Positions 1 to 64,000 of a DNA stretch of 64,000 bases are shown here, in pieces (within the stretch, counting starts at the first letter, position 1; each line of letters starts with the position of its first letter). The notes under the pieces were generated by a model. The model searched no databases and was not told where the DNA came from. It was given only the letters and a program-made list of their open reading frames with translations. This DNA comes from Chloranthus sessilifolius (Eukaryota > Streptophyta > Magnoliopsida > Chloranthales > Chloranthaceae). The DNA lies in assembly GCA_021018995.1 (NCBI GenBank), contig CM037596.1:69357367-69421366 (forward strand), given 5' to 3'. The translations under genes were made by a program, and so were the position numbers.

Positions 1-594
1 GCGAGTTACCTCACGAGGCTTTGATGAGCTCTGAACTGCACAAGGTTCCATGTCTTAACTGATCTTTGTGAGGGTGGCTTTGCCTTCGCCAGGAGGCTTT
101 CTTCTTGAATGGCGCGAGAACTGCGTGAGGAGTTCTCTTTTGACAATTGTATCCCGCGACGACTGCACGATAGCTGCGCGAGGAGTCTTCTGAAGCTCTC
201 TCTTCTCAGCTGTTCTTAGCAAACTGCGCACGGTTGAGAGAAGTCTGCTTTGAACTGCGCGAGACTGCGCGAGGTGTTCTATTCTTGAGCTTGGCGAGAG
301 CTGCGTGAGTTTATGTTTCTGAGGCTCTTCAGTCAATCATCTGCGCAAGAAGTTATTGTAGAGTCTTGGGAAGCTCAGCTGGACTGCGCGAGACTCATTT
401 TCAGGTCTGGATTCAGACTTCATCCTTCTGAGGGACTTCTGGTGTCAAAATAGGCTTTTTAGCTGGATTCCTGGTCTTATTTCACTGCTGGGTACTACCT
501 ACATAAAACACTTAACAAGGACTTATTAGTTGGCTATGGGTCTAATCAAAGGTTAAGTTAAGGGGTGAAAAGTGATACTTTTCAGGTCTTAACA
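1..594 (-). repeat. Athila-1 3' LTR, first ~0.6 kb (truncated by window)
   Basis: Direct repeat of about 11168-11758. In element sense it starts at 594 with TGTTAAGACC and runs leftward off the window, so only part of U3 is present. It is rich in CGCGAG-like words, many decayed to TGCGAG, CGTGAG or CACGAG in one copy but not the other. About 1.9 kb of this LTR should lie left of coordinate 1, judging from the complete partner copy. Confidence 0.92.
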
Positions 595-606
595 CACCCC
601 CAAACC
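595..606 (-). promoter_or_regulatory. Athila-1 polypurine tract
   Basis: On the minus strand the bases just before the LTR start read as a purine run (GGTTTGGGGGTG type), where plus-strand DNA synthesis is primed in this family. The equivalent tract occurs next to the Athila-2 LTR at 42027-42038. Confidence 0.8.
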
Positions 607-2381
607 TAATCTTTTCTAGTCCCTTAGCAAAGCTACATTAAATCTACTATAAAAATTAAAGGCCACTTTCGTAGGGAGCACGGATACATTTAGCATATGT
701 ACCAAGCCTTTTAAACGCCTAGGTGATCCCTAGTGGAGGAGTGAATTCTCTTGAGGGTTTTCAGTGAAGCCGCCCACAAACTTCTTCAATGAAACAGTTA
801 ACAAAAGTGCAATATCATCCAGTGAGCAGTCAAGGGGCAGACTTAGTTTACTCTTGCATCATTAAGCATAAAAGAAATTTAATTCATTGGTTGCACAGTA
901 ACTTAAACAGCATAAACTCTTCATGATTGCACAACATTTCCAATTACTTTACAATCACAGAAAAGTGCACTAGTGTGTGCCAACACTGAGCTTATCCTTA
1001 GGTCAAAAATTAGGTTAAGGTCATACATAATGCATTCAAGTTCAGCCCCAAAAACTTTGTAGGGCATAATCTCATAAGGGTTTTGTTGAGGGGTTCATTC
1101 TCTCACAGGCTCAAGAGCAGTTACATCCCCTAAATGGGTCTGTAAGCATGAGCATAGGCAGAGTTCTTAAGTACTGACATCATTGGCAGTTCCTCACCAT
1201 AGATTGGATAACTCTTTATCTTCACATGACAGCTCACTCAACTTTTGGATCACAAGGGCTTTTAACTGGGCTGTAATGTGGCTTATGGAGTGGGGTTGAA
1301 AGAATGGAGGGTTGAGAAGGGGTTCAAATTTGAGAAATCAATAGGTGACAGAGGTGATTCATGACTTCACCTTCTTGAATTCAGCTCCTTTCATCTTCTT
1401 TGAGATTTTCAGATTTGAAGTGTCAGTTTCTCTTCTTGATTTTAATTTTCCAATGAAAGTTCCTCTTGACTCCTCCCTTTCTTCTCTTCATTGTTATTTT
1501 TGTTTCCTTCTTGTGGAAATTTCTGATTTTTTTATTTTTTTATTTTTACTTTTCAAAAATGTCACCATGCTCCCAATTATCATACTGCCAGATTTGAGGT
1601 ATTTCTTTTCCATTGACCTACTGTTGACCATAGCTAGTCCATCTTCAACTTTTTCTCCTTTACCTTTTGAATTCTCAGAGTGAGGGTAGGCTGAAGCAGG
1701 TTCATAGGTTCAGGTTCAAGTACTCAGGTGTATTTTAAAGAAATTTAGGATTTAAAGCTCAAAAGGGGTATGGACAAGGGCAGTTACTTAAGGGTTGGTC
1801 TTATTAGGCTCAAACTGTCCAAGAGAAGGCCTTGATCCTTTCCTCAGTCTCATGAGTACTGTCAGTTGTTTCAACTTGGATTTACTAACTTCTAGTGAGC
1901 ACAGTGACTCAGTCAGTCTTTAAAACAAGAAGGGATTGCCTTGGTTACTCCTCAAAAGATGGAAAGATTTTTTATATAGGCCCAATTCTCACTGGTTATG
2001 GTCTTCTTTGAAATTTTAAGTATGTCCTCACCTTTTTCTCTCTCTACTAATTCACTAAGTGCTGATACAAGTGAGTTTCCTTGGTAATATTATCATGGAA
2101 ATGTGGAGTATTAGAAGTTTATAATGTCCAAGGTTTGCAAAAATTTTAAACTTCTTATTTTCATGATTCTTAAGTGAACAGAGGTCCATTTCCATATTGC
2201 TCAGATGAGTCTGCTGCACTTATGTTAGCTATTCCATTGGAAGGATTTGCCTGGCACACCCTCAAACCTATGAGAAGCAGTGTCCTCACTGGTTCAAAGG
2301 TGTCTGTGCAGCAGAGTTATTACAGCATAAAAGACCAGAACAAGAAACAAAGTAACTAAGAATAGAAAACTGTACAGCATA
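607..2381 (-). other. Athila-1 3' untranslated region
   Basis: No coding sequence is supported. The stretch is homologous in layout and wording to 42039-43990 of Athila-2: both contain a line about a lasting 'cctaggtgatccctagtgg' style block near the LTR, a T-rich zone and a block ending near a 'cacccccaaacctatg' type sequence. It is therefore the conserved non-coding tail between the third ORF and the polypurine tract. Short ORFs here are not shared between the two elements and were left out. Confidence 0.7.
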
Positions 2382-2823
2382 TCAGAAAAGGAAAATTTCA
2401 TTAAGATTAAAAGAAATTATAAAAACGGAGGAGGAAAGGAGAGAGGGATCAGGGGTGAGTGGGTTGAGAAGGTGGGGGAGGGGGTGGAGTGGAGGGGGCA
2501 GGGGATGGCTCTGTCTTTTGCTTCTTCTTCTGCGGCTGAAGCTCTTCCTCCTTCTCCTTGGCAAGGATTTGTAGAACCTCCTCGTATTCATCCCAGAGGG
2601 GTTGGAGGAGATCCGACTCTTAAGGTGGCGGCGGGTCCAACCACATCGGGTAAAACTTGTTAGGCAACGCATTTGGCTTGTCATCTGCCATGATTAGGAT
2701 TAGGGAAGGACTGCTAGGGTGAGAGGAGATAGGATGCGATAAAGATGAACAGGGCCTCCTTGTGTATTTAAAGGCGAGGATGGTGGAAGATGAAACAGTT
2801 GAATAACATCCAAGTCGCCGCAA
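2382..2823 (-). pseudogene. Athila-1 third-ORF remnant, downstream of integrase
   Basis: The zone occupies the position where Athila elements carry an extra (env-like) ORF. Minus-strand frames here include a start near 2690 (MADDKPNALPNK...), acidic and Lys/Glu-rich text, then a proline-rich tail. I see no signal peptide and no transmembrane segment, so I do not call it an envelope gene. It is much shorter than the third-ORF region of Athila-2 (43994-46384) and I cannot align the two confidently. It is broken, with about two interruptions. Immediately upstream is a promoter-like stretch (2763-3070). Confidence 0.5.
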
Positions 2824-3070
2824 TTAATTGAGAGTGAGTTGGGAAACGTCAAGTCCCAACAGTTAGCGTGGGAAATGACAAATGCATTAGACTCACGCAG
2901 CTGGGTAAGGGGATCACGAGATATCAGAATCGCACGATTATGGGAGTTAGAGCTGGAAGTGCGCGAGAGATTCTGCAGCATTGAAACTCGCGACAGCGAA
3001 AGAAATGGTCTATGCGAATTACGCGAGTCTTCCCAAATCACAATTTGGAATGCGCGAGGGCCTAGTGCCA
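2763..3070 (-). promoter_or_regulatory. Promoter-like stretch ahead of the Athila-1 third ORF
   Basis: Minus-strand order: several CGCGAG/TCGCGA words (about 2900-3070), then a TATA-like TTTAAATA (plus 2763-2770), then the third-ORF start about 75 bases further on. The same CGCGAG words crowd the U3 of this element's LTR (about 10990-11560) upstream of its own TATA box. Promoter function is inferred. Confidence 0.45.
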
Positions 3071-3372
3071 AACAGGGGCACTATAGTTAGTGCAGCCTAC
3101 TCATCACAAATATTCACATAATATGCATTCAAATTCGAAAATCAACAATTCACAGAAGAAGAAGAATAAATCATACCAATCCCACATAAACTCTATCAAG
3201 CTCAACAATATCAAACTCCACATAACCCCTAAAATTTCCTAGAACTTAAGGTAGAAACAAAAGTAGTATACTACAACATGGACACAACTGCGGGTCAGGT
3301 AGATGTAGGGGTCCCATGAAAATGAATAGTGGTTATAGGATCAGCAGGTTGTTCAATGCAAGGCTTAAGCCG

Positions 3373-4399
3373 CTAACCATTCACTTTGAAGGTCCTCCCA
3401 GATTTGGGATCCTTGACTTCCACAGCACCAGATGGGGAAACATTCAAGACAACATAGGGACCTTCCCATCTGGATTTTAATTTGCCAGGAAAGAATTTTA
3501 GTTTGGAGTTGAATAACCAAACCTTAACACCCGATTTGAAGCTTTTTCTCAGCAAGCCCTTGTCAAATAAAGCTTTAGCCCGTTCCTTGTAGATCCTGGC
3601 ATTGGTGTAAGCATCCATCCTCAGCTCCTCCAATTCCGACTGCTGTAATGACCTGTGATGACCAGCAGGAGTTAGGTCCATGTTCAAATTCTTAATGGCC
3701 CAATAGGCCCTATGTTCTAACTCTACTGGGAGATGGCAGGCCTTGCCATAGACCAGTCTGAATGGGGACATTCCAATGGGAGTCTTATAGGCAGTCCTAT
3801 AGGCCCACAGTGCATCATCCAGTTTCTCAGCCCAATCTTTCCTATCAGTCCTAACTGTTTTCTCAAGGATGTGCTTGATCTCCCTATTAGAAATTTCAAC
3901 TTGCCCACTTGTTTGTGGGTGGCAGGGAGTAGCAATCCTATGGGTCACAGAATATTTCTTGAGCAAGCTCTCGAAATTTCTGTTGCAGAAATGGCTACCC
4001 CCATCACTGATAATAGCTCTAGGGGGTTCCAAATCTTGAGAAAATGTTGTGCTTTACAAATCTGAGGACCACCTGGCTATCATTGGTTCTTGTGGCAATG
4101 GCTTCTACCCATTTGGAAACATAGTCCACTGCCACTAAGATGAAATGGTAACCATTAGAGGGAGGAAAGGGGCCCATGCAGTCAATTCCCCATACATCAA
4201 ACAGTTATACAACAAGGATGGGTTGTAAAGGCATTGAATTTCTTTTGGACAGCCCTCCAAATTTCTGACATCTCTCACATGCCTTGCAGTGTGTGTATGC
4301 ATCCTTGAATAAGGATGGCCAGTAAAAACCACACTGTAGGGCCTTGTCAGCTATTTTTCTCCCACTAAAGTGGCCTCCACAGGCATTTTCATGGCACAT
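3373..4399 (-). pseudogene. Athila-1 integrase region
   Basis: Integrase inserts the element's DNA copy into the chromosome. In minus order the region shows the HHCC zinc-binding module (H..H and CKACERC, about 4205-4399), the catalytic core with the ISDGG and [11 protein letters not shown] blocks, and the C-terminal strand-rich part (WEGPYVV...GAVEV) ending near 3373. The 219-residue frame 3373-4032 is open; the region as a whole is broken in about two places. It is closely similar to the open integrase of Athila-2 (46971-48203), which identifies the lineage. The gap between 3373 and the third-ORF zone holds no other coding sequence. Confidence 0.9.
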
Positions 4400-4477
4400 G
4401 GCTAGAATACTGGGGATATCACTTTCGGGAACACATCTTCGGATGATCTGGTCGGCACAGTACTTGTATAGGATAGG

Positions 4478-5787
4478 TTACTCCCAGAAAAAATACTTGA
4501 CCCTTGAGAAGAACATGTCTTTATCCGTTTTGGTCCAGTGGGGAGGAACCTTTCCTATAACTAGATAATTGACAATGTGTGAAAACCAAGGGACTAAGGA
4601 TTGGATGGCAAATAATTGCTCATCAGGGAAGGCATCATTTGTAGGGCCATCCAGGCATTTCTCCAAGATAATTTTGGACAAGTGGTCAGCCACCACATTC
4701 TCCACACCCTTTTTGTCCTTGATTTCAATGTCAAACTCCTGTAGCAGGAGTATCCATCTAATCAGCCTAGGCTTAGCATCTCTCTTGGACAGTAGGTACT
4801 TTAATGCCGAATGGTCAGTGAAGATTACAGTTTTAGATCCTAGTAGGTCGGCTCTAAATTTGTCAATAGCGTAAACCACTGCTAGAAGCTCTTTCTCAGT
4901 TGTGGTATAGTTCAGCTAAGCTTCAGCAAGTGATTTGCTGATATAAGCAATGACCACAGGTAGTTTATCTTTTCTTTGGCCCAAAACAGCACCTAATGCC
5001 AAGTCTGATGCATCACACATCAGCTCAAAAGGTAGGGTATAGTCAGTGTTTGATGTACAGAGCGGTGAGGCAGATTTTCAATGTTTCAAAAGCCTTTCGA
5101 CATTCGAGAGAAAAGTCAAAGGGCACATCCTGGCAGAGCAGGTGGCACAATGGCTTAGCAATTTTGCTGAAGTCCTTGATGAACCTCCTATAAAATCCCA
5201 CATGCCCCAGGAAAGATCTGATTTGCTTGACTATTTTCGGAGGGGGCAAATTGGCAATGAGGTCCACTTTGGCCTTGTCTACCTCAAGCCCTTCTTTAGA
5301 GACGACATGGCCCAACACAAGGCCTTGTGTTACCATGAAGTGGCACGTTTCCTAGCTTAAAACCAAATTGGTTTCCTCACATCTTTACAAAACTAGGCTG
5401 AGGTGTTGTAGACACTGGCCAAAGTTGTCCCCATAGACAGAAAAATCATCCATAAAAATCTCCAAAAACTTGTCAATCATATCAGAGAAAATGGCATACA
5501 TACACCTCTGAAAAGTGGCTAGCACATTACAAAGTCCAAAAGGCATCCTTACATAAGCAAAGGTGCCAAAGGGAGTAAAGGTGGTTTCTCTTGGTCTTAA
5601 GGATTTGGTTGTACCCATCAAGAAAACAGTAAAAAGCTTTTCTAGCCAATTTGTCCAAAATTTGATTAATGAAGGGGAGTGGGAAATGGTCCTTTCTTGT
5701 TTTAGAGTTGAGCTTCCTATAATCAATGCACACTCTCCAGCCAGTGGTTGCCCTGGCTGGCCTCAACTCTCCAGTTTGCCATCTTAA
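4478..5787 (-). pseudogene. Athila-1 reverse transcriptase and RNase H region
   Basis: The enzyme copies the element RNA into DNA and removes the RNA strand. Seen in minus order: WRVCIDYRKLN and FPLPFINQILD (RT fingers and palm, 5527-5766), the catalytic box FMDDFSVYG (5385-5726), the connection (LGHVVSKEGLEVD...QIRSFLGHVGFYRRFIKDF, 5043-5336), then RNase H (DHSALKYLLSKRDAKPRLIRW...VADHLSKI, 4478-4879). This is a single RNase H as in Athila, unlike the doubled one in Tat-4. The region is broken into about four frames. Confidence 0.9.
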
Positions 5788-5927
5788 TCATTTATGTTAG
5801 ATTTCTTGGGCACCACCTGGATAGGTGCCACCCAATGAGAATCAGAGATGGGGTAAATCACCCCTGCATCTAACAATTTAATGATTTCCTTAAGGACCAC
5901 TTCCTGCATGTGAGGATTTAACTTCCT

Positions 5928-7361
5928 TTACATTTCCCTGGAGGGTAGTGCTCCCTCCTCAAGATGAATCCTATGCATGCAGATTGATGCATCTATTCCT
6001 CCCAGATCAGCAATGGTCCAACCAATTGCCTTCTTGTGCTTCCTCAAAACTGTTAGTAATTCCTCTTCCTGCTCATTGGAAACGGAGGAAGAGATAATCA
6101 CAGGAAGCTTATAACCTTTCTCAAGGAAGGCATATTTTAATGTTTCTGGAAGCTTCTTGAGTTCCAGATCAGGGGCTTGTTGGGCGGACGGCAAAATTGG
6201 TGCATTGGAGGTTGGAGAAAGAGGTAGCAATGTAGGTTTCCAACTAGAATGCTGCACTGAGCCCACAGAAAACTTCGATATGGTCATGTCTTTTGATCCC
6301 CCATCTGAGCTCTCTTCCTCCACCATGTCCCAAATTTTAACTAAATTCCTTACAATGTTGCCCCACTCCAACAGAGTGGGCGATTCCTCTTCCACAATTT
6401 CCTCTAGTACATCCACTGCAAAGCTCTCCTCATTGTCCATCTGAGTGTACTTTTTTGTTGTACATTCAAATTTTCAATTTCATATGTCCAAAAGTTACCT
6501 CCATTACTCCGACATTGGATGCGTGCATTGGCGATGGCCAAGAAAGGCGCCTAATATAATGAGTATGGGATTTGGGCTATTGCTGCACCCCATGTCCAAA
6601 ACTAAGAAGTCAGCAGGGTAGAAAAACTTATCCACTCCCACCAAGACATCCTCAACCATTCCCAGAGGTTTCCTCTCAGATCTATCAGCCATCATTAGCA
6701 CAATGGGGGTAGCTTTCAGCTCCCCCAAACCTAGTTGCAGATATACACTGTATGGCAACAGGTTAACACTGGCTCCAAGGTCTAAAAGGGCTTTTCCAAT
6801 TGTATGGTCTCCAATTACGCAGGGAATAGTGGGTATCCCTGGATCTTGCAACTTCTCAGGCATTGATATGTTAAATACAGAATTCACTGTATCAGTTGCA
6901 AAGACCTTTTTGGACACATGGCCTCTAGCCTTTCTCTTTTGGGTGCAGAGGTCTTTCAGGAACTTTGCATAGGCTGAGACTTGTTTAATTGCCTCAAGCA
7001 GGGGTAAATTGATTTTCACCTGCCTGAAGGTCTCCATCATTTCCTCCATCTGGGCATTCCCTTTATCAAAAGGGATAGGACCATCCAAAGCCTGAGGAAA
7101 TGGCAGCTGAGGTTCTGCTGGTTCCTCAGCTGCTAGCCCATGACTAAACTTCTGTTTCTTTCTTTTTTCATGTTTTTCTCCCTGCTGCGGCTCAACTACA
7201 GCCTCATTATTTTTCTCCTGCTGCAAGGTGGCAGGCACTTCTTGGCTTTGTGGTCCCACAACTTCTCTATCATGATCATTTGCATCATCTGTGGAAATTG
7301 CCCTTGCTGGTCTGTTACCCATCTGGTTGTCTACCATCAAACTTTGAGGAAGCTTCCTCAA
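5928..7361 (-). pseudogene. Athila-1 aspartic protease and linker region
   Basis: Protease cuts the Gag-Pol polyprotein. The 285-residue frame 6504-7361 has a charged N-terminal part, the Athila-typical block FDKGNAQMEEMMETFRQVKINLP (in pieces around residues 98-120), and the active-site loop LLDLGASVNLLPYSVY near residue 195, which in Athila elements reads DLGA. The 170-residue frame 5928-6440 is the acidic linker to reverse transcriptase (ends HRIHLEEGALPSREM). Closely related frames occur in Athila-2 at 39527-40180 (plus) and 50135-50800 (minus). Confidence 0.88.
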
Positions 7362-8925
7362 TTAAAAACTGACCCTTGGGGTTAGCAATTTGCTGGCAGG
7401 GCAATCTTCCTTCATCTCTCCTAGCCAAGGCTTTTGACATTTGGCTCATCTGCTCTTTCATTTTCTGGAGGCTCTGACCATGAGAGTCCATAGTCTGAGC
7501 CAAGGAACCCAGGTTTTGCAGTGAGGTCAAGACCTAGTCCTCGAAAGAAGTATTTCTAGGTTGAGAAGGGGGTAAGACCAACTGATTTTGTTGCTGATGG
7601 GGCTGCTGATGGTGCTGGAAGGTATTCCTAGGGGCATTCCCTTGATTGAACTGCTGTTGTGGCCTTTGTGGTAAGGCCAACATCTTTTGCGGCTGCATGT
7701 AGTTGTCTTGCCTCCACCTCAGATTTGGGTGGTCTCTCCATTGGTAACCAGCATTTTGGTGCTGGTATCCACATGGCTGCCTATTGTAGCACCTAGATTG
7801 TTGATGGACATAAGATTGAGCAGCAGCAGCATGTTCCAAAACCAATTCAGGAAATTACCCTGCAGATGGACATTCCTCCACTGTGTGCTGTGGGGACTAG
7901 CATATCAGACATGTCTCCGCCACATGAGCAACCCTTCTGGGTTGCATCACAGTCAATAATTTTTCAAACTTCATAGAGAGGTTTGCCATCTGCAGCTGCA
8001 AGTCATTGTTCCTAGACACCTTATAAACTTTTCCTCTTGATCCAGCAACAGGCCCCACCTTTGACTCAGATTCCTGACTAGTTCTTGCCAGGGATGGCTT
8101 TTGAAAAGCATTCTCACTAATCACCTCAAACAATTCTCATGCCTCCTCAGCAGTCTTGTGCATGTAGGATCCACCACAAGAGGCATCGACCATATCTCTA
8201 TTTTTCTCATCAACCCCATTGTAGAAGATTTGTACAAGCTACCACTCTGGGATCTTGTGGTGGGGGCATTGTTTGAGCATCTCTTTAAACCTATCCCAGG
8301 ACTGGTTAAAATCCTCAGTTGGGGATTGAGCAAACGTAAGAATCTCTGTCCTCAACTGGCTAGTTTTGGTCTCAAGGAAGAACATAGTTAGGAACTTGGT
8401 CTGCAGGTCTTTCCATGAAGCAATGCTATTGTTGGGAAGAGTGGTCAGCCAGGTACTGGCCCTATCCTTCAGAGAGAAGGGAAAGAGTCTGAGCCTAGTA
8501 GCCTCAGGTCCCAAACCAGTGATATTAAAAGTGGTGCACAAGGCCGAGAACTGGTCAATATGCTTGTAAGGGTCCTCTTTGCTAAGCCCATGGGAAGCTG
8601 GCAGCATCTGGATGATTGAAGTTTTTATCTCATAGTTCCCCTGAACATGAGGGAATTGAATGCTAAAAGGGGAGTTATAGTCATCCGGAGCATTCAACTC
8701 CTTGAGGGTTCTGGGTTGTTCTTCACCCATAATTGCTGTCACAGATTCACTTGGGGGCTCTCCTGTGGTGTGCCTGTCTCTTCTAAGTCTCCTTCCCCTC
8801 TCTAACTCAGGGTTAAGAGGCTCTAAAGCAGGGCCGAGGGATCTCCTCCCTAGCATACAAGCACACCAACAGCAAGGAAAGCTTCTTGCAGGCACATTGC
8901 AAAAGAATAATTGTACAACTAACAA
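7315..8925 (-). pseudogene. Athila-1 gag
   Basis: Gag forms the particle that packages element RNA. In minus order: a leader with Arg-rich text, then the retrotransposon Gag core (8239-8925: IQMLPASHGLSKEDP, KHIDQFSALC, LRLFPFSLKDRASTWL), a mid-part ending in a knuckle-like CLIC segment (7897-8133), a Gln-rich spacer with many QQ runs (7534-7845), and a coiled-coil-like segment (QKMKEQMSQMSKALARRDEG, 7315-7530). The same order is present in Athila-2 gag at 37831-39280. About four breaks separate the frames. Confidence 0.9.
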
Positions 8926-9200
8926 ATTTATCTAACTAGTTTACAGCTATTCAAAGAATACATTTAAAACTATCCTAGATACTGCTAGAAAATTTTTTAA
9001 GAAAGATAGACAGAGCTTTAAAAGTCAGAGAGTTTGCAAACAGAGGTAGCTAAACTCCAATTGCAAATTCAACTACCCTTCCGCTTTCATTGCCTAGATC
9101 TCAGTAAAAAGATTCAAAATTATGTCAGCAGTATCAATTATTCACATGTGCAAAGAATACTAAGAATACAAAAACTAAGGGTCTACTAATAGATCATCTC
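8926..9200 (-). other. Athila-1 leader between primer site and gag
   Basis: Non-coding 5' leader. I see no further feature in it. Confidence 0.6.
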
Positions 9201-9218
9201 TCCCCGGCAACGGTGCCA
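9201..9218 (-). promoter_or_regulatory. Athila-1 primer-binding site (tRNA-Asp type)
   Basis: Minus strand TGGCACCGTTGCCGGGGA, one base from TGGCGCCGTTGCCGGGGA, which is complementary to the 3' end of plant tRNA-Asp, the usual Athila primer. It lies 6 bases from the LTR end at 9225, which fixes that boundary. Confidence 0.85.
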
Positions 9219-9710
9219 AAAACTTGTTGGCGGACTTCTGAGTGTGTGCTTACTTTATTGGTTGGTGATGAAAGTCAGTTAAAAATCAAAGAAGAGTAAA
9301 ACAGGGGATGGAATCAGCACAACTAAGAAATCCTAGACCTGCAAGATACAGGGTCCATTGTAGCAAGTTTTGATAAGTAAGAGTTTGTCCCACAGGGAAA
9401 GGTGATCTACAGCTCCAAAGAAGCCATCTCTAGTAGTCCCTCAAGATCTTACTACAGATCTGGCAGTCATAAAAGGAGGGGAGTTTAAGGTCACTTATTC
9501 TAAGTATTCTAATGTCTAAACTACAGAAAGGGTTGAGAGGATGGATGGAGTGTAGAAAATAAATATAAAAGGGTGAGAAGTATGTTATTGAGCCCAGATC
9601 AGAGGAGTTTTGTAACTCAGATTCAGATCTGATGCTATAGAAATCCTGTCTAGTGGCTACATTATCACCACTGAGGAGAAAGGATCCAACCCATCACTCT
9701 GCCATGATTC

Positions 9711-10356
9711 CACCCTTAAGGCTATAACCTGTCCACTCAAATGGTCACAGATTATCCCATAGGGGAACCACTATCCAGGGATGGGTCAAAACATAACCAG
9801 TAAATCATTGCAGGCACTATTTCATCCAGGCTACCAGCTCAAGAATCCATAAGGAACCTCAACCTCTAAAGCTCTATATGTGGGGCTAAGGCTGTATAGG
9901 ACCATGATAGCCCAGACACATAGAACCTGCAAGAGATTGAGTACAACCTTCGATCTAGCTGTCCATTGCTTGAGTGAGGCTACAATGGTCCAGTCACCAG
10001 CCTACAATCTCTATAACCAGATCAGATCCAACATCTGATGGGGGATCTATACAAATATAGGGGAGTCTGCCTCTGTACAATGTCCCACCAGGCTTCTACA
10101 AGCTCAGGCGTAAAGAAGAAGGATCCATCTTGGATCGGTGGATTAGAATCACCTTAAGGCTATAATCTGTCCACTTAAATGGTCACAAACTATCCCAGAG
10201 GTTATCCTCCTCACGGAGCCCAAGACAAAATAAGAATATCGCTGCTACCACCATGGTCACAAGGCTACCAGCTCAAGCTCCCATGGGGATTTCAGATCTA
10301 GTGGGTCCTGTGGTGGGGCTAAGGCTGTATAGGACCATGATAGCCCAGACACACAG
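9711..10356 (-). repeat. Internal duplication within the Athila-1 LTR
   Basis: Blocks at 9711-9760 (AAGGCTATAACCTGTCCACT...) and 9882-9925 (GGGGCTAAGGCTGTATAGG...) recur in the same order at about 10148-10200 and 10311-10356, an offset of roughly 430-437 bases. The spacer is less well kept but includes GGCTACCAGCTCAAG in both. This is an imperfect direct duplication of about 220 bases or more inside R/U5. Confidence 0.75.
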
Positions 10357-10720
10357 GTCACTTGGATCTAAGTGGCCCTTAGAATCAGTCCTCCATTGCC
10401 TTGAAACACAGCCAAAGCAATGGCGGATCACAAGGCAGCAGCCTTGCACAGAGCATCTCACACATAAACACAAATCCCACAAAGTACAGATCCTATTACA
10501 GAACTTCCATTAATCTAGTTCAAAATACATACAAAGACATAGCCAGCATGTGTTGGACTATTGAGAGAAGGAAAAAGAAAAATAAAACTACTTACAACTA
10601 CAAAAAGAAAAACTAAACGATCTCAGATCCGGTCTCTCAGAAATGAGATGGGTTCCTAGCTATTCCAGGATGTAGAAAGAAAAGAAAGTCTAAGCTCTCC
10701 AAACCTAAGCTAAGTGTGGG

Positions 10721-10729
10721 TATTTATAG
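10721..10729 (-). promoter_or_regulatory. Athila-1 LTR TATA box
   Basis: CTATAAATA on the minus strand, about 1.03 kb downstream of the LTR start, just downstream of the CGCGAG-rich U3. It is the likely core promoter for the genomic RNA. Confidence 0.65.
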
Positions 10730-11758
10730 CAGTGGTGTGGCGGTGCATTAGGGTTAGGAAACCCTAATTTTAACGATGCCATGTGGCCGAATAGTGATCC
10801 TTCGATGCCTTGGGACGCGTGCTCGGAGATTTGAGTGTGGGAGTGCGTACCCTAATCACTGGAAATTCCCAAAAAGTCCTCAGCTGAAGAGATGGAAGTT
10901 TGAGGTTCAGAGCTTTGCTAGGTAGCCATTATTTCCTAGACTTGTCACGTGGTAGCTTTTGTTCTTCACTAGGATGATTTGAAATTGAAGCTTCCGCCTT
11001 CGCGAGGTTGGCTTGGTTTGCTCTTCAGGCAGTCGCGAGGTGGAGTGGACATCAGAGCCTCAGATGTCGCGAGGTTGGAGCTTAAGCACTCGCGAGGTTA
11101 ATCTTCGCAAGGATAGATTTGAATAGCGCAAGAACTTCGCGAGCACTTATCCTCACTGGGCTTCGCGAGTTACCTCGCAAGGCTTTGATGAGTTCTGAAC
11201 TGTGCGAGGTTCCATGTCTTAACTGATCTTCGCGAGGGTGGCTTTGCCTTGGCAAGGACGCTTTCTTCTTGAATGGTGCAAGAACTGCACGAGGAGTTCT
11301 CTTCTGATAATTGCATCCCGCGGCGACTGCACGACAGCTGCACGAGGAGTCTTCTGAAGCTCTCTCTTCTCAGCCATTCTGAGTGAACTGTGCGCGGTTG
11401 AGAGAAGTCTGCTTTGAACTGTGCGAGACTGTGCGAGGTGTTCTATTCTTGAGCTTCGCGAGAGCTATGCGAGTTTATGTTTCTGAGGCTCTTCAGTTAA
11501 TCATCTGCGCGAGAAGTTATTGTAGAGTCTTGGGAAGCTCAGCTGGACTGTGCGAGGATCATTTTCAGGTATGGATTCAAACTTCATCCTTCTGAGAGAC
11601 TTCTGGTGCCAAAACAGGCTTTTTAGCAGGATTCCTGGCCTTATTTCACTGCTGGGTACTACCTACATAAAACATTTAACAAGGACTTATTAGGTGGCTA
11701 TGGGTCTAATCAAAGGTTAAGTTAAGGGGTGAAAAGTGGTACTTTGCAGGTCTTAACA

Positions 11759-13437
11759 CCAGGTAGGGGTGGTGAAGCTTAACGATTGTTGCACCGAGCA
11801 TAGTGGGGAGGGCGTAGGCCATTGGTAGTCGATGGGTGCGGGCGGAGGATTTGGGGTTTCATGGGCCACTAGGGAACTGACAGGGGTGGTAGAGTTTATG
11901 GGTGGTTGAAATGGGGATAATGGGGTGGGTGTAGGCCACTGGTAATTGATGGGTGCGGGTGTAGGATTGGGGGCCTGATGGCTTATTGGATAATTCAAGG
12001 GAGTGGTGGAATATGGTTGATACACATTTATTTGTAAGTAGTTGATGGGGGTGGGTGATGGGAAATAGGCCCTAAGCTCGAGGGGTTCAACTGCTGGTGT
12101 AGGGGTAGGAAAATAATCTGCCAGATTCAGGGGCTCAACCACCCCAATTGTCCTCTCTTCTTAGTCTCGCTGCCAGGGGATCATAAAATTTTCTCTATTA
12201 CTGATATAATCAGAGGGATCAAATTCATTTTTCTTCCTCAATTTCCTCGACCAACCCTATGGTGGGTCTAGGACCTGCTATTCCGATAGGGTTGGTGGCA
12301 AAGGCACCTGGTGAATATTCGCATGCTGGTTTGTTTGGGTGGGTGCAGGGGGAATGATCTTCCCAACATTGATTAAATCTTGGATCGTGTGCTTCAACGG
12401 GATGCAGCGATCAATCGGGTGATTCGGGCCCTGGTGGAAATTACAATGAGTATTCGGGTCAAAGTTATATGGAATCAGATTAGGAGGAGGTCGTGGTTGG
12501 AGCGCAGTTACTAATCCCTTTTCAATTAATAAAGGTAAAAGTACACTTAAAGATTGCCCCAAAGGCATAAAAATACGATCATAACGGGCTCTCCTTTCCG
12601 GGGTCATTTGCATTCCCTGCCCATTCCCGGCTCTCTGTACAGGTCCTGTCCTGAAGGGAGCTGGTTGCGCTGCTTGAAATTGGAACAGGGTTACGTTATT
12701 ATTAGGCTTGGTATTGGCGACGTTTTGGACGTCGGCTCCGATTCTCTTATCGTTCCTCTACTCTGAAAACCTCCTGACCCCACTAGTTCCGCTTGGTACA
12801 TTTTTATTCAAGCAACCTTCCCTGATCGCGTCCTCGCATCTATTAGCATTTCTTACCAGATCAGCAAAGCTAGACTACTATTTGTACACCAAGAAGTCTG
12901 AGATCACTGGCAGAGTGTTTTTTGAAATCATTTCGATCTGCTCATCGTCAGGTATCCTATTTTTGACTTGAGCTGCCAGTGCTCTCCAGCATCCCAAATA
13001 GTCACTGAAGGTCGCATTCGGGTTCTGCCTTAAGCGGGCCAAGTTTGACTTATGCGGTTCAATGTCTATATTGTAGACATATTGTTTTTGGAACAAGTGG
13101 GTCAGATCTTTCCATTTCTTCATCATGGAGGGCTCTAAGGATGTGAACCACCTCAAGGCCGGACCTGTCAAACTCTTCTGGAAGACTTTTATTAGCAGTC
13201 TCTCATCCCCCCGTATTGGCACATGTCCCCGCAATAGGACTTGAAGTGTGCAATAGGATTGCCTGTGCCATTGTACATGTCGAATACTGGCATTTTAAAT
13301 TTAGGGGGCAGGGAAACCTCGACGAACAGGCATAAATCCGTGAAGTTTGTGGCATGGATTTCAGCACCACCAATCTTCTGTAATTGCTTTTGGATTTTAT
13401 CCAACTGTTCTTTTAGCTGTTTCGACTCCTTGGACAT
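11759..13437 (-). pseudogene. Tat-A1 gag core and C-terminal part
   Basis: Gag packages element RNA. In minus order: a coiled-coil-like start (SKQLKEQLDKIQKQLQKIGG) followed by LPPKFKMPVFDMYNGTGNP (13192-13437), then the Gag core (LTGPALRWFTSLEP, WRALAAQVKNRIPDDEQIE, 12878-13234), a segment with the zinc-knuckle-like pattern HCNFHQGPNHPIDRC (12278-12613), and a proline/threonine-rich tail (11753-12142) into which Athila-1 is inserted. Every block has a counterpart in Tat-4 gag at 62207-63760, for example WRALAAQVTHRIPDDEQIE. It is broken in about three places. Confidence 0.88.
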
Positions 13438-13519
13438 GGGGGCCGTCTTCTCAATTATTAGCCTGGACCCACTTTGGGCTGCCAGGGGTGGGTAATTACA
13501 GGTGGAGGATTGACATTGG

Positions 13520-15422
13520 TCACTGTCCCAGCATAGGCCCCACTGTTTCTGATCTCGTCCTCCTCAGACTGCTGGTCTGCATAGGGTGCAGTGAGGATAA
13601 GATTTTCATGTTGATGTATGGACTGGATGGGATTGGACTGGATGTGTGTTGGGTGAGCCCCTTAGGTGTAAGGGAAGTGTTGTGGGGTGATGGGTGAGTG
13701 GTAGTTTGGTTTAGGGGTGGGGCCTGATGAGGCCATTGGACATGAGGGAAGGTTTGGAGATTGTCTTGGGGTATGGGGCCATGAGAAAATTGGGTCTGAG
13801 GTATAGCATGGGTTTGATCTAGTTGGAAAGGTTGGGGGTGGGTGAAATTTTGGGGGTATTGTGGAGGGTATGAGTATGGGGCTTGGGCTATGGGCCCGGG
13901 GTAGGTTTGGGCCACAAGGCCTTGATCAGGTTGGGTTTGGGTAAAGGGCATGGGATTTGGGGGATCTTGGCCTTTTAGGCCTTGATGGGTATGGCCCATT
14001 GGGCTTTGGAGGGCTTGGGCCATTGGTGGGTATGGGCTTGGGCCAGATGGGTCTGGGCTGTGGGCCTGACCCACTAGGTTTTGAGGGGTATGGGCCATGG
14101 GCCATTGGTGGGTATGGGAAATGGGCCCTTGGAGGGTTTGGGCTTGGGCCAAATGAGTTTGGGCTATGGGCCCTTGGGTAAGGGTTTGGGCAATGTGCCC
14201 TTGGGGTATGTGGGCCTGGCCCACTAGCTTTTGAGGGGTATCGACCATGGGCCATTGGTGGGTTTAGGCCATGGTCCCTTGATGGGTTTGGGTCATGGGC
14301 CCTTGGGTATGGGTTTGGGCAATGGGCCCTAGGGGTATGGGGATCTGGCCCATTGGGTTTTGAGGGGTATGAGCCATGGGCCATTGGTGGGCCATGGGCC
14401 CTTGATGGTTTTGGGCCATGGGCCTTTGATGGGTTTGGGCCATGGGCCCTTGGGTATGGGTGATGGGGTGTTGGGCCATTGGGCCTTGGTGAATGGTTTT
14501 GGGCCAATGGGTGGTGGGGTTTGGGGCCATGGGCCCTTTATGGGTTTGGGCCATGGGCCCTTGGGTATGGGTGATCGGGTGTTGGGCCATTGGGCCTTGT
14601 TGATCATGGGTGGTGGGGTTTTGGGCCAATGGGCCTTGGTGAAAGGTAGGGTTTTGGGCCGATGGGCCTTGGGGCATGTGGGAGATGGGGTTTTGGATGG
14701 TGTGAATTATGGGGGGTTGATGGGGGTCATGGGGGAGTGAAGCATGGAGGTTGGCTAAGGTATGGGATGGGTTCATGGATGTGTGGTGTGGAAGAGGGGA
14801 GGTATTTTGGGAAGCCTTCCATAAGGAGTAGGCTTGGAACATCTCCTCCATCATGGTGATGGAAGAAGGATCGGATGTGGGTGCTGGATTTAAGGGATGA
14901 TTGGGTATAGATGGGGTGGATGTGGAGGAAAAATTGGGCATGGTAAGTGATGGGACATGGGATGGATTGAAGGAATGGGGTGAAGTATTAGCAAAGGGGG
15001 ATGGGTTTAGGATGTTTAAGGGTGATGGAGGGTAAGGTGTGGGTGTTTGAGAAAAATCGAGCATGGCCCCAGTAAAAATAGGCATGACCCGGGTAGATGG
15101 GGGGACTTGTGGGGGGTTGGATAGCGTGGAGGTGACATAGGTAAATGAGGGTGGATTGGGCCTATATGGGGAGGGTGGAAAATGAGGCATGGATGTGGAT
15201 TGGGAAAAAGGGTTTAGGTTTTGTATGGATGTGGATGGAAAATTGGTTGGGTTTGGCATGAGTATGGTTTGGGAAGATGGGGGCGCCAAACGGGCCAGTA
15301 ACGGCAAAGGGTGATTGGGCGAGGGGGATGGTGGAAAAAACTTCTCCCGAATGGGAGTGGGTTGGAGAATGTGGTTGGGATGAGTCGGGATCGGCGTAAG
15401 CCGGGTCCACTACCCACGACAT
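13520..15422 (-). pseudogene. Tat-A1 gag N-terminal proline-rich repeat region
   Basis: Long minus-strand frames (347 residues at 14264-15307, 242 at 13520-14248) encode low-complexity text dominated by Pro, Gln, His, Met and Ala. About 13900-14660 is a degenerate coding minisatellite whose products repeat GPMAQ, MAHTP and QGPMAQTH-like words; on the DNA this shows as recurrent TGGGCCATGGGCCC. Several frames stay open because the repeat tolerates frame changes, so the true frame cannot be fixed by openness alone. It sits directly before the Gag core in minus order. A region of similar style follows gag in Tat-4 (61471-62306). No domain is recognised. Confidence 0.65.
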
Positions 15423-15918
15423 ATCTCGGTATCGGATTAGGTATGGGTGCCTCGGATAAGGCCCGAAAATCCTCCTCCTTCTCCCCCTACGGGACGGCGG
15501 AGGGCAAGATGGTGTCGTTGTGCTGGCACCACAAACTATATTTTTTTAGTTTTTGATTTGCTTATTATTATTTTTTGAATTTTTTTTTCTGGAAAAAGTT
15601 TTTGAAAAACAAAGGTTCCGAGGCCTTAGAATTCCCTTCTCGGGTAGCACTCGTACCCTAATTCAAGTCCCGCGGCTACGATTCTGACGTGCTTCGAAAG
15701 AATCGAAGGAGAACCTTCGATCTATTGAAAGCATGAAAATCGAGACAAACAACCCGATCCCCTGGAATGGGCTAAAAAGAAGTTGCCCTCTTTTGATCAG
15801 CTGGGGTGTATTGGGTGTCGGAGATGGCCAGGCCCAAACAAGGCACTAAGCACACTAATCGGGGGACTCGGGAGGTGAAGAAGGCCACAAATTTGGGCTG
15901 GTGTGCTGTTAAACAGAC

Positions 15919-16086
15919 CTGGCACAACTAATACATGCACCCAGGTTGCAGGGGCACTTTTTTACACTGGCGCAACTATTAGTTACGCCAAGGTAAAAAG
16001 TGAGATTTTAAAGTTAGTGCAACTATTAGTTGCGCCAACTATAAATTTCAATTTTTTACACTGGCGCAACTAATACTTGCGCCAGG
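15919..16086. repeat. Cluster of Tat-A palindromes in the leader
   Basis: Three good copies and one degenerate copy of an inverted repeat with arms GGCGCAACT and AGTTGCGCC around a short TA-rich centre. The same motif is in the Tat-A1 U3 (17993-18064), the Tat-A2 U3 (25026-25150) and upstream of the Tat-A2 antisense gene (27445-27519). Confidence 0.8.
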
Positions 16087-16585
16087 CAAACAATGCGGCT
16101 CCAGAACTGATGGCAGCAGGCATTAACACCCGAAATGAGTTTTTTTTTGGTTTTTTGTGGAAGTTAGGCTCCGGGGAACTGAGCTGGTTTTCGGTGATCG
16201 ATTATCTCCTTACCGCACCTAACGGGTTTGAGTCCGGTATAACTCGCTAGTGTGCTCCCCAAGGGTTTTAAGCTTTGGAATGGGAACTCACCCGATATAC
16301 CTCTGGCGCAAGCGCCTTCTCAGAGACTAGGTGGGCTGAGACATTTCTAGATCATCACCACTAAGGGATGCCGCCATACTAATACCCGGGTGGTTGTATG
16401 TGTGCTTAAACCCAACCCTTTGAAAATCTACCCCGTAAAAAATAAATTGATTAAGCTCCCTAAATTGGTTCAATTTTATTTTTTTTCAAAGCTTTTCTCT
16501 TTTTTGGAAGTTTTCTTTAGTTCAAAGACTGAGGGTGATGATCCCGTGCCGCCACTACGGGCCGACGTCCACTGTTGGGATATGA

Positions 16586-16790
16586 ATGCGCAAGTAGGCC
16601 CGCCAATCGGCTAAGGCACTTTAAATGACGGAAAATTAAATGAATTAAAAAACAATGCTCAAGTAGGCCCACCGATCGGCTAAGGCACTTAAAATGATGA
16701 AAAGTAAAGAAATTTAAAGTTTATGCGCAAGTAGGCCCACCAATCGGCTAAGGCTCGTAAATGACGTAAAAGTAGGGGTAAGTAAAGTGA
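16586..16790. repeat. Three-unit tandem repeat, period ~68
   Basis: Units start near 16588, 16657 and 16725, each with CAAGTAGGCC, then ATCGGCTAAGG. The spacing is 68-69 bases. They lie in the Tat-A1 leader. Confidence 0.85.
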
Positions 16791-16903
16791 CTTAATTAGA
16801 GGGGTGAGTGAAAAAAAAAGCAAATTAAAAGTAAAAAAACAGTAATAAAATGTTAGGAAAATAAAAAAAAAGGCCTAGTTCATGGGGAAGCTCTAATAGC
16901 TAC

Positions 16904-16921
16904 TCTCCAGTAGAGTTGCCA
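16904..16921 (-). promoter_or_regulatory. Tat-A1 primer-binding site
   Basis: Minus strand TGGCAACTCTACTGGAGA, two bases from the LTR end at 16924. It resembles the TGGCGACTC... primer sites of Ogre/Tat elements, which are described as tRNA-Arg type. No such site follows the LTRs at 24054 or 28413, which marks those two as 3' LTRs. Confidence 0.75.
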
Positions 16922-16923
16922 TC

Positions 16924-18490
16924 TGTGCAACCGTGGGATTTGTGATCATCTCGTCGTGGCGATGCTCTCACTTGCAAAAAATATAGAGTCGCCACCTGGA
17001 GCTTTTGGTGTCCCGAGAAACCTAGTTCATTTTTATGAGCACCGAAGTGCTAAAAATATGACTCTATTTCCGGTTCACACCAAAGGCTCTTGGGTAGGGG
17101 CTTCGGTTATCGATCGAGAAGGTGTTAGGCACCCGATCAATCCGCTTAACGCGGTCTCTACTAATGACCAATACAAAAATAAAGTAAAAGAAAAGAAAAT
17201 GGCTTCCACTTGCCCAAATGGGCCTTAAATCCTATTTGTGCCCCTCTGTTCCTACCAAAAATTCCGCGGCATAACGGCACAAATGAGAGGATAGGAAGAG
17301 CTAAAGAAGTGATAGGAGAAGAAAGGGGAGAGCCAGAGCCCTCGGGCCCTTGTAGCACCCTAGGAGAGCCTTGTGTTGGCTTACTTTGATGAGCTTTTGA
17401 AGGCTTGAATGGTGGAAAAGGGGGTTCTAACTCCTAAGGCTTGAAGCTAAGAGGTAGAGAGGGAAGGCTAAGGGATTACACACACCTAACCTAAAGACTT
17501 TTAGTGAAATGCGAAGGTCTAAGGGAGCTTTTTGAAATCTGAAATTTGTATCGAAAGTGTGCACCAAAGGGAGAAAGATCTTCTCACTTTAAGCTCTTTC
17601 TCTCTTAGGCCAAAATTCTCAACCCTTAAACAAAGGGGTGGGGAGCTCTATTTATAGGAAAAGGGTGGGTTTGGAGGCTACTTAAGAGCTAAATAGGTTT
17701 AGCAATTATGTAATCTCACATGTAAGGGTTCCTAGGGTTTTTAGAGCCTTGAGATGTGTGGAAGGATCCTCCAATGGTGGATGATGGGGTGAGGTCTTAA
17801 GCCACTTGAGGGGTTGCAAATAGGTAGTAAATGAGTGCAACAGAACTAGCAAAACACACCCCAAAGGTCAAGGTGGTCAACAAGTCAAACCCCAATCATA
17901 ATTTTTGGGGCAAAATCCCAGGCAAATGTACAGTAAAATAGTTTTAAACAGTGCCTGGAAGTTGGTTCGCGGGGGTGGGGTCCATAATTAATACTGGCAC
18001 AATTATTAGTTGCGCCAAGCCATTTCTGGCGAGAAATAGCCTAGTGCAACTATTAGTTGTGCCAAATCCCTAAGGGGGCCTCTCGATTTTACTCTTATGC
18101 CCTCCCGGTTCGGTTCGCCATATCTTTTGATGTATACCTCCAATTGGGGTGATTCTTGAACTGTTGGAAAGTTGACAACCTCTACCTTTTAATGGTCTAA
18201 GATTCAATCACAATAGAGGGTCGTAGCTGGTTCCAGTGTACCCCCCTCCTCAGCCATTTGCTTGATAAGGTTAGGTTTAGGTTCAGAACGGGTTCTAAAG
18301 GTCAGGATTGATTTCTAAAGGTTTGGGTCAGGTTCCTAATGAATCTAGGGTGATTCCTAAGGGTTTGGAAAAGTTCCTAAGGGTTCTAGAGGGGGTCCTA
18401 AAGGTTCCATACATGTCATCCAAAGCTCAGAATTGCACCTCTCTCGAAAGGTGTTTCGATCGGGCCTTGGGCCAAATTTGGGTGTCTACA
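16924..18490 (-). repeat. Tat-A1 5' LTR (~1.57 kb)
   Basis: Element sense: starts TGTAGACACCCAAATTT at 18490 and ends CGGTTGCACA at 16924. Both ends match the LTRs at 24054-25572 and 28413-30021. U3 holds two palindromes (17993-18019, 18041-18064). A TATA box (CTATAAATAG, about 17647-17656) lies about 350 bases downstream of them. U5 contains the conserved GGGTAGGGGCTTCGG block seen in all three LTRs (about 17095). Confidence 0.9.
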
Positions 18491-19027
18491 AGAGGCCAAC
18501 TCCAGATGAATCAAGCGCACCCACCACTGTGCAAAATTCAATTGAGCATACCTCACAAGACCCCCACCTCAATTACCAGCCCAAATCGACCATTCCACTG
18601 GAAAACTGAACATTGAGTATATTTAATCTAAGAACTTACAAACGCCTATTGGAAAAGGAACACTTGATGCACATTGGTGTGAGCAATGACGCGCTCGATC
18701 TGACATGACTTGTAAAAGCCTTTGATATTACATGATACTTCATTTTATTATCGGTCCCTGGACCTTGTTTTGGACATTTGATTGACATCTCGGTACCTCG
18801 ATTGTGTAAAATCCCTCTGTTAGCCTTTGCCCTTCGACAACTTCCATTTTCCCTTCAAATTCTCTATTTTAGCTTGCACTGATAGATAAGAAAGCCAAGC
18901 ATGTCATGTCAGCATCCCCAGTTCACTTTTTTGATTTCTCAAGAGAAACGAGAAGACACCTCAAATGAGGGGTGTCTACTTCATTGACGAGTTCTTACTT
19001 CGCAAGACCGCGCTGAAGAGGGGCATC
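18491..19027 (+). other. 3' UTR end of a plus-strand Tat-like element
   Basis: No coding sequence. It ends in a purine-rich tract (GCTGAAGAGGGGCATC, 19012-19027) directly before a TGTAGACACCCC LTR start. This is therefore the internal 3' end of a plus-strand element into which Tat-A1 inserted; the rest of that element should lie left of the window. Confidence 0.65.
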
Positions 19028-19103
19028 TGTAGACACCCCAATTTTGCCCTCTTAGAATATACAAATTTGTTTGATCGGCCTTTGACCTCATAACCCTGAT
19101 ATG

Positions 19104-19575
19104 GAACCATATGCTAAAACAAAAGTATATGGCTGGACACAGGCTGAAACAATAGTTTTATAGCTCAGGCCCCATTCTCCCAACGTGGGAACCATGCACT
19201 AAAACAATAGTACATGCCTGAACACAGGCTGAAACAATATCTCTGTGGCTCAGATCCCGACGTAGGGAGACTATATACTGAAATAATAGTAGATAGTCAG
19301 AATGCAGACTGAAACAATAGTCTCGCATTTCAGACCCCTAACCCTAATGTGGGACCATATACTTAAACAATAGTATATGACTGGACATAAGCTGAAACAA
19401 TAGTTCTGTGGCTCAGGCCCCATACCCCCGACGTGGGAACTATGCACTGAAACAATAGTACATGGTTGAACACAAGCTGAAATAATAGCTCTATGGCTCA
19501 AGTCCCAACGTAGGGAGACTATATACTGAAATAATAGTATATAGTCGAAATGCAGGCTAAAATAATATCCTGGCA
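19104..19575. repeat. Higher-order tandem repeat (two triplets of ~83-base units)
   Basis: Six units begin near 19104, 19189, 19267, 19353, 19437 and 19515. Each reads roughly ACTGAAACAATAG...CAGGCTGAAACAATAG...CTCAG. Unit 4 is closest to unit 1, 5 to 2 and 6 to 3, giving a higher-order period of 248-249 bases. Confidence 0.85.
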
Positions 19576-20759
19576 TTTCAGACCCGATCGGGACCCGAAC
19601 AACCCTGAATTAAGTGCCTTAAACCAAGTGCTCAATTCAATTGCACGCCAACTCACAAGTGCGCAATCAGTCCCTTCTCAGACCAGACTTCCTTTCCCCA
19701 GACCAACTCGAGACTCGATCACGCGTCTATCATGAGACGTGCGATTAGATTGAGCGCCCCATCACCAGCACGCAATTGCCTACGCCCGACCTAGCCTCAC
19801 TGTCCTTGATCCCTAAGTTTCCTCGATTAAACGCTTCGAGAGTGGCGCTTAATTAGATTACGCACCCCAAAATAGGCGCGCAATTAGTTCTAACTTATTA
19901 GGACTAGGAAACTCACTGAGCAAGTCAGCTAGTCGCTCACTGAGTGGGTGACCGACTCAAAGCGATTAAGCACCGGGAGACCGGTGCATAATTTTATTAA
20001 ATGCCTGAAACAGAGCATTTAATTGAAGAAAAACTTATAAAAGATTTTTTTCTTAATTCGCCCGAAGAGGCTGGCAATTTTCGAGAGAGAACGGACTTTT
20101 TTTGAGATTTCGAAATCAGAGAACTCCGAGAATGAGCACACAGAGCAATCTAACCATGATTTCAAAATTTTTTGAGGTTTCTCTTCGCAGCCCCGGTCCT
20201 AGGTAAAAATCTTAGTTTTAGACTTAGGATCTTTCTCTTAGTTTTAATTATAGGTTTTAATTTTCAGTCCGAGACCGTGGCACCCTTTTTAGACCGCAAA
20301 CTTTTTATATCTAGTTCTTGTTCTCCGAATTTAGAACCAGTCTTTAATCCGACAGTCTAATTTACCGACACTAGGCTTTAATTTTGTTCTAAAATCTCAA
20401 TTTCCAGTCCTATCATTAATTTATGGTTCTAGTCCTTGGATTCTAGAACTAGTCTTTAATCATACGGTTGGATTTTTTGATTTTGGACTCGAATTCAGTC
20501 CTAGAAATTTAAATTTAAATTCTAATTTCTTAGTTTAATATTTCTAAAAATCCTAAATATTAATTTTAGTTTCTATAATTCTAGTTTCTCAATTTCGTTC
20601 ATAAGTATTACTCCAAAATCGACTCTAAAAAATCTAAAAATACAATATTATAATTCTAAATCTAATTTATCTTCAATCTCAGCCATCCGATTTACCCAAG
20701 GGAGCTTACGGAGGGTACTCGAGAACGAGGCCAATCGTCCTTATCATAGCGGGCCAAAA

Positions 20760-21500
20760 ACCACTTTTTCTTGAATTTCTAATAAAATTTATTCATTGCT
20801 TTAGTTAGAATTTTAGTATAATATAATTTATTGCTTTAATCAGAATTAGTAAAAGATAGTTCCTTTATCTTAATCAAATCTTTGTATAGTTAATTCATTA
20901 TTTTAGATCAGATTTTTTTTTTGTACAGTCAATCCCTTGACTTAATTAGAAAATTTGTTAGAATTAGTTCCTTTATTTTAATTAGATAATTCTAGCATAG
21001 TTAATTCCTCGCTTTATTAGACCCTAGTATCAGTAACCAGTCCTTTTATTTCAATTAGAATCTTAGTATAATTAATTTATTGCTTTGATCATAACTCTAG
21101 TCAAATCAGTTCCTTTATTTTAGTTAGATTTTTAGTATAGTTAATTCATTGCTTTAATCAGAATTTTAACAAAATTGGTTTATTTATTTTAATTAGATTT
21201 TTAATAAAATTAGTTTATTTGTTCTTATTAGATTTTAATAAAATTAATTCATTGCTTTAATTAGAGTTTTAGTAAAACTAGTTCTCTATTTCAATTAGAA
21301 TTCGGTACAATTAATATACTTGCTCTACTTAGAATTTCAGTATAACTAGCATGCTTGGTTTAATTAAAGTTTCATTAAACTTAATACACCTGCATTCCTA
21401 GTATAATTAGGAGACCGATGTTAATTAGACTTTTAGTAGTATTAGGACACTATATTAATTAGAATTCTAGTAATGCTAGGGAACTAAAATTAATTAGACT
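20760..21500. repeat. AT-rich degenerate repeat field
   Basis: Roughly 38-60 base variants of TTTTAGTATAATTAATTCA and ATTGCTTTAATCAGAATTT recur many times. It is not coding on either strand and probably belongs to the R/U5 or an intron of the plus-strand LTR. Confidence 0.6.
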
Positions 21501-21889
21501 CCGGATAGAATGCTAAATTAAATAAATCATAATAAATTCTCATATAACTAAACTCACAAGAGAATTGGGCAGTCTAAATTGATTAGAACTACAATAATAA
21601 CAGGGGAAGGGAAGAAAAATTATAAGAAAAGACATAGCTGCTGACGTTCGCAGGCAGACGATTCAGTAAAGAAGTAACCCACACCCGCTCTAAAGCGTGA
21701 TTATTGACCTGTTGTAGTGTCGTTAAATATCTACAGCTGACAATCATAATAAATTAGGAACCTTCTTAGAAAATCCATTACTTCTAACATTCCAAACGCC
21801 GCATCGCTAGATTCCACTTGGGCAGAATTGGAGCCACTAATTCAACGGAGACCGAGAGGAACTCAGAAAAGTGCGCACTAACAACGAGG

Positions 21890-23047
21890 TAGGGTTCAAG
21901 GTCTTTGGGCAAACCCATCGATCTCAAAGTTAATTTAACACAACTACCCGAGCAGAACGAATATTGATATTGCAATGCTTTTTGGGAGTGTGTGTCATCT
22001 TTGATAATGTGCCCTAGATTAATATGACCTAGAGTATCCAACTTTAAATAAAACTGAACAAATCAGGCCAAAATTGGGTGCCTACCGAAGGAGGCACTCA
22101 ATCTTGGTCTCCGTCGATGATGATCTTATTATCGAACAATTATGCAAAAAACATACACTTATCAGGGGTAGATAAAAACAAAGGAGAATAGAAGTCCCGA
22201 CCCAGAACCCATCCAGGTACAATTTACGAGAATAAATGAGCATCCAACGAATACCTAGATGCAAGGTGTACACTTTACAGGAATACCGCATAAATGCAGG
22301 TTTTAAGCCTGCACCCTAAAATGAGCCTTTCGGAATATATATTTGAACATAGTTGTTCGATAGGTAATTTCCTTTTTGACAGGTTGGTCTCAACCAACGA
22401 TTGACCTTTTTCATAACGGAGTTACCTGGACCTCAAACCCCGTAGGGCGCATGCCTAGACATCGCAGACCAAGAGTCCACACCTCTGAAAATGTTTGTGA
22501 CGAATCTGAAGTTAGACACTCACGTTCTTATGAATCCAAAAACAGAGCGTTCAACGCAAAGAATTTAGCGGTGGAATCAATCTGATTGAAACATTGACTG
22601 TTTGATCGAGATTGACACTGTTGCTTCTACTTTGAAGTAGGATCCAGAGATATAAGTCAAACCTTAGACTTAGGACATTAATGTAGCACAACTGCATTGC
22701 CGATAAAATATTGATATTTTACCGCATTGAAACACGCATGTGCGTTGCTGTACGTAAAAAAAGTACCATGAAAACTCAGCTATATATTTCTTTCTTTCTT
22801 TCAAATGATTGCTTTTTCCATTTTTCTTTTTTGAACAGACCGACATAGGTGGTGAGATGCTTCCTTTGCTTTGCCTATCGCTAAGAGGTTGTCGGCTTTG
22901 AGATTTTGGGCCATTCGATGCTCCTGCACATTCTCAAGAAAACGTCAATCCCTTTTTTTGTTTATATAGGTAACTAATATGCATCTCAATTGATAAAAAA
23001 AAAAAAGCAAATTTTTACCTACATTTATTTATTTATTACTTTTCAAG

Positions 23048-23103
<56 letters not shown>

Positions 23104-24053
23104 TTTTTGGATTTGGTTTTAGATTTTTTTTGTTCTTTTTCTTTATTTTGAGATTGAAGTACAATGCTATAAATATGTACATGGGCATATAAAAGGAGTA
23201 TATATTTTTTGGATTTTTCTGAAATTCTCTCTTTTTTTTTATTTTTTTGTTCTTTTTCTTTATTTTGAGATGGAAGTATGATGTTGTACATATGTACATG
23301 GAAAAGAGTAGAGATATATTCATTTTTTATTTTTTTTATATTTGGATTTTTCTTCATTTTTTTCTGTTCTTTTCTTTGGCTTTTCTTCTTCTTTTTTTTT
23401 TGGTTGATGCCTTAACAGTGAGACGAAGTAACCTTTTTTTAGCATAGCCGAACCCATTTATGTGGTCGGACCTGAGTGAGGTTCAAAATTTTTACCAAAG
23501 TCAGAATGTCCATCCCTTTAAATCATTTTAATCTTTTATCCTTACCTCGGGTCATACATTTGATGGTGCGATCTAAAGATACATCTGATCAGGATCTGAT
23601 TTAAGCTAACATGAGCGGCCTAATTGGAGACTAGATAATTTAAAATTGTAACAAAGGTAGTACCTGAAGATTTTCTTTCTCTTTTTTCCTTTGAACATTT
23701 TTACTCAGCGCCTAAGATGGGTTTTCACACCCTTTGTTGCCCTCTTTTTTACCCGTAGTGCCCTTTCGAGTTTTCACTACGTCTATGGGTATGCATTTTT
23801 ACCCCAGGCACCTTTTCAGGTTTTTATCTGGTTCGCACAAGCTCGTTGTTTTTACCTGTGGCACCCTTGCAAGTTTTCACCACGTCATTTTTACTTTGAT
23901 CTTCTATATTTTTATTTTATTTTCACTATATGGACGTCGATTCCATCATAGCCTACTGGATGGGATTCTTTTTATCTCACAGCTTGGCTTGTGCTGACTC
24001 AATGGGTACTATGATTGCTTGTAGACCTTAAAGATGACTTTTTTCTTGGAATG
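21890..24053 (-). other. 3' UTR remnant of an older Tat element ('X')
   Basis: The left part (21890-22790) is homologous to 26030-26800 and 30490-31340, the LTR-proximal 3' UTRs of Tat-A2 and Tat-4 (shared GGGCAAACCCATCGATC and GGTTTTAAGCCTG). The right part (about 23430-24035) is homologous to about 55120-55775, the integrase-proximal 3' UTR of Tat-4 (shared CCCTTTCAGGTTTTCACCACG-type lines and ACTGCTTG...). X therefore joins the two halves of the 3' UTR directly, without antisense genes. Tat-A2 is inserted at 24053. Confidence 0.7.
23051..23099. repeat. (AT)n microsatellite
   Basis: About 24 uninterrupted TA units inside the T-rich middle of the X 3' UTR. It is flanked by a duplicated block (about 23120-23215 and 23235-23320, TTGTTCTTTTTCTTTATTTTG). 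Confidence 0.95.
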
Positions 24054-25572
24054 TGTGCAACCGTGAGATTTTTAACGATTTCGTCGCGGCGATGCGCTCT
24101 CTAATAAAAATATAGAGGCGCCACCCAGAGCTTTTGGTGTCTCGGGAAATCTATATCATTTTTATAGGCACCAAAGTGCCACAAATATGACTCTGAATCT
24201 GGTCCACACCAAAGGCTCTTGGGTAGGGGCTTCGGTTATCGACCGGGAAGGTATTAGGCACCAAACAAAAATAAAATGAAAATAACACAAAAGTCTTCTT
24301 CTTGCCCAAAAGGCCCTAAAATCTTATTTGTGCCCCTCTGTCCCTACCGAAAAGTCGACAGCGTAACGACACAAATGTAAGGATGGAAGAAAAACTAAAA
24401 GAGATAGGAGAAGAAAGGGGAGAGCAGGAGCCCTCGGGCCCTTGTTGCACCATTGGAGAGCCTTACGTAGGCTTGCTTTGATGAGCTCTTAATGGCTTGT
24501 GTGATGAAAAATAGGGTTCTAAATCCTAGGGCTTGATGGCTAGGAGGTATAGAAGGAAGGCAAAGGGGTAGCACCTACCTAAACTAAGGTTTTTTTATGA
24601 AGGATAAGGCTTGGAAGAAAGTTGGGAAATCTGAAATTTGTGTGAAAAATAGCAACAAAGGGAGAAAGATCTTCTCACTCTAACCTCTTTCTCTCTTAAG
24701 CAATTTTTCCAACCTTTAATCCAAGGGGAGGGGGGGATCTATTTATAGGAAAAGGGTAGGTTAGGAGGCTACTTATATTCTAATTAGGGTTAGCAATTAG
24801 GTAATCTCTAATCTAAGGTTTCCTAGGATTTTGAGATCTTGGAGATGTGTGGGAATGGTTTTAATGGTGGATGATAGGTTGGTGTTTCAAATCACTTAAG
24901 GGTTGCAAATAGGCACTAAAAGGGTGCAAAAGAACTAGTAAAACACAGTGTAAAGGTCAAGGTGGTCAACAAGTCAAATCCCAATCACAAAATTTGGGTC
25001 AAAAACCAGAGGTTACTGTTCATATGCTTGGCGCAACTATTAGTTAAACCAGGCATATGCACAGTAAAATAGTGCCAGCATAGTGCATTTGGGAAGTTGA
25101 ATGCCCACGGGGGACCCACCTATAACTGGCGCAACAATTAGTCTCGCCAAATCCCTAAGGGGATTTTCCCAAAATTACAGCTTTGCCCTCTGGATTTGGA
25201 CCGCCATATATTTCCATACACAGCTTCGATTGGGGTGATTCTTGGCCCGTTGGAAAGATGACGACTTCTACTTTTCAATAGTATGAGATTTGATTATAGT
25301 AGAAGGTCGTAGCTAATCTCGATGCACCAGCCTTCATCCATTGCTCGAGAAAGTTTGGTTTAGGTCTGGGATGGGTTCTAAGGTTTGGGATTTGGTTTCT
25401 AAGGGTTTGGGAAAGTTCCTGGGGAATCTAGGGTGATTCCTAAGGGTTTGGACGGGTTCCTAAGATTTTGGAAAAGTTCCTAAGGGATCCATTCATGCCA
25501 TCAAAATCTCGGAAGTGTGCCTCTCTCGAAATGTATTTCGATCAGGCCATGGGCCAACTTTGGGTGTCTACA
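24054..25572 (-). repeat. Tat-A2 3' LTR (~1.52 kb)
   Basis: Starts TGTAGACACCC at 25572 and ends GGTTGCACA at 24054 in element sense. It is the same family as Tat-A1: U3 palindromes at 25026-25054 and 25126-25150, a TATA box at about 24739-24748, and the GGGTAGGGGCTTCGG block near 24226. Confidence 0.9.
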
Positions 25573-25581
25573 GATGCCACT

Positions 25582-25617
25582 CTTTGGTATTCGATCACTA
25601 ATGATCGAATGCCAAAG
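25582..25617. repeat. LTR-adjacent hairpin (Tat-A2)
   Basis: Arms CTTTGGTATTCGATCA and TGATCGAATGCCAAAG around the loop CTAA, with one mismatched pair. It lies nine bases inside the LTR boundary. A near-identical structure is at 30031-30066 in Tat-4. Confidence 0.85.
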
Positions 25618-26839
25618 AAAAGAGACATACGAAGGGTCTCAAGTCATTACTGACAGGTCCGCTGCATTCAGAACAAACTTCAAACATCAGATGAGTAACA
25701 CGGTGAGAAAACGAAAGCCCCGGGATGTCAGGCTAAATATTCGTTTCTCAAGGTAATCGGTCCCCAAGCGCTTAGCGACATTACTGGGCATAACCGAGGT
25801 GGAACAAGTTTGTGAAAGCCCTGAATGTCAGGCCAAACATTCACTTGTCAAGATGATTTAAAGGAATTTGATGTTTAAGATTCATTCTGAATACAACAAT
25901 TTTGCATTCAAAGATAGGCGCGAAAACATATGCAAGGCTCCGCAGTTTACGTCCAATCCTACGAGGCATTTGATTACCCCATCTGACTGTTCATGGGTGC
26001 CCCCTACCCATGGCAGGGCTGGAAATCTTTGGGGCAAACCCATCGATCCCAAAGTTTATTTAGCATGACTACCTAAGCGGAGTGAATAGAGGTCGCAATG
26101 CTTTTTGGGGAGTACATGCCATTTTTGAAAACGTTCCCCGGATCAGCATGACCTAGAGCATCCAGCTTCAACTATCTTGATCAGGTTCAACCAAATATTA
26201 GGTATCTCCCAAAAGGGACATCCAATCCTAGTCTCTACCAATAATGATCATAAACATCATTCAACTATGCATAATCATGCACCCATTAGGGGCGATAAGC
26301 AACAAAGGCGATGGAAGCCCCGACCCGGACCTGCCCGAGTATAATTTACGGGAACAAATGACCATTATATGGATACCCAGACGCATGGCATACACTTTAC
26401 AGGGATACCGCTGCTGATACATATTTTATGCCTGTAAAAAATAAAGGAGAAATGAACCCTTCTAGATGCATGGTTGCACATAGTTTGATTGATACGTAAT
26501 CTCGTTTTCAACATGTTGGTCTCAACCAATGATTGACCTTTTCTAATGAATCTGAAGCTAAAGATACTAGAGTTCACATGAATACAAAACGGAGTGCTCA
26601 GCACAAAGGTTTAGTAGTGGAGTCAACCTGATCGAAACATTAACCGTTTGATCGGGATTGATCGAGGCCGTTGCTCCTACTTTGAAGTAGGATCCAAAGA
26701 TCCAAGGCGAACCCTAGACTCGGGACTTTAATATAGCACAACTGCATTGCTGATAAATATTGACATTTTACCGCATTAAAAATACGCAAGTGCGCAGCTG
26801 TGCGTCGCTCTATGGGGAAACAGAAATAGGTTATCATTT

Positions 26840-27180
26840 CATGTGTTTTAATTTTGTGATTTTTCTATCATTTATGTGATGATTTTTTTTTTGTTTTGGA
26901 GCTATTATTTTATGTGATTCTTTGGAATTTTCAAGTTATCATTTTATGTGATTTTTTTATTTTGAAGCTGTTATTTTATGTGTTTTTTTTTTTTTTTTCA
27001 GAACTATTGTTTTATGTGAATTTTTTGGTATTTTCAAGTTTATCATTTTATGCAATTTTTTTATTTTGAAGCTGTTATTTTATGTGATTTTTTTTGTTTT
27101 TTAGAACTATTATTTTATGTGAATTTTTTGGTTTTTTTAGAACTATTATTTTATGTGAATTATTCTACCATTTATGTGAG
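26840..27180. repeat. T-rich tandem repeat (TTTTATGTGATTTTTT type)
   Basis: About seven variants of TTATTTTATGTGAATTTTTT at irregular 40-60 base spacing. A short counterpart is in Tat-4 near 31780-31850 (TTATTTTATGTGAATC). Confidence 0.75.
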
Positions 27181-27299
27181 TTGTTATATTATTTTTGGCT
27201 TTTCTGTGGGGATTTTTTCTTTCAATAATTTTTTAGACTTTCTTACGTTTTTCTATGTAGGATCGGGACGCGTATTTCTCTCGTCCATTTTATTCTTAG

Positions 27300-27710
27300 C
27301 ACGACTTCCTGGGTAAATCAAATGAGGATCGACACATCATTAGGAGGCGCATGCATCTGTCGGGGGAACAAACAAAGAGAGGGAGGGGGGGGGCTGGGTC
27401 ATGCAGCCGACCCGCACTAGGCCCAAAACCTGACCCGTTAATGGTTGGCACAACTATTAGTTGCGCCAAGCCAAAAGGGGCTCCAAAATGGCCTGGCGCA
27501 ACTAATAGTTGCGTCAAGCATGGCTGGGCAATCAATTTAAACAGCCTGAGTTCGGGCAATCAGGGCAATTTTTTGAAATTTTTTCTCTTCTCCCCTCCCT
27601 CTCTTCAAAATCGAAAACCGGCCTCCCTAGGGTTCCTTTTCATTTCATCTATGCGTGCCTTATTGTCATTCGCCATCTTGCGTTAGATCAAAGACCGCAT
27701 CTTCTTCACA
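27300..27710 (+). promoter_or_regulatory. Promoter and leader exon of the Tat-A2 antisense gene
   Basis: Plus-strand region homologous to 31860-32380 of Tat-4. It holds two Tat-A palindromes (27445-27470, 27492-27519), then a pyrimidine-rich stretch, CCCTAGGGTT, and a leader ending CACAAG|GTAACC at about 27711, a good splice donor like CATTGAAG|GTAATC in Tat-4 (32380). No coding exon of this copy is in the window because Tat-4 interrupts the intron. Confidence 0.6.
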
Positions 27711-27964
27711 AGGTAACCATCAAAAACCCATCTTTCTTGATTTTTCTTGCTTTTCTTGCAAATATGATCATGATCTTGCATGTTTTTTTTTTATGATAGA
27801 TGATTTGTTTCTCTTGTACGCATGCTTATTGATGATGAGTTTGATTGCATAAATGATGTCCTATATAGTTTTATTTTATGGTTTTATGGATTTACATAAA
27901 TCTATATGTTTCTTTCTTGTTGTTTCTTGTTTTGCTTTTTATTGTTTTGTTGTTTTTTTTTTTT

Positions 27965-28412
27965 TTGCAAATAAAGTAAAGGGATTTTTTTTTTTTTTTT
28001 TTTTATTTTTACAAATAAAGTAAAGGGATTATTTTTATTTTTATTTTTATTTTGTTTTTTTGTTTATAGTTTTACAAAATAAAGTAAAGGGATTTTTTTG
28101 GTTTTTTATTTTATTTTTACAAATAAAGTAAAGGGATTTTTTTGCTTTTTGTTATTACTTTTACAAATGAAGTAAAGGGATTTTTTTTTGCTTTTTGTTT
28201 TTATTTTTACAAAATAAAGTAAAGGGATTTTTTTGGTTTTTTTGTTTTTCTTTTAATTTTTACAAATAAAGTAAAGGGATTTTTTTGCTTTTTGTTTTTA
28301 TTTTTACAAAATAACATAAAGGGATTTTTTTGCTTTTTGTTTATATTTTTACAAATGAAGTAAAGGGATTTTTTTTGCTTTTTGTTTTTATTTGAACAAA
28401 ATAAAGTAAAGG
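27965..28412. repeat. Tandem repeat in presumed intron, unit ACAAATAAAGTAAAGGG
   Basis: About ten units, 45-53 bases each, of ACAAATAAAGTAAAGGG followed by a T-run. The array stops abruptly at AAAGG (28408-28412), where the Tat-4 LTR begins; AAAGG is thus the likely target duplication of Tat-4. Confidence 0.85.
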
Positions 28413-30021
28413 TGTGCGACCATGGATTCTCTCGAACTCGTCGCGGCGATGCGCTAGCGATGGAATAAAATGTAGAGTCACCACCCGGAGCTTTTGGTGA
28501 CCCGGGAAACCTTTAAATCAATATTTTGAGCACCGAAGTGCTAAATATGACTCTGATTTACCGGTCTTTGACAAAGGCTTTAGGGTAGGGGCTTCGGTTA
28601 TCGATCGGGAAGGGTTTAGGCACCTGATCAACCCGCACGTAGCGGTCTCTATCTATGGCCAAAATAAAACAAATGGGCAGAGCTTCCCCTTGCCCGAAGG
28701 CAATACGGTCCTATCAAGCTTTGAGCCAAACCGAAATTTCAGTGGTGTAACAGCTTGAATCCTTGGATGGAGGAAACACCAAGAAGGTAGAGGAAGAGAG
28801 GGGTGAGCCGGAGCTCATGGGGCCTTGTTGCATCGTGGAAGACCTTCGCTTTGGCGTGCTTCCGATGGCTTTATATGGCTTAAACGGTAGAGGAATAGGT
28901 TCTAATGCTAGAATTCGGTCGATAGGAAGTGTAGGATGAAGCTAGGGACTAAGCTTGACTAAAAAGGGGTGATCTAATGGTTGAAAAGGGTTGAAAATGA
29001 TGAACTAAGTATGCTGGAATTCTGGTTGAAGAATGAAAAATAATATATATTTTTCTCTCACTAGGGCTCTCTCTCTTAAGCTTAACTTTCAACCTTAATT
29101 TTTCAACCCTTTTGGGAAGAGGGGGGCCTCTCTATTTATAGAGAAGAGGTGGGTTAGAGGGTTACTTAAGAGCTAATTGGTTTAGCAATTAGGTAATCCT
29201 TCATCTAAGGTTTTCTAGGTTTTTAGGGTCCTAGGGGTTTGGGAAACTGGTTTCAATGGCAGATGATGGGGTGAGACCATGGGTGACTTAAGGGTTGCCA
29301 ATAAGCTCAAAGGGGGTGTAACAAACCTTAAGACACCCACCTCAACCAAGGGGATGGTCAAAAGGTCAAACAGATGGAGGAAATTCAAGCATTTGATGAC
29401 AGTTACTGTAGCTAAGCTGGGCGTATATATTACATACGCCCAGTTTATGTACAGTGGTTTTCATGAAAACCAGAGGAGATCTGAGAAGGTGGGTGTCCGT
29501 GGTCGGCCCTACCTATGCTAGGCGTATGTATTATATACGCCCAGCCAAATTTGGCCCAAAAATGCCAGACATATATAATATATACGCCTGATCAAAATGG
29601 GGCCAAATTTGCTAGGCGTATCTAATACATAGCCTTAGCAAAAGTTATGATTTTATGTGAAACTTCAATCGGGCATAACGTTTGAACCACAACTACAAAT
29701 TGGGTGATCTTTAGCTTGCTGAAAAGCTGGAGAAGTCCTCCTTCTAATGGTACATGGCTCCTCCTCAGTAATGGTCTATGTAAAATGTTGTAGCTCTCCT
29801 CCCATCAATTGCTCAGAAGGGTTTAAATTGGGTCTAGGAAGGGATCCTAGGGTTTTAGGGGTGATCTGTAAAGGTTAGGGGAATGGTTCTAATGGGTTCA
29901 GGGTGATTCCTAAACGTCTGGTTTGGTTCCTAAGGGTTCAAGGGTGCCATCGAAATCATGGGGGTGCATCTCCCTCAGAGTACAGACTGATCGGGCCTTG
30001 GGTCGAATTTGGGTGTCTACA
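28413..30021 (-). repeat. Tat-4 3' LTR (~1.6 kb)
   Basis: Starts TGTAGACACCCAAATTC at 30021 and ends GGTCGCACA at 28413 in element sense. U3 contains four copies of the GGCGTATAT/ATATACGCC palindrome (29417-29443, 29517-29545, 29566-29590, 29611-29639). A TATA box (TATAAATAGAG) is at about 29131-29140. The U5 blocks match Tat-A1 and Tat-A2, but the palindrome sequence differs. Confidence 0.9.
29417..29639. repeat. Tat-4 palindromes in LTR U3
   Basis: Four copies, the first nearly perfect (CTGGGCGTATAT...ATACGCCCAG), the others with a few mismatches. The spacing is about 100, 49 and 45 bases. Confidence 0.88.
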
Positions 30022-31860
30022 GATGCTCGTCTTTGGTATTCGATCACTAATGATCGGACGCCAAAGACCAGAGACATCCGAAGACGTCCAAGGCACGTTT
30101 GATGGGTCTGCCAGGTTCAACTCAATTCTCAAACATCCATGGTGATGGTGAGTGTACGTAAGCCCTCTCATTTCGGGATATCGTCTGTACCTCAAAGCTA
30201 ACAGTTCCCAAGCGCATTGCGACATTACTGGGCATAACTATGACAATCACAGAAAGTGTAAGCCCGCTAGCTGGGATATCGTCCACTTCCCGAGGGAAAT
30301 TATAGATTTGTGATGTTGAGTATTAATCTGAACCAGACAGCTCCATGAAATGGGGTGATCGATCTATGCTTCAGGGTCGACGCGAAATACACAAAGCTAA
30401 GGCCTACAAATTGTGTCCAATCCTATGGGGTATCGACAGCTCCATTGGATTGGCCACGGGTGCCCTTACCTAGGTAAGGCTCAGAGTCTTTGGGCGAACC
30501 CAGCAACCTCGAGGTTGCTTTAGCATGATTTACCCGAGTGAAGCGAATATTGATGTCGCGACACTTCTTGGGAATGTATGCCCATTTTCAAAGTGAATTT
30601 TTGTGTGCTATTTTGTTTGAATTTTCTTTTGTTTCGAGGCCTCTAAGCAAAGCTCAAGGACCTCTGTCAATTTTATTCTTGTACAACTCTTTAAGTGGAT
30701 CAAATGCTAGTTGATACGCTTTAAGGGTGCGTGCACTCTACCGGGGAAAGGTACACCTTGGGGACGTGCACGTTCTAGCAATGAGGTACTCCTGATTCAC
30801 ACGAACCAGAGTGCCTTAACTCGAGACAAAGCTAAAAAATATCGGGCTAGGACCAAACATCCATCGAAAGAGATGATCAATTCTAGCCTCCATCCCTAAT
30901 GAAATCACATCTTACTAACTATGCACAGACAGACACTCATCAAGGGCGATAAGCAGCAAATAGGCGCGAACGAAAGCCTCAACCCTAAGGTACAATTTAC
31001 GAGGACAAACGATCATCCTGCGGATACGCAGACGCAAGTGCGTACATTCAACAGAGACACCATGCCTATACAGGTTTTAAGCCTGTGTAAAAGGAAATAA
31101 AAGGGAATGAGCCCTTTGGTCTGTATGTTTGCACATAGTTTGGTTGGTTGTAATTTCATTTTTGACGGGTCAATTTCAACTGACACTAGACTTTTCGAAT
31201 GATTTGAAGTCGGTTGCACTCTTGGTCAATCATAGATCAGAAGGTGGATGATCAGAGCCAAAGCTTGGAAGGTGGGGTCAACCTACTCAGGATTTTAACT
31301 ACATAACAAAAGATTGTTATCCCGAACCTTCTCCTTCTCTTTTTTTTTTCCTTTTTCTTCTTCTTCTTCTTTTTTTTTTCTTTTTTCTTTTGCACATGTC
31401 AGTTCGAGACTTTGAGCATGCTCAATCCATTTTTATTTTTGCATGTATCCTTGGGCAGACCAACTTGCCATGTTGATACACCTCAAGGATGTGCGCATTC
31501 CAGTGATAGGTCCTTGGTTTGCCTGCCGGATCAGGTCTCGCCTCATGTTGGAGAAGATTTTGGGTTAGGTGTATGTTCCTAGGAGCGACCGGTGATGGAC
31601 GAGTTTATTTGCCGGCCGAATCAGGCCTGAGGTGTCCCTGTGTAAAACAGGGTTTGAGAATTTTCGGGTGAACTCGATCATTACGAATTGATTTAACACG
31701 ACTCTCGGAGTGGGGCAAATAGGCGTTGTGATGCTCTTTTGAGAACTAGTGTCGTGTTTCAGGATTTTTTTTCTTTTTTCTCTCTTTTTGTTATTTTATG
31801 TGAATCTCTTTTCTCTCTTTTTTTTTTATGATTTTATGATTTTATGGGAGCACTCGGCGG
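30022..31860 (-). other. Tat-4 LTR-proximal 3' UTR
   Basis: Non-coding, homologous to 25573-27290 and, in part, 21890-22790. It contains a hairpin at 30031-30066 and a pyrimidine-rich run at 31330-31390. No ORF is conserved between copies. Confidence 0.7.
30031..30066. repeat. LTR-adjacent hairpin (Tat-4)
   Basis: Arms CTTTGGTATTCGATCA and TGATCGGACGCCAAAG, loop CTAA. Same place and size as 25582-25617. Confidence 0.85.
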
Positions 31861-31989
31861 GCGCTTACAGATCTAGATTCGTTTACTGTAGCACAATCCC
31901 TTTGGGCCAATCGAAGGGAGCTCTAGGGGCCATTTGGGGATGCGCGCACCATCGCGCGGTGATACATGAGCTTCTAAGAGGGACCGGGC

Positions 31990-32380
31990 CTTGATCTAGA
32001 GCATATAGAGGGCCTGTTGGGCCATTAAAGCCTAAAATTGGCTGGGCGTATATAATACATACGCCTAACAAATCTTCAGAAAAAATGGTCGGGCGTATAT
32101 ATTATATACGCCTGCTAGTTCTGCGAAAAAAATGGCCGAGCATATATATTATATACGCCTGACCAAAATCTGGCAGTTATGAAACTGCCCGAGCCCGAGC
32201 ACAAAAGGGGCCCTCTCTTTCAAATTCTATCTTCTTCCCTCCTTCCTTCTCAAGTTCGGGACAGCCCCCTAGGGTTTTTGCATTTGATTTTGTTTGAGTT
32301 CTATCACTGGGAGCCGTGTGTGCGGATCGAAAAAATGTTCATTCTCTACCGATTTTGGATCTATTTCTTCTCCCATTGAA
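31990..32380 (+). promoter_or_regulatory. Promoter and leader exon of the Tat-4 PMD gene
   Basis: Three Tat-4 palindromes (about 32040-32066, 32090-32116, 32135-32163) precede a pyrimidine-rich leader with CCCTAGGGTTTTTGC and a donor-like CATTGAAG|GTAATC at 32380. The following 600 bases are T-rich intron-like DNA ending TTTTCAG at 32985, just before an ATG. Confidence 0.6.
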
Positions 32381-32985
32381 GGTAATCATCAACCCCTCTT
32401 TCATCTTTCTTTTGAATTTTGATAATGTTTTTTTTTATTTTTTTTTTAAATGCTTGATGTTCTTCCTTTTTGTGGTGACAAATGAATGCATTTTTTTTTC
32501 AAGTATAGGTGATTCCTTGTGCCCATGCTCTTCTCTTTCTTTTCTCTTTTTTTTTTTTTATTCATCATCATCCTTTTTCCCTTTTTTATTATATCATCAT
32601 TCACATTCATCGTATTATTATTATATATATCATCACCGTTCATCATCCATCATCATCTTTGTTCTTATTTGTTTGTTGTTTTTGTTTGTTTTTTGTTTGT
32701 TTTTTTGTTTTTTTTTTTAATGGATTAGTGCATGCATTTTTTATTTTTATTTTTTCTCTCTCTTTTTTTTGGTTTGAAATGCTTGATGTTCTTCCCTTCT
32801 GTGGTGCATTTTTTTTATATGTGATTCCTTAGGCCTATCATTATTCATCATCATTCATTTTTCATTCATTTTTTGATGGATTAGTGCATTTTTTTTCTCT
32901 TTTTCATTTATGTTATTTTTCTCTTTTTCCCATCATTTCTTTTTTAGCAGCCCTTTTCTTATACCGATGTGTTCCATATTTTCAG

Positions 32986-35334
32986 ATGTCTGGTGACGAA
33001 GGGCCGGATCCACATGAGGGGCCAGAGATGGCCTATGGTCCTCATGGGGAGCAGTTTATTGTTTCACAGCGCTCCTCTCAACCCTGGTACAAAATGCAAG
33101 GTGAAGCCGCCCGCATTGGCCTTCTTCATTGTCAGCACACCCACATTTCCAACTTCGAGATTGCTGGCCAGGTAAACTGATGAATCCTTTTCTTTTCCTT
33201 TGATGCCTTTCTCATACCCTTTTGCTCCTATTTGACAGATCCCCTTTGTTTGCAGCCTCTACCACACATCATGTTCCGGGGTGGCTGGTTCGTCCTCCAG
33301 CGCCTCGTACTCTATCTTCCCCCAGTGGTGAAGGACCTGCTTGCTCAAGCTAGTTTTGGGGACTTTATTTCTGCCCCGCGGTGAGGGCTGACACGGCCAA
33401 TCTGAAGGCCCTGATAGAGCGCTTTCGCCCTGAGACCATGACGTTTCATATGGCTATGGCTAAGATGATCCTTACACCCGCGGGCTGGTCCATAATTACT
33501 GGGGTTCACATCGGAGGGGTGCCAGTGACACCTTCCCGCACGCCTGATAGGGAGGAGGTGACTCGGCTGATAAGGGCCTACCCAACTTCTAGGAACGTTC
33601 GTGGTTCCGAATGGTTGGTTGGTTTGTTTGAGTCTCATGAGTTAGTGGATCTGAGCCAGCCTGATGCGGCCATTTATCTTGAGCCAGAGCGTGCACTGAT
33701 GCTGGCTTGTATTTCTCTGTTGTTCCTCTTGGGCAAGACTCTCCTTTCAAATACCAGCGGAGGGCGGGTCTCATTGTCCCTTCTCAGTCTTATGGTGAAC
33801 TGGGACACTATGCATCAGTTTGATTGGGGTAGTGCTGGTTATGCGGTGCTCATGTCTAGCCAGGTGCGGGCCGTACTTGGGGAGTTCAGCTCCGTTGTGG
33901 GCTTTTGGCCTACACTTGAGGTATTTTATACTTTGGTCTTAGTTCGTCCGACTTTTTCTTTTTTGGCATATCTATTTTTATCTGCTTGCTTTCTTAGGTT
34001 TGGGGGTATCTGCATTTCCAACCTGGTCGCCCTCTGCTTCTCTCCGAAGTTCCTACGTTCCCCCTTATGAGCAATTGGCACGCAAACCGCCGTCGGGACG
34101 TAGGCATGAAGCACCTGGAGTTAGGGCTGCGCTCTTAATTTGATCTGTTGATCCCTGAGCAGGTATAACAATTTCTCTCTTTGCAAATTTGATAGCTCTT
34201 TTATGCTGTGGGTTCTGACCAAATGTATATATCCCTCCTTTTTTTTGAGCAGGTCATCCTTGATCCCTACGTCGGATCCCCCTTCTGGGCCTTGGCTGTA
34301 GTGGGCCCCTCTCATTTTTTGTTAGACCGATGCATTATTTTCTTCTATGGGTCCTGGTCTCGGGTCTATTACCTAGGAGAGAGGGTGGTTCATCAGTATC
34401 GTCCTCTCTTCGCTGTGCCCCAAGCTCCTTCGACTGATGTATTGGCTCCTGAAGGTTCTACCGAAGTGCTTACCGCTCGCTTTCTCCACCACGGGGTCCC
34501 CATTGATGACCTTCTCTTTCCTGAGGGATATTAGATGTGGTATGAGTCTCTGCCCTATCGTTCTCTGCTGCCTCGATTAGTGCCCGATGCCAACTTTTTG
34601 GCTTTTGGTGGTCCACGATCTCAGGTAATGTTCTTTCCTCTTTCTATTTAGCAGCCTTCCATATGATTACCTTGATTGCCTTGCAATTTGAACCAAAAAT
34701 TATTTCTCTCCATAGTTTGGACAGGGTGACAATTCAGATGAGGGGGATGAGGCAGCTGCTCCCGATGAGGCTACCGGTGCTGGACCTTCCGACCCTTCGG
34801 GTGCTGGCGCTTCCTGCAGTTCGCCAGCTGAGGTCCAGGGGACTTTTAAGCACTTGGACGATGCCTTTCTGTAGCGTATGTGTGCCGATGTGGGTAAGAA
34901 GGCACGCATATCTGCTGAAGCTATTCGGATCCCACCCCCTGAGCTGATCCCTGGGGTAATCTCTCCGTTGTTACCTTGCTCTTCTATTTTCTTGGATCAT
35001 GACGATGACTTGTGTGGTTGATACCTCTCTCTTTTTTTGCCGTGCAGGATTATGAGTCGGCCGTGAACCAAGCTAAATACTACCGCAACATTGTCGGGCT
35101 TAGGGAGGCTAAGGTGGTGAGTGAATACTGACCGCACTTAATCATCTTCTTATTTATTTTCTGCTTGTTTCCCTACCTGACGGTCTTTGGTGTGTTTATG
35201 CAGCGTGCTCGTGAAAAGGAGTCGCGCTCTCTGCTCGACCGCATCTCTCAGATATGGACTCAAGTGGGGGAGACCCGTGCTTTTCAAAGCGCAACCCGTC
35301 GCCGGAAGAAATCAAAGGGGCCTGCTCGGGGCTA
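32986..35334 (+). pseudogene. Plant-mobile-domain (PMD) antisense cargo gene, spliced, degenerate
   Basis: The coding start is ATGTCTGGTGACGAAGG at 32986. The first segment ends at CCAG|GTAAAC (33171); the next begins after TTTGCAG (33256). Residues around 33400-33560 read LIERFRPETMTFHM then PAGWSIITGVHIGGVPV, the hallmark of the plant mobile domain, which is found in host proteins such as MAIN and in transposable elements. Later segments (about 34250-34530: SRVYYLGERVVHQY; 34712-34960, 35049-35118, 35203-35334) are separated by intron-like T-rich gaps with GT/AG edges. The last segment is Arg/Lys-rich and ends near 35334. It runs opposite to the retrotransposon genes. It has a few breaks; function is unknown. 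Confidence 0.65.
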
Positions 35335-35737
35335 GTTTATTTTCTTAAAATTTGAAAGAGTGAAACAGTTTAGACTTTGATTTATTGGGGATATGTAATA
35401 ATTCTTTTTTTTTTTTTTTTTTTTGAAGCAACAATTTTTTTTTTTTGGATGGTTTTATGATTTTCATGGTTTACATAAATGCTTCGTTTGGTTATCTCTC
35501 TGCTTTTATGGTTTCTTTTTTCTTGGCATGAAGCGGGCCAGAGCCCCTCCAATGATGGGGTTGAGCCCGTATGAGATTCCCTGTATATGACCACGGATAC
35601 CGCATCATCCGAGGGCTTCCCATGGGTGTGTGAGCGTGTCCGCCTGTGGGCTGCCCCAAGATAAAAAGTAGGCTAAGAGAAATCCGTTCCTCCCTTGGGG
35701 AAGTAGAAAAGAATGGGCTAATGTGAGGGGAATAACT
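35335..35737 (+). other. Region between the two cargo genes, left of the Athila-2 insertion
   Basis: T-runs and intergenic-looking sequence after the PMD gene; no ORF. It ends in a Tat-4 palindrome (35738-35757 plus 52678 onward) that is split by the composite insertion. Confidence 0.55.
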
Positions 35738-35752
35738 AGGCGTATATATTAT

Positions 35753-35757
35753 ATACG
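35753..35757. repeat. Target-site duplication, left copy (ATACG)
   Basis: ATACG directly precedes the LTR tip at 35758, and the same five bases follow the other tip at 52673-52677. Both belong to a Tat-4 palindrome. Confidence 0.93.
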
Positions 35758-37628
35758 TGTTGAGAACTAGAAATTACAATTCTCCACCCTTTAACCTAGG
35801 CCTTGATAGACCCTTGAGAGAATTAAATAAGTGTTTTAAGTGCTTGTATTATAGCTAACAATAAAGACAGGCTTAACCATGAAAGTGGCCTAAAAGTGCC
35901 AAAAAAATGATGATCCATGTTGATCCAAAGGAAGAAAGAGAAGGGACAACCTCACTAGCTGTCAAAATGTCTGAACTGAAGAGGCAAAGACCTGGTCTCA
36001 ACCCAGAAAAGAAATGTGGAGCAATTCGAACAGAAGAATGCACTACAGAGTGCTTTTCGAAAAGAATCTGAACATTTCGAAAAGAACCTGAACTTTGCGA
36101 AAAGAACTAAAAGCTCCAGGCTTAGTTTTTGAAGAGCACCTGAACTCTTCGAAAGGATGTCTGACCTATTCGAAAAGAAGAGAACTCCTTGCGAACAGAA
36201 CCTGAACTTTGCGAAAAGAGCTTTAGAAGTCACAGTACCTTGCGAAAAGTTCCCCAAACTATGCGAAATGGTATTCTGGAGATTCCTAGCGTCTACAAGG
36301 ATAATTCAGTAATATTTTACACGCGCCCCAATGCATTTAAAAACCCAGGGACATTCCAGAAGATTCTGAGCACGAAGCAAAGGCATATTCCACCCCATGT
36401 GAGAGCCCGAAGATGAAATCCATTGGCGGGAACTTCTAGAAGTTCTAATAGATTTTTCGAGTTACATAACAGAATTGATGCTTCTTTCATCTAATTGGCT
36501 GAACCAAATCAAGCAATTCTAATTGGCCAAAACAGATCTGGATCCTCGTGCTTGACTACCATTGGTTGATATAGATCTGACCAATTCTGATTGGTCGATA
36601 CACATCTGAGCTAGACCTGGGGGAAACTATAAATAGATGAACCATTTGCCCAATTTGGGTGTCCAGATTTTGAGTTTCATTTCTGTTGCTCCATTTCCAA
36701 TTCAGATAGCTTGTCAGAAACTCTTGTAGTAGCCTAACTTTTACATGCAATTGAGAGCTGTGAGATACTTTTGTAATTCAAAAGAGAATTGTATTCAAGA
36801 CTACAAATCTGAGAGCTGTTTAAGCTATGCTCTGTAATTGTAATGGTGAATTTGAAAAGGTTGGTGTGAACCGTACGTTCTCAATTGGATTCCTGTTGAG
36901 GGTTCCCTGTGATCTCCTTATTGCACTAGACTCCTTTAGATTTACTATTTTTCAAGCAATTTCCCTTGATTCATTATCCCTGTGGGAATTAGTGTTTGTA
37001 ACCTAATCTTTCACAGCATTTGTAGTGGTGTTTCTTATTCTGAATTGAGGGTTCAGATTAAAGACTATTGGATGGTCTGTGGCCATTGAAGTGGACATAC
37101 CATAGCCATAAGTTTAACTCTAATCCTTGATTTAGATTACTTCCTCTTACATCTGTGCTTGTAGCCAGATGAAGATTGGATCATCTCTCATTTGATCTAC
37201 ATTTATTCTCATTTTATTTTAAGAATCAAATCAACGTTAGATATTATTTCTCCATTCTTATTAATTTATATCAAAATCTCCCCAACTCAGATCTGGATAA
37301 TTTAGTTTAATCTTTACTTTTATCGTTTAGTTAATGTGAAAAATTCAACCTCCCATCTTATGTGCTTTGTAGATAGGATCAGAGGCCAGATCTGGTAGCT
37401 CAGATTTGGAGGTTTATCTTACATTTTAAATAAATTCTCTGTGGACGATCTTTTACTCACTTATATTTAAAACTTGCTACAATTGGCCCTGACCTTGCAG
37501 GCGAATTTACTTCTCTCTGTGCTGATATTTCTTTATTCTTTTTAGTTTTCCAAATTCAGTACAATTTATTATTTGTAAGTCTGTTTTCAAAACACAAATA
37601 AATCATGCACACTTAGAAGTTAGCAACA
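35758..37628 (+). repeat. Athila-2 LTR, plus orientation (1871 bp)
   Basis: Starts TGTTGAGAAC and ends TTAGCAACA. A TATA box (CTATAAATAG) is at about 36628-36637. U3 between about 36000 and 36270 is dense in TTCGAAAAG and TTGCGAAAAG words. It is homologous along its full length to 40155-42026 in inverse orientation, about 95% by eye. Confidence 0.95.
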
Positions 37629-37634
37629 CGTTTT

Positions 37635-37652
37635 TGGCGCTGCTGCCGGGGA
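37635..37652 (+). promoter_or_regulatory. Athila-2 primer-binding site
   Basis: TGGCGCTGCTGCCGGGGA, six bases after the LTR end; tRNA-Asp type with two differences from TGGCGCCGTTGCCGGGGA. Confidence 0.85.
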
Positions 37653-37830
37653 ATTTGTTTTAAAATAGGTAGACCTAAGTTTTCATTTTGTTTTTATCTT
37701 TACATTGGTGCTAACTGTTCTATTGTTTAAATCTGTGCAGTTATCCATATACATTTTGAAGCGTGGAATCTACTTTAAAAGGAATTCTGAAGGTTTACTG
37801 TGCATAATTTGATTCTCGATTCTGTGTTGT

Positions 37831-39300
37831 ATGTTTGGTAGGAGGACTCTCAGCCCTGAGATTGTCCCTCTAAATTTAAAAGTTGAAAGGCTACTACGAA
37901 CCAGACAATCATCACAGAATTCTGTTGAAACAGCTACTATGGGTGAAGAACCTCGACTTTTGAGGGATTATTTTGCACCTGATACCTATAATTCTTCATT
38001 TTGCATTCAATTTCCTACTGTTAAAGGAAATTATGAGATCAAATCATCAACTATCCAAATGCTTCCTTCCTTCCATGGGTTGAGTAAGGAAGATCCATAC
38101 AAACATGTGGATGAATTCTTGTCTCTTTGCACCACATTCAACATAGCTGGACTTGGTCCAGAAGCAACCAAGCTTAGGCTCTTTCCTTTTTCATTAAAGG
38201 ACAAAGCTAGAGCATGGTTGTCTATGTTAGCACCAAACAGTATCACTTCTTGGAATGATTTGCAGTGTCAATTTTTAGCTAAATATTTTCCTATGGCTAA
38301 AACAAGCCAGTTGAGATAAAGTATTATTTCCTTCTCACAACATTCAACTGAAACTTTCCATGAAGCATGGGAAAGATTTAAAGAAATTTTAAGGCAATGT
38401 CCTCATCATCAAATCCCTCGATGACAGCTTGTTCAAAGCTTCTATCAAGGAATTGATCAAAAGGGCAAGAATATGGTAGATGCTTCCTGTGGAGGCACTT
38501 ACTTGAAAAAAATAGTTGAGGAGGTCTGGGATTTATTTGAAGTAATTGGTGAAAATTCAACTCAATAGGAATCTTTGTCAAGAGATATTGAGAATCTTGC
38601 TAGGTTAAACACTCAGCAAACCACCAAAGGAAAGATTTATGAGGTGAATGAGTTAGAAAGGAAGATGGATAATTTAACCACAAAGTTTGATAGATTGATG
38701 GACTCACTTAAAAATCCAATGGTTGCAAGAGTAGAGGAGGCATGTCTGATATGCCAGTCCCCTACTCATTCATATGATCAATGTCCTGCTGCACCACAGT
38801 TCCCAGATCTAGTGGTGGAACAAGCTCATGCTGCCCAATCATTTGGATAAATGCAGTCAAATGAATATGCATGGAGAGGGCACCCCAATTTAAGGTGGAG
38901 CTAGGGCAATTATCAATTGCAATAGTAGCAGCAATCAAAGAACCAAGTACCTTTCAAAACTGCTCAGCCTTATCAGCAGAATTTTTATACCAAGCCAACT
39001 TTTCAGCAGCCCATTCCACAACAACCTATATAGCAATCTGCTCCAGTTCAAGCCCCTTCCAGATCCCCTTCTTTTGAAGATCAAGTTCTAAATTCACTCT
39101 AAAATTTAAGGTCTTTAACTCAGACTGTAAACTTTCATAGTCAGAGCATAAAGAAGATTGAAGAAACATTGGGTCAACTTTCAAATACTTTGGCCAAAAG
39201 AGAGGAAGGAAGGTTACCCAGCCAACCTTTGAACAATCCCAAAGGACAGTTCATGGTTGGAGAGGCTTCTGTTTCACATGAAGAAGTAAAACTGTCACAA
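37831..39300 (+). pseudogene. Athila-2 gag, plus-strand copy
   Basis: Open 162-residue start (37831-38319) with the Gag core blocks IQMLPSFHGLSKEDP, KHVDEFLSLC and LRLFPFSLKDKARAWL. A second open frame (38575-38850) holds a coiled-coil-like part and a knuckle-like CLICQSPTHSYDQC pattern. A Gln-rich zone follows, homologous to the Athila-1 and minus-strand copies. About four breaks are present. Gag would package element RNA. Confidence 0.88.
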
Positions 39301-39526
39301 CTTTGAGAAGTAGAAGAATTGTAAATAACAAAGTGGGTACTGACAGAGAAGAAGAAAAAATTGAGGAAAATGATAGAGATATGCAGAGCAAACATGATGT
39401 TAGCATTAAAATGATGTACCTCTGAAAAATCAAAAAAATGAAAAATAGAAAAATCAAAAATATTCAAATGATGTTTCTAAAGTTGTAGATGAAGGACTAG
39501 TTCCGCATTTACCATTTCCTCATGCC

Positions 39527-40146
39527 ATGAAATCTACTTCCCCTTTTGATAAAGGGAACACAAAAATAGATGAAATGATGGAGACTTTCAAGCAAGTCAA
39601 GATAAATCTACCTCTGCCTGATGCAATCAAACAAATTCCAGCATATGCAAAATTTCTGAAAGATATTTGCACTCACAAAACACACTCTAGGATACAGTTA
39701 TCCAAGAAGGTCTTTGCAGTGGAAAGAGTTAATCAGGTGTTGTCCATTACCACACCTCCTAAACTTCAAGATCCTAGAATCCCCACAATCCCTTGCATTA
39801 TTGGGGAACATACCATTGAAAAGGCTTTATTAGATTTGGGTGCTAGTGTCAACCTGCTTCCATATTCTGTATATGAGAAACTAGGTTTGGGAGAATTAAA
39901 ACTCACTCATGTGGTTTTACAACTAGCAGACAGATCTAAAAGAAAGCCAGTTGGGATGATTGAGGATGTATTGATAGGAGTAGATAAGTTTTTCTACCCT
40001 GCTGATTTTCTGGTATTGGACATGGAACCTATAAAAAGCAAAACATCCATCCCTGTCATTTTGGGGAGACCATTCCTGGCTACAGCCAATGCTTGCCTTC
40101 AATGCAGGTCTGATATTATGGAAGTCTCTTTTGGAAATATGAAGGT
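39527..40146 (+). pseudogene. Athila-2 protease, plus-strand copy (cut at a rearrangement junction)
   Basis: The frame carries FDKGNTKIDEMMETFKQVK, then ALLDLGASVNLLPYSVYEKL (protease active-site loop) and VILGRPFLATANA. Similarity to the minus-strand copy (50135-50800) ends at about 40146, where the sequence passes into the LTR boundary at 40147-40155. Reverse transcriptase does not follow in this orientation. Confidence 0.88.
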
Positions 40147-40154
40147 CAAAAACT

Positions 40155-42026
40155 TGTTGCTAACTTCTAAGTGTGCATGATTTATTTGTGTTTTGAAAAC
40201 AGACTTACAAATAATGAATTGTACTGAATTTGGAAAACTAAAAAGAATAAAGAAATATCAGCACAAAGAGAAGTAAATTCGCCAGCAAGGTCAGGGCCAA
40301 TTGTAGCAAGTTTTAAATGTAAGTGAGTAAAAGATCGTCCACAGAGAATTTATTTAAAATGTAAGATAAACCTCCAGATCTGAGCTACCAGATCTGGCCT
40401 CTGATTCTATCTACAAAGCACATAAGATGGGAGGTTGAATTTGTCACATTAACTAAATGATAAAAGTAAAGATTAAACTAAATGATCCAGATCTGAGTTG
40501 GGGAGATTTTGATGTAAATTAATATGAATGGAGAAATAATATCTAATGTTGATTTGGTTCTTGAAACAAAATGAAAATAAATATAGACCAAATGAGAGAT
40601 GATCCAATCTTCATCTGGCTACAAGCACAGATGTAAGAGGAAGTAATATAAATCAAGGATTAGAGTTAAACTTATGGCTATGGTATGTCCACTTCAATGG
40701 CCACAGACCATCCAATAGTCTTTAATCTAAACCCTCAATTCAGAACAAGAAATACCACTACAAATGTTGTGAAAGATTAGGTTACAAACACTAATTCTCA
40801 CAGGGATAATGAATCAAGGGAAATTGCTTGAAAAATAGTAAATCTAAAGGAGTCTAGTGCAATAAGGAGATCACAGGGAATCCTCAACACGAATCCAATT
40901 GAGAACATACGGTTCACAGCAACCTTTTCAAATTCTCCATTACAATTACAGAGCACAGCTTAAACAGCTCTCGGATTTGTAGTCTTGAATACAATTCTCT
41001 TTTGAATTACAAAAGTATCTCACAGCTCTCAATTGCAAGTAAAAGTTAGGCTATTACAAGAGTTTCAGACAAGCTATCTAAATTGAAAATGGAGCAGCAT
41101 AAATGATAACTCAAAATCTGGATACCCAAATTGGGAAAATGGTTCATCTATTTATAGTTTCCCCCAGGTCTAGCTCAGATGTGTATCGACCAATCAGAAT
41201 TGGTCAGATCTGTATCAACCAATGGCAGTCAAGCACGAGGATCCAAATCTGTTTTGGCCAATCAGAATTGCTTGATTTGGTTCAGCCAATCAGATGATAG
41301 AAGCATCAATTCTGTTATATAACTCGACAAATCTGTTAGAACTTCTAGAAGTTCCCGCCAACTGATTTCATCTTCGGGTGCTCACATGGGGTGGAATATG
41401 CCTTTGCTTTCTGCTCAGAGTCTTCAGGAATGTCCCTAGGTTTTTAAATGTATTGGGGCGCGTGCAAAAGATTACTGAATTACCCTTGCAGACGCTAGGA
41501 ATCTCCAGAATACCATTTCGCATAGTTTGGGGAACTTTTCGCAAGGTACTGTGACTTCTGAAGCTCTTTTCGTAAATTTCAGGTTCTGTTCGCAAGGAGT
41601 TCTCTTCTTTTCGAATAGGTCAGACATCCTTTCAAAGAGTTCAGGTGCTCTTCGAAAACTAAGCCTGGAGCTTTTAGTTCTTTTCGCAAAGTTCAGGTTC
41701 TTTTTGAAATGTTCAGATTCTTTTCGAAAAGCACTTTGTAGTACATTCTTCTGTTCGAATTGCTCCATATTTCTTTTTTGGGTTGAGACCAGGTCTTTGC
41801 CTCTTCAGTTCAGGCATTTTGACCGCTAATGAGGTTGTCCCTTCTCTTTCTTCCTTTGGATCAACATGGATCATCATCTTTTTGGCACTTTTAGGTCGCT
41901 TTCATGGTTAAGCCTATCTTTATTGTTAGCTGTAATACAAGCACTTAAAACACTTATTTAGTTCTCTCAAGGGTCTATCAAGGCCTAGGTTAAAGGGTGG
42001 AGAATGGTATTTTCTAGTTCTCAACA
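40155..42026 (-). repeat. Athila-2 LTR, minus orientation (1872 bp), internal
   Basis: Element sense: TGTTGAGAAC at 42026 to TTAGCAACA at 40155. The TATA box is at plus 41148-41157 and the TTCGAAAAG-type cluster at about 41515-41770. A polypurine tract abuts one side (42027-42038). The other side has the spacer bases (CAAAAACT, plus 40147-40154) that normally join the LTR to the primer site. Confidence 0.95.
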
Positions 42027-43993
42027 CACCCCCAAACCTAAGCTTTGCTAGTCCCTGAGCAAAAGATAAAATTAAAAATAGAATAAAAAACCACTTTTGT
42101 AGGGAACACAGTTGCATTTAGCATATGCAACAAGCCTTTTAAACCCCGAGGTGATCCCTAGTGGAGGAGTGAAGTCTCTTGAGGGTTTTCAGTGAAGGTA
42201 CCCACAAACTTCTCCAATAAATTTGTGAATATCAATGTAGTTCTGTTAAAGCAGAATTTTATCCAGTCAGGTTATTCACACCTGCATCAGTCAAGCTGTA
42301 AAAAGATCTTTAAAAAAAACATTAGTTTAAAACTAAAATTCAGTTGTAATTCCTTTTGCCATTCACTTAGTTGGTGTCAAAAAGATTTTATAAGAAAAAT
42401 TAATGAAAAGCTTGCCTTCTATTTGAAAATTCAGTTTTGATGTTACCCCAAATAATTTGATTTCAAACTCAACTCTTACCAGGGTTTTCACTCACCATGC
42501 AAATATGAGGGTTGTACTATTTCACACAACTCAAGAGCAATTATAGTCCTCAAATAGGACTGTAAGCAAGAGCATAGGCATTGCTTTTCAGTTCTGAATC
42601 TACTGCTCTTTTCTCCATAGATTACACAAATCCTTATCTCCATGTGACAGCTCAATCCATCATTGATCAGTAAGGACTTTGATTTGGGTGGTACTGTGGC
42701 TTATGAGTGAACTTTATCAAGAATAAAGAGGTGGAATGGAGTTCAAAATTGAGAAGTCAGTCAAGGTAAGGAAGTGGGAGACACATCTTCTTTATTTCAG
42801 CACAATTTCATATTCTTCTTGGAATTTTCAGAGCCAAAGTGGCCATCTTTTTCTCTTTCTTTTTTTAAATTCCCAATGACATGACTTTTTTTGACTTTTT
42901 TCCTTTTCAAAGCAACATTGACTGGAGTACAACATTTCTTTCATTGATACATCATTGCCTTCAGTTATTTTTCTTCTTCTTTTACCAAACTATTACCCAA
43001 CTCTCCTTTCTTCAGCTTCCTTTCCTTTACCTTCTGAATTTTCAAAGTGAGGGTTAGGCTCAATGAGGTTGATTAGGTTGGTTGATGAGGTTACAAAGAA
43101 ATCTTGGGTTTATAAGGCTCAACTGGTGTGTATCAAAGGCAGTTTCAAAAGGTGGGGCTTTTTGAAGTTCAAACTGTCCAAAAGGAGGCCTTACATCATG
43201 TCTTTAATATCATGATTGCTGTCAAGTTATTTCAATTTGAATATGTGTAACTTCTAGTGATAGTAAGCAGGTTCAAATAGTCCCTAGAGCTGAAAAAATT
43301 GCCAATTCATATCTCCAAAGAATACATTTCAGGCCCAAGTCTCACTGGGTGTAGTTTTCTATCAAATTCCTGAGGTATATCATCACTGTTTTCTCTCCTT
43401 TTAGGTTTACTAAAACATCAATTTTTATTTTGAAAATTTTCTGACATTCCCTTCATGAAGGTATTGGAATTACACTAAAAATCAGTTTTAAAAGTTTTAA
43501 CTTCCTCATTTTTCAGGTGTGAAATCACTTTATTTTAAAAAATTCTACTGATGATCAGTTGCATTAATGTTAACTCAATTATTGGCATTTCTGCCACACC
43601 CCCAAACCTATGGTGAGCAGGGTCCGCACTGGTCCGAAGTGTATTAGCAAAGAAAAGAAACAAGCAACCAGAAATCATAATGACAAGAAGAAAGAAAAGA
43701 AATGCACAATGTATGTACAATGTATTAACACAAAACCAAAATTTTATATTATAGATTCATAAAACAGATATGTACAATGGATTCTAATAACTGGAGTCAA
43801 AGTCTGTATCATAAGTTGGTTCAATGGGATCAGAACTGGAGTCACTGTCAGAGTTAGAATTAGAATCAGTATTGGAGTCTGAACTCGATTTGGCCTTTTC
43901 CTAGATTGTGGCTTGCAGCTCGGTGTATTCCTCATCTTTGATCTTTTTAGTGAGGCCAATATACTTTTCAAGTCTAGTAGTCCTCAATTTTTC
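42027..43993 (-). other. Athila-2 polypurine tract and 3' UTR
   Basis: The purine tract (42027-42038 on the minus strand) is followed by about 1.9 kb without conserved coding sequence, parallel in layout to 607-2381 of Athila-1. Confidence 0.7.
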
Positions 43994-45108
43994 CTATTCA
44001 AGCTGTGCTTGCAACATGGTAACCTTGTGCTGCTCACTCCTAATCATCTGAAAAGTTTGGCCCAGCAGGTCCTGCATCTTCTCCCTCTCAAATTTCATGA
44101 ACAACTCCAATTTTCGAATCTGGTCTTCATAAGTGGTTCTAATGTAAGCTTGCAGATCAGCTAACCCCTTGAGAACATCACGACAGATATAAGGGTTCTC
44201 TTCCATGTCCCTTTTGAGAGTGGCAAATCTGGGAATGGGAATGGAATGGTAGGGGACCAAAGGTATCTTAGCTATGGGAGTGGGAGAAGAGGAGTCCAAA
44301 AGAATGACCTTAGGGTCGGTCTGAGTGGCTTGATCAGAAAAAGTGAGGAGAGGTGAAGGGGACTCAATAGGAAATACCTCAGGTTCTGTTTGGGTAGCAT
44401 GGGCAGTAGTGGTGAGGGTGGGTGGATCAATAAATGCTACCTCAGGTTCTGTTTGGGTAGCATGGTGATCAACAGCAGGTACAGTGGCTAAAGTAGTTGT
44501 GTGGGATGTGGAGGCTAAGGTTTGGAGAAGGGCATTGGTCACAGACTGATTGTCTATGTTGATCTGTAGTTGGGCTTGGATGGATTGGAGAAAGGTAAAT
44601 ATTCGGCTAATTGATTCAGGTGTGGGTGTGGTATGCATAGTAGGGACTAGTAAAACTGAAGTGGATGGTTGAGGTGCAATGGGTGAAATTGTTGTAGAGG
44701 GTGAAGTAGCCAAATGAATGAAATGAGGAGGGTCAGGTATAGGGACAGATTCAAGCCCAATATTCTCTAAAATAGATCCCATCAGTGATGAATAGGCCTC
44801 TGTAGTGAATATCTCAGGTTCAGTTTGGGTATGAGTTACTTCAGGTGTATGAGTTAAATGAGCAGGTGAACCTGAGAAGCTTTGGAGAAGGGGGGTGCTT
44901 TGAGATGGTTCGACAAAATCTGGGGCCATATCTTGGTCATTGTTAGGAGAAATTGGTGGTGTGAGTATGGCTGGAGTAGATGGTGTAGAGGAGGAATGCA
45001 GAGGATTATGTTGGTTATGGGAGATGGGATTGCTTGAATTGGTGCAAGAATAGGAGTTGGGCTAGGTGAGGTAGGTAAGATGACAATTTCTTCAAGAAGG
45101 TGCACCAA
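43994..45108 (-). CDS. Athila-2 third ORF, C-terminal part with TQT motifs and coiled coil
   Basis: The 311-residue frame 43994-44929 (MAPDFVEPSQ...) is open. It is a Ser/Thr/Pro-rich, probably disordered protein with four TQT motifs (THTQTEPEI at residue 34; HATQTEPEV at 158 and 179; QATQTDPKV at 202), then a C-terminal coiled-coil-like stretch (IRKLELFMKFEREKMQDL, about 265-311). A further frame upstream (44854-45108) continues the Pro/Ser-rich style. There is no signal peptide or membrane segment, so nothing supports an envelope protein. A second copy lies at 51557-52628 in the opposite orientation, about 94% alike at protein level by eye. The role is unknown. Confidence 0.6.
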
Positions 45109-45178
45109 GAGCTGGACACTGACAGATGGACAGCTTGCTCAATGTCATAGAGGTAAAATAGGTGCACTAAAGAGCTGG

Positions 45179-46384
45179 TCACCTCTGTGGTCCTGCAAAG
45201 TAGGTTCTAGGTAATGCTAGGGCGGGTTCACTAGCACTGCAGGCGTGCTCCACTTCCTCCCTCATTCTATTCAACATTGCTTGACTTGTAGTCCAAGCCT
45301 TTTTCCCAAAAGCATGAGGAGAAATAACTTCAAATGGTTCTTGCTCATCAATGTCAAATTTGGCTCTTAGTAGGGCTGTGATCAGCCTACCAAATGGTAT
45401 TCCAGCTAATTTCTGCTCCTTTTTCAGCTTGGTACTAATATCAGCCATGGCTTCAAAAATCAACATAGGGGCATTAAAGAATTACCCCTTAAAAAAATGA
45501 AAGAGAGCCTCTAAAATTGGTGTCCTCCTTTCTTGGCTGTGCCCAGTGACTTAAAAACATCCCCTCAAAATAGAATCCATCAGTAAAAATTGAGGTGCTA
45601 AGTCTCTCCTCATGATGGATTGTCCAGTTCCAACTATGCCTTGGGTTAAATGTGCAACCATTTCTCTAAAAGAGGCTGTTTCTGGTGCGGCCAATGGACC
45701 AGTAGGATCATATTGAAATGGTATCCCCAAAGCATTCCCAATGTCTTCATAAGTGATAGTTAAATCGCAATCATCAATGAAAATAACAAGAGTAGGGACA
45801 TCGGCATCCTTCTCTGTCACTTTTACCAAGTTTTGGTACCATAATCTCACCATTCGTGGATAAATTTTTTTTGGAAGAGGGGTTAAGATAATGCTCAGTG
45901 AGGCATTCCTAATGTATTTCAAAGATAACTGACATTCAGGTTTGTTGTAGAAAAAAGTTTCATCCACGATAAGCTCTGGGATCAGCTTCTGAGCTTCAAT
46001 GAATGGGTTTGGCAGTACCAAATGCATAGGGAGAGGAGGGAGCTCAGGCTCAGGACTAGGGTCAGATGCTGGGATGGGTTCCTCATGTCTAACCTTCTTC
46101 CCCTTCTCAATTTTATCTGCTTTATCCATCAAAAGTTTTCTCTTGGCTGAAACTTTGGTTTTTCCTTTTTTGGACGGTTTGCTAATTTTCTTAGCAGAAG
46201 ATTTTTTGAACATTTCAGCCAATGATTTTTCAGCTTTCCCCATTCTAAAGCTTTGTATAAAAAACTCCCACAATAAATGTTGACACCAAATCAAACTTTG
46301 CAAATGATAAACAGAGGAAATGCACAGAAAAATACCGAAATCTAGGGTTTTGGTTGAACTCTCTGAACGCTTGATGAGATCCAC
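45179..46384 (-). CDS. Athila-2 third ORF, N-terminal part (plant transposon-protein-like domain)
   Basis: The 277-residue frame 45551-46384 is open. A start at residue 48 (MGKAEKSLAEMFKKSSAKK, about 46243) looks more natural than the first Met. After a Lys-rich, NLS-like segment (KKISKPSKKGKTKVSAKRK) comes a folded-looking domain (NPFIEAQKLIPELIVDE, YPRMVRLWYQNLV, YEDIGNALGIPFQYDP) that resembles the 'putative plant transposon protein' domain seen in plant retroelement extra ORFs. A second frame (45179-45466) continues (KLAGIPFGRLITALLRA). The zone is broken about once or twice. A nuclear DNA- or RNA-binding role is only a guess. Confidence 0.6.
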
Positions 46385-46539
46385 CAGAATCAGAAGCGAA
46401 ATGTCCCTCTCTTCAAGCTTTATTAGTGGAACAAATATGAAACAAATGGGATCTGAACTTTAAAAGCACACAGAGATGGAACGAAAATGGGTTTTCTGTG
46501 AAACAGGACATTCAGGGAAGGCTTTCGAATATGAAACCC

Positions 46540-46830
46540 CTGCTTCGAAAGGGTTTAAATATGCTTAAAACGAGTTTCGCAAAGTATCTTTGAAATTTTG
46601 AAAAGTTCAACATAGTCCTTTTTTATAAGTGAGAATGGCATCAGTACCATTCGAAAAACACATGGCTTCAGAAACAACATTTCGAAAAGCAAATAGCTTC
46701 AGAACTAACTATTCGAAAAGCAAATAGCTTCAGAACTAACTATTCGAAAAGCAAATAGCTCTTTTCGATCAGTTAGTTACAGGGCCAGATCCTCTTCGAA
46801 CAGAAAATTGAACTTTTTGAAATGAATTTT
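46540..46830 (-). promoter_or_regulatory. Promoter-like stretch ahead of the Athila-2 third ORF
   Basis: Tandem ATTCGAAAAGCAAATAGC units (about 46680-46770) and other TTCGAA words, then TATTTAAA on the minus strand (plus about 46553-46560), then the third-ORF starts. The same TTCGAAAAG words fill this element's U3. Promoter function is inferred. Confidence 0.45.
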
Positions 46831-46970
46831 TTTTCTTTGCGAACTCATTTTTTCACATATTATAAACTTCTCGAATTGAGTGTACACAAGACTAAAAACA
46901 GAGAGCAAACAACTATGCAAAAATTATAAAACAAGCACTGGAAAAATACATATGATACAGTTGTTTATCA

Positions 46971-48203
46971 TCAGATATGTGGAGGTTCTTGGTGATAGAT
47001 GGTCAGCACAGGCTCCAGAGTATTTTCAATGCATGGTTTGAGCCTCTGACCATTTACTTTCAAGATTTTCCCATCACTTGGGTCTAAAATTTCAACAGCC
47101 CCAGAAGGTGATGCATGAATGACAGTATATGGCCCTTCCCATCTGGATCTCAGCTTTCCTGGAAAAAATATAAGTTTTGAATTAAATAGCCATACCTTAG
47201 AGCCAGCTATGAACTCTCTTCTCAGCAGATTTTTGTCATAGAAAGCTTTAACTTTTTCTTTGTAAGATCTTGCATTGGTGTATGCATCCATTCTCAGCTC
47301 CTCCAACTCAGCAAGCTGCAGTTTCCTGTGATTACCAGCAGTAGTAAGATCCATGTTCAAGGTTTTAATAGCCCAAAAGGCTTTATATTCTAACTCCACT
47401 GGTAAATGGCATGCTTTGCCATAGACCAATCTGAATGGGGACATGCCAATTGGGGTTTTATAGGCAGTCCTATATGCCCACAATGCATCATTCAGCTTAG
47501 AGGACCAATCCTTTCTGTCCTTCTTCACAGTCTTTTCCAGTATATGTTTGATTTCTCTATTGGAAATCTCCACTTGTCCACTAGTCTGTGGATGATATGG
47601 AGTAGCTACTCTATGAGTCACAGAGTACTTTTTCAATAAAGCTTCAAAATGTTTATTACAAAAATGGTTTCCCCCATCACTGATAATAGCTCTGGGGGAA
47701 CCAAACCTGGAAAAAATGTCGTCTTTTAAAAATTTCAAGACAACTCTATGATCATTGGTTTTAGTGGTTGTGACTTCAACCCATTTGGATACATAATCCA
47801 CAGCTACTAAGATAAAATTACAACCATTGGAAGGAGGAAAGGGACCCATGAAGTCTATCCCCCAAATATCAAACAATTCAACTACCAAAATGGGTTGTAA
47901 AGGCATTGAGTTTCTCTTGGAAATGCTGCCCAATCTCTGACAGTTCTGACAAGACTTACAGTGCTGCAGTGCATCTTTGAAAAGTGTAGGCCAATAAAAT
48001 CCACATTGCAAAACCTTTGCAGCAGTTTTGTTTCCACTAAAATGACCTCCACAGGCCTGTTCATGACACATAGAAAGTATGCTATGAAAGTCTTCTTCAG
48101 GGACACATCTTCTTATTATTTGGTCTGCACAAATCTTGAACAGATAAGGATCCTCCTCCCAAATAAAATGTTTAACCTTTGAGAAGAAAAGATCTTTATC
48201 CAT
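46971..48203 (-). CDS. Athila-2 integrase
   Basis: Open frame of 410 residues. Integrase joins element ends to target DNA. Visible: the HHCC zinc module (H47, H54, C85, C88), the catalytic core with D117 (WGIDFMGPF), D176 (IISDGG) and E212 (GQVEISN), which is the D,D35E spacing, and a C-terminal domain with [20 protein letters not shown] and [17 protein letters not shown]. It starts 6 bases after the RNase H frame ends, as expected for one polyprotein. It is one of the best-kept frames in the window. It does not show that the composite is active. Confidence 0.92.
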
Positions 48204-48209
48204 TTTATT

Positions 48210-49612
48210 CTAATGTTGAGGAGTTCTTCCAGTAGCCAAAAAGTTGACTAAGTTTGCAAACCAAGGGATGTGTATACTGATAGCAAAAAGTTGCTCATCA
48301 GGGAAAGATTCATTGATAGGCAGCCTATCAATCTCAGCAGTTAAAATTCTAGACAGGTGATCAGCCACCACATTCTCCACACCCTTTTTATCTTTGATCT
48401 GTAAATCAAACTCCTGTAATAGGAGGATCCACCTGATTAATCTTGGTTTGGTATCCTTCTTAGACAAAAGGTATTTCAAGGCTGAGTGGTAAGTGAACAC
48501 CACTATTTGTGAACCCAAAACATATGACCTGAATTTCTCTAAAGCAAAAACAATTGTCAGCAACTCCTTCTCAGTTGTTGTGTAATTAAGCTGTGCATCA
48601 ATCATTAATCTACTGGCATAAGCTATGACATGAGGCAGCTTATCCTTTCTCTGTCCAAGAACAGCTTCCAAAGCATAATCTGATGCATCACACATCAGTT
48701 CAAAAGGCAGTGAATAATCTGGAGAGTGTAATATTGGAGCTGAAATCAAATAGTTTTTTACGAATTCAAATGCCTTCAAGCATTCATTGTTGAAAACAAA
48801 AGGGACATCTTGGCACAATAACTGACAAAGAGGCTTGGATATTTTACTGAAGTCCTTAATGAACCTTCGAGAATCCAAAGATGTCCCAGAAAACTTCTGA
48901 TCTGTTTAACAGTTTTGGGAGGTGGCAAATGTGCAATTAAATCAATTTTTGCTCTGTCCACCTCAATGCCCTTGTGGGAGACAACATGGCCAAGGACAAT
49001 GCCTTGGGTGACCATGAAATGGCTCTTCTCCCAGCTCAAAACTAGATTGGTTTCTTCACATCTCTGTAACACCAATTTGAGATGATGTAAACACTGGGAA
49101 AAACTGTCTCCATAGATTGAAAAATCACCCATAAAAATTTCCATAAATTGGTCAATCATATCAGAGAAAATGGAGTACATGCATCTTTGAAAGGTAGCAG
49201 GAGCATTACAAAGACCAAAAGGCATTCTTCTATAGGCAAAAGTGCTAAAAGGGCAAGTGAATGTGGTCTTTTCCTGATCTTGTGGATACACATGAATCTG
49301 GTTGTAACCAGAGTAACCATCAAGAAAACAGTAATAAGCTTTTCTTGCTAGCTTATCTAAAATTTGATCAATGAAGGGAAGAGGGAAATGGTCTTTTCTG
49401 GTCATTGTGTTTAGTTTTCTGTAATCAATACAGACCCTCCAACCAGTTATTTGTCTAGTTGACATAAGCTCACCAGAATCTGAGGTTACAACAATGATCC
49501 CAGATTTCTTAGGTACCACCTGTGTAGGTGCCACCCAAGCTGAATCTGAAATGGGGTAAATGACCCCTGCATCCAACAACTTAACAACCTCTTTCATGAC
49601 CACTTCTTGCAT
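48210..49612 (-). pseudogene. Athila-2 reverse transcriptase and RNase H
   Basis: Frame 48776-49612 covers RT: WRVCIDYRKLNTMTRKDHFP, YCFLDGYSGYNQI, the palm segment around SIYGDSFSQCLHH, and KTVKQIRSFLGHL. Frame 48210-48878 covers the connection and RNase H (ELMCDASDYALEAVLGQR, LTIVFALEKFRSYVLG, KKGVENVVADHLSRI). There is a single RNase H, as in Athila. The domain order and spacing are normal, with about one break between the frames. Confidence 0.9.
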
Positions 49613-49734
49613 ATGAGGATTCAGCCTCCTTTACATTTTCCTAGAAGGCTTTGCATCTTCTTTCAAATGAATTTTATGAATGCAAACAGCTGGACCGATT
49701 CCTCCCAAATCAAAGAATAGTCCTAATTGCTTTC

Positions 49735-50800
49735 TTATCGTTTCAATACATCAATACTCTTCCTCCCCGCTTCCTTAGTGAGGGAGGAAGAAATAATCGT
49801 AGGCAATGTTTTATGGTCTCCTAAAAACACATATTTCAAATTTTCTGGCAACTGCTTTAGCTCTATATTAGGTGGGCTAAGAAAAGAAGGTAACAAAGGT
49901 ACCTTGGCTGTTTGTGGAAGGGGAAGAATAGCAGGTTTCCATGAAGAGAACCTTACTGATTGATCATGAGTTCCTTGCACAGCATTTACTTTCTCAGTCT
50001 TTGAGGTACAAAATATTTCTTCCTCAGCATTCCCCCAAGCATCTTTAAAATCTGTGGTTAAATCTTCACACTGCAGAAACTGTGGTAGAGTCTCTTCCAC
50101 CAGTTCATCCAATAGATCAACAAGAAAACATTCCTCAAATCGAATTGAGGTCAGGATCTGCATTATAAACATTTAATTTCACCTTCATATTTTCAAAAGA
50201 GACTTCCATAATACCAGACCTGCATTGAATGCAAGCATTGGCTGTAGCCAGGAATGGTCTCCCCAAAATGACAGGGATGGAAGTTTTACTTTTTGTAGGT
50301 TCCATGTCCAATACCAGAAAATCAGCAGGGTAGAAAAACTTATCTACTCCTACCAATACATCCTCAATCATCCCAACTGGCTTTCTTTCAGATCTGTCTA
50401 CTAGTTGTAACACCACATGAGTGGGTTTTAAGTCTCCCAAACCTAGTTTCTCATATACAGAATATGGAAGCAGGTTGACACTAGCACCCAAATCTAATAA
50501 AGCCTTTTCAATGGTATGTTCCCCAATAATGCAAGGGATTATGGGGATTTCAGGATCTTAAAGTTTAGGAGGTGTGGTAACGGACAACACCTGATTAACT
50601 CTTTCCACAGCAAAGACCTTCTTGGATAACTGTATCCTAGATTGTCTTTTGTGAGTGCAAATATCTTTCAGAAATTTTGCATATGCTGAAATTTGTTTGA
50701 TTGCATCAAGGAGAGGAAGATTTATCTTGACTTGCTTGAAAGTCTCCATCATTTCATCTATTTTTGTGTTCCCTTTATCAAAAGGGGAAGCAGATTTCAT
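49735..50800 (-). pseudogene. Athila-2 protease and linker, minus-strand copy
   Basis: Frames 50558-50800 (FDKGNTKIDEMMETFKQVK) and 50135-50491 (GASVNLLPYSVYEKL...VILGRPFLATANA) are the protease; 49735-50172 is the acidic linker to RT. The plus-strand copy at 39527-40146 is about 95% alike by eye. About two breaks are present. Confidence 0.88.
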
Positions 50801-51061
50801 GGCATGAGGAAATGGTAAATGCGAAACTAGTCCTTCATCTACAGCTTTAGAAACATCATTTGAATTTTTTTTATTTTTCTGAGGTACATCAGCACCCCCA
50901 ATGCTAACATCATGCTACTCCTGCTGCATATCTCTATCATTTTCCTCAATTTTTTCTTCTTCTTTGTCAGTACCCACTTTGTTATTTACAATTCTTCCAC
51001 TTCTCAAAGTTGTGACAGTTTTTACTTCTTCATGTGAAACAGAAGCCTCTCCAACCATGAA

Positions 51062-51556
51062 CTATCCTTTGGGATTGTTCAAAGGTTGGCTGGGTAACCT
51101 TCCTTCCTCTCTTTTGGCCAAAGTATTTGAAAGTTGACCCAATGTTTCTTCAATCTTCTTTATGCTCTGACTGTGAAAGTTCACAGTCTGAGTTAAAGAC
51201 CCTAAATTCTGGAGTGAATTTAGAACTTGATCTTCAAAAGAAGGGGATTTGGAAGGGGCTTGAACTGGAGCAGATTGCTGTACAGGTTGTTGTGGAATGG
51301 GCTGCTGAAAAGTTAGCTTGGTATAAAAATTCTGCTGATAAGGCTGAACAGTTTTGAAAGGTACTTGGTTCTTTGATTGCTGCTGCTGTTGCGATTGATA
51401 ATTGCCCTGGCTCCACCTTAAATTGGGGTGCCCTCTCCATGCATATTCATTTGACTGCATTTGCCTAAATGATTGGGCAGCATGAGCTTGTTCTACCACT
51501 AGATCTGGGAACTGTGGTGCAGCAGGACATTGATCATATGAATGAGAATGGTAAGA
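51062..51556 (-). pseudogene. Athila-2 gag, minus-strand copy (3' part only)
   Basis: The frame carries SYDQCPAAPQFPDLVVEQAH, a Gln-rich spacer, and the coiled-coil-like LGSLTQTVNFHSQSIKKIEE. Gag similarity stops at about 51545; upstream gag, leader, primer site and most of a 5' LTR are missing in this orientation and are replaced by an inverted third-ORF segment. Confidence 0.85.
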
Positions 51557-52628
51557 TGACCAGCTCTTTAGCTGCACCTATTTTACCTACAACTGACATT
51601 GAGCAAGCTGTCCTTCCCGTGGTGTCAAGCTCTTCAGCTGCACCCCTTCTTGAAGAAATTGTCATCTTACCTACCTCACCTAGCCCAACTCCTATTCTTG
51701 CACCAATTGAAGCAATCCCATCTCCCATAACCAACATAATCCCCATTGCAGATTTCTCCTCTACACCATCTACTCCATCCATACTCACACCACCAATTTC
51801 TCCTAACAATGACCAAGATATGGCCCCAGATTTTGTTGAACCATCTCAAAGCATCCCCCTTCTCCAAAGCTTCTCAGGTTCACCTGCTCATTTAACTCAT
51901 ACACCTGAAGTAACTCATACCCAAACTGAACCTGAGATATTCACTACCGATGCCTATTCATCACTGATGGGATCTATTTTAGAGAATATTGGGCTTGAAT
52001 CTGTCCCTATACCTGACCCTCCTCATTTCACTCATTTGGCTACTTCACCCTTTACAACCATTTCACCCAATGCACCTCAACCATCCACTTCAGTTTTACC
52101 AGCCCCTACTATGCATACCACACCCACACCTGAATCAATTAGCCAAATATTTACCTTTCTCCAATCCATCCAAGCCCAACTACAGATCAACACAGACAAT
52201 CAGTCTGTGACCAATGCCCTTCTCCAAACCTTAACCTCCACATCCCACACAACTACTTTAGCCACTGTACCTACTGTTGATAACCATGCTACCCAAACAG
52301 AACCTGAGGTAGTATTTGTTGATCCACCCACCCTCACCACTACTATCCATGCTACCCAAACATAACCTGAGGTAGTTCTTATTGAGTCCCCTTCACCTCT
52401 CCTCACTTTTTCTGATCAATCCACTCAGACCGACCCTGAGGTCATTCTTTTGAACTCCTCTTCTCCCACTCCCACAGCTGAGATACCTTTGGTCCCCTAC
52501 CATTCCATTCCCATTCCCAGATTTTCCACTCTCAAAAGGGCCATGGAAGAGAACCCTTATATCTGTCGTGATGTTCTCAAGGGGTTAGCTGATCTGCAAG
52601 CTTACATTAGAACCCCTTATGAAGACCA
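51557..52628 (+). pseudogene. Inverted duplicate of the Athila-2 third-ORF segment
   Basis: Plus-strand copy of about 44100-45175, starting GACCAGCTCTTTAG and ending GAAGACCAG. It encodes the same Ser/Thr/Pro-rich protein with TQT motifs (THTQTEPEI, NHATQTEPEV, IHATQT). It runs directly into 44 bases of LTR. About one or two breaks are present. Confidence 0.88.
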
Positions 52629-52672
52629 GCCCAGGTTAAAGGGTGGAGAATGGTATTTTCTAGTTCTCAACA
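52629..52672 (-). repeat. Athila-2 LTR tip, 44 bases, minus orientation
   Basis: Identical or nearly so to 41983-42026 (CAGGTTAAAGGGTGG...CTCAACA). It forms the right end of the composite and is followed by the ATACG duplication. Confidence 0.93.
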
Positions 52673-52677
52673 ATACG
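52673..52677. repeat. Target-site duplication, right copy (ATACG)
   Basis: Matches 35753-35757. Confidence 0.93.
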
Positions 52678-52703
52678 CTTGGCAAAACTTTTGGGATTTT
52701 GCC

Positions 52704-52804
52704 TTGGCGTATATAATATATACGCCCAGCAAATTATCTGACATGTTGCCTTGGCGTATATATTATATACGCATCGTATAACCGGGCTCGACGGGTTCTT
52801 TATA
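52704..52804 (+). promoter_or_regulatory. Promoter-like stretch of the DUF7745-like cargo gene
   Basis: Two Tat-4 palindromes (52704-52730, 52751-52773), with a third at the insertion site just upstream (35738-35757 joined to 52678), then TTTATAAC at about 52797-52804 and a pyrimidine-rich leader. Confidence 0.5.
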
Positions 52805-52954
52805 ACCCGAACCTGGCCCTCTTTGCTTCCCTTTTCACTCCGACTTGGCCTTTTTGCCCCTCTTTTTTCTTTCTTTTCTGTCTCCTCTTTTTTTTTCGAG
52901 CAGGTCCGTTGCCCTACATTGGCTGATTTCCATAAAGACCAACTTTGTATGTCC

Positions 52955-54472
52955 ATGGACCCGTTTCCCAAGAAAGGCCCAAATTCTCATAAGGAGGCTG
53001 GGGCTAGTATACTTCCCTGTTTGGACCCGGGGCCCAGTTTTTTGCAGAAATGGTGTGATAGCTTGGCCGAGGGTGAGCTCGCTGTTCTGGATCGCCTCGG
53101 GTTATCCCGCCTTTCCTCCCTCCTTGCTATTCCTCCAGTGCCCAATCTCTTGCAAGCGGCTTTGGCGTCGTGGGACCATAGGGCCCACATCTTCAGATTT
53201 GGGTCTAGGGAGCTTACCCCAACCTTGGAATAGCTAGCCTCTATTACTGGCTTGAGGATGCATCGAAGACTTGCCAAAGTAGTACCCAGACCGGGGTATG
53301 CAAAGGTGGTCCACGCGGTTCTTGGTTTGAAAAGGGGTGAGTATGAGAAGGGCTTCGCCGTAGGGCCCACCAGGTGGTCGGTGAAATTCCTGAGAGAACT
53401 TTTCGGCGACTCGAGTCTCCTAAAGTTGCCTATCCGAGATCCTTTCAATGTAAAGGCCTTTGCCCTTTATTTACTGTCGGAAGTTCTCTTCTTTACTGGG
53501 GGCGAGACATTTTCCCTCGAGTTATGCAATGTCTTGATTGAATTGGAGGGAGGTCGTTCACTAGTGCACCTGGTTCTGGCTGAGATGTATCGGGGCCTAG
53601 ATGCCTCGGCCTCGGGCCGGGTTAGGATCCTCAGAGGGAGTCCACTCCTTATTCAGATTTGGCTAGGAGAGCATTTGGCTATCATGGGGTCTATGCCGAT
53701 ATTTTGCTTGGTAAGAGGGGATGTGGCTCGGGGCTTTCTGATCCGGTGCTCGAGACTGCCCCATGGGAGCATCGAGGAACTGAGCCTATGGTTATCCGAC
53801 GCGGAGTTGATCTGGCAACTTCCCTGGTTGGACGACACCTTTCTGATTGTCCGCTCTCAGGATTGTGAGGGTATCACGCTTTTGGGGTTGACTGGTAGTA
53901 CCTACTATTTCCCATCTCGGGTGCTTCGACAATTCGGATATACCCAACTTGTGCCGTGCACTGTGAGGTAGCCCTTGTGCTCTCTGATATTCTCTCGAGG
54001 TTCTCTCAGTGACCTAGACCGCATAGCAGCCCTCTGGGAGACTCGCCAATCGACGCATATGTGCAGCTTAGTTCAGGGGGGCGTCCTCTCATCTGATTAC
54101 GAGGTTTGGCTTGCATCTGAGGGCTTACCTGTCCCTAACCCGGTTTCGATAGATGTGATAGAGACGGGACCCTGGCCATACAAGGAAACGATGCTCCGGA
54201 CTAGGATTGAGTCTCTTTCTGTAGAGAAGCTGGCTTTGATTGAGGCTTTGGGGAAGGAAAGGGCCAGTGCTGAGATGGCAGAGGTGAGAGCTGCTACAGC
54301 CGAGAGTGAGGTTCTTCGATTGACTGGGCTTTTGACTGAGTCTCGCAGTGCAGCTGACGCTTCACAGAGGCGGAAAGAGACTCTTCATGGTCGGTGGTTG
54401 ACTGATCGAAATGCCCATGAGGACTCTCTTCTTGCAGAGATCAGTGCTTTGAAGCGTGGTTCCTGCCCCTGA
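52955..54472 (+). pseudogene. DUF7745-like antisense cargo gene with C-terminal coiled coil
   Basis: Starts at ATGGACCCGTTTCCC (52955). The first frame to 53233 ends in HIFRFGSRELTPTLE. The 239-residue frame 53252-53971 reads GDSSLLKLPIRDP...FALYLLSEVLF...ITLLGLTGSTYYFPSRVLRQFGYTQ; these blocks resemble the DUF7745 family, known from many plant proteins of retroelement origin. The 165-residue frame 53975-54472 has a long heptad-like stretch (VEKLALIEALGKERASAEMA...). It is broken about twice. It follows the palindrome-bearing promoter region and runs in the same direction as the PMD gene, opposite to Tat-4 pol. Function is unknown. Confidence 0.6.
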
Positions 54473-56058
54473 CCTGTTCCTGCACATACCATAGATCATA
54501 TACACAGAGGGGGGGGGGCTAATGCCCCTCAACAGAGATCTCCTTCCTTTTTTAGGTTGTTTCTTTTTTTTGTTTGTCTTGTTTTTTTTTATACTTGTAC
54601 AGAAGGCAGAAAGTAGAAAGTGTGTCATGTTGTTATCTTTTTGGGACATGACACTTCATATGTGATGCTTGTAAGAAAAGAAATGAAATGAAATCTGCTA
54701 TATATACATATATATATTTTTTTTGGTGTTCGAATTTTCTTCCATACATCTCGCAACGTAAGGCTTTTTATGGAAAAGGAAAATCTATTATCTTTTTCTT
54801 TTTTTTGAAATTTTTCTCCTACACAGTGTGAGGCTTTTTATGGGAAAGGAAAATCTATTATCTTTTTTGAAATTTTCTTCTACATAGTGTGAGGTTTTTT
54901 ATGGAAAAGGAAATTCTATTATCTTTTTTTGAACTTTTCTCCTACACAGTGTGAGGCTTTTTATGAAAAAGGAAAATCTACTATCTTTTTTGAAATTTTT
55001 CTCCTACACAGTGTGAGGCTTTTTATGGAAAAGGAAAATCTATTATCTTTTTAAAAATTTTTCTCCTTTTCTCCCTCTCCCTTTTGTGACGTCGGTATTT
55101 ACAAGGCCAACTGGTGGGTCCTTTTTGAGCATGGTCGAACCCTGTTTATGAGGCTCCAATTTTTCTTTTTAAATATGGATAGGTCAGCTTCCCCAAGATT
55201 GATTGGTCTTCTACCTTTACCTTTGGTCATGTCCCAGACGACTCGGTAGAGACGACATACCCGATCGAGATCCGATCCAATTTATAACGTGAGCAGCCCA
55301 GCAAAGGGGAGAAGAGGCTCAATGGATCCAAGCTAAAATAGGCAGGACAGAACAGATCCTCTTCTAATCTCTCTTTCTTTGACATTTTTACTCACAGCGC
55401 CCAAGACGGGTTTTCGCCATGCCTGTCATCCCTATTTTTACTCATAGCGCCCTTTCAGGTTTTCACCACGTCCATGGGTTCGCTCTCTTACCCTAGGTGC
55501 CTTTTCAGGTTTTCACCTGGTCGGCGTGAGTTCGCTATTTTTACTCATGGTGCCCTTGCAGGTTTTCACCACGTCCATCTTGCTTTGAACTCAAAATAAT
55601 GTTTTTCTTTTATATATATATATATATATATATAGAACCAGAAAGCCACGACATGGACAAAGATTATGTCATCACCAGCTGGATGGGGTTCTGGTGTCGC
55701 CTCACGACTCGGCTCATGTTGACTTAACAGATAATATGACTGCTTGCGAACCTACAAAGAGGGTTTCCTTCAGGGCGTAGCTTGGTCATGGGTAGGGTTA
55801 GGATTTGAAGGTATGTTGGGTTAAAAGGGTTTCCTTTATACGGCTTCAGTTTTCTCATCATACTTTCTTCCTTTTGGGATTCTACTGTACATGCCCCGTG
55901 ATTCTTCTACACACACAGATTTTTTGGAATTCTTTTTCCTCCATTTAAGACAATCTCTTTTTGAGGTTTTTCTTTTTCGATTTTCTTTTTTTTTGGATTT
56001 GATAGTAACTCTATACTCATGTATCTTTCCTCTCTCTCTTTTTTTGGTATATGCACAC

Positions 56059-56106
<48 letters not shown>

Positions 56107-56274
56107 GGGGAATAGGTTTATTGAAAGAAAGGTCCAGGCTCAAATGGGGTAGCAAAGGATATCATCATTTTTAGGGATGTTTTTGGGCTACTGTGCTTGG
56201 AACGATGGCTTCTTTTGGGTGGTTCTTAAGTAGTCATGTATCTGTTTCATCAATACTTACCTTATCCCGATAGA
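54473..56274 (-). other. Tat-4 integrase-proximal 3' UTR
   Basis: No coding sequence. It includes a five-unit tandem repeat (54745-55065), a stretch homologous to X at 23430-24035 (four CAGGTTTTCACC-type lines, 55380-55590), and (AT)n runs at about 55613-55634 and 56059-56090. Confidence 0.7.
54745..55065. repeat. Five-unit tandem repeat, period ~62
   Basis: Units of AGGCTTTTTATGGAAAAGG then AAATCTATTATC start at about 54760, 54831, 54892, 54954 and 55016. Confidence 0.9.
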
Positions 56275-57344
56275 CTATGAGTAGAACCGTCGGACGTATC
56301 CAGCGTTGATGGGCTCAGGAAGATGATCTCCGTCCATGGTGGCGAGGCGGATGGCGTATCTCGATAACACTTCTCGAATGACGTATGGTCCTTCCCAGTT
56401 TGGCTTGAACTTTCCTCTTAGGTCGGCATGGAGGGAAGGGAAGATCTTCTTTGGCACAGTGTCTCCTACCTTTAGATCTCGACTGCGAACACGTTTATTA
56501 TAAGCGCGTGCAATTCTCCCCTGGTAAACTTGAGTGTGACACAAGGCAAGGAGTCTCTTCTCGTCTAATAAGTTAAATTGTTCAAAGTGGGATCTCTCTC
56601 TCTCTCTGCTTCAGGTAAGCCTGATTCCATGAGGATTCGAAGCGAGGGCATGTCAACCTCTACCGAGAGGACGGCCTCGGTTCCATACACAAAGGAGAAT
56701 GGGGTTGCCCCTGTAGCAGTACGGATAGACGTTCTATAGGTCCAAAGCACGAAGGATAACTGCTCGCTCCAATCTTTGTAAGTGACTACCATCTTCTCCA
56801 GAATGCGGACTAGAGTTTTGTTGGTCGCCTCTACAGCTCCGTTCGTCTGAGGCCTATATGGGGATGATCGATGATGCTTGATCCGGAACTACTCACACAA
56901 GGCCTGGATGCGCCTATTAGCAAAATTAGTGCCATTATGAGTGATGATATCCTTGGACACGCCGAATCTACAAATGATGTTGTTCTTGATGAACTTCTCA
57001 ACGTGACTGGCCGTGATGTTGGCATATGATGCTGCTTCTACCCACTTGGTGAAGTATTCAATGGCGACGAGGATGAACCGATGTCCGTTTGATGCTTTCA
57101 GATTAATCATTCCGACAACGTCAAGGCCCCAGGTAGAAAATGGCCAAGGAGTGGTCATGCAGTGAAGATCAATGGCAGGAGCATGTATCAAACTGGAGTG
57201 TTCTTTACACTTGTAGCATTTTTTAACATGTTTGCTACAATCAGATTCCATGGTGGTCCAGAAGTATCCCTGTCGTAGGATTTTCTTAGCGAGCATGTGA
57301 CCACTGACGTGGGCTCCGCATACTCCCTCATGGATTTCTTTCAT
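56275..57344 (-). pseudogene. Tat-4 integrase
   Basis: Minus order: zinc module (H..H, CYKC; 57344 downward), core with TWGLDVVG and a conserved FILVAIEYFTKWVEA block (56889-57344), then WSEQLSFVLWTYRTSIRTATGATPF-type text (56565-56792) and the C-terminal part KPNWEGPYVIREVL...YVRRFYS (56275-56544). The sequence style (YFTKWVEA, TGATPF) is that of Tat/Ogre, distinct from Athila. Integrase end joining is the expected role. The region is broken in about two places. Confidence 0.9.
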
Positions 57345-57398
57345 AATATTGACTGCTTCACTTCTAGTGAGGCACCTGAGTAAGACGTTATTGTATGA

Positions 57399-58505
57399 TC
57401 ACTTGTAGAGGCATTCCTCGCAAATGACGTAACCTGCCACTAAACGTTGAATAGTTCGTCGATCTGTCTTAGATGTACCCTCTGGGAAATTTAGGGTCTC
57501 GAGTAAATTCTTGATATCTGAGAACCAAGGTGGCTCATCGTCAGGCCTGGTAGGTTCCTTAATCTGGAGGCAGAAGGCCGTCTCATTCCTCTGCTCGATC
57601 ATGATCGGCTTCACCTCAACACCATAGGGGATTTCAATCATTGACGCCAAAGTTGCTAATGCATCGGCAAAGCGATTCCTTATTCGGGGGACGTATGAGA
57701 AAGTCACATCTTGGAAGCAAGCTATCAGATCCTCAAGGTGCTCATGATAGGGGATCAGTTTCTCATCTTTCGTCTTCCAGCCACAATTCGTCTGACATAT
57801 GATTAACTGTGAATCGCCAAAAACTTGAAGGTGAGTCACATTCAGATCGAGAGCTGCCTGTAGACCAGCGGCGCAAGCTTCGTACTCAGCCATATTATTA
57901 GTGCAGGGAAAGTTGAGCTTGATAGAGATCTGTACATGGGATCCTTTTGGTGAAATTAGGATGGCGCCAACTCCTTGGCCCTCGATATGTGATGCCCCGT
58001 CAAAGTGTATTACCCATGATTCCTCTGCTTCTTCTATATCGTCTTCTGTCATGTACAGGATGTCCTCATCAGGGAATTTAGTCTTTAGAGGCTCGTAGTC
58101 AGGCAGAGGGTTCTCAGCAAGATGATCAGCGAGTGCCTACCCCTTGATCGATTTATGAGTGATGTGCGTGATGTCGAATTCAGATAATAAAAGTTGCCAT
58201 CGTGCAATTCGGCCAATGAGAGCAGGTTTCTCGAACAGGTACTTCAACAGATCCATCCATGCTAGAAGTAGAATGGCTGGGAATAACAGGTAGTGTCGAA
58301 GTCTTTGAGTAGCCCACACGAGCGCTAGGCATGCCTTCTCCAGATGAGAGTAGCGCATCTCATAATCAGTGAACTTCTTGCTCAGGTAGTAGATGGCCTG
58401 CTCTCTTCTTCCTATCTCATCATGGTGTCCTAGCACACAACCCATGGAAAACTCTATCATGGATAGGTACATTATCAGGGGTCTACCAAGTACAGGTGGT
58501 ACCAA
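57399..58505 (-). pseudogene. Tat-4 dual RNase H (retroviral-type, then archaeal-type)
   Basis: 58137-58505 holds the ordinary RNase H (AIYYLSKKFTDYEMRYS, HLEKACLALVWATQRLRHYL). 57399-58052 holds a second, archaeal-type RNase H (WVIHFDGASHIEGQGVGAIL, NNMAEYEACAAGLQAAL, LQVFGDSQLII, RNRFADALATLAS). The doubled RNase H is the diagnostic trait of the Tat lineage; the first copy is usually degraded functionally and the second takes over. The 217-residue second frame is open. Confidence 0.92.
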
Positions 58506-59465
58506 TACTAGAGGATTTAGGAGGTAACTCTTGATTTTGTCAAATGCAGCTTGGCAGTCATCGTTCCACTCAACTAGCGAATCCTCTCTTAGTAGTTTAA
58601 AGATCGGTGCGCATATCGGAGTTAACTGTGCAATGAACCGACTGATGTACTAGATTCTGCCTAAAAATCGTCTGACCTCCTTCTCTATAGACGGTGGTGG
58701 CATTTCAGTGATGGCCTTGATCTTGGTTGGATCGACCTCGATCCCTCTCCTACTGACAATAAAGCCTAATAGTTTTCTTGACATAGCGCCGAATGCGCAC
58801 TTTTAGGGATTCAACCGCAACCTGTACTTTCTCAACCTCTCAAACAGCTTCTGAAGGTTTACAAAGTGGTCGTCCCTTTTCGGCGATTTGGCAATCATAT
58901 CATCGACATACACTTCGATCTCTCGGTGCATCATGTTGTGGAATAAGGCCGTCATTGCTCTTTGGTAGATTGCCCCAGCATTCTTGAGCCTGAATGGCAT
59001 CACCTTGTAGCAGAAGGTACCCCAGGGAGTGATGAACGCAGTCTTTTGTCGGTCGGCCTCTGCCATCTTAATCTGATTATAGCTCGAGAATCCGTCCATG
59101 AATGAGAGCATTCTGTGCTTAGCAGTGTTATCGACCAAGATATCGATGTGGGGTAATGGAAATTCATCCTTAGGGCTCGCCTTGTTAAGATTTTGGAAAT
59201 TAATGCACATTCGAACCTTCCCATCCTTCTTTGGTACGGGGATGATATTGGCCAGCCATTGCGGGTACTTGGATACCATGAGGAAACCCGCGTTATACTG
59301 TTTGACGACCTCGTCCTTCATCTTCAACATCCATTCAGGTCAGAGGCGTCTCAGCTTCTATTTAACCGGCTTAAAATTAGGGTAGAGTGGCAGCTCATGC
59401 TCAACCAGATCGGTATCCAAACCAGGCATGTCTTCATACGACCATGCGAAGACGTCTTGGTATGA
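58506..59465 (-). pseudogene. Tat-4 reverse transcriptase
   Basis: The 175-residue frame 58803-59330 reads NIIPVPKKDGKVRMCINFQN, KDEFPLPHIDILVDNTA, MDGFSSYNQIKMAEAD, FCYKVMPF, and the catalytic EVYVDDMIAKS. The thumb and connection text continues toward 58506. The stretch just upstream (59331-59465) encodes Tat-style linker text. About three breaks are present. Confidence 0.9.
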
Positions 59466-59513
59466 CCGAAGGATGTCTATCATACTCTTTCTCTCCGCAA
59501 GGGATAGCGATGT

Positions 59514-60655
59514 TCAGATTTTGGTGATTCTAGGAGCCTCTTTGGTGCCCAAATTGACATCCTCTGTCTCTTCGACGATCGAGGTCGAGCCATGTTCAAA
59601 ATCGGCAAATTGTTTAAGGAGCTCATTGGGGAGCTCATCAATTTGACCCTCCTCGTCCAGATTCGTGACTCCTACCACTTCTTGTATTTCTACAGGAAAG
59701 GGGTCGGCTTCACGTGGGACGGGTATCACGACATCATTTTTAATTTTATTGGAAATTTTAAAGGAAAATATTTTTGGAATTTGTATTTTTTCCATTTTTA
59801 TGGTTTTTTGCAATTTTACGGAGGTTAGCCCCTAGCGAGGTGGATCTTTATATGTACAGGGTAGAGTGTCCTAGAGGCTAACCTCACTTTTTACAGGTTA
59901 TTTTTTTTTGGAGAGTCGATGCCGTATTCATGGCTTTTGGCGGCTCCCAGAAGTTGGGGCAAAGATGCCCAGTTACTTACCTACGAGGCTTGGCCTTTAC
60001 CTCTTTGGTTGGAAGCGGCTTCGGTAGGCTTTTGTAGTTCCTCTCTTAGCATGTTTATGGAGGGATCCTCTTGGACCCTATCCTCTATGGTTAGGATGGG
60101 CCCAAAGTGGCTGATGCTAGAGTGACAGGTGGATCGGGGGACTTCCTCCTCAAATAAGGAGAGGGCGGCTAAATCCACCTTGAGGTCTGGGGGGGTGATA
60201 TAAGGGTTGGTAGGATGAGTGGAAATAGGCTTGTGTGGGGTTACCCTTGTCTCCCCATTCAGATCAATCTTTACTACCCCGGCGCTCACAAAGGTTTGAC
60301 GGATGTGGGGTCGGGCGGGAGTTTCTTCTTCCAGGTTGATTCCTCTGGCCCTGGTGGCTGTTGCGGCTCTTATAATTTCTTTGGCCTCTCTGATTTCTTC
60401 TTCGTCGGGCCTATAGCCCAGGCCAAATTTGGTTTGCTGCCCCTTAACCCTGATGGGGTCTCTTCTTCCTTGAAGGCGTGGGCCCAACCCTTTCCCTTTT
60501 TGGTGGCCCCATTTGTGGAGCATGAACACAGCTGCATCCATTCCTACCCTAATTTTGGTAGGGGTTTTTTCAGGTAACTCAAGGGTAACGGCTAAAAAGT
60601 CATACTCAAATCGATGGAGATCGGTGTCATCTGTTGTATGCGGCATGTTAAGCAC
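59514..60655 (-). pseudogene. Tat-4 linker with G-patch domain
   Basis: Frame 59981-60655 (224 residues) carries a G-patch-like segment at residues 39-80 (AAVFMLHKWGHQKGKGLG ... QTKFGLGY; plus about 60415-60541). G-patch domains bind nucleic acid or activate RNA helicases and also occur C-terminal to some retroviral proteases. The frame then runs through a Pro-rich linker. Frame 59514-59813 is acidic linker text (DEEGQIDELPNELLKQFADF) leading to RT. Confidence 0.75.
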
Positions 60656-60859
60656 TTTCAGATTCTCAATATACAGAGCGCTCTGATCCCTATTTTCTCT
60701 GCTCTCACCTAAGATGGTGATGATTCTTCCGCCTGAGATGAATCAGAGTTTTTGCTGTGGAGTTGATGGTATTGCCCCGATCTCATGTAGCCACGGCTGG
60801 CCCAATAGTAGATTAAACGTAGACTTGATGTCCATCACTTTAAAGGGGACGATGAAGGT

Positions 60860-61261
60860 TTATGGCCCGATGATCAGGTTGAGGTCTACTTCTCCTATAA
60901 TTTCTCTCTTGGTGTTGTCGAATCCCCTGGTGCTTATTATGGATGGCCGGAAGGTGTCAGGGTTCGCACCAATTTTGATTGCCGTCCTCAGAGGGCATAT
61001 GTTCAATGCCGACCCATTGTCTATTAAGACCAACGGCACCACCAGGTTCCCTACTTCCACTGTTATATTCAGGGGCTTAGAGTGGTTGTTCCCCTCGAGT
61101 GGCAGATCTGCATCAGTGAATGAGATAGCATTTGGGGCCAATACTTGCCCGATTATTTCTCCCACTTCATCTGGAGTTACGTGGGAAAAAACATGTGTAT
61201 CCTTGAGTGCTCCTATTAAGGCTTGAAAGTGGAGCGGGGAGGTGATTAAAAAATCCCACAC
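60860..61261 (-). pseudogene. Tat-4 aspartic protease
   Basis: 133-residue frame: MWDFLITSPLHFQALIGALK start, then a pre-protease segment (PDEVGEIIGQVLAPNAISF), then VVPLVLIDNGSALNICPL, the active-site loop (D81) in Tat-style DNGSA form, and further strands (GFDNTKREIIGEVDLNLIIGP). Protease cuts the polyprotein. It is followed in minus order by the G-patch frame. Confidence 0.9.
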
Positions 61262-61288
61262 AGTAATATGTGCGGATGTTCTCTTGAG

Positions 61289-62306
61289 CTATGTCTCCAA
61301 CACGTGCTCTCTGGCCATTTTTTCAAAGGGGTTCCTCATACCGCTTCTTTCTTCTCTTCTCCTCCGACGGCCTCGATGCTTGGGTCGTAGAAATCTCGCC
61401 GATGGGGGGGTAATAAATTCAACAATCTCCTCTCGGTTGTAACCAACATTCATGTTTGTCTGTTCATAGCTTAACGGTACTTGATGCGGGTCATAGGCAG
61501 TTTCAGGATGAGGAAGGGAGTGCATGGGGATTCTGGGGATGATTGGGCTGGGTATGTCGGATTCTCGGGTCTAACCAGGTTGACTCTAATAGGAGGTGGA
61601 ATGGTAGTGGCGAGAATTGGCGAGGTTGAATTTGTGGGTGTGGAGGGGGCTTGTATAGGTACTTCCTGGGCGTGGTAAGACCAGTGGTGATTGGGAGCGG
61701 GTGATAAGGGGAGTGGGTCAGGGGTTGTTTGTTTGGGTGGGGGTGGAGTTGGATTGGGGGCGAAATAGCGTAGGGATGGTGGGGGTGCGACTGGGATGGA
61801 GTGACTGGGAGACATTGGAGGTGCGGGTGGAGCGGGGTGATAGAGATATGAAGGGTTTGTATATGGGGTGGCATGGTGGGGCCATGATGGGTTTACAGAT
61901 GAAACGGGGTAAATGGGGATGATGGAGTTGTGCATGGAGTGGGGTGACTGGGATATGACGGGGTAGTGGATGGAGTAAGGGGGTATGGATATGGAGGGTT
62001 TGTATATGGGGTGGCATGGTGGGGCGATGATGGGTTCATGGATGAAACAGGATAAATTGGGGATGATGGAGTTGTGCATGGAGCGGGGAAATTTGGGGAT
62101 GGTGGAGTTGTGTATTGGGCCAGATGATATGGGGATGGCGGGATGGTATACTGGGTGTTGGGATTTAGGGGTGTGTATGGGGTAGGATAGTATGGGGATG
62201 GTGGAGTTATGCATGGCGTGGGGTGATTTGGGTGTGACGGAGAGGCATACGGGGTGAATTGGGAGTGAGGCGGATATGTGTATGATTGCAACGGGGCTGT
62301 GCCCAT
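61289..62306 (-). pseudogene. Tat-4 proline-rich repeat region between gag and protease
   Basis: Several overlapping minus-strand frames (247 residues at 61471-62214; 137 at 61893-62306) encode repeats with PPHIQTLHI, HSMHNSIIPI or ATPYTNPPYPY words, depending on frame. The DNA is a degenerate minisatellite with TGGAGTTGTGCATGG-type lines, so all frames look open. This lies after the Gag knuckle region. A small Arg-rich frame (61289-61525, RFLRPKHRGRRRRREER) precedes protease. Confidence 0.6.
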
Positions 62307-63760
62307 TTAGATTTGATAGGCGGAGCGGGAGTGGAAAAATACTGCCCTAAATCTAAGGGCTCCTCTTGGTATGCCGGGGTGGGGAAGTAATCGGCTAAGT
62401 ACAGCGGCTCGATCACCCCCACAAATGGTTCGTCCTTATTCATCCTGGGAAATGAGAACTCCTCTTGATTACTGATGTAATCCAAGGGGCCAAACTCTTC
62501 TTCTTCCTCTTCTACCCAATGGATGTTAGGCCTCAGGCCTCCTGGGTACGAGGGTAGAGGGGCTTGATGGATGTTTTGATTCTGTCCTTGAGGAAGCGGT
62601 GGGGGAACAATTTTTCCAGCCTCTATTAGATCTTGGACCGCGTGCTTTAGTGGGAAGCACCGATCCGTAGGGTGACCCGGCCCCTGGTGGAAGTTACAAT
62701 GCAAGTTTGGGTCATAGTTTCTCGGGATTGGATTGGGTGGTGGGCGAGGCTGGAGTAAATTGACCAGACCCTTTTGTAGCAACACTGGTAATAAGACACT
62801 TAAAGATTGTCCTAACGGCGTGAACACCCGTTTGAATCGTGCTTTCATCTGTTCCTGAGTAAATGGGGTTCTCGATCCGTTGTTTGGCCTTGGTACTTCC
62901 TCGAAATGGGCTGGGGGTGGTTCCATGGCCTGGAGCTGTATCGAGGGGGGGATTGGTATTGGCCTAGCGGTAAATGATGTTTTGTACCTCTACCCCTAGT
63001 CTTCTTTCGATTCTTGGTTCGGCAGCCTTTCGAACCCCGGTGGCCCCGTTGGCCACGCTATTTCCCAACCTTCCCTCTCTAACAGCGTCTTCGCAACGAT
63101 TGGCATTTCAGACCAAATCAGCAAAACTGGGTTGTTGCTGATACACCAAAAAATCCATGATGACTGGGAGAGCTCCCATGGTTATCAATTCAATCTGCTC
63201 ATCATCAGGAATCCGATGGGTCACCTGGGCAGCCAATGCCCTCCACCTTCCTAAGTAGGCATTGAAAGTTTCATCATGCCTTTGCTTCAAACGGGCCAGA
63301 TCCGACTTGGCTCTATGTCCATGTTATAGACATACTATTCTTGGAATAAGTGTGTCAGATCTTTCCAATATTTTATCATGGATGGTTCTGGGGACGTGAA
63401 CCATCTCAGTGCTGGGCCCGTTAGACTCTTTTGGAACACTTTGATGAGGAGTCGTTCATCTCCACCGTACTGGCACATATGCCCATAGTAAGATTTTAAG
63501 TGGGCAATGGGGTTGCCAGTGCCATTTTATCTATCGAATGATGGCATCTTAAGTTTTTGTGGTAGGGGGATATCCGAGAATAGACATAAGTCTGAAAAGT
63601 TTGTCGAATGCAGTTCTAGCCCTCTCATCTTCGTCAGCTACTTTTGTATTCGTCATCTATTCTTTCACCGCTTCTAATTCTTTGAGGTCAGAGTGGACCG
63701 CCTCCCTGATTTTGTTCGGCCCTAGGTGTGATGATGATGGGCCTTGGGGTTAAGCGGCGC
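62207..63760 (-). pseudogene. Tat-4 gag
   Basis: Minus order: core text with WRALAAQVTHRIPDDEQIE (63108-63290), then the 239-residue frame 62207-62926 with TPLGQSLSVLLPVLLQKGLV, a knuckle-like HCNFHQGPGHPTDRC and HAVQDLIEAGKIVPPPLPQ, then an acidic/aromatic tail (WVEEEEEEFGPLDYISNQEE). The text matches Tat-A1 gag block for block. The frames 63291-63760 hold the N-terminal core in broken form. About four breaks are present. Confidence 0.88.
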
Positions 63761-64000
63761 TCCACTATGTATCTCGCCCTCTCGTCGCTGGTCATTTTGG
63801 TGAGGGGCGAGGTCCGCTATTTGGACCTGGGGGGTGATGGGTTGGATGACCTGGTGGGGCCACAAGGCTTGTAGGGGATGGGAAGGAGTGAATGGATGAG
63901 TGGTTTGTGGATGAATGATGTGCTGAGCTGGGTGTATATTCTGGGGGTGATGGGGGTGTGGTTGATGTGGTGGGATGTTATAGGCGTGGTTTTGAGGAAT
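63761..64000 (-). other. Start of the Tat-4 gag N-terminal low-complexity region
   Basis: GGTGATGG- and GTGGTTG-rich text on the plus strand, equal in position and style to the proline-rich gag start of Tat-A1 (13520-15422). It is cut by the window edge. Confidence 0.5.

Follow-up and report, generated by a model that had tools for sequence, protein, structure and literature searches.

The window, i.e. the whole stretch of 64,000 nucleotides from Chloranthus sessilifolius that was analysed, contains at positions 35758-52672 a 16.9 kb composite of the Ty3/gypsy type (Athila-like) that exposes an outward-facing U3 tip of an LTR at either end. The reading we favour, to which we assign a probability of about three in four, is that it stems from one linear, misjoined cDNA that was integrated a single time through two U3 ends. 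The element appears to be a rare fossil of cDNA copies that were misjoined before insertion. An earlier note on this DNA had likewise proposed a single molecule and one integration via two U3 tips, and this proposal is upheld by the 5-bp target duplication, by a palindrome and a 47-bp period that are restored in the target, and by the exactness of the tips. The term "head-to-head" used in that note is better replaced by "tail-to-tail", because the halves point toward each other, i.e. they are convergent.

The composite is bounded by perfect copies of the target-site duplication ATACG at 35753-35757 and 52673-52677, just as had been stated. The left piece points to the right (plus strand) and starts with a left LTR (35758-37628) that turns its U3 tip outward and has kept spacer and primer-binding site (PBS) on its inner side. 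The PBS (37635-37651, plus strand) is complementary at 15 of 17 bases to the 3' end of what we take to be the tRNA-Asp sequence, and is followed by leader, gag and a protease piece (37652-40146, plus strand) with stops and frameshifts, in which the Pfam families Retrotrans_gag and Asp_protease_2 are recognized. Eight bases on the minus strand (40147-40154), the reverse complement of AGTTTTTG, make up junction 1 and lead into a middle LTR in the opposite orientation (40155-42026, minus strand). On one side of this LTR the transition from PPT to U3 is normal, with a reverse-complemented purine-rich stretch at 42027-42038 (minus strand) that probably serves as polypurine tract; on the other side, U5 borders on the spacer. 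The interior of the main left-pointing element (42027-51546, minus strand) comprises the third ORF, integrase, RNase H, reverse transcriptase, protease and gag up to the break; this copy lacks the 5' part of gag, the PBS and almost the entire 5' LTR. Beyond it lie the ten-base filler AATGGTAAGA of junction 3 (51547-51556), an inverted third-ORF piece (51557-52628, plus strand) that is 95% like 44120-45184, and a right U3 tip of 44 bases (52629-52672, minus strand). The two tips, read as 35758-35801 and 52672-52629, are inverted relative to each other and agree at 41 of 44 bases (93.2%), as expected from the inverted U3 tips that had been claimed for both outer ends. The internal order that had been described, with LTR, gag and protease pointing right, a nearly whole element pointing left and an inverted third-ORF piece, is recovered upon self-comparison, in which three inverted pairs emerge: the LTRs (35757-37636 with 42027-40147, 95.4%), gag/protease (38765-40150 with 51546-50177, 93.6% with gaps counted) and the third ORF (44120-45184 with 52629-51554, 94.8%).

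Pfam matches were obtained for five of the nine ORFs scanned, and those in the main copy are RVT_1, RT_RNaseH, Integrase_H2C2 and rve. The integrase follows RNase H, which is the domain order of gypsy elements, and LTRs of the TG...CA type, PBS, polypurine tract and 5-bp target duplication are all present, in agreement with Ty3/gypsy. A tRNA-Asp-type PBS is characteristic of the Athila lineage, and the one at 37635-37651 is of this type (15 of 17 bases); we thus call the composite Athila-like, a name that is based on general features of that lineage. Relatives of the integrase among the best 120 of 8000 sequences scored include those from Tanacetum, Malus, Prunus, Vitis and others. The third ORF (43994-44929, minus strand) encodes 311 amino acids, resides between integrase and the 3' LTR and by eye is rich in proline, serine and threonine; it matches no Pfam family, and none of 3959 candidates qualifies as a homologue at E<=0.001. 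A tandem repeat of 3.6 copies of a 31-bp unit at 46649-46760 contains TTCGAAAAG, and LTR repeats at 36055-36107 and 41677-41731 likewise hold TTCGAAAAG or a similar sequence.

The target site provides support for a true 5-bp duplication that is independent of the element itself. At the base composition of the window, a 5-bp match would arise by chance with a probability of about 0.0011. When the flanks are joined at one ATACG, the palindrome GGCGTATATATTATATACGC is complete and is followed by two further such palindromes; in the joined flanks the 20-bp palindromes start at offsets 99, 146 and 193 with 0, 1 and 0 mismatches, i.e. with a constant period of 47 bp. The array continues to the right of the composite at 52706-52772 with units at 52706 and 52753. 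Uninterrupted 47-bp spacing of such palindromes is also found at 32045/32092/32139 and at 29521/29568; an additional copy, at 29420, does not share this phase. With palindrome and period restored, the site looks as if a single integration had taken place and no target DNA had been lost. Palindrome arrays with 47-bp period and diverged spacers occur at 15958-16084, 29420-29640, 32034-32160 and 35739-35757 with 52673-52772, the last of which received the composite; the array at 15958 features another palindrome core with the same period. The window also harbors three diverged repeat blocks in the same orientation (16921-18498, 24051-25579 and 28437-30238), about 66-77% alike, which perhaps constitute an older repeat family.

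At junction 1 (40146/40147) the protease sequence runs through GGT into CAAAAACT and then into the reversed end of the LTR; in LTR sense this reads CAACA-AGTTTTTG-ACC. The left LTR of the composite meets its PBS with CAACA-CGTTTTTGGCGC. A related left-pointing element occupies about 1-11758 and shares some 71% of its sequence with the main copy over 3352-7103; its LTRs measure about 2.5 kb (5' LTR at 9225-11758; the 3' LTR is truncated by the start of the window), and its PBS at 9202-9218 is again of the tRNA-Asp type. Its LTR-PBS border at 9202-9237 reads CAACA-AGTTTTTGGCACC and matches AGTTTTTG exactly. The stretch thus corresponds to the six-base U5-PBS spacer plus the first two bases of the PBS. 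Minus-strand synthesis starts at the PBS border, and the six spacer bases form the raw end of unintegrated cDNA; they are removed upon integration, and a chromosomal 3' LTR lacks them and ends at CA. The spacer bases retained at junction 1 belong to such a raw U5 end and not to a normal 3' LTR. The two bases past the spacer may represent the CCA end of the tRNA, a microhomology or a point change. Some caution may be advisable here, as the match is short with 8 bases and even the composite's own left LTR has one mismatch to it (C for A), and the central LTR could instead come from a chromosomal tandem element that was broken in the PBS. A nested insertion was considered and rejected: what adjoins the middle LTR is U5-PBS spacer sequence and not that of the protease of the main copy, which reads differently at this position.

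The filler of junction 3 can be tiled by a 10-mer from the U3 tip and an antisense 11-mer from the third ORF with overlaps of three bases. Among control fillers, 5.5% of the shuffled and 2.4% of the random ones can be tiled equally well, and with overlaps of four bases the tiling of the observed filler fails; we therefore regard evidence for a templated filler as weak. The match to the U3 tip is uncommon, as only 0.7% of 17148 random 20-base stretches of the element contain one as long. At junction 4 (52628/52629), at most one base is shared by eye. A processed LTR end is found at none of the three inner misjoined junctions.

All three duplicated stretches have diverged to the same extent, with differences at 84 of 1870 (4.5%), 61 of 1356 (4.5%) and 50 of 1057 (4.7%) ungapped aligned sites in LTR, gag/protease and third ORF, respectively (p=0.95 for homogeneity), close to the estimate of about 5% made by eye. 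The ratio of divergence between the third ORF and LTR plus gag is 1.05 (95% range 0.76-1.43), i.e. within error the inverted copy of the third ORF does not differ in age from the other duplications, which suggests that the right-hand rearrangement took place at or near the time of insertion. We counted 39 non-synonymous and 11 synonymous differences in 433 gag/protease codons (pN/pS 0.97) and 34 and 4 in 327 codons of the third ORF (pN/pS 2.87), after dropping alignment blocks of fewer than 60 columns and choosing the frame with the fewest stops. The combined pN/pS of 1.46 gives no sign of purifying selection; the value for the third ORF exceeds the simulated neutral range of 0.45-2.16 but is based on 4 synonymous changes, and for gag the neutral simulation covered 519 bases. 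The gag/protease region contains six stops in the left and two in the middle copy, and the third ORF one in the right and none in the middle copy.

Differences of the C/T type affect 61 of 366 cytosines in CG/CHG context compared to 69 of 1345 in CHH context (p=1.6e-11, with C assumed to be ancestral). With the related element as outgroup, a single stretch of 621 columns (about 70% alike) could be polarized: the left copy carries 11 derived changes and the middle copy 10, with 4 unplaced. Of these 21 placed changes, 11 are of the type C>T or G>A, and 3 go in the reverse direction. A wider count of 24:24 with 9 unplaced was not used, since in about 700 of its columns the similarity to the outgroup was no more than 56%. 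This pattern fits copies that were near-identical at insertion and have decayed since in presumably methylated DNA. The equal divergence, the CG/CHG excess and the lack of purifying selection make the two diverged parents that had been postulated unnecessary, and are compatible with one parent or two very similar ones. At substitution rates of 7e-9 to 1.3e-8 changes per site and year, the insertion would be roughly 1.8-3.4 million years old.

On this basis, the following course of events can be envisaged. A cDNA would have possessed its raw U5 end, with six spacer bases and about two bases of PBS/tRNA origin, prior to integration. This end would then have been linked to a sister cDNA that was broken in the protease and stemmed from the same parent or one nearly identical to it, and the decay patterns likewise suggest near-identical sequences as the substrate. 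A tail-to-tail join of this kind would leave a U3 tip on either outside. The main copy would have had its 5' part exchanged at around that time for an inverted, copied third-ORF piece together with 44 terminal U3 bases; the three segments are equally diverged, which dates the duplications alike. Finally, integrase would have paired the two U3 tips like normal ends and generated the 5-bp duplication. The anatomy, the target duplication, the continuity of the target, the spacer at junction 1 and the equal divergence can be read from the sequence itself, and we infer that the joins preceded integration and that integrase made use of both U3 tips. The right U3 tip is that of a canonical left-pointing element, and it is thus only the left end that is abnormal in kind. 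More tentatively, with the odds somewhat against so specific a version, a plant integrase may have carried out a natural concerted two-U3 integration after host end joining had consumed the U5 end at the site of the tRNA primer and left two tRNA-templated bases behind.

The most serious competitor, in our view unlikely, accepts the single integration and concerns the joining step only: strand switching of reverse transcriptase within the particle would have built the whole molecule. Minus-strand synthesis would have halted in gag and moved to U3, next to the third ORF within its own strand and finally to the U3 end, and the other strand would have been extended beyond the U5 end and onto a sister cDNA. 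Complexes with direct repeats and target duplications have been explained by template switching in a published model (PMC1950507), and the near absence of homology at junction 4, the two exact pieces that tile the junction 3 filler and the rarity of its U3-tip match are in line with it. The tiling is weak in view of the shuffled and random fillers that do as well, and templated end joining leaves identical marks. Furthermore, the template of the left piece can probably not have been genomic RNA because a full U3 is present. The central junction coincides with the raw U5 end of a cDNA, a position that is in favour of a joined cDNA terminus, and end joining appears slightly more probable than all else there, polymerase switching being the lesser candidate. 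For the replacement on the right-hand side, polymerase switching or templated end joining is possible. The strand switching that the earlier note had put forward is thus retained as a possibility chiefly for the two right-hand junctions and is less favoured for the central one. Self-integration, which had been offered as the other route, is rejected. It is a known source of internally rearranged circles in retroviruses (PMC3148978), where the products are circles; processed LTR ends are joined to internal sites in this process, and the inner misjoins of the composite carry none. We rank it as the least probable of all explanations.

A canonical left-pointing element might have been rearranged in the chromosome after insertion by break repair and templated copying. 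The right U3 tip is positioned as in such an element, and the right-hand replacement alone could be due to break repair, but the left piece would have to fall exactly between target duplication and U5 end, the U5 would need to acquire its spacer, and the inverted copy of the third ORF shows no clear sign of a younger age than the other duplications; we consider this improbable. A touch less probable still are two insertions in opposite orientation that were later fused by deletion or rearrangement, the 5-bp match being a coincidence helped by the repeated target. The target is indeed a short array of near-identical palindromes, and two insertions that hit it in one phase would re-create the period as well. 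Yet hitting the same position of the 47-bp unit twice, and in opposite orientation, is improbable in itself, internal fusions would be needed, one of them at a landmark of a cDNA end, and the duplicated stretches are equally diverged. An assembly error that merged several copies of the family is very improbable, as the three inner junctions share little sequence, unlike typical repeat-driven misjoins, and the outer flanks form a perfect duplication with the period kept.

If integration of one misjoined cDNA is the correct reading, the locus documents what is otherwise difficult to observe in plants: a raw U5 cDNA end as it existed before trimming by integrase, the joining of cDNAs to one another before integration, and the ability of integrase to use two U3 ends. 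Misjoined cDNA dimers would then be viable substrates for integration and a source of long inverted-repeat loci. The two 1.87 kb LTRs of the composite are about 95.5% alike, inverted and 2.5 kb apart; as a speculation, read-through RNA from the left LTR could fold back on itself as a long hairpin that contributes to silencing the family. The signature of an outward U3 tip at both ends, a target duplication and the spacer at an inner LTR enables a straightforward genome-wide count.

Concerted integration of two U3 ends is carried out by retroviral integrase in vitro. The pairing would be alike in the composite, which is a natural chromosomal insertion, whereas laboratory substrates were used in vitro. 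Alternative end joining of LTR-retrotransposon cDNA guided by the PBS has been described for mdg4 from fly and IAP from mouse (cited in PMC12786077). There, a cDNA end is joined near the PBS as in the composite; the products are mainly one-LTR circles, in contrast to the linear inverted dimer discussed here. Retroviral autointegration has internally rearranged reverse transcripts in common with the composite, but its circles arise by attack of processed LTR ends on internal sites (PMC3148978), and no such junction exists in the composite (none of three inner misjoins). Truncated and chimeric cDNA circles and insertions of EVD have been found by long reads in Arabidopsis mutants (PMC10462705). 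They resemble the composite as aberrant LTR-retrotransposon DNA, and two truncated insertions have clear target duplications; every truncated insertion there has two LTRs, in contrast to the composite. The words "inverted" and "head-to-head" are absent from its main text, as are these and "autointegration" from the main text of a nanopore study of Arabidopsis circles (PMC10255303).

The closest relatives are the complex LTR elements from Triticeae, rice and maize that Sabot and Schulman (2007; PMC1950507) attributed to template switching, the only on-point paper among the matches listed in the open-licence literature; an inverted two-U3 plant composite is not reported among these matches. Four composites with one target duplication are described there; they have two complete cores, a further LTR inside and outermost LTRs that resemble each other, and no such complex element is recorded for Arabidopsis. 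The Chloranthus composite resembles them in being a multi-LTR element with a single flanking 5-bp duplication, consistent with an aberrant cDNA integrated once. It departs from them in that its cores are partial and its right outer LTR is a 44-bp tip. The published elements are drawn in one direction, while the composite has inverted parts, two U3 ends and an inner LTR with a U5-PBS spacer.
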